29,957 nt of DNA from a virus: IMG/VR virus record IMGVR_UViG_3300040816_000196, positions 1 to 29,957 of that record; one strand, 5' to 3'. A program made the position numbers and the translations under genes. Under the pieces are notes generated by a model. The model made no database searches, was not told where the DNA came from, and saw only the letters and a program-made list of their open reading frames with translations. Each line of letters starts with the position of its first letter. Within the stretch, counting starts at the first letter, position 1. Positions 1-29,957 of the stretch are shown here, in pieces.

Positions 1-2
1 GT

Positions 3-2756
3 TCTTACAGCTCTATGACAGAAAGAACTAAAGTAGATTTAGATTTAACTATAAACGGTGGTATAATAACTACTGGCCCAATTTATTCTGGTGGACAAAC
101 AACTCAATATAGAGTTTTGAATACTTCAGATGAGGGGTCCGGTAATGGGTTAGATGCAGACACACTAGACGGACAACACGCAAGCGCTTTTGCTAGCTCA
201 GGTGGTAGTAGTACTACAGATTTTAACACAAGAGCAATATACCCTCATGAATGGGTAAGAATGAATGGGGGTAGTAATGCCGGTATATATTGGCAAAATG
301 GTACAGGTACATATTGGCATATATATCCAGCATCTCAAGCTGATATGCGTTTTAGAACAGGATCAGGTAATGGTGGTATTGTAGGAACTATAGGTGATGA
401 AACAGCGAGAGGGTATATACATTGGACAACAAGCAATGAAATAGGATTTTTAAACAGTAGTAGAAGTTGGTCACTAAGAATTGATAATAGTGGCAATACT
501 TTTGCTACAGCATCTCATAGAGCACCACAATTCTATGATTCAAATAATACTGCATATTATGTTGATCCAAATGCAACTTCAAATTTAAGTACTTTATCAA
601 CAGACACTAATGAGGGTATTTTTAATAACCAAAGAAGAAACCATGGTACAGCTGTTAACTTTAACGACACCGCACTGAGAGCGGGTATAAATTATTTACA
701 ACAAGGAACTAATGGACCAACAGGGACTGCTGACCATCAATGGTATGGTTGGAGACTAGGCTTAGGTGGAGAATATGGAACCCAAACAGGATCCTCAGGT
801 CATTACGCACAAGAATGGTATATTGCTAGAAAAGGTCAAGGAGGAAATAATACAGGTGGTAATTTCTTATGGACCCGAGATATGGAAGGCGGAAGCTGGG
901 GCTCATGGGCTAAAATTGATACAGATAGATTACAATTAGCTTCTGGATATTATGCTAGTCAAGGCGACTGGGGTTTAAGAAACACAACACCATATGGATG
1001 GATTCAGTTTGGACCTGCTAACACTAGCCATGCGCATATTTACACAAATAGAGGTAATTTTTACTTTAACGCTCAAATACAATTATTAGGTGGGAGTTTA
1101 ATAAATCAAAATGATATTCGAGCAGGTGTATTTTATGATGTAAATGACACTGGATATTATTTAGATCCCGCTGGGTCTAGTAGGATGCAACAAATAAATA
1201 TTAGCAGCGCCGGGGCAGGCGGTTTGACCATAACACATAGTGATATTAGATCATCAGCTTCTTCAAATTGGACAGGTAACCCAGGTGGTGCTGGTAAAAT
1301 ACAATATCATTCTAACAGATGGTATATAGTTTCAGATTCATCATCAAATAGAATTGTACAGTTTAGAAGAGACGGTGGGGATGTATCTTACATTGATAAT
1401 GCAGGTAGACTAATGAATGCGCCTGATTTAAGAGTGCCTATATATTACGATACAGACACCTCTTATTATGGTGACTTTGCTAGTACTACTCGTGTCAACA
1501 ACATTAGCTGTGCAGGTGGTCTTATTTTTCCTGATAATTATGGTATTGGTGTTACTGGATTATATACATCTTCTAGAATACAAACCATATTCAATATGGG
1601 CGCTGCATATAAGCTCCCAAATGATGGTGCTTCGACTGCAAGTGCGTATGGTTTATATTGGTCACATCAGAACGCCGGCTCATTGGGCGGTGCTAATAAT
1701 CTAGCTTCTCACGGTATTATTATACTAGAGAATGGTGGTTACAAAGGGTCTTGGGGTGGCGGAAGACTAGTTACGCCTGGAGACATTAGAGGTACGATTT
1801 TTTATGATTATGATAACACAGGTTATTATGTAAATCCAAATAGTACAAGTAGTATTGTTAATTTAACTGTTGCTAACACTATAACTGGTGCAATTACTAG
1901 AACAGCTGGTACTAGTGGATATGGGCATCCAGGTACGGGTATGTGGCCATTTTACAACTGGGGAGGAAGTAATGGTGGAGGCTCCGCACCAACAGGTAGC
2001 TCATATACAACTGGTATTTCAATTGGCTCTCACCCTGGTGATCAAGCGTACGGGTGGCAGATGGCTAATAATATGTGGAACGCAGGTATTTGGTACAGAA
2101 CTTATAATAGCGGGTTTAGCAGTTGGTATAAACTTTTAGATAATACTACTAACACACAAACAATTAATTCTAGCCTTTATGTTAATAATGATATAGGCAT
2201 TGGGTTTACATCTGGAAGTATCGGAGGTAAATTAGATATACAAAGATCTTCTGCTGGTATTGGTATTAAAAATAACTATGGTAGCTCTGTAAGTGGTAGT
2301 ACAATAGGCTTACTTCAATATACGAGTGCGGCGGCAACAAGCGGTGGTTATCATTTAGTTTTCCAAGCAGCTCCACCTTCGGGCACGGATCAAAACATGC
2401 TTTTGTGCGATCTTGACGGTGGGTTAAGAAACAGATACAATGAATACGGGCAATATTCAGATGAAAATATAAAAGAAAATATAGTAGCAGCTACAAATAA
2501 GCTAGAAGAGGTAAAACAGCTACAAGTTAAAAACTTTAATTTAATAGGGGATAACTTTAAACAAATAGGTTTAATAGCACAAGACGTTGAACAAATATTT
2601 CCATCATTAGTTAAAAACACAACTACACCGGATGGTAATGAAGTTAAATCATTAAAATACTCTGTACTTGTTCCAATATTAATTAAAGCAATGCAAGAAC
2701 AGCAAACAATTATTGATGATCTTAAGTCAAGACTTGAAACTTTAGAAAATCAGTAA
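3..2756 (+). CDS. Tail fibre with C-terminal S74 intramolecular chaperone (5' partial)
   Basis: Probable receptor-binding tail fibre. The first in-frame ATG is at 15, but the frame is open to the window edge with no stop and no evident ribosome site, so the real start probably lies upstream. Numbered from that ATG (913 codons): an LDADTLDGQHASAF segment (46-59) of a kind common in phage fibres, then four copies of an aromatic motif, FYDxxNTxYYVDP, near residues 173, 373, 477 and 596, separated by Gly/Ser/Trp-rich beta segments. The C-terminus has the S74 signature: Ser815-Asp816 followed by ENIKENI, then IGLIAQDVEQIFP, and a terminal coiled coil (about 888-913). In this family the domain trimerises the fibre and cuts itself off just before the catalytic serine. 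It lies upstream of the packaging genes. The family call is firm; the receptor is unknown. Confidence 0.9.
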   Translation, partial: SYSSMTERTKVDLDLTINGGIITTGPIYSGGQTTQYRVLNTSDEGSGNGLDADTLDGQHASAFASSGGSSTTDFNTRAIYPHEWVRMNGGSNAGIYWQNGTGTYWHIYPASQADMRFRTGSGNGGIVGTIGDETARGYIHWTTSNEIGFLNSSRSWSLRIDNSGNTFATASHRAPQFYDSNNTAYYVDPNATSNLSTLSTDTNEGIFNNQRRNHGTAVNFNDTALRAGINYLQQGTNGPTGTADHQWYGWRLGLGGEYGTQTGSSGHYAQEWYIARKGQGGNNTGGNFLWTRDMEGGSWGSWAKIDTDRLQLASGYYASQGDWGLRNTTPYGWIQFGPANTSHAHIYTNRGNFYFNAQIQLLGGSLINQNDIRAGVFYDVNDTGYYLDPAGSSRMQQINISSAGAGGLTITHSDIRSSASSNWTGNPGGAGKIQYHSNRWYIVSDSSSNRIVQFRRDGGDVSYIDNAGRLMNAPDLRVPIYYDTDTSYYGDFASTTRVNNISCAGGLIFPDNYGIGVTGLYTSSRIQTIFNMGAAYKLPNDGASTASAYGLYWSHQNAGSLGGANNLASHGIIILENGGYKGSWGGGRLVTPGDIRGTIFYDYDNTGYYVNPNSTSSIVNLTVANTITGAITRTAGTSGYGHPGTGMWPFYNWGGSNGGGSAPTGSSYTTGISIGSHPGDQAYGWQMANNMWNAGIWYRTYNSGFSSWYKLLDNTTNTQTINSSLYVNNDIGIGFTSGSIGGKLDIQRSSAGIGIKNNYGSSVSGSTIGLLQYTSAAATSGGYHLVFQAAPPSGTDQNMLLCDLDGGLRNRYNEYGQYSDENIKENIVAATNKLEEVKQLQVKNFNLIGDNFKQIGLIAQDVEQIFPSLVKNTTTPDGNEVKSLKYSVLVPILIKAMQEQQTIIDDLKSRLETLENQ

Positions 2757-2801
2757 AACAAGTGATAATAAATTATAACACAAACAATTAAAAAATAAAT
2801 T

Positions 2802-3143
2802 ATGGCAATTACTTACACATGGGCAATCACGGCTATGAAAAAAGCACCCAGTCTCGACGGTTTGTCGGATGTGATTACACACGTAAATTTTAAATACGTA
2901 GGAACAGATAGTGAAAATGATTCTGAAGGGAATCCTTACACTGCAGAATTTTCAGGAGCGTGCCCTATAAGCGCACCAGACTCTGAAAACTTTACCGCGT
3001 TAGCTGATGTTACCGAAGCTAATGTAATAGCTTGGGCTCAAGCAAACCACCCTGTAGATCATATGCAGGAAGTTATAGTTAAAAACATTAACGAACAAAA
3101 AACACCAACAAACGAAGACGTCTCGGAAATGCCGTGGGCGTAA
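2802..3143 (+). CDS. Conserved small phage protein, function unknown
   Basis: A 113-aa acidic soluble protein with no signal peptide or membrane segment. It begins MAITYTWAIT and ends DVSEMPWA. The pattern is mixed alpha/beta, with a central stretch rich in Asp/Glu/Ser/Asn and a VIAWAQANHP helix. I know similar small proteins near tail-fibre genes in marine phage genomes but cannot name a function. The ATG at 2802 follows an A-rich leader without Shine-Dalgarno, 45 bases after the fibre gene. Base composition differs from the surroundings: several 60-base stretches reach 45-50% GC, against roughly 20-30% in the genes downstream, which suggests a separate origin or stronger codon selection. 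A virion or fibre-accessory role is only a guess from position. Confidence 0.75.
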   Translation: MAITYTWAITAMKKAPSLDGLSDVITHVNFKYVGTDSENDSEGNPYTAEFSGACPISAPDSENFTALADVTEANVIAWAQANHPVDHMQEVIVKNINEQKTPTNEDVSEMPWA

Positions 3144-3183
3144 ATTAAATTAAATTAAGTTAAATTAAAATTAGATTAAAATT
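3144..3183 (+). repeat. Intergenic TAAAT/TTAAA pentamer repeat
   Basis: The 40-base gap between two small genes, together with the preceding stop codon, is built almost entirely from a degenerate 5-base unit. It can also be read as a 10-base unit: TAAATTAAAT, TAAATTAAGT, TAAATTAAAA at 3141-3170, then TTAGATTAAA. It runs right up to the ATG at 3184. It probably serves as an unstructured A/T-rich translation leader, but it may simply be slippage-derived filler. Confidence 0.6.
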
Positions 3184-3468
3184 ATGGAAAACCAAGAAAA
3201 CAAAATCAGCCAAGAACAATTAGAGGAACTACAAGGATTTGTAGGAAAGCTTAATCAAGCAGCTTCTCAAATTGGAAACCTAGAATTACAAAAACACCAG
3301 CTTAACCACGCTGCAGCAGAAGTTCAACAAGATTTGAACAAGCTACAAGCTAGGCTAGAAGAAAAGTACGGTAAAATTAAAATTGATATTCAAACAGGAA
3401 ACTACGAGCCTATCGAAGAAGAAGATAAGGAAGAAATAGTAGGCCCAGAAGTATTAAAGAAAGCGTAG
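3184..3468 (+). CDS. Small coiled-coil protein, function unknown
   Basis: A 94-aa protein, mostly a continuous helix from about residue 8 to 62 with heptad-like Leu/Ile spacing (EELQGFVGKLNQAASQIG, then ELQKHQLNHAAAEVQQDLNK). This is followed by a short beta-like KIKIDIQTGNYEPI segment and a very acidic tail. The shape recalls prefoldin-like or chaperone-like helical hairpins, but no specific family is recognised. Similar short coiled-coil proteins occur upstream of terminase genes in marine phages. The TAG stop (3466-3468) shares one base with the GTG start of the next gene, so translation of the two is probably coupled. The start follows the A/T pentamer repeat leader. Confidence 0.75.
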   Translation: MENQENKISQEQLEELQGFVGKLNQAASQIGNLELQKHQLNHAAAEVQQDLNKLQARLEEKYGKIKIDIQTGNYEPIEEEDKEEIVGPEVLKKA

Positions 3469-3686
3469 TGAACTTAGTTCGTAAAATAAGCATCGGTAGA
3501 GATTACAAAAACGATGCAATGCATTACTCTGTTGGACAAGAGGTATACGGTGGACATATCATTTGTGATATAATAGAAGAAGACCATAAGTTTTCTGTTT
3601 ATATAAAAAAGAAAGATGAAGTCCTACCGTGGAAAGATTTCAATAAAAATATGGCCATAGCTGTTGAATATAACCTAGAGTACTAA
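3468..3686 (+). CDS. Small conserved hypothetical protein
   Basis: A 72-aa protein beginning MNLVRKISIG. It looks compact and beta-rich, with the segments AMHYSVGQEVYGGH, KFSVYIKKKDE and MAIAVEYNLEY. There is no signal peptide or membrane span. It starts at a GTG that overlaps the preceding TAG by one base. Its own TAA overlaps the next ATG by one base (TAATG at 3684-3688). This chaining argues for one translationally coupled cluster leading to the terminase. Function is not recognised; the position beside a GroES-like gene hints at an assembly or accessory role, which is inference only. Confidence 0.75.
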   Translation: MNLVRKISIGRDYKNDAMHYSVGQEVYGGHIICDIIEEDHKFSVYIKKKDEVLPWKDFNKNMAIAVEYNLEY

Positions 3687-4276
3687 TGCAGAGTATATTT
3701 AACTTCATTGTCAAGCCTATAGCAGGTCGGTATGATAACAAGAAGAAAATAGATGATAAGGAGCTCATTTTAAACACTGAGCTCCAAAATCATCAATATG
3801 TCAGTAGGAACGCAATAGTTATACAAACACCTAAATCTTTAAAAACAGATATAAAAAAAGGTGATGAAGTTATAATTCATCATAATATTTTTAGAAGGTT
3901 TCATGATATAAAAGGTGAAGAAAAAAATTCTAAAAGTTATTATAAAGAAGATATGTATTTTGCTTGGCCTGATCAAGTATATATGTATAAACAAAATAAC
4001 AAATGGATAGCTAATGACGGTTATTGTTTTGTTAAACCTATATGTTCTAAAAATAAATTAAGCTTAGATAAAGAGCAACCTTTAATGGGTGTTGTTAAAT
4101 TTTTAGATAATAAAACAAATTATATAAAAGAAAATGATCTAATTGGTTTTGTTCCAACTAGTGAATTTGAATTTATTATTGACAATCAAAGAATGTATAG
4201 GGTAAGAATTCAATCAATTACAATTAAATATGAACGTCAAGGAAACGAAAAAGAATATAATCCAAGCTGGACATGA
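3686..4276 (+). CDS. GroES-like co-chaperonin, apparent tandem GroES fold
   Basis: A 196-aa protein whose first half follows the order of GroES elements: FIVKPIAGRY (7-16, cf. IRPLHDRV of GroES); a charged loop with ELILN (26-30) where the GroEL-binding mobile loop GGIVL lies; AIVIQTP (43-49); DIKKGDEVIIHH (55-66, cf. DVKVGDIVIF); and DQVYMYK (96-102) where GroES has SDILAIV. The second half repeats it: CFVKPI (114-119), MGVVKFLDN (134-142), YIKENDLIGF (146-155) and RVRIQSITIKY (172-182), without an obvious mobile loop. A co-chaperonin would cap host GroEL and help fold the capsid protein, as T4 gp31 does. It sits two genes before the terminase and overlaps both neighbours. I made the alignment by eye, so homology is probable rather than proven. 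Confidence 0.55.
   Translation: MQSIFNFIVKPIAGRYDNKKKIDDKELILNTELQNHQYVSRNAIVIQTPKSLKTDIKKGDEVIIHHNIFRRFHDIKGEEKNSKSYYKEDMYFAWPDQVYMYKQNNKWIANDGYCFVKPICSKNKLSLDKEQPLMGVVKFLDNKTNYIKENDLIGFVPTSEFEFIIDNQRMYRVRIQSITIKYERQGNEKEYNPSWT
3760..3785 (+). other. Perfect inverted repeat inside the GroES-like gene
   Basis: GGAGCTC (3760-3766) and GAGCTCC (3779-3785) pair perfectly over 7 bp around a 12-base loop, with further GATG (3752-3755)/CATC (3791-3794) complementarity outside. It falls on codons for the mobile-loop-like segment. It could form an mRNA hairpin slowing ribosomes, or it may be chance. Confidence 0.4.
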
Positions 4277-4505
4277 AGCAGTTAAAGAACTTATTAAAGT
4301 CGCTAAAGAACCTATTGTTGAAACTGATGATGACATTTCAGCCGATAGACTCAAGAACGCTGCAGCCACTAAAAAGCTCGCAATATTCGATGCATTTGAG
4401 ATTTTAACTAGAATACAAGAAGAAGATGATATTCTTAATAATAAGCCAAAAGAAGAAATAGAGTCTGAAGTATTTAGTGGTTTTGCAGAACGAAGATCTA
4501 AATAA
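4230..4505 (+). CDS. Candidate small terminase subunit or terminase-leader protein
   Basis: A 91-aa, helix-rich, acidic protein. One helix carries AGHEAVKELIKVAKE; a second carries DRLKNAAATKKLAIFDAFEILTRIQEEDD; the C-terminus is FSGFAERRSK. It is the gene immediately before the large terminase, and its TAA shares a base with that start (TAATG at 4503-4507). Size, helical content and position match small terminase subunits, which recognise the packaging site and stimulate the ATPase, but I see no clear helix-turn-helix and the call rests on context. The ATG at 4230 lies 47 bases inside the preceding gene; no other methionine occurs in the frame, so this overlapping start is preferred. Confidence 0.5.
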   Translation: MNVKETKKNIIQAGHEAVKELIKVAKEPIVETDDDISADRLKNAAATKKLAIFDAFEILTRIQEEDDILNNKPKEEIESEVFSGFAERRSK

Positions 4506-6712
4506 TGTACGAACAAAGTTTATATAAGGTTATAAAACCTATTAAAATAAACACTATAAAAAGACTAAACAAGTCTAAAAAGTGGGAGTATGGATATAAT
4601 AAAGAACATGATGTTGTTGTCATATCTAAGACTGGCGAGATTGGAGATGTGTATAGCATACAGAATTTGAAAATAGCATTGCCAAAAGCTAGAGAGGTAA
4701 ACACTGAGTTTGATAAATGGACGCCTCAGGAGTATCCTAAGGAGCTTAAATCAGTTAAGAGTATATTTGACTGGAAAGATTATCCAAATGAATTTAAACA
4801 AAAATGGCATGCGTATATTGATAAAGAATTTACTAAACGAGAAGAAGGTTATTGGTTCAATAACAAAGGGATCGCTACTTATATTACTGGCACTCACTAT
4901 ATGTACTTGCAGTGGACCAAGATTGATGTTGGGAGACCAGATTTTAGAGAAGCAAACAGACTATTCTTTATTTTTTGGGAAGCGTGTAAAGCAGATAGAA
5001 GGTGTTATGGAATGTGCTATCTCAAGAATAGACGTTCAGGTTTTTCGTTTATGGCATCCGGAGAGACCGTTAACTTGGCTACCGTATCTTCAGATGCACG
5101 GTACGGAATACTGTCCAAATCTGGCGCCGATGCAAAGAAAATGTTCACTGATAAAGTGGTACCAATATCGATCAATTATCCATTCTTTTTCAGACCCATC
5201 CAGGACGGTATGGATCGCCCCAAGACAGAACTTGCGTACAGAGTACCTGCTTCGAAATTTACACGTAAAAGATTCGAGTCTAAGAACAAACCACAAGAAA
5301 TGGAAGGACTTGACACTACGATCGATTGGAAAAATACCGGGGACAATTCATATGATGGAGAGAAACTTTCACTCCTCGTCCATGATGAAGCCGGTAAATG
5401 GGAAAGGCCAGAAAATATTCTCAACAACTGGAGAGTTACAAAAACCACGCTTAGGCTTGGTTCGAGAATAATAGGTAAATGCATGATGGGATCAACGAGC
5501 AATGCTCTTGACAAAGGTGGTGAAAATTTTAAAAAACTATATACTAATTCTGATGTTACAAAAAGAAACGCCAATGGACAGACTCGCTCAGGATTATATT
5601 CTTTGTTTATACCTATGGAATGGAACTACGAGGGATTCATTGATATGTATGGAATACCTACGTTCAACACTCCTACAGAGGAAACTTTTGGGCCACAAGG
5701 CGATCCAATAGAAATAGGTGTAATAGAACATTGGCAAAATGAAGCTGATGGTTTAAGAAATGACCAAGATGCTTTAAATGAATTTTATAGACAGTTTCCA
5801 AGAACAGAAGAGCATGCTTTTAGAGACGAAACTAAAAATAGTATATTTAACTTAGTTAAAATATATGAACAAATAGATTATAATGAAGATTTAAAAAGCT
5901 CTGCTGGCATTACACAAGGTAATTTTCAGTGGTCTATGGGTAATAAAGATTCTAAAGTAATATTTTATCCAGACATAAACGGTAGATTTAAAGTTAGCTG
6001 GGTTCCACCAGTTCACTTACAAAATAACATTATAATTAAAAATGGAAGAAAAAAACCTGGTAACGAACACATGGGTGCATTTGGTTGTGACTCATATGAC
6101 ATATCAGGAACTGTAGACGGAACAGGATCTAAAGGTGCGTTGCACGGGTTAACAAAGTTTTCTATGGAAAATTGTCCACCTAATCAATTCTTTTTAGAGT
6201 ATATAGCAAGACCTCAGACCGCTGAGATCTTCTTTGAAGACGTTCTAATGGCACTTGTATTTTACGGGATGCCTATACTTGCAGAAAATAATAAACCTCG
6301 TCTATTGTACTATTTAAAAAGGCGAGGTTATAGAGGTTATTCAATGAATAGACCAGATAAAGTTTGGAATAAACTATCTGTAGCAGAAAAAGAAATAGGT
6401 GGAATACCTAACTCAAGTGAAGATATTAAACAAGCTCACGCAGCTGCTATAGAAATGTATATACAGGATCATGTAGGTTTAAAACAAGATGGTACATATG
6501 GTACTATGTATTTTAATTCTACATTAAACGATTGGGCTGGATTTGATATAAATAAAAGAACAAAATACGATGCTGCAATAAGCTCTGGTTTAGCGGTCAT
6601 GGCTTGTAACAGACATTTATATACTCCACATGCATCAATGGAAAAACAAAAATTAAACATAAGTTTTGCTAGGTACAAACAATCTGGCATGCGATCTAAA
6701 ATAATAGAATAA
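4505..6712 (+). CDS. terL: Terminase large subunit (packaging ATPase-nuclease)
   Basis: A 735-aa motor that pumps DNA through the portal and cuts concatemers. The ATPase half shows a deviant Walker A, KNRRSGFS (174-181), in which the lysine is at the start, as in lambda gpA (KSARVGYS), not before the final Ser. Walker B is LSLLVHDE (288-295, Asp294-Glu295), and coupling motif III is GSTSN (329-333). The nuclease half has an RNase H-like first acidic site in FGCDSYD (Asp529), with later acidic candidates at Asp579 and in TKYDAA (Asp689). The start is set by the TAATG overlap with the preceding gene, and the stop is one base before the portal ATG. Positions about 4860-5700 are much more GC-rich than the rest. 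Family assignment is secure; the exact second and third nuclease residues are tentative. Confidence 0.92.
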   Translation: MYEQSLYKVIKPIKINTIKRLNKSKKWEYGYNKEHDVVVISKTGEIGDVYSIQNLKIALPKAREVNTEFDKWTPQEYPKELKSVKSIFDWKDYPNEFKQKWHAYIDKEFTKREEGYWFNNKGIATYITGTHYMYLQWTKIDVGRPDFREANRLFFIFWEACKADRRCYGMCYLKNRRSGFSFMASGETVNLATVSSDARYGILSKSGADAKKMFTDKVVPISINYPFFFRPIQDGMDRPKTELAYRVPASKFTRKRFESKNKPQEMEGLDTTIDWKNTGDNSYDGEKLSLLVHDEAGKWERPENILNNWRVTKTTLRLGSRIIGKCMMGSTSNALDKGGENFKKLYTNSDVTKRNANGQTRSGLYSLFIPMEWNYEGFIDMYGIPTFNTPTEETFGPQGDPIEIGVIEHWQNEADGLRNDQDALNEFYRQFPRTEEHAFRDETKNSIFNLVKIYEQIDYNEDLKSSAGITQGNFQWSMGNKDSKVIFYPDINGRFKVSWVPPVHLQNNIIIKNGRKKPGNEHMGAFGCDSYDISGTVDGTGSKGALHGLTKFSMENCPPNQFFLEYIARPQTAEIFFEDVLMALVFYGMPILAENNKPRLLYYLKRRGYRGYSMNRPDKVWNKLSVAEKEIGGIPNSSEDIKQAHAAAIEMYIQDHVGLKQDGTYGTMYFNSTLNDWAGFDINKRTKYDAAISSGLAVMACNRHLYTPHASMEKQKLNISFARYKQSGMRSKIIE

Positions 6713-6713
6713 T

Positions 6714-9140
6714 ATGGCTGAATCAGTTGTAAAAGGTTACTTTCCAAGTCAAATCGCTAGCGATTTAGAAAAGATTAGCCAAGAGTACGGACTAAAGGTT
6801 GCTAAAGCTATAGAGTCTGAATGGTTTAAAAGAGACTCAGGTACTAATAGATTTTATAGTAATTCTAATGAGTTTCATAGGTTAAGATTATATGCTAGAG
6901 GTGAGCAGTCGATTCAAAAATATAAAGATGAACTATCTATTAATGGTGATTTATCTTATTTAAACTTAGACTGGAAACCTGTTCCTATTATACCTAAATT
7001 TGTAGATATAGTTGTTAACGGAATATCAGAAAGAACATATGATATAAAAGCATACTCTCAAGATCCATATGGTGTTAGTAAAAGAACTAAATATATGGAA
7101 TCTGTATTAAGAGATATGCAAACTAAAGAGCTTATACAGTTTGCAAAAGAGAATTTTAATGTAGATATGCAGGAAAATCCAAGTGAAGAACTTCCTGATT
7201 CAAAAGAAGAGCTTGATTTACACATGCAATTAAACTATAAGCAAGCTGTAGAGATAGCAGAAGAGCAAGCTATTAACACTTTGTTAGAAGGTAATAGATA
7301 TGAGCAAACAAGAAAAAGATTAAATTATGATTTAACAACTATAGGTATAGCAGCTGTTAAAAATTCATATAACAAATCTGAAGGGGTTACCGTAGAGTAT
7401 TGTGATCCAGCTAATATGATATGGTCATATACTGAGTCACCTTATTTTGACGATATATATTATGTAGGTGAAATAAAAGCAATACATATAAACGAACTTA
7501 AAAAACAGTTTCCTAATTTATCTAATGAAGATTTAGAAAATATAACTAAACAAGGAGTACAAAAAACTGGTTTGTTTAATAGAACTGTATCTGAAACAGA
7601 TAACTTAGATCAAAATACTATTCAAGTTTTATATTTTAATTATAAAACTTACGCTAATGAAGTTTATAAAGTAAAAGAAACAGCTACTGGTGCTACTAAA
7701 ATTATAGTAAAAGATGATAGTTTTAACCCACCAGGTTTAGATGAGCAACTAGAAGCTAGATATGGTAAATTATCTAGATCTGTAGAGGTTTTATACGAAG
7801 GAGCATTAGTGTTAGGTACTAAAAAGTTATTAAAATGGCAACTAGCTAAAAATATGATGAGACCTAAAAGTGATTACACTAAGGTCAAAATGAATTATAA
7901 TATTGTTGCTCCAAGAATGTACAAAGGAAGAATAGAGTCTTTAGTTAGTAGAATAACTGGTTTTGCAGATATGATACAGCTTACACATTTAAAGTTACAA
8001 CAAGTAATGTCTAGAATAGTACCAGATGGTATATATTTAGATGCAGATGGTTTAGCTGAAATTGATTTAGGTAACGGAACTAATTATAATCCACAGGAAG
8101 CATTAAATATGTTTTTCCAAACTGGTTCTATACTGGGCAGATCATTTACATCGGAAGGTGATATGAACCCGGGTAAAATACCTATTCAAGAAATAAATAG
8201 TAGTTCTGGTGGTCAAAAAATGCAAACATTAATACAGACGTATAACTATTATTTACAAATGATACGTGATGCTACTGGATTAAATGAAGCAAGAGATGGT
8301 AGTATGCCTGATAAAAATGCTTTAGTTGGTGTTCAAAAGTTAGCCGCTGCTAATAGCAACACAGCTACAAGACATATATTACAGGCTGGTTTATTTTTAA
8401 CAGCTGAAACAGCTGAGGCATTATCATTAAGAATATCTGATATACTTGAGTTTTCGCCAACAAGAGACGCTTTTATACAAGCTATAGGTGCTCATAACGT
8501 TGCTGTTTTAAGTGAAATGCAAGAATTACATTTGTATGACTTTGGTATATTTATAGAATTAGCACCTGATGAAGAAGAAAAACAGTTGTTAGAAAATAAT
8601 ATACAGGTTGCTATAGCTCAAAAACTTATAGATTTAGAAGATGCTATTGATCTTAGAAATATCAAAAATATAAAACTTGCAAATCAACTACTCAAGATTA
8701 GAAGAAAAAAGAAACAAGAAAGAGATCAATTATTACAAGAAAGAAATATACAAGCACAAGCAAAGGCTAATGCTGAAGCTCAGCAAGCTGCATCTCAAGC
8801 TGAGGTTCAAAAGCAACAAGCTCTTATACAGATACAAACGGCATTAGAACAAACAAAAGCTCAACTTGAGTTGCAAAAACTACAACAAGAGGTTAGTAGT
8901 AAAAAAGAGTTAATGCAGTTAGAATTCCAGTTAAATATGCAATTAAAACAACTAGAGAATAAAACTGTTAACGACAAAGAAAGATACAAAGAAGACAGAA
9001 AAGATGAAAGAACTAAAATTCAAGCATCTCAACAGTCTGAACTAATAGATCAAAGAAATAACGCTAAGCCACCTAAAAACTTTGAATCTACAGCAAATGA
9101 TACTATGGGTGGTATAGATTTAGGCTTATTTAAAGCTTAA
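6714..9140 (+). CDS. Portal protein
   Basis: An 808-aa portal, expected to form the dodecameric ring through which DNA enters and leaves. It follows the terminase by one base and precedes the scaffold and capsid genes, the normal order. Near the N-terminus the segment DWKPVPIIPKFVDIVVNGIS (about 90-109) is typical of large portals in marine podoviruses and crAss-like phages. A middle region, MRPKSDYTKVKMNYNIVAPR then GRIESLVSRITGFADMIQLT, corresponds to the stem/clip part. Residues about 662-770 form a long Gln/Glu/Lys-rich coiled coil, probably the barrel reaching into the capsid. The length fits large podovirus portals better than the roughly 500 aa usual in siphoviruses. The TAA stop is embedded in a 16-base palindrome. 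Confidence 0.85.
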   Translation: MAESVVKGYFPSQIASDLEKISQEYGLKVAKAIESEWFKRDSGTNRFYSNSNEFHRLRLYARGEQSIQKYKDELSINGDLSYLNLDWKPVPIIPKFVDIVVNGISERTYDIKAYSQDPYGVSKRTKYMESVLRDMQTKELIQFAKENFNVDMQENPSEELPDSKEELDLHMQLNYKQAVEIAEEQAINTLLEGNRYEQTRKRLNYDLTTIGIAAVKNSYNKSEGVTVEYCDPANMIWSYTESPYFDDIYYVGEIKAIHINELKKQFPNLSNEDLENITKQGVQKTGLFNRTVSETDNLDQNTIQVLYFNYKTYANEVYKVKETATGATKIIVKDDSFNPPGLDEQLEARYGKLSRSVEVLYEGALVLGTKKLLKWQLAKNMMRPKSDYTKVKMNYNIVAPRMYKGRIESLVSRITGFADMIQLTHLKLQQVMSRIVPDGIYLDADGLAEIDLGNGTNYNPQEALNMFFQTGSILGRSFTSEGDMNPGKIPIQEINSSSGGQKMQTLIQTYNYYLQMIRDATGLNEARDGSMPDKNALVGVQKLAAANSNTATRHILQAGLFLTAETAEALSLRISDILEFSPTRDAFIQAIGAHNVAVLSEMQELHLYDFGIFIELAPDEEEKQLLENNIQVAIAQKLIDLEDAIDLRNIKNIKLANQLLKIRRKKKQERDQLLQERNIQAQAKANAEAQQAASQAEVQKQQALIQIQTALEQTKAQLELQKLQQEVSSKKELMQLEFQLNMQLKQLENKTVNDKERYKEDRKDERTKIQASQQSELIDQRNNAKPPKNFESTANDTMGGIDLGLFKA

Positions 9141-9167
9141 ACAATTGTTTAATTTTATAATATTATA
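9137..9167. promoter_or_regulatory. Two adjacent perfect palindromes before the scaffold gene
   Basis: TTAAACAATTGTTTAA (9137-9152) is a perfect 16-base palindrome that includes the portal stop codon. It is followed by TATAATATTATA (9156-9167), a perfect 12-base palindrome ending two bases before the next ATG. The second contains TATAAT, but no -35 element lies at proper spacing and no Bacteroidota TAnnTTTG box is present. Candidate roles are an operator, a promoter for the scaffold/capsid genes, or a weak RNA hairpin; AT-rich DNA makes short palindromes fairly common. Confidence 0.35.
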
Positions 9168-9169
9168 TT

Positions 9170-10369
9170 ATGTCAGAAGAATTAGAAGAAATTGTAGAGG
9201 AATCTACAGTTGATCAACCAACTGAAGAAGTGGTTGAGCAAGAAAAACCGGCTGATGATAAACCTAAAAATGAGGTTGCAGAAGACGGAACAATTAAATT
9301 GGATTTAAGTAATTTAAATAAAATACCAAATCCAGTTGAAACTATTGAAGAAGTAGTAGAACCTGTTGAAGAAATAAAACAGGAAAAAGAAGAAGAAAAA
9401 GAAGCTGTTGAAGAAGTTGTTGAAGAGCAACAAGAAGAACAACCAGTATTAGAAGAAATAACAGAAGAAGAAGTTCAAGAACAAACAGAACAATTAACAG
9501 AAGAAGTAGAAGAAGCGGTTGCAGAAGCTAAACAAACTGGAATTGAATTACCTGAAAATATACAGAAAGCTGTAGATTTTATGAACGATACAGGTGGAAG
9601 TTTAGAAGACTATGTAAGACTTAATCAAGATTTTAGTAGTTTTAACGACAATCAGCTTTTAAGAGAATACTACAGTCAAACAAAACCTCATTTATCAAAC
9701 GATGAAATTGATTTTTTAATAGAAGATAGTTTTAGTTATGATGAAGAGGAAGATACTGAAAGAGAAATAAAAAGAAAAAAATTAGCGCTTAAAGAGCAAG
9801 TTGCCAGTGCTAAAAGCCACTTAGACGGGCAAAAGTCTAAATATTACGAAGAAATCAAAGCTGGAAGCAGGTTAGCACCTGAACAACAGAAAGCCATTGA
9901 TTTTTTCAACAGATACAACAAGGAGTCTGAGCAAAATAACAAGGTATTACAAACTCAGAAGTCTATATTTAATAAAAAGACTGAACAAGTTTTCTCTAAT
10001 GAATTCAAAGGTTTTGAATACAAGGTTGGAGATAAAAAATATAGATTTAACGTTAAGGATGTAGATAGTGTGAAAAACTCTCAAAGCGACATTAATAATT
10101 TTGTTAAGAAGTTTCTTAACGACAAAAATGAAATGAATGACGCAAAGGGATACCATAAATCATTATTCACAGCCATGAATCCAGATATTGTAGCAAACCA
10201 TTTTTATGAACAAGGTAAAGCAGATGCTATTAAAAACAGTATGGCAAGATCTAAAAACATAGACATGGAGCCTAGAAAAGGGCATGAAAATGTTATAAAA
10301 ACAGGATTTAGTGTTAGAGCAATACCAGGTGAAAGTGCATCTGATTTCAAAATTAAACTAAGAAAATAA
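9170..10369 (+). CDS. Probable scaffolding protein (acidic, helical)
   Basis: A 399-aa protein between portal and major capsid protein, the standard place for a scaffold. Residues 1 to about 120 are extremely acidic (long runs of Glu and Val-Glu, e.g. EEVVEEQQEEQPVLEEITEE) and probably disordered or coiled. The middle has helices with GGSLEDYVRLNQDFSSF and LSNDEIDFLIEDSFSYDEE; the C-terminal third is basic and helical. High charge, helix content and no membrane segment fit scaffolds, which polymerise inside the procapsid and then leave. No protease motif was seen, so a protease-scaffold fusion is not supported. It starts at an ATG directly after ATATTATATT with no Shine-Dalgarno. The function rests on position and composition, not on a recognised domain. 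Confidence 0.65.
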   Translation: MSEELEEIVEESTVDQPTEEVVEQEKPADDKPKNEVAEDGTIKLDLSNLNKIPNPVETIEEVVEPVEEIKQEKEEEKEAVEEVVEEQQEEQPVLEEITEEEVQEQTEQLTEEVEEAVAEAKQTGIELPENIQKAVDFMNDTGGSLEDYVRLNQDFSSFNDNQLLREYYSQTKPHLSNDEIDFLIEDSFSYDEEEDTEREIKRKKLALKEQVASAKSHLDGQKSKYYEEIKAGSRLAPEQQKAIDFFNRYNKESEQNNKVLQTQKSIFNKKTEQVFSNEFKGFEYKVGDKKYRFNVKDVDSVKNSQSDINNFVKKFLNDKNEMNDAKGYHKSLFTAMNPDIVANHFYEQGKADAIKNSMARSKNIDMEPRKGHENVIKTGFSVRAIPGESASDFKIKLRK

Positions 10370-10387
10370 CACTTAAAAATTTAAAAA

Positions 10388-11803
10388 ATGGCAATAGCAA
10401 GTTCTGGTGCTGCTTTACAGCACCTAACTCCAAGACCCGTAAAAGATTTATTTGGAGACAATTATTTAAGCATTACCGGGAATGACTTTAACTTTACAAA
10501 ACAATTCTTACCAGAAGTATACGAAAAAGAGGTAGAAAGATACGGAAACCGTACTATCTCTGGTTTCTTGAAAATGGTAGGAGCTGAAATGCCTATGGCT
10601 TCTGACGAAGTTGTATGGTCTGAACAAGGTAGAATCCACGTTGCTTACGACGATGTTGTAGGTACTGATGTTTCTGCTAACTTACTAACTTTTTCTGCTG
10701 CTCACTTAATTAACATTGGTGATACTATCATTGTTAGTAAAGGTGGTGTAACATTAAAATGTTATGTATCTGCTGTTCCTTCTGCAACTACAATTACTGC
10801 ACAACCTTACACGGCTGCTGATATTTCAAGTATTGGTGCTGACGCTGTTACAGGTGTAAAAGTATTTGTATATGGTTCAGAGTACAAAAAAGGATCGGCT
10901 AACGCTGGTAACACAAAGGATGCTAACTTCACATCTTTTAGTAATAAGCCAATTATTCTAAGAGACAAGTACAGTGTAAATGGTTCTGATACTGCTCAAA
11001 TTGGGTGGGTTGAAGTAACTACTGAATCTGGAACTGGAGGTTACCTTTGGTATTTAAAATCTGAGCACGAAGCAAGATTAAGATTTGAAGATCAATTAGA
11101 AATGACTATGATTGAAGCTGAAAAGAAAGGTGGTTCTTCCGCTATTTCTGCTGCAGGCATTTCTGGATCTGAAGGTTTATTCGCTGCTATCAACTCTAGA
11201 GGTTTAGTATTTAACAATGCTGACTTTGGAGGTTCAGAAGCTACTGACGGTCTAGCTGACTTTGATTTAATTCTACAAGAATTAGACAAACAAGGATCAA
11301 TTGAGGAAAACATGTTATTTTTAGATAGAGGAACTTCTCTAGCTATCGACAATATGTTAGCCGCTCAAAACTCTTACGGTACAGGTGGTACATCTTACGG
11401 TGTTTTTAGTAACAGCGAAGATATGGCATTAAATTTAGGTTTCTCTGGTTTCAGAAGAGGTTCTTATGACTTCTACAAAACAGACTGGAAATACTTAAAT
11501 GACTCTACTACAAGAGGTCTAGTTGGTGATATTGAAGGTGTATTTGTTCCTGCTGGAACTTCTACAGTTTACGATCAGCAATTAGGTAAAAACATTTCAA
11601 GACCATTCTTACACGTTAGATACAGAGCTTCTGAAGCTGACGATAGAAGAATGAAATCTTGGATCACTGGTTCTGTTGGTGGAAACTACACAAGCGACGA
11701 GGATGCGATGAACGTACATTTCTTATCTGAGAGATGTTTATGTGTTCAAGCTGCAAACAACTTTGTCTTGTTAAAATCTTCTGATGGAGTTATCGGTGAC
11801 TAA
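10388..11803 (+). CDS. Major capsid protein (HK97-fold expected)
   Basis: A 471-aa protein downstream of portal and scaffold, with the length and opening (MAIASSGAALQHLTPRPVKD) of major capsid proteins from marine podovirus-like phages. There is an N-terminal arm, then a long alpha segment, KQFLPEVYEKEVERYGNRTI, and later SEHEARLRFEDQLEMTMIEA, where HK97-type capsids have their spine helix; alternating Gly/Ser/Thr-rich beta segments follow. Codon use differs from its neighbours: tyrosine is TAC in 14 of 19 cases, against 3 of the first 19 in the portal, as expected for the most abundant virion protein. It ends with a double stop (TAA TAA) and is followed by hairpins at 11805-11849. The fold is inferred, not visible. 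Confidence 0.85.
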   Translation: MAIASSGAALQHLTPRPVKDLFGDNYLSITGNDFNFTKQFLPEVYEKEVERYGNRTISGFLKMVGAEMPMASDEVVWSEQGRIHVAYDDVVGTDVSANLLTFSAAHLINIGDTIIVSKGGVTLKCYVSAVPSATTITAQPYTAADISSIGADAVTGVKVFVYGSEYKKGSANAGNTKDANFTSFSNKPIILRDKYSVNGSDTAQIGWVEVTTESGTGGYLWYLKSEHEARLRFEDQLEMTMIEAEKKGGSSAISAAGISGSEGLFAAINSRGLVFNNADFGGSEATDGLADFDLILQELDKQGSIEENMLFLDRGTSLAIDNMLAAQNSYGTGGTSYGVFSNSEDMALNLGFSGFRRGSYDFYKTDWKYLNDSTTRGLVGDIEGVFVPAGTSTVYDQQLGKNISRPFLHVRYRASEADDRRMKSWITGSVGGNYTSDEDAMNVHFLSERCLCVQAANNFVLLKSSDGVIGD

Positions 11804-11804
11804 T

Positions 11805-11858
11805 AATTACCAATAGTAATTTTTACCCTCGTTGTATTGACGGGGGTAATTATTACCT
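11805..11858 (+). terminator. Hairpin terminator after the capsid gene, with alternative pairing
   Basis: Arm TTACCCTCG (11823-11831), a nine-base loop, and arm CGGGGGTAA (11841-11849) pair over 9 bp with one U-G wobble; a T-rich stretch follows. A smaller hairpin lies upstream: AATTAC (11805-11810) with GTAATT (11816-11821). A competing 10-bp pairing, AATAATTACC (11802-11811) with GGTAATTATT (11845-11854), would break both. This resembles an attenuator arrangement, though the T tract is weak. Confidence 0.65.
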
Positions 11859-11885
11859 TTATTAACATTTATATTATATTATATC

Positions 11886-12638
11886 ATGAAAAAAGAAAAA
11901 ACAGCATCAAGCTGGGAAATAAAAGATAGACTTTACATATTAAAGTCTGGCGTTCAACCACTGGTTTTTGTATTACCTTCAAAACACACTAGAAGAAAAT
12001 CATTATTATGGTTTGATGAAAAAAACGGTGAGCAAAAAGAAATTAGATACGCCACAAATCAAGCTTCACCTTTAGTTGAAGAACAAAAAGGATCAGTAAC
12101 TTTAGGTCATATTGTTTTTAGAGACGGAACTTTAAACGTACCAAAACAAAAACAAAATTTACAAAAATTACTTTCTTTATATCACCCTGCAAAGGACATT
12201 ATATATAAAGAACACGATTCAGTAGAGGAAGCTAAAGATGATTTAGAGTATATGAATTTAGAAATTGATGCACTAGTTGCAGCAAAAAACATAGAAATAG
12301 ATCAGGCTGAAGCAATATTAAGAGTAGAGGTTGGTTCTAAAGTTAATGACATGACTTCTAAGGAGATTAAAAGAGATTTACTAGTGTTTGCTAAAAGAAA
12401 TCCTGCTTTATTCTTAGATTTAATACAAGATGACAACATAGAATTAAGAAACTTTGGCATAAAAGCTGTTGAAGCTGGGGTATTAAAATTATCTCCAGAC
12501 CAAAGAAACTTTACTTGGGCTAGTAACGGAAGAAAAGTATTAACAGTTCCATTTGATGAACACCCATATTCTGCGTTAGCATCATTTTTCAAAACTGATG
12601 AAGGTATAGAGATATATAAAAACATCGAAAAGAGATAA
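11886..12638 (+). CDS. Conserved post-capsid protein, function unknown
   Basis: A 250-aa soluble protein directly after the capsid gene. The N-terminal half is beta-rich (LYILKSGVQPLVFVLPSKH, EIRYATNQASPLVEEQKGSV, HIVFRDGTLNVPKQKQNLQK). After a LLSLYHPAKD turn, the C-terminal half is helical and acidic (AKDDLEYMNLEIDALVAAKN, LLVFAKRNPALFLDLIQDD) and ends with FFKTDEGIEIYKNIEK. I know similar proteins beside capsid genes in many marine myo- and podoviruses, but no function. Head decoration, head completion or assembly help are all possible. It has its own terminators on both sides, so it may form a separately tuned unit. It starts at the ATG after ATATTATATTATATC and ends in a double TAA stop. 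Confidence 0.8.
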   Translation: MKKEKTASSWEIKDRLYILKSGVQPLVFVLPSKHTRRKSLLWFDEKNGEQKEIRYATNQASPLVEEQKGSVTLGHIVFRDGTLNVPKQKQNLQKLLSLYHPAKDIIYKEHDSVEEAKDDLEYMNLEIDALVAAKNIEIDQAEAILRVEVGSKVNDMTSKEIKRDLLVFAKRNPALFLDLIQDDNIELRNFGIKAVEAGVLKLSPDQRNFTWASNGRKVLTVPFDEHPYSALASFFKTDEGIEIYKNIEKR

Positions 12639-12648
12639 TAACAATTGT

Positions 12649-12679
12649 AGGTAAGGCCTACTTTTGTGGGCCTTTTCCT
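12649..12679 (+). terminator. Strong rho-independent-type terminator
   Basis: AAGGCCTAC (12653-12661), loop TTTT, GTGGGCCTT (12666-12674) form a 9-bp stem with one wobble. The stem is extended by AGG (12649-12651) pairing with CCT (12677-12679) across a small internal loop; the 3' arm runs into TTTT. It ends only 16 bases before the next ATG, leaving very little room for a conventional promoter. Confidence 0.85.
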
Positions 12680-12695
12680 ATAATAAAAAAATAAC

Positions 12696-13397
12696 ATGAG
12701 TGTAAATATAGATACAGTTTATCAAAGAGTATTAAACATTGCTAATAAAGAGCAAAGAGGTTATATAACACCGCAAGAATTTAATCTATTTGCAAATCAA
12801 GCACAAATGGATATATTTGAGCAGTATTTTTATGATTTGAATCAATTTAGTAGAATACAAGGCAACGATTCCACATATTCAGATATGGTTAGTATCTTGC
12901 AAGAAAAAATAGATGTTTTTGAAAAATTTAGACAAAATGTTACTATGTCTTCTGGAGGAGTTGGTACTTTACCTAGTCACTATAGAATGGGTGAATTATA
13001 CTACAACAACTCAGGAAGCTATGTTGAGGTTGAAAAACTACAACAAAACGAACTACACCATTATATCAACTCCCCTTTAACAACACCATCCGTTTCACTT
13101 CCTATATACGTTAACACATCAGCTAGTGCTATACAAGTTTATCCAGTCACTATAACTTCTGGAGTAACGTGTAACTATATAGCTAGACCCGCTACTGTAA
13201 AATGGGCTTATACTGTAGTTTTTGAACAAGCTATGTATAATTCAAACAATAGTGTAAACTTTGAACTACATGAATCAGAGGAAACAGAATTAGTTATAAA
13301 AATACTTTCTTTAGCTGGAGTAATGCTTAAAGATCCTAACATGTATCAAATAGCTAGCGCAGAAGACCAGAAATCAATACAACAAGAAAAACAATAA
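12696..13397 (+). CDS. Head-tail connector / ring protein candidate
   Basis: A 233-aa protein with an N-terminal helical module, NIDTVYQRVLNIANKEQRGY then ITPQEFNLFANQAQMDIFEQ, that I recognise as widespread in marine phages next to head-tail joining proteins. A beta-rich middle follows (TLPSHYRMGELYYNN, SVSLPIYVN, AIQVYPVTITSG), and then a helical C-terminus (ESEETELVIKILSLAGVMLK). The layout, helices around a beta core with a LPxHYR-type strand, is that of connector proteins such as P22 gp4/T7 gp11-like adaptors. Its place after the capsid block and before another connector-like gene supports this. The double TAA stop is immediately followed by the next ATG. No membrane segments. The structural role is likely; the exact ring position is unknown. 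Confidence 0.6.
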   Translation: MSVNIDTVYQRVLNIANKEQRGYITPQEFNLFANQAQMDIFEQYFYDLNQFSRIQGNDSTYSDMVSILQEKIDVFEKFRQNVTMSSGGVGTLPSHYRMGELYYNNSGSYVEVEKLQQNELHHYINSPLTTPSVSLPIYVNTSASAIQVYPVTITSGVTCNYIARPATVKWAYTVVFEQAMYNSNNSVNFELHESEETELVIKILSLAGVMLKDPNMYQIASAEDQKSIQQEKQ

Positions 13398-13400
13398 TAA

Positions 13401-14279
13401 ATGGGATTATTTCAAGGAACACAACAAAACTACTACACTACTGCTTCTAGTTTCGGAAATTATCAAACTATAAGTCTTCAAGATATAATTAACAACTTTG
13501 AAATAGCTTATGTTGGTGAGGGTAAAATAATACCAAAACAAAAAAGAAGCAATATAGTATTTTTTGCTAAAAGAGCTTTACAAGAGTTAAGTTATGATAC
13601 TTTAAAATCAGAAAAATCACAGGAGATAGAAATATCTCCAAATCTAGTTATGACACTGCCTCATGATTATGTTAACTATGTTAAATTATCATGGAAAGAT
13701 ACATCTGGTGTAGAAAGAATAATATACCCTACTGATAAAACAAGTAACCCTTTGTCTATTCTTCAAGATGGAGATTATAATTATTTATTTGATAGTAGTA
13801 GCAACTTATCAGCATCTACTGATGCAGACACTTGGGCATCGTTTAAAGCATCTTCAAACTCAACTTCAGATACAACTGTTAATGATGATGGTTTTGATAC
13901 ATCTACGTCTAACGGTGGTAGGTTTGGTATTGAGCCGTCAAAAGCTCAATCAAATGGAGTTTTTTATATAGATCCATTAAAAAATAGAATACATTTTAGT
14001 GCTGATATAAATGGTAAAACGGTTACTTTAAAATACATATCTGATAGTTTAGCTACAGATGATGAAATGAAAGTACATAAATTTGTTGAAGAAGCTATAT
14101 ATAAATATATTGCTCACGCAATTTTAGCTTCATCTTCAAATGTACAAGAATATATAGTTGCTAGATTTAAGAAAGAAAAGTTTGCAGCTATAAGAAACGC
14201 AAAATTAAGATTATCTAATTTAAAAATAGAAGAGTTAACTCAAGTAATGCGAGGTAAGTCTAAACAAATAAAACACTAG
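13401..14279 (+). CDS. Head-tail adaptor / neck protein candidate
   Basis: A 292-aa protein. An early helix, NIVFFAKRALQELSYDTLKS, is followed by strands ending in NLVMTLPHDYVNYVKLSW. An insertion rich in Ser/Thr/Asn/Asp comes next (about 132-180), then VFYIDPLKNRIHFSADINGK, and a helical C-terminus with FVEEAIYKYIAHAILASSSN. The helix - LPxDYVxyvkL strand - helix arrangement is what I associate with tail-tubular/adaptor proteins bridging portal and nozzle in podoviruses and crAss-like phages. It starts three bases after the preceding gene's first stop, directly after the second TAA, and ends with TAG four bases before the next ATG. The Ser/Asn-rich insertion looks like a variable surface loop. 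Confidence 0.6.
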   Translation: MGLFQGTQQNYYTTASSFGNYQTISLQDIINNFEIAYVGEGKIIPKQKRSNIVFFAKRALQELSYDTLKSEKSQEIEISPNLVMTLPHDYVNYVKLSWKDTSGVERIIYPTDKTSNPLSILQDGDYNYLFDSSSNLSASTDADTWASFKASSNSTSDTTVNDDGFDTSTSNGGRFGIEPSKAQSNGVFYIDPLKNRIHFSADINGKTVTLKYISDSLATDDEMKVHKFVEEAIYKYIAHAILASSSNVQEYIVARFKKEKFAAIRNAKLRLSNLKIEELTQVMRGKSKQIKH

Positions 14280-14282
14280 CAC

Positions 14283-17200
14283 ATGCCAGAATTAAAACAC
14301 CATTTTCGTCTAGGTAAAATGAATAAAGACCTTGACGAAAGATTAGTTAACAATGGCGAATACAGAGATGCATTAAATATAGAAATTGCCAGCTCTGAAG
14401 GTTCAGATGTAGGTTCAGTACAAAACATACTAGGTAACAAGATTGAAAATGTAAACACATATAATTCTGATACAAAGGTATATACTTACTGGGCTAATTC
14501 ATTTGGTTTGTCAAATGCAAAATGTGTTGGTTCTATTAGAGATACTGAAAACGAAAAAATATACTGGTTTTTAACATCTGACTCAGCTGATTGTATTATA
14601 GAATTTAACCAAACAGATAAAGAAATATCACCAGTACTTGTTGATACACAAAATATATTAAACTTTTCTAGCGATAATTTTATAACAGGTGTAAACATAT
14701 TAGAAGGCTTGTTGTTTTGGACAGATAATGTTCATGAACCTAAAAAAATAAACATATCTAAGTTTAAAAAAGCAACAAATAACACGTTTGCTCATACGCA
14801 AATAAATGGTGGTAATTTTATAGAAGATCATATTACTGTTATAAAAAAAGCACCCATTAACGCTCCGATGTTAACAATGTCTTCTTCTAAAAGATCAGGA
14901 ATTATAGAATCATCTACAAGTTATAACTTTACTAGTGGTGGCGATCCTTTGCCTACAACCACACCTGCTTTTACATTAACATTTAATCCAGCACCTAACT
15001 TTATAGTTGGAGACACTATAGTTCTTAGTGCTAGCGAAGACGATGCTAATTTTGAAGATGAAATAGAAGTCAGAATTAAAATAGAATCTGTAATATCAAA
15101 CACTAGTTTTTCCGTCGTATTACAGTCTGTATCTAGTTTAGTACCTACAGAAACTATAGTTTTTAAAGCTGTACTAGAACAGGAAGAACCTTTGTTTGAG
15201 TTTAAGTTTCCTAGATTTGCATATAGATATAAATATGAAGATGGTGAGTATTCATCATTTTCTCCTTTTTCGGAAATAGCTTTTTTACCTGACGAGTTTG
15301 ATTATAACCCTAAAAAAGGTTATAACTTAGGAATGACTAACAATATAAGAAGTTTAACTGTATCTGGTTTTAAACCATCTGATATACCTTATGATGTAAA
15401 AGAAGTTGATTTATTATATAAAGAGTCAAACTCCACAAACGTATATAGTGTTAAAACTTTTGACAGTGATGATGCTGAGTGGACTAGTAATAGTTTTAAT
15501 ATAGAATCAGAGATAATCTATGCTACATTACCTAGTGATCAATTATTAAGACCTTGGGATAATGTGCCTTTAAAAGCTAAAGCACAAGAAATGATAGGTA
15601 ATAGATTGATATATGGTAACTATACTCAAAACTACAATTTAACAGACTATAACAATAACATTGTAAAACCTAAATTTGACGTTATAATAGAACAACCAAC
15701 GAATAAATCTGTTGTAGTTAAATCACCTTCTAAATCTATAAAATCACTAAGAACATATCAATTAGGTATAGTTTATAAAGATAAATATGGTAGAGAAACA
15801 CCCGTTTTAACTGATAACTCAGGTTCTAAAAAAATTGGTAAAAAATCTGCTGATAATTATAACAATATAAATGTGAAACTTACTAACCCAACATATCCAT
15901 CTTGGGCAACTCATTTTAAATACTATATAAAAGAGCCATCAAACGAGTATTACAATTTAGCTATGGATAGATGGTATAATGCAGAAGATGATAATATTTG
16001 GTTAAGTTTTCCTTCTAGTGAAAGAAATAAAGTACAAGAAGATAGGTTTTTAATATTAAAGAAAAAACATGACTCAGATGATTTTGTAAAAGAAGATGCA
16101 AAATATAAAGTAATAGCAATATCAAATGAAGCTCCAGATTTCTTAAAAGAATCTAAGAAAAGTAAAGGTATAATGACAACTAACTTTTTAGCATCTGGTT
16201 TTCCACAAAAAGAAGGTACTTTTGTAGATATTGGCGCTACTGAATTTGAAGAAAAAACTTTTGGAGCTGGTGAAAACAGTAATCCTGAAATTATATCAAA
16301 ATCAGATTTATATATAAGATTTAGAGCCGGTGGTAATTTATCTAAATATTATGAGGTTGTTAGCTTTGCTAAGGTTTCAAACCCAGATAGATATAGAATT
16401 ACTATAAATAAAGTTTTTAAAGAAGATGTTAGCTTTGCTGGAACAGCTGGTTCACCTATATCTGGTTTAAAACTAGAAATAGCACAACAAGTAATGGAAA
16501 ACAAACCTGAATTTACAGGTAGATTTTTTGTTAAGGTGTATAAAGATCAAACATTACAAAACAATATACTTAGTAAAATCAACCAACAAACAAGTTATGG
16601 TATTGTTGCTAAAGAAAAAATGTTTGTAATAAAAAACAAAAGCAATAGTAAAAGTTGGTGGAGAGATGCTAACAAAGGTAATGGTGATGTAAATGCTGGT
16701 TGGTTTTTTGATAACAACAATACTTACAACAACCATGATACTGGTGGTGGTAGCTTAGATGCTACAAAAAGAAGAGAAGGTAAGATAATTGGAGGTAAAA
16801 ATTCTGGTTATGGTATACAAGCTGGTAGAAAAACAATATCAATAGCTTACCATTGGTTTGGAGGTAAAGATAGAGATGGTTGGAGAGCCAAATGGAATCA
16901 GTTTCCTAGTGATGATGATGACCAGCAATATAAAGATTTTGTTAACGCGTTAGAAAATGATGGTATGAAGTTTAGGTTAACTGACGACCCAACTAACACC
17001 GTTTATGAAATAAAAAAACATTTAAGAACTCATTTAGTTGCTTATGATCAAGCTAGAGTAAAAATAGGTAAGTTTGCTAGTATGAGAGTTATAAGATGGA
17101 CTTTAGCTTTAGACAAACCTATAAAATGGTCACCAGAAACAAATGTAACAGGTATAATAAATAATAAAAGTAATAGTACTGGTTTTGAGTTTTTAACTCC

Positions 17201-18518
17201 TTATAACGATGATAAAGAGTTCACTACGGATAATCCAGCTATATGGGAGACAGAGCCATTAGAGGATATAGGTTTAGATTTATACTATGAAGCTAGTAAT
17301 GCATACCCTATTAATCAACATGGTAACATGCATACTTTAAACTGGCACAACTGTTATTCTTTTGGTAACGGTGTAGAATCAAATAGAATAAGAGATGATT
17401 TTAATGCTGTTCAAATAGACAAAGGGCCTAAAGTTTCAACTATATTAGCAGAGCAGTACAAACAAGAGGTAAAAAAGACAGGTTTAATATTTTCAGGTAT
17501 ATTTAACTCTACATCTGGAATAAATAGAACAAATCAATTTATAATAGCTAATCCTATAACTAAAGATTTAAACCCATACTATGGTAGTATACAAAAATTG
17601 TATTCTAGAACTAGAGACGGTGATTTAATTACTTTATGTGAAGATAAATCTTTAAAAATATTAGCTGATAAAGACGCTTTATATAACGCTGATGGTAATG
17701 CCAATTTAACATCTGTAAACAGAGTTTTAGGCCAAGCAATACCTTATGTAGGAGAGTTTGGTATAAGTAAAAACCCTGAATCTTTTGTTCAATATGGTTT
17801 TAGATCTTATTGGGCCGACAAAAACAGAGGTGTTGTTTTAAGATTATCAAACGACGGTTTAGAAGAAATATCTAATAAAGGTATGTCAGATTTTTTTAGT
17901 GATAACCTAGCCACGGCAACAAGTGTTGTTGGTAGCTATGATGATGACAAAGGTTTATATCATATAACTTTAAACAACAATACAATTAGCTATAAAGAAA
18001 ACGTTAGAGGTTGGACCACTAGATGTTCTTTTATACAAGAAAGTGGTGTAAGTTTAAACAATAAGTTTTACACATTTAAAGATGGTAACTTATGGGTTCA
18101 TTACTCAAATGATTTAAGGAATAATTTTTATGGTGTTCAATATAACTCTACTATAAAGTTATTAATAAACGATGCTCCAAGTTCTGTTAAATCTTTTACA
18201 GCTCTAAACTACGAAGGTTCACAAGCTGTACAATATACTTATGATATAGACCCTAATGATGGACAAACTGATTCACAAGTAAAAACAAAAAACGGTTGGT
18301 TTGTTAATAGTATTACTACAGACCAACAAACTGGTTCTATAAAAGAATTTAAAAACAAAGAGGGTAAATGGTTCAACTATATAAAAGGAGAAGCTACAAC
18401 GTTATCTAATTTAGATACAAAAGAGTTTTCTGTACAAGGCATAGGTAATCCTTCTGTTGTTGGATCATTAGTGCCACAATATGTAATAACGGTTTCAGAC
18501 ACTGGAGATCAAGATTAA
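14283..18518 (+). CDS. Tail nozzle / 'stabilization'-type structural protein
   Basis: A 1411-aa virion protein. The N-terminus (FRLGKMNKDLDERLVNNGEY, then RDALNIEIASSEGSDVGSVQ) is a hallmark I know from proteins annotated as structural or stabilization proteins in marine and crAss-like phages, named after P22 gp10. Propeller-like strands follow (KIYWFLTSDSADCIIEF, GLLFWTDNVHEPKKINI), then Fn3-like beta domains (FAYRYKYEDGEYSSFSPFSE). The C-terminal third, from PYYGSIQKLYSRTRDGDLIT on, returns to propeller-like repeats. Such proteins close the head and form the tail nozzle of short-tailed phages. It sits between the connectors and the host-contact/ejection genes. A glycine- and asparagine-rich stretch near residues 800-840 may be an inserted loop. 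The family is recognised by memory of the motif; the T7 gp12/P22 gp10 equivalence is inference. Confidence 0.75.
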   Translation: MPELKHHFRLGKMNKDLDERLVNNGEYRDALNIEIASSEGSDVGSVQNILGNKIENVNTYNSDTKVYTYWANSFGLSNAKCVGSIRDTENEKIYWFLTSDSADCIIEFNQTDKEISPVLVDTQNILNFSSDNFITGVNILEGLLFWTDNVHEPKKINISKFKKATNNTFAHTQINGGNFIEDHITVIKKAPINAPMLTMSSSKRSGIIESSTSYNFTSGGDPLPTTTPAFTLTFNPAPNFIVGDTIVLSASEDDANFEDEIEVRIKIESVISNTSFSVVLQSVSSLVPTETIVFKAVLEQEEPLFEFKFPRFAYRYKYEDGEYSSFSPFSEIAFLPDEFDYNPKKGYNLGMTNNIRSLTVSGFKPSDIPYDVKEVDLLYKESNSTNVYSVKTFDSDDAEWTSNSFNIESEIIYATLPSDQLLRPWDNVPLKAKAQEMIGNRLIYGNYTQNYNLTDYNNNIVKPKFDVIIEQPTNKSVVVKSPSKSIKSLRTYQLGIVYKDKYGRETPVLTDNSGSKKIGKKSADNYNNINVKLTNPTYPSWATHFKYYIKEPSNEYYNLAMDRWYNAEDDNIWLSFPSSERNKVQEDRFLILKKKHDSDDFVKEDAKYKVIAISNEAPDFLKESKKSKGIMTTNFLASGFPQKEGTFVDIGATEFEEKTFGAGENSNPEIISKSDLYIRFRAGGNLSKYYEVVSFAKVSNPDRYRITINKVFKEDVSFAGTAGSPISGLKLEIAQQVMENKPEFTGRFFVKVYKDQTLQNNILSKINQQTSYGIVAKEKMFVIKNKSNSKSWWRDANKGNGDVNAGWFFDNNNTYNNHDTGGGSLDATKRREGKIIGGKNSGYGIQAGRKTISIAYHWFGGKDRDGWRAKWNQFPSDDDDQQYKDFVNALENDGMKFRLTDDPTNTVYEIKKHLRTHLVAYDQARVKIGKFASMRVIRWTLALDKPIKWSPETNVTGIINNKSNSTGFEFLTPYNDDKEFTTDNPAIWETEPLEDIGLDLYYEASNAYPINQHGNMHTLNWHNCYSFGNGVESNRIRDDFNAVQIDKGPKVSTILAEQYKQEVKKTGLIFSGIFNSTSGINRTNQFIIANPITKDLNPYYGSIQKLYSRTRDGDLITLCEDKSLKILADKDALYNADGNANLTSVNRVLGQAIPYVGEFGISKNPESFVQYGFRSYWADKNRGVVLRLSNDGLEEISNKGMSDFFSDNLATATSVVGSYDDDKGLYHITLNNNTISYKENVRGWTTRCSFIQESGVSLNNKFYTFKDGNLWVHYSNDLRNNFYGVQYNSTIKLLINDAPSSVKSFTALNYEGSQAVQYTYDIDPNDGQTDSQVKTKNGWFVNSITTDQQTGSIKEFKNKEGKWFNYIKGEATTLSNLDTKEFSVQGIGNPSVVGSLVPQYVITVSDTGDQD

Positions 18519-18528
18519 AATATAAAAA

Positions 18529-20604
18529 ATGCCAAATAACTATACAGTATCATCACTTGAAACACCTACAGGAATAATAGAGACACCAGGAGATAACGTT
18601 AGCAACTCAACGCCTACGTATATACTAACCTTAACACCTAATCCAGGATATTCTATAACTCATAGTAATTTTTCAGCTAGTTCATTACCAAGTGAAATAA
18701 GTAGTGTTACGTTTGCTCAAAATGGAGAGCTTGTTATAGCTACTGCAAATTTTGCAACAAACTTTATAATGCCAGCTAATAATGTAAATTTACTAATAGA
18801 TATTGATGGTTCTGCACAATTAAAAAATTATACAATAGCAGGCGTGTATAGCACGACAGAAACAAACACAACTAGTAGTAGCGTTAGTAATGTTGCTTAT
18901 AGTAATAGTGGAAATTATACAACTTCAGAATTAATGTTTACTAAAACTTTTACAGCAAGCTCTGCTACTGGAACTGGTTTTAGTGGTTATTACTTTGAGC
19001 AAGAGCCTTACATAAATTTTAGTAGTATGGATCTTTTTGGTGAAACAAGTAATTATACTGTTACAACATCAAAAACATATTCTTCAGGAAAACTTACGTC
19101 TAAAACTTTTAATATATCTTATACTTATCCTGCTAAAAACGTATCAGGTGACTCTATATCTTTTATAGCTAAGGCTGTAAAAATATACACTGAACCTTTA
19201 GAAATAAAAAGTTACAGTATAGTTAAAAATAACTTAAGCAAGTTTGGTGAAACTAGAGCATTAAGAGTATATGGTGCGCCTGGTTCTAAATTTGATTTAA
19301 CAATAACAAAAACAAGTGGAGATACATATGACTTTACATCAGATACTTTTACATCGTCTTCTACATTAGATGATGATAGAACAATACCCGATGTTGGTTA
19401 TTATGATTATGATATAATATTCCCTGGTGGTTTAGCTGCTGATAACTCAATAGAACAAGATACAAATTATACTTTTGTTATAGCAGCAGGCACAAACACA
19501 GCTTTAAGTTTGCAGTCTCCGTTACAGTCTACGTTTGATATAAAACAATTACTAGACAAATCAATTACTATAAGCGTTTCTGATAGTGGAAGCACAGGGT
19601 ATACTATATCACCTTTTGCCCCTATAACAGGTTCTGTTGGAGAACAAGATCCGGTTTTAGAATTTAATAATACATTTACAATTTCTTATAGCAGCGCTAT
19701 AACTATAACATCTCAACCAACTATTAGTGATCTTATTTCAACTCCTTCTGATCCAGGTGATACTGATGTTGCTTTTTCAGATATAAACTTAGCTCAAGGT
19801 GCTACAAACACAGTAAACTTAACTATACCTAAAAGTTATATTTATGAAATAGGAGAAAGCAATGTAGCTTATAATTTAGATATAGCTAGTTTCATAAGTG
19901 TAGCTACAAATACGCAACCAGTTGCAACCGCTCAAACTATATCAGCTACTAGTGCTGTAGGTAAAAGTTTAACACTTGCTGGTACAGATGCAGAAAACTC
20001 ACCACTTACTTTTGCTATAGCTAGTAATCCAACTAACGGTACGTTAAGCAACTTTAATTCAAACAATGGTTTTGTAGTATATACATCTAACTCTGGTTAC
20101 ACAGGATCTGATTCGTTTACATTTACTGTTAACGATGGTGCTTTAACAAGTACAGCTGCCACGGTAACGTTAAACGTCGCCGCACAAGCAATAGCTCCAA
20201 CATCTACAGAAACTTTCTCATGGAGAGAAGGTTCTGACCCATATACAACAACTATAGGGGTTTGGTCTGGTTCAACCACGTATACTAACTTAACAGCTGG
20301 TAGTAATACGGTAACGATACTTGTTGAAGGTTGGTCATTAGATAGTATACACGGAGGTTATCCAAACTATGTTGATGGTTTTGAAGATTTTGATGTTATC
20401 TATGAGTTTAAATATGGTAATACATTATTAAACTCTGGTGTTTTATTTATAAACCAATCAACTTCTAATGTTGGACCTTATGGTGCTGATTTAGATTTTG
20501 ATTCAAGAAATATATCTATACCAGGTAGTCACAATGGTGGTAGCGGATTAATATCTGGTGGAGCTTATACATTAGATGTTAAATTAACATACAATAATAA
20601 TTAA
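18529..20604 (+). CDS. Beta-rich virion surface protein with Ig/cadherin-like domain
   Basis: A 691-aa Ser/Thr/Asn-rich, low-Cys, all-beta protein without signal peptide. The N-terminus (to about 105) is a beta domain: YILTLTPNPGYSITHSNFS then VIATANFATNFIMPANNVN. Residues about 461-553 match the bacterial Ig/cadherin-like repeat family (Big_9/VCBS-like): LTLAGTDAENSPLTFAIASN, NPTNGTLSNF, and GYTGSDSFTFTVNDGALTS. A C-terminal domain (from about 562) is rich in aromatic residues and Gly. Such Ig-like domains on phage virions are generally thought to bind host glycans or other surface polymers weakly. Placement after the nozzle gene suggests a tail-attached or capsid-decorating adhesin. It starts ten bases after the nozzle stop behind an A-rich leader. 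The Ig-type domain is well supported; the receptor and attachment point are unknown. Confidence 0.7.
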   Translation: MPNNYTVSSLETPTGIIETPGDNVSNSTPTYILTLTPNPGYSITHSNFSASSLPSEISSVTFAQNGELVIATANFATNFIMPANNVNLLIDIDGSAQLKNYTIAGVYSTTETNTTSSSVSNVAYSNSGNYTTSELMFTKTFTASSATGTGFSGYYFEQEPYINFSSMDLFGETSNYTVTTSKTYSSGKLTSKTFNISYTYPAKNVSGDSISFIAKAVKIYTEPLEIKSYSIVKNNLSKFGETRALRVYGAPGSKFDLTITKTSGDTYDFTSDTFTSSSTLDDDRTIPDVGYYDYDIIFPGGLAADNSIEQDTNYTFVIAAGTNTALSLQSPLQSTFDIKQLLDKSITISVSDSGSTGYTISPFAPITGSVGEQDPVLEFNNTFTISYSSAITITSQPTISDLISTPSDPGDTDVAFSDINLAQGATNTVNLTIPKSYIYEIGESNVAYNLDIASFISVATNTQPVATAQTISATSAVGKSLTLAGTDAENSPLTFAIASNPTNGTLSNFNSNNGFVVYTSNSGYTGSDSFTFTVNDGALTSTAATVTLNVAAQAIAPTSTETFSWREGSDPYTTTIGVWSGSTTYTNLTAGSNTVTILVEGWSLDSIHGGYPNYVDGFEDFDVIYEFKYGNTLLNSGVLFINQSTSNVGPYGADLDFDSRNISIPGSHNGGSGLISGGAYTLDVKLTYNNN

Positions 20605-20606
20605 TT

Positions 20607-20930
20607 ATGCCTTCATTAACATTAACATTTGCAAATAAAATAAACGACTCATTACAAGTTGGAGACACTTTGTATTATACTAATAATGGTACTGATGTTA
20701 TTGAAATGGGTGTAGTTACATCACCTTTGTCGACAACACAAATACAATTAACGGTTGCTACAACTTTAGTTCTACCTACAACTAATAGTTTTATATTGTT
20801 TAGTAAAGACAATAAAGCTAACTTGTCTAGTTTAGTAGGTTATTTTGCAGAAGTAGAATTAACAAACGATTCTACATCAGCAGCAGAACTGTTTACGGTT
20901 AGTGCAGAGATGGTAGAAAGTAGTAAATAA
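20607..20930 (+). CDS. Small conserved virion-type protein, function unknown
   Basis: A 107-aa beta-rich protein beginning MPSLTLTFANKINDSLQVGD. A middle strand region carries FILFSKDNKANLSSLVGYFA, and the C-terminus reads EVELTNDSTSAAELFTVSAE then MVESSK. I know this ending from many marine phage genomes, where the protein lies in structural gene clusters, but no function has been assigned that I can name. It follows the Ig-domain gene by two bases, so the two are probably co-translated and may work together, for instance as a base or cap for the larger adhesin; that is inference. No membrane segment or signal peptide. The downstream 40-base gap before the next gene is AT-rich with no clear promoter or terminator. 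Confidence 0.75.
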   Translation: MPSLTLTFANKINDSLQVGDTLYYTNNGTDVIEMGVVTSPLSTTQIQLTVATTLVLPTTNSFILFSKDNKANLSSLVGYFAEVELTNDSTSAAELFTVSAEMVESSK

Positions 20931-20970
20931 CACGAAAAAAGTGTAATAATATAATAATAAACAACACATT

Positions 20971-21594
20971 ATGGATCCAATATCAATGGGTGTAAGTGCG
21001 TTAGGATCTATTGCCGGTGGAATGATAGGAAGCGGCAAGCGAAAAAGAGAGCAAAGACAAGCTCAAGCTGAGTTTGATAGAAACAAAGCTAGATATGAAT
21101 CTCTTGATACATCTAACCAGTACACTAATTTAGAAAACACATACGAAGACTTAACAGTAAACACTCAGGCTGCTGATTTTGCAGCTCAAAAACAACAACA
21201 AGTATTAGCAAATACTATGAGTGGTATGCAAGGTGCTGCTGGTGGTGGTGGTGTTGCTGCTTTAGCACAAGCTATGGCTAATCAACAGTCTGCTAATATG
21301 CAAGCTGCATCAGCTGATATAGCTAGACAAGAATCTAGTAATCAAGCCGCACAAGCTCAAATGGCTGGTAATTTACAAATGGCTGAAAGAATGGGTGCTG
21401 AAAAATCTAGAGCTGCTGAATTAGATAAAACAGAAACGTTGTTAGGTATGTCACAACAAAGGCTTGGTGCTGCAAATGCAGCTAGACAAGCTGCAACACA
21501 AAGCATAATAGGTGGTGTTACAGGATTAGCAACTTTAGGTGCTCAAAGTAGTGAAGGTGTTCAAGATTTGTTTAGTAACATGAACCTAAGCTAA
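20971..21594 (+). CDS. Internal virion (ejection) protein, T7 gp14-like in character
   Basis: A 207-aa Ala/Gln/Gly-rich protein. Residues 5-21 (SMGVSALGSIAGGMIGS) are a glycine-zipper hydrophobic helix followed by a basic patch, KRKREQRQ. A long Gln/Ala-rich helical middle contains MSGMQGAAGGGGVAALAQAM. Near the C-terminus a second hydrophobic stretch reads ATQSIIGGVTGLATLGA. Two short membrane-active segments around a helical core, the size near 200 aa, and the place first of three ejection-type genes recall T7 gp14, which forms an outer-membrane pore during DNA ejection. The equivalence is by architecture and order, not by sequence match. It ends with a double TAA, ten bases before the next start. 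Confidence 0.65.
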   Translation: MDPISMGVSALGSIAGGMIGSGKRKREQRQAQAEFDRNKARYESLDTSNQYTNLENTYEDLTVNTQAADFAAQKQQQVLANTMSGMQGAAGGGGVAALAQAMANQQSANMQAASADIARQESSNQAAQAQMAGNLQMAERMGAEKSRAAELDKTETLLGMSQQRLGAANAARQAATQSIIGGVTGLATLGAQSSEGVQDLFSNMNLS

Positions 21595-21604
21595 TAATAT
21601 AATT

Positions 21605-22963
21605 ATGGGAAATCAATCATTAATAAAAGGTGCTGCGCTTGCTGCTCCAAAATTCAACGATATAGGGGCTGTAGCAAAACAAGCAGTTTCAGGTATTAGC
21701 GAATATTATTTAGCTAGAGCCGCAGAAAAAAGACAAGAAGAAAGGTTACAAAAAGCTAAAGTAGAAACATACTTAAATGCTATGCCTGCCGGTATAGAGC
21801 TTAGTAAAATACCACCTGCTCAACAAGAAAATGTAGCTAATTGGAGTAAACAAATGAAGTTTCAATATGCTGAAGCCGCTAGAGTTTTACCAACATTAGA
21901 AGCAGGATCAGAAGCTTATGTTGAAACAATGAGCAAAATGACTAATATAAAAAATGCTTTTGTTAATTTAAACAACAATTTAGAAACTTTTAAAGCTAAT
22001 AAAACAGAATATTTAAAAAGTAGTTCTTCAGGAGCTTTATCTAAAGGTAACAACTCTAAACAAGGTAATATATTAGCTAATATTTACACGGATGAGTCAG
22101 ATATGATTTTTGATGCAAATGGTAATATGGCTTTTCAATCTGGTGATCAAGTTTTAAATATCAACGATATTCCTGATTATTTTAATAAAGATTTTAAGAG
22201 TGCTGATGCACTTATAAACATAAACTCAGATATATATAACGCTGGTCAAAAGTTAGATCCTACTATGTCTAACATGTATAGACAGAAAATATTAAATATG
22301 ATAAGACAAGGTGGTAGAGAAACTACATTATCACTAGCTACAGATGATTTAATACAAGAAGGTGGTTTAGGTATTGTAGATGAAGATTTATTATATAACC
22401 CTGAAAGACAAGAAGAATTAGAGCAAGTAGTTGTAGATAATTACATGAACATATTAAATAGCTCAGCTAACTCTGGATATGCTAAAAAACAAGCAGCTAT
22501 TAAAAAATCTCAAGCATCTAGTAGCCCTACAGCTTACAAGTATGGTCAATCAACTAGAGATGATTTACAAATATACTCTAGCCCTGCTAAACAAACCTAT
22601 AGTGATTTAAAATCTAAAATTAAAGAAATTGATTCTAATGGAATGAACGATCCGATAGAATTAAAAGTTGCAGAGGTAAATAAAATTTTAAAAAGTAACA
22701 ATCCTGACTTTCAAGATCTAGTAATTAATGACGACGGATCTGTTCATATGTTGACTTTTGATAAAAAAGGAAATGAGATTATTGATGATGAAGGTTTCAG
22801 TGTAACTAAAAAAATAGATTTTAATGACAACAATTCTGTTGTAGAGCTTGTAATAAGTAGTTTAGGTAGCGGAATAAGTGATGATGCTAAAATGATTTTA
22901 AGACAACAATTAAAAGGTTTAAAACCTAATGTTAAACTAACTGGTGATCCGAATAAACTTTAA
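21605..22963 (+). CDS. Internal virion protein candidate (second of three)
   Basis: A 452-aa, mostly helical protein. The N-terminal part, FNDIGAVAKQAVSGISEYYL then ARAAEKRQEERLQKAK, is an amphipathic Ala-rich helix with no real membrane span. The middle is helical and charged with a Ser/Asn-rich linker near residues 138-150 (SSSSGALSKGNNSKQ). The C-terminal part is mixed (DLVINDDGSVHMLTFDKKGN) and ends PNVKLTGDPNKL. It lies between the gp14-like gene and the giant internal protein, separated by 10 and 2 bases, so one transcript is nearly certain. By position it matches the T7 gp15 slot (periplasmic tunnel), but no sequence feature proves this. It could also be a chaperone or docking partner for the 2291-aa protein. 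Confidence 0.6.
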   Translation: MGNQSLIKGAALAAPKFNDIGAVAKQAVSGISEYYLARAAEKRQEERLQKAKVETYLNAMPAGIELSKIPPAQQENVANWSKQMKFQYAEAARVLPTLEAGSEAYVETMSKMTNIKNAFVNLNNNLETFKANKTEYLKSSSSGALSKGNNSKQGNILANIYTDESDMIFDANGNMAFQSGDQVLNINDIPDYFNKDFKSADALININSDIYNAGQKLDPTMSNMYRQKILNMIRQGGRETTLSLATDDLIQEGGLGIVDEDLLYNPERQEELEQVVVDNYMNILNSSANSGYAKKQAAIKKSQASSSPTAYKYGQSTRDDLQIYSSPAKQTYSDLKSKIKEIDSNGMNDPIELKVAEVNKILKSNNPDFQDLVINDDGSVHMLTFDKKGNEIIDDEGFSVTKKIDFNDNNSVVELVISSLGSGISDDAKMILRQQLKGLKPNVKLTGDPNKL

Positions 22964-22965
22964 CT

Positions 22966-25900
22966 ATGTTTGAAAAATTAGTAAGAGATCTTTATAGTAA
23001 ATACGCACCAGATGTAGATGTAGAAGAAAAGTTAAAATATATTTCTCAATCAGATTATTCTGTTGATGGTTTTATGAATGATTTTTATGCTAAATATGCT
23101 CCAAATCAAGTTTTAGATGACGAAAAAAAAGGAGTTATTTACGAATCATATTTTCCAGAGCAATTTAAAAAGATTTCTGAAAAACAAGAAAAAGAAAAAA
23201 ATTTAGATCAAAGATCAAACACTTGGTTAGAAAATTTAGTTGGGCAAGAAGAAGGCAAAAGCTATAGTTTATTTGATAAAGAAAAAAATTATGGCGAGGA
23301 TCCTGGTCTTCTTTCGTTTTTTCCAAACATTTTTAATACAGCTGTAGACATGATGAGTGATTGGTACAAAGATGGTATGGCTTCATGGGCTCAATCTAAA
23401 TTAGTTCAACCTTATCAAGATATAATGGAAGCTCCAGATAAGATGTCTTCGGAAGATTTTCAAAAAATTATAGAATTAGGAAAAAAAGTGTCTGAACAGC
23501 CTTTAAGTAAAGAGCTACAAGAATTTCAACCTAGGTTTTTAGAACTGTTAAAAGAAAATCCAGATAATAGTTTAAAAGCTTATCTCCAGGCTTTTGCTGA
23601 AAACCCCAGCGCAACAATGAGTATGTTTGCTCAAAGTACAGCTCTTCAAGGTTTTACATTATTTAATAGTAGTGATGCAAAGGCAAACGCTTTAAAATAT
23701 GCTGCAACAACAATGACCGGTGCTTTTACCATTGGTCAACTAGGGCCTCAAGCTGGATTTCTTGAAGAGATAGTAACTATTCCAGTGGCTGGTATAGCTG
23801 GAGTAATGGGTGGTGTTTCTAGAACAATGGAAGAATCTTTTACTTTAATGGATTTAGCTTTAGAAGATATAGGTCAAGAAAAATATCTTAAAATGAGCGA
23901 TGAAGAAAAAGAACAAGCTCTTAGAGATGTATTTGAAAATAAAGAAAAGTTTGATGACATAAAGAGTAAAGCTATAGCAAGAGGTAAAACAATATCTTAT
24001 TTTGACACAGCGGCTGGACTTTTAGTACCAGGTTTCGGTAAAAGTATAGGAAAAGGTATGGCTTTAAGTAGAGCTAGTAAAATGACCAATGTTGCTAGAA
24101 CTTTTGGAACAGCAACTTTAGAAACAGGTATGGGTATGGCTAGTGAATACTTTGGACAAAAAGCGGCTGGTCAAGAAACTGACATGTTTGAAATATATGC
24201 GGAAGGTTTTACAGATAAAGTTTTTACAATTTATGATTTAGCGCAAAGTGGAGCGAAAACTCCTAAGTACAGTATAAATGGTAAGCCTATGAATGGCAAG
24301 CAGTTTTCAGAAACTTTAAAATTAATGGATGACGAAGCTTACTCTGGTGCTATTATAAAAATTGAAAACAGCCCTGTTGCTCAGCAAATAGTAGACAATA
24401 GAACAGAAAATATAGCTTTAGATCAGAAAATAAATAGTAAAATATCCGATCCTGCTGATAGAGCTAAAATGATGAAGCTAGAAAAACAATATAAAAAACT
24501 AGCTAAAAACGATACAGAGTCTGGTAAAAAACAGAAAGCTAAAATTAAAGAGCAAATTGATGCTATAGAAACTAAATATGAAAATTCTAAAGTAGACGTT
24601 ACTATTGAAAACAGAAAAAAAGCTGTAGCGTTAGCTATAGACAATAAATTTGAAAAACAATTTAATAAAAACTTAAAAAGTGTACAAGATTTTGCTGATC
24701 AAAAAGGTTTAGATATAGATATAAGCGAAAACGAAGATACTTATTTTCAAAAAATAGCTGATGCAACAAGTCAAACGTTAGAACAAATAAAACAAAAAGC
24801 TGTTGGTAGTGATGGTGCTTTTATTGGTAAGGGTAAGATATTTATAAATAAAACTCAAGCTAAAAAAATAGGTGCGGTAAATGTCGCATCACATGAAGTT
24901 TTACATCCTATTTTAAATGCTTTAGTAGGTGGTACAAAAGCACAACAAAATCTAGTTAATGGTTTTAAAAAGAAATTAAATAGTAAGCAAAGAGCAATGA
25001 TGGATGAGTTTATGGGTAATCAACCGGAAGGTACTGAGTACTTAACCGTTTTTACTGATAACTTTGATGCTATTATGGCTGAGCAAAACATAACTCAAAA
25101 AATAAGTGATTTTTTTAGAGACTTATATGTTAAGCTTGGTTATGAAAATATAAATTTTGACAGCGGTGAAGGTATATATAACTTTTTAAAAGAATATAGT
25201 AAAAGTACTAGAGAAGGTAAATTAAGTGATAGAGCTACAAAAGCTATAGATAAAGCTGAAGCAAAAGTTGATACTAAAATAGGTGATGTTGATACCGCTG
25301 GTAATGTTATACAAAAATCACAGGTTTATCAGTCGGTTGAAGGCATGAAAGATGGTTTACTAAACCCTAAAACAAAAAGAGATACAGCTTTTACTATGTC
25401 TAATGAGTTGTTAAATGAGATAGACAGAAGATTAAAAATTGATGTAGATTCTGAAACAAGAGAAGATATTGTTAGAGATTTTGCTTTTAATGAACAAAGA
25501 GGTTTATTAGGTTTAATACAAAAATATGACCCAGATATAAATGACAGTGTTATGGGTTATTTAAATGCTAAAGTTAAAGGTAGAAGTTTGTTTGATGCTA
25601 GACTTCAAGAGTTTTATGAAAAAGATCCTAGATATAATAAAATAGTACAATCTTTATCAGATGAAGCTACACAGAAAAAAGCTCAGAAAAAATTAGATGA
25701 AGAGAGTAGTAAAGATCAAGGTCCAGCAGCTAGAGCGCTAACAGATTTTAATGATTTGATGATTAACGATGAAAATTTTATAACATCAGATATATACAAG
25801 TCTATAAAAGGTAAAATAATAAATAACATAACATTACTATTATCTAAGGGTAATTTAGATGTTAATAGTATGGTTGATATTATAAACAAAGAAATTTCTA

Positions 25901-28900
25901 ACGTTATTAAAAAAGCTCAAGGTAAAATATCTAGGGTAGATGGTAAGGTTGTAATATCTAAAGAATACGACAACTTTGTAAGAGAAGGTTATGAAAGCGG
26001 TATTAAATCTTTACCTATAAGGGTTATAAAAGATAGTTATTTAAATAAACTATTTCCTAGTAAAAAGTTAGGCAAGGTTGACATGCAGAATAGAAAAGCT
26101 GATAACCCAAACCTTAAAAAAGACAGTAATTATAGAATAGATAAATTAGAAATTAAACCACCTACATTAGGTAAATGGATTAAATATTTTACAGAAGGTG
26201 GTTATACAACTTTATTAGCTAAACAAAAAAAGTACGCAACTGAAATAGCTAAAGCTGTATCGTTAAAAGTAACTAGAGAGTCTATAGTTGATCAAGATGT
26301 ATTATTAGAAATATTTAACAAATCTTCTTTGAGAAATGAAGAAATAACAATAGACATTATTGAAACTTATTTTAATAATTTTGAACAAACTTTAGATAGT
26401 AAAACAGATGAAAGATCTGGTTTTGATGATATACAGTTTAGTAACACGGGTAAAATAACTAAAAAAGGTGCTGAAATACTTGCGAACAAAGCTTTAAATA
26501 ATGATCGTTCTGGATTGCCTGGAAATTTTATTATTAAAGTATTTGAGCCTATACAAAATGTATTTAAAGGTGGTTATGTATCTATGGTATTTCAAAGTGA
26601 AAAACTTTCTGATAAAGATATTCAATTGTTTCAAAGTGTAAAACCTTTATACAGTGTTGTTAATGAAGAAAAGATTTTAAACGAAGATACAAATAAAATT
26701 TTAGATCAAGGTTTTAGTAACTTTTTGAAAAAACTACCAAGTGAGTTAATAGAAAAAGTAAAAACAATATTAGATTATGCCGGCATGCATCATAGGGGTA
26801 AAAACCTATCGTCAGATGAAGCTAAATCTTTCGTTAAAAAGCTAAATAAAAACATTGAAGAGACAAACCCTGAATTATTAAAATTATATAAAAAAATAAA
26901 TTTTGAACATATAAGTCTTCAGTTGCAAGGACAGAATTGGTATAATAAAAATGTTTTAGCTATTCAAGCTGGTAAAAATATTAAAGAAAAAATATCTTTA
27001 ATGCAGTCTCTTTACAAAGATATAGTTCTTAAAAATAATGCTAATTTAGCTCTTAAAAACTATTTAGATGCTAAGATGACTGATTTAATTAAAAAAGGTG
27101 AGTTATCAAAAGAGTATGTTTATGTGAGAGGTAGACTTGAAACAAACATAGCTAAATCAGGTAGAGCTCTTAGTATGTTTGAATATATTGAATTATTTGA
27201 CGGTGAGCAAGTTGTTTTAAATACAAACGGAGGTCTTCAAAAAAAACCTGCAAAAGGTAAAAACATGGATGATAAAGCTTATCAAATAAAACTTGATGAG
27301 TATTACAATAAATGGAAACAAACCGTCAACTGGAGTGAAGCTTTAAAAATAGCTAAAAAAATACACAATAACAAAAAAAATAAAAATAAAACATTTACTA
27401 AAAATCAATTGTTTGACTTAACTATTAAACAAATAGTAAATAAAAATGAGCATTTAAAAGAGAACTCTATGACAGCTGGTCTAGCTACTATATCCGCAAT
27501 GTCTGGCACGTTTGATACTACAATAAATGAAACACATACAACAGCTTGGTTGTCTAAAATGACTGCAGACAAAATGGATGCAGCCGGTGGAACTGTTACT
27601 TTTGATGGAGCAACAAGATTAATAAAATATTTATCAAAAGAAGTATCAAATAATATATATCATATTTCAGGTGTAAAAGCTACAACACATGTTATACAAA
27701 CTGTCGTTAGCAAAGGGTTGAAAGATGGGTCAATAAAAATGTCTGATTTACCAACCGAAGTTCAAAACGAAATTGATTTTAGTAAAACAGAACAATCAAA
27801 CTCTGATCAGTTTAATAAAATACTAGAACAAACAAAAGGTGTTGATGCTGTTAAAAGATTTTCAGATGCTGCTGCTAAATCAAGAGGAGCTAAAAAAGGT
27901 TTATACGACTGGTTTATACCACCATCTGCTGAAGATTTTTCTGGTTTACTTTATAAGTTTTTAGGTAAAGGTAAAGTAGGAGATGAACAAATGAAGTTTT
28001 TTAAAGATAAACTAATAAACCCGTTTGCTTCTGCTATGGCTGAAATAGATAGAAGAAAACAACAAATGTCTAATGAGTATTTAGCATTAAGAAAGAAAAT
28101 GCCAGGTGTTAAGAAAATGTTAGGAGAAAACACTGGTTATAATGAATTCACATATGACAGTGCTGTGAGAGTTTATTTATGGGATAAAGCTGGTTTTGAA
28201 ATACCTGGTTTATCTAAAAGAGATCAAACAGAGTTAGTTAAAAAAATAAAAGAAAATGCTGATTTAAAGTTATATGCTGACACTTTAGGTGTGATAAGTA
28301 AGCTTAAAGATGGTTGGGTTAAACCAAGTGAAAGTTGGTTAGGTGGTAATATACCTACAGATCTTAGTGATATAAATCAAAAAGTAAATAGAAAAGAGGT
28401 TTTAGCTGAATGGGTTAAAAACAAAAACGAAATATTTAGTAAAGAAAACTTAAATAAAATTGAAGCTATATATGGCACAGATTTTAGAGAGTCTTTAGAA
28501 GAAATATTAGGTAGAATGGAAAGAGGTTCTAATAGACCTATAGGTTCTAATCAAAACAAACTTACAACTAAGTTTATGAACTGGGTTAATAACTCGGTTG
28601 GTGCTATAATGTTCTTCAATGCTAGATCTGCAATATTACAGACTATATCTATGGCTAACTTTGTTAACTTTAGTGACAACAATATATTCGCAGCGTCAAA
28701 AGCTTTTGCTAATCAAAAACAATTTTGGGCAGATTTTACTATGTTATTTAATAGCGATTTCTTAAAACAAAGAAGATCAGGTTTAAAAACAGATATAAAT
28801 GAAGCTGAAATATCTAATGCTGTAGGTACTGCCCCTAACAAAGCAACTGCTGCATTTAAATATATGCTTAAAAAAGGTTTTTTACCTACACAAATTGCAG

Positions 28901-29841
28901 ATAGTTTTGCTATAGCAATGGGTGGCGCTAGTTTTATAAGAAATAGAATAAACTCTTTAGTTAAAAGTGGTATGACCAAGCAAGAAGCTATGGATCAAGC
29001 TATGTTAGATTTTAGAGAAATATCTGAAGAAGCTCAACAATCTAGTAGACCTGATAGAATTAGTTCACAGCAAGCTGGACCACTTGGTCGTGTAATATTA
29101 GCTTTTGCAAACACACCTATGCAGTATGCAAGGATGCAGAAAAAAGCAATACTTGATTTAAAAAATGGTAGAGGTGATTGGAAAACAAACATGAGTAAAA
29201 TACTTTACTATGGTGTTATACAAAACTTTATATTTAATGCATTACAGCAAGCATTGTTTGCAATGGCGTTTGATGATGATGAAGAAAAGTTACAAGAAAA
29301 AGAATTAGGTATATTAAACGGTATGGCTGATTCACTGTTAAGGGGTACCGGTGTTGGTGGTGCTGGTGTAGCTACTGTGAAAAATATGGTTATGGAATTA
29401 ATAAGACAAAACCAAAAAGATAGACCTGATTATGTAAATGTTGCATTAAAGTCAACAACAATATCACCACCTATATCTTCTAAACTAAACAAATTAGTAT
29501 CTTCAGCAAGAACATTTCAATGGAACGGTAAAGAAATAAGAGAAGAAGGTTTAAGCTTAGATAACCCAGCTAACTTAGCTGTAGGTAAAACAGTATCTGC
29601 TTTTACTAACATACCTTTAGATAGAGTCGTACAAAAAATAGATAATTTAAAAACAGCTACAGAAGAAGAAACTGCAGCTTGGCAAAGTATAGCTTTAGTA
29701 TTAGGATGGGATCAATGGAGTTTAGGTATGAATCCATATCAACAGAAAAAAAGCAAACCCTCTAATAAAAGAAAAATTAGAAGCAAAAGTAATAAAATTA
29801 ATATTAGTACAAACTCTAAAAATAGAAAAATAAGAAAATGA
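22966..29841 (+). CDS. Giant internal virion protein with zinc-peptidase motif
   Basis: A 2291-aa protein, the last and largest of the ejection-type cluster. The N-terminus holds two copies of a short motif, DLYSKYAP (8-15) and DFYAKYAP (39-46). Residues about 240-290 contain a hydrophobic, Gly-rich membrane-active stretch (IPVAGIAGVMGGV). HEVLH at 643-647 with Glu691 in TEYLTVFTDN fits a gluzincin-type zinc site. The C-terminal third (GLYDWFIPPSAEDFSGLLYK, AIMFFNARSAILQTISMANF, SRPDRISSQQAGPLGRVILA, ANTPMQYARM) is a block I know from very large virion proteins of marine phages. A hydrophobic helix lies near 2080-2106 and a strongly basic tail covers the last 35 residues. By place it resembles T7 gp16, but no lysozyme motif was found. 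Its TGA overlaps the next ATG by three bases. Confidence 0.75.
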   Translation: MFEKLVRDLYSKYAPDVDVEEKLKYISQSDYSVDGFMNDFYAKYAPNQVLDDEKKGVIYESYFPEQFKKISEKQEKEKNLDQRSNTWLENLVGQEEGKSYSLFDKEKNYGEDPGLLSFFPNIFNTAVDMMSDWYKDGMASWAQSKLVQPYQDIMEAPDKMSSEDFQKIIELGKKVSEQPLSKELQEFQPRFLELLKENPDNSLKAYLQAFAENPSATMSMFAQSTALQGFTLFNSSDAKANALKYAATTMTGAFTIGQLGPQAGFLEEIVTIPVAGIAGVMGGVSRTMEESFTLMDLALEDIGQEKYLKMSDEEKEQALRDVFENKEKFDDIKSKAIARGKTISYFDTAAGLLVPGFGKSIGKGMALSRASKMTNVARTFGTATLETGMGMASEYFGQKAAGQETDMFEIYAEGFTDKVFTIYDLAQSGAKTPKYSINGKPMNGKQFSETLKLMDDEAYSGAIIKIENSPVAQQIVDNRTENIALDQKINSKISDPADRAKMMKLEKQYKKLAKNDTESGKKQKAKIKEQIDAIETKYENSKVDVTIENRKKAVALAIDNKFEKQFNKNLKSVQDFADQKGLDIDISENEDTYFQKIADATSQTLEQIKQKAVGSDGAFIGKGKIFINKTQAKKIGAVNVASHEVLHPILNALVGGTKAQQNLVNGFKKKLNSKQRAMMDEFMGNQPEGTEYLTVFTDNFDAIMAEQNITQKISDFFRDLYVKLGYENINFDSGEGIYNFLKEYSKSTREGKLSDRATKAIDKAEAKVDTKIGDVDTAGNVIQKSQVYQSVEGMKDGLLNPKTKRDTAFTMSNELLNEIDRRLKIDVDSETREDIVRDFAFNEQRGLLGLIQKYDPDINDSVMGYLNAKVKGRSLFDARLQEFYEKDPRYNKIVQSLSDEATQKKAQKKLDEESSKDQGPAARALTDFNDLMINDENFITSDIYKSIKGKIINNITLLLSKGNLDVNSMVDIINKEISNVIKKAQGKISRVDGKVVISKEYDNFVREGYESGIKSLPIRVIKDSYLNKLFPSKKLGKVDMQNRKADNPNLKKDSNYRIDKLEIKPPTLGKWIKYFTEGGYTTLLAKQKKYATEIAKAVSLKVTRESIVDQDVLLEIFNKSSLRNEEITIDIIETYFNNFEQTLDSKTDERSGFDDIQFSNTGKITKKGAEILANKALNNDRSGLPGNFIIKVFEPIQNVFKGGYVSMVFQSEKLSDKDIQLFQSVKPLYSVVNEEKILNEDTNKILDQGFSNFLKKLPSELIEKVKTILDYAGMHHRGKNLSSDEAKSFVKKLNKNIEETNPELLKLYKKINFEHISLQLQGQNWYNKNVLAIQAGKNIKEKISLMQSLYKDIVLKNNANLALKNYLDAKMTDLIKKGELSKEYVYVRGRLETNIAKSGRALSMFEYIELFDGEQVVLNTNGGLQKKPAKGKNMDDKAYQIKLDEYYNKWKQTVNWSEALKIAKKIHNNKKNKNKTFTKNQLFDLTIKQIVNKNEHLKENSMTAGLATISAMSGTFDTTINETHTTAWLSKMTADKMDAAGGTVTFDGATRLIKYLSKEVSNNIYHISGVKATTHVIQTVVSKGLKDGSIKMSDLPTEVQNEIDFSKTEQSNSDQFNKILEQTKGVDAVKRFSDAAAKSRGAKKGLYDWFIPPSAEDFSGLLYKFLGKGKVGDEQMKFFKDKLINPFASAMAEIDRRKQQMSNEYLALRKKMPGVKKMLGENTGYNEFTYDSAVRVYLWDKAGFEIPGLSKRDQTELVKKIKENADLKLYADTLGVISKLKDGWVKPSESWLGGNIPTDLSDINQKVNRKEVLAEWVKNKNEIFSKENLNKIEAIYGTDFRESLEEILGRMERGSNRPIGSNQNKLTTKFMNWVNNSVGAIMFFNARSAILQTISMANFVNFSDNNIFAASKAFANQKQFWADFTMLFNSDFLKQRRSGLKTDINEAEISNAVGTAPNKATAAFKYMLKKGFLPTQIADSFAIAMGGASFIRNRINSLVKSGMTKQEAMDQAMLDFREISEEAQQSSRPDRISSQQAGPLGRVILAFANTPMQYARMQKKAILDLKNGRGDWKTNMSKILYYGVIQNFIFNALQQALFAMAFDDDEEKLQEKELGILNGMADSLLRGTGVGGAGVATVKNMVMELIRQNQKDRPDYVNVALKSTTISPPISSKLNKLVSSARTFQWNGKEIREEGLSLDNPANLAVGKTVSAFTNIPLDRVVQKIDNLKTATEEETAAWQSIALVLGWDQWSLGMNPYQQKKSKPSNKRKIRSKSNKINISTNSKNRKIRK

Positions 29842-29957
29842 TAAGTAAACACATAAGTATGAAAGAAGCTGTGTATAGCAATACAGCTATAAGGCGAGGT
29901 ATAGATAATACACCAGGAGAGTACGAACTACAAAACATGGAGTTACTTGCAAGAAAA
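29838..29957 (+). CDS. M15-type peptidase (D-Ala-D-Ala carboxypeptidase-like), 3' partial
   Basis: Only the first 40 codons lie in the window: MISKHISMKEAVYSNTAIRR, then GIDNTPGEYELQNMELLARK. The HISxKEAVYSNTAIRRGIDNTP opening is characteristic of phage M15A-family peptidases, which cleave peptidoglycan cross-links and act in lysis or in local wall digestion during entry. The zinc ligands of the family lie further on and cannot be checked here. The ATG at 29838 overlaps the TGA of the giant internal protein gene (ATGA), so translation is probably coupled. It could serve as endolysin or as a virion-associated enzyme; its link to the ejection cluster leaves both open. Confidence 0.8.
   Translation, partial: MISKHISMKEAVYSNTAIRRGIDNTPGEYELQNMELLARK

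Follow-up and report, generated by a model that had tools for sequence, protein, structure and literature searches.

A predicted gluzincin-type peptidase domain in the giant probable cargo protein of a marine crAss-related phage group

What does a peptidase do inside a giant protein that a phage ejects into its host? Predictions of zincin domains in ejected phage proteins go back to 2017, such domains have been seen in the chains of the virion RNA polymerase (vRNAP) of phage N4, and no substrate for them is named in the accessible portions of the literature, from which the following background is also taken. The metallopeptidase (MPTase) domains of polyvalent phage proteins have an HExxH motif, a Glu on a later helix and a three-stranded core, and self-processing by such domains has been proposed for DdrB of phage P1 and others (PMC5512222, Iyer et al. 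2017). The vRNAP region of N4 is divided into a C1 domain, which bears HExxH, and, after it, a large helical C2 domain that has no structural relatives, and vRNAP is expelled together with two more ejection proteins (PMC12633501). The zincin of CB1 vRNAP was matched to PPEP-2 6FPC (PMC8472413), and a metallopeptidase domain is present in the tape-measure protein of Thermus phage P23-45, a fusion with a virion RNA polymerase (PMC10770324). As for the crAss-like phages, crAss001 virions were found to contain gp45, gp46, gp47, gp49 and gp50, which are regarded as cargo, and gp47, a protein of 262.5 kDa, was detected there by mass spectrometry (PMC10172136).

The window, that is, the whole stretch of 29,957 bases analysed here, has as its last gene that of a giant protein, P0001. 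Its head genes are followed by the gene of a muzzle-like protein, that of a 691-aa protein, then 107-, 207- and 452-aa genes and finally the giant gene. The features needed for the argument are these.

15-2756: protein resembling a tail fibre, with a Peptidase_S74 chaperone domain at its end (Pfam 2e-12)
4505-6712, + strand: terminase large subunit (PHROGs 3.7e-165)
6714-9140, + strand: portal (PHROGs 5.8e-159)
10388-11803, + strand: major capsid protein (PHROGs 3.6e-105; sub-threshold Crass_capsid match in Pfam)
14283-18518, + strand: muzzle-like tail protein of 1411 aa (Pfam crAss_MUZ 3.5e-12, crAss_MUZ_C 2.4e-10)
20971-21594, + strand: 207-aa gene, placed like a small ejection protein (homologue position)
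21605-22963, + strand: 452-aa gene directly upstream of P0001, placed like a mid-sized ejection protein (homologue position)
22966-29841, + strand: giant protein P0001, 2291 aa, 258 kDa, a probable virion cargo or ejection protein (open frame, homologues)
24568-25335, + strand: modelled zincin region, residues 535-790, core about 546-770 (AlphaFold2, phmmer)
24892-24906, + strand: HEVLH, residues 643-647, with predicted zinc ligands His643 and His647 and predicted catalytic base Glu644 (sequence, homologues, model helix)
25036-25038, + strand: Glu691, predicted third zinc ligand, 44 residues past His647 (homologue column, model helix)
27748-29790, + strand: constant all-helical C-terminal module, residues 1595-2275 (homologue matches, alignment, model)

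The initial annotation had pointed to HEVLH at residues 643-647 of P0001 and to Glu691 within TEYLTVFTDN, and had read the two together as a gluzincin-type active site. Both positions are correct: the motif starts at nt 24892, and TEYLTVFTDN begins at residue 690, its Glu being residue 691 at nt 25036-25038. Is such a short pattern kept among relatives? Homologues were collected from IMG/VR with six peptide patterns, none spanning HExxH, the best 80 of 187 matches giving 79 loci with a homologue, and 18 further loci were taken from bacterial and archaeal genome contigs via a profile of the C-terminal module. HExxH is present in 77 of the 79 IMG/VR homologues, a count that is not built in because the search patterns exclude the motif; in residue shuffles of the same proteins it is expected in 0.36 of 79, and the permuted motifs H.E.H, EH..H, HH..E and H..EH are found in 1, 1, 0 and 1 of the 79 (all for the best 80 of 187 matches). 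A chance pattern was ruled out on these counts. The HExxH-bearing homologues from IMG/VR (n = 77, best 80 of 187 matches) are 2033-4049 aa long, some of them cut. The genome contigs add 11 HExxH proteins of 18, and the motif is absent from nine of all 97 homologues (L005, L036, L083, L084, L088, L089, L095, L096 and L097) because these ORFs, of 440-1349 aa and with their first base at position 1-3 of a locus at a contig end, are cut ahead of the motif region. Some loci are identical or near-identical, and 78 domain pieces were reduced to 76 distinct ones; HExxH in 76 of 76 aligned pieces is by construction, the motif being the anchor for cutting them. Several loci (L082, L083, L087, L089, L095 and others) come from metagenome-assembled genomes labelled Aliivibrio, Woesearchaeota, Caldiserica, Ilumatobacteraceae and also Bacteroidota, and these contigs are probably of phage origin, placed with the wrong host in binning. 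L019 and L021 have another HExxH (HELQH) at residue 1615 of the giant protein, far from the first one, which is possibly a second zincin.

The predicted third ligand is nearly as constant. When the pieces cut around HExxH were aligned by MAFFT, the Glu691 column held 75 Glu and one Asp in 76 distinct sequences; in alignment A1 it held 74 Glu, one Asp and one Arg of 76, the Arg belonging to L041, a divergent sequence. With HExxH in 88 of 97 homologues, the remaining nine being cut, and Glu691 in 74-75 of 76 distinct sequences, the conservation of the proposed active site is borne out. The spacing between the second His and the Glu is 44-80 residues in the window group (median 55), P0001 having 44. 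The mean column identity of the domain is only 17% (A1, 76 rows) and H, E and H are invariant in it; the columns of E691 and F740 are at least 90% conserved, and the general-base Glu644 is as fixed among the homologues as the ligands. How coherent is a family of such low identity? By phmmer with P0001 alone, the zincin region was matched in 44 of 79 homologues (best 80 of 187 matches), and an HMM built from those rows, 43 in all, was tried on 44 held-out proteins with HExxH and found the region spanning the motif in 36 of them at E <=9.5e-6, training and held-out rows having shared the joint alignment A1. The other eight of the 44 (L023, L032, L041, L058, L061, L077, L094 and L098) gave no match to this HMM, which counts against the gluzincin reading. 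By eye, several of the eight share a layout of a G-x-hhhN strand, HExxH and a later E-I-L-T-x-x-S-E. Searches of P0001 gave no family above chance in Pfam, PHROGs or NCBIfam, no sequence match in PDB and none by tblastn of a phage collection. A Pfam scan of the 76 domain sequences brought up 65 families, mainly as single chance-like matches; zincin families among them were Peptidase_M78 (5 of 76), DUF5700 (2 of 76) and, weakly, ATLF (2 of 76), and the window's own domain matched no Pfam model. Two results of the A1 profile against PDB sequences are not counted as evidence, phage Gp34 (E 0.0059, over the N-terminal helical part) and small zinc endoproteases (E 1.3-1.4, over the HExxH part).

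Residues 535-790 were modelled by AlphaFold2 with the 76-row alignment (mean pLDDT 85.6, pTM 0.83). In model numbering, the elements are H13-45, E49-53, E83-87, E90-94 and then helices, with HExxH on the helix 106-120 and Glu691 on a later helix, 156-164, and their order is that described, in the available part of the source, for zincin MPTases of polyvalent proteins (PMC5512222). Foldseek by itself listed no significant match to this model, either in PDB (best E 1.1) or among predicted viral structures (best E 3e-3), which counts against the assignment; two of the viral matches, to proteins of 1475 and 1232 aa, had a probability of 1.00. Realigned with VIA-align 2, the model fitted eight chains best, one of PPEP-2, two of PPEP-3, four of lethal factor and one of Zmp1/PPEP-1, with Z 4.6-6.2 over 144-169 residues, and the next row, an unrelated one, had Z 3.2. 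The top chain is PPEP-2 (6FPC) with a modest Z of 6.2, and the realignment is support and not proof, because, by the tool's own guidance, Z <8 may reflect only an arrangement that is common. In three of the four lethal factor chains the model is aligned with the N-terminal part, a zincin-like domain that is not known to be catalytic, and this also counts against the assignment. A model with three strands, HExxH on one helix and Glu691 on another further along, and the PPEP and lethal-factor zincin folds as its best realigned PDB chains, agree with the fold that had been expected, and ligand conservation together with the zincin-type secondary structure of the model supports the predicted gluzincin-type site. 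Residues about 546-770 are very probably a zincin-fold peptidase with an intact active site.

The giant protein has two constant parts, the zincin and the C-terminal module, and the domains between and around them are exchanged. The C-terminal module (about residues 1600-2250) was matched by phmmer in all 79 homologues from the best 80 of 187 matches, the stretch 1161-1560 of P0001 in just 3-5 of these 79. The module is the most conserved part of P0001, with a mean column identity of 55% over 67 rows (alignment A3, which is 66 of 77 listed locus pieces and the window). Its model is all-helical (pLDDT 76.5); Foldseek listed no significant match to it in PDB, and realignment gave scattered rows with Z <=4.7. 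Just N-terminal of the module sits a HAD-phosphatase-like segment in some members: the HAD-like motif DFDDT (DFDDTLA...) occurs by pattern in 49 of 97 homologues, for example in L022, L018, L007 and L011, and PHROGs polynucleotide kinase was matched in 2 of 17 members. Such a segment was not found in residues 1501-1660 of P0001. The 4044-aa protein of L020 (L020:3807-15938) has an AAA_33/zeta-toxin-like domain at residues 2470-2612, above the Pfam cut-off, and LPD23 was matched weakly in 1 of 17 members. A T7-like RNA polymerase was not detected when N4 residues 998-2103 were compared by phmmer with P0001 and the 97 homologues (best E 0.076, P0001 E 2.6), in a single-sequence test which a very remote polymerase could escape. 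The pattern D.DGD, which 4 of the 79 homologues from the best 80 of 187 matches contain, has no link to a polymerase. As judged from the sequences, the predicted zincin is the enzyme that is retained while the other domains of the giant protein come and go.

Of 56 IMG/VR loci with >1800 nt upstream of the giant ORF, 55 carry a homologue of the 207-aa gene there, and a homologue of the 452-aa gene lies directly upstream in 23 of 79 (both for the best 80 of 187 matches); in the genome contigs, the 207-aa homologue is found in 6 of 7 loci with >1800 nt of room. By analogy, P0001 probably occupies the cargo slot of a crAss-related phage genome, in the order of head genes, muzzle, small, mid-sized and giant. 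Is its peptidase domain related to anything in a cargo protein already detected in virions? Relatives of the HExxH region of gp47 were found in 54 phage records, and 16 loci were examined (15 by hit, and L178), of which 12 have an open frame of at least 200 aa under table 11, 11 of these with HExxH. The gut crAss-like loci L186, L188, L191 and L193 have a tblastn match to the gp47 domain and no frame of at least 200 aa under table 11, L185 has only one such frame, without HExxH, and one giant CDS is annotated across each of these five loci; stop-codon reassignment likely explains the missing frames. A gp47 profile made of the 11 HExxH loci and crAss001 was aligned by hhalign with that of the window group at Prob 91.9 and P 6.8e-7, in an alignment of 113 columns that takes in HExxH and a downstream helix, and its score of 52.0 is to be compared with 16.2 for the best of 100 column shuffles. 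Counting against this link, Glu691 does not stand opposite any Glu of gp47 in the hhalign alignment, and gp47 was not among the matches of a single-sequence HMM search with A1. Also against it, HExxH lies towards opposite ends of the two proteins, and the C-terminal module was not detected in crAss001. Gp47 has a related HExxH domain by these tests and no relationship over its full length was found, P0001 and the C-terminal module profile giving nothing at E 1e-1 or better against the six-frame ORFs of crAss001, where gp47 was searched in two pieces. A literature search for crAss-like phages or Crassvirales together with metalloprotease found, in the accessible text, none that names this domain in gp47. 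Because of the gene order and of the related HExxH domain in gp47, which is found in virions, P0001 is called an ejected protein, and we infer by analogy that it would be packaged in the particle and ejected into the bacterium.

How would such a domain work, and on what? Zinc binding and catalysis by the P0001 domain are predicted: His643, His647 and Glu691 would hold zinc, and Glu644 would activate water for peptide-bond cleavage. P0001 itself or co-packaged partners might then be cut, during maturation or after ejection, and the variable domains might be freed from the constant C-terminal module. Since the peptidase is kept and its passengers are exchangeable, processing of the cargo itself is favoured, and we lean, if only slightly, to a role in cutting its own giant polypeptide or the partners packaged with it. 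When would this happen? The peptidase may act in assembly and trim P0001 or further virion proteins ahead of packaging or in the course of it: P1 DdrB carries such a domain and is processed before packaging (PMC5512222) and a maturation role was suggested for the zincin of group 1 jumbo phages in the accessible part of that paper (PMC7824862). N4 vRNAP, the nearest well-studied relative, is packaged unprocessed according to the available sections of the former source (PMC5512222), and its solved chains span 3500 residues with the domain inside. Cutting before packaging is therefore disfavoured and action in or after ejection is indicated, and we regard an assembly role as doubtful.

The main rival to cargo processing is a host-directed effector, an active zinc peptidase which after ejection cuts defence, transcription or envelope proteins. 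Host targets have been offered as an alternative for such domains in the portion of the source at hand (PMC5512222), and the best realigned folds, PPEP and lethal factor, include peptidases that cut in trans. However, the domain is always in the same type of giant protein with the same C-terminal module, which a cis or cargo role fits at least equally, so that an effector seems to us unlikely. One may also ask whether the fold is proteolytic at all. It might be kept for structure or for other chemistry, such as that of an alpha-ketoglutarate-type HExxH enzyme, which is mentioned for N4, and HExxH occurs in zincins and in radical-SAM-associated proteins alike (PMC12633501, accessible part); the literature found, as far as its available text goes, shows no activity for any relative. 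The realigned folds are peptidases, and the general base is as fixed as the ligands; this explanation is quite improbable. That HEVLH is a functionless chance pattern finds nothing in its favour except the low pairwise identity of the region, and given 77 of 79 against 0.36 (best 80 of 187 matches), the conserved Glu691 and a confident model with the expected helices, the chance of it is close to nil. A gluzincin-type zinc peptidase in a virion cargo protein, which would process its own protein or its partners, is on the whole the explanation that we consider best and reasonably probable.

A much broader proposal can be made for the giant ejected cargo proteins of crAss-like phages, of their marine relatives and of N4-like phages: the zincin may be the enzymatic core that all of them conserve, an obligatory protease for release, which sets injected domains free in the cell while passengers are exchanged. 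The proposal is tentative, and we would rather doubt it at present. If it is true that a protease releases the injected domains, this would explain how proteins of 250-450 kDa function after a narrow tail passage. What is new here is a marine crAss-related group of 97 homologues (79 from the best 80 of 187 matches), every member of which retains the active site if it extends that far, and the link by profile comparison between this group and a cargo protein from a crAss phage in culture. With a fixed active site and the link to gp47, cleavage targets become testable in a laboratory phage.

The domain of P0001 joins the known zincin class of polyvalent phage proteins, a concept already published. 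Like those proteins, P0001 is large and multidomain, with a zincin and variable partners, and its domain is likened to theirs by description and placed in none of the 12 MPTase clades given in the available part of Iyer et al. (2017). PPEP-1/2/3 and anthrax lethal factor are the best structural realignments of the domain model, at 8-13% identity and an rmsd of 3.8-6.3, a match too modest for membership. For an M34-type (PPEP/lethal factor) assignment, there are the Z values of 4.6-6.2 on realignment, a Foldseek result that is not significant and the weak ATLF match in 2 of 76 sequences, and these relatives are secreted or toxin proteins whereas P0001 is a predicted virion protein. The same PPEP-2 chain, 6FPC, is the top structural match of the CB1 vRNAP zincin and of the P0001 domain. 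In N4 vRNAP, the C1-C2 layout resembles P0001, with HExxH and a later conserved Glu and then a large helical part. The N4 zincin set (67 rows) has HExxH in 74 of 74 spanning hits, and its profile aligns with that of the window group at Prob 31 and P 5e-4, which is weaker than the link to gp47, with a score of 32.6 against 21.3 for the best of 150 shuffles and over just the part up to HExxH. An element after the third Glu shared by the window group and N4 was rejected (9 columns, 15.9 against 15.2 for the best of 100 shuffles), and no link was found between the N4 set and the gp47 set (Prob 2). The His-to-Glu spacing is 62-89 residues in the N4 group (median 75) and shorter in the window group as given above, and N4 vRNAP has a T7-type RNA polymerase, whereas none was detected in P0001. 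The N4 profile finds the solved N4 vRNAP chains, and it also matches residues 356-559 of PDB 9sfn_G, a solved 1337-aa phage 'Internal virion protein', at E 2.7e-5, in a segment that carries HEAVH and a later conserved Glu. The order of gp52 (16.5 kDa), gp51 (66 kDa) and gp50 (vRNAP) in N4 is small, mid-sized and giant, as in the window. In gp47 of crAss001, HExxH lies at residue 2157 of 2341, near the C-terminus, whereas that of P0001 lies at 643 of 2291, in the N-terminal third. The DFF-helix region downstream of HExxH is aligned between the window group and gp47 as well, the gene order gp44, gp45, gp46, gp47 in crAss001 likewise puts the giant last, and in both phages an HExxH domain is found in a giant protein, of 262.5 and 258 kDa respectively, that is encoded downstream of the muzzle gene.
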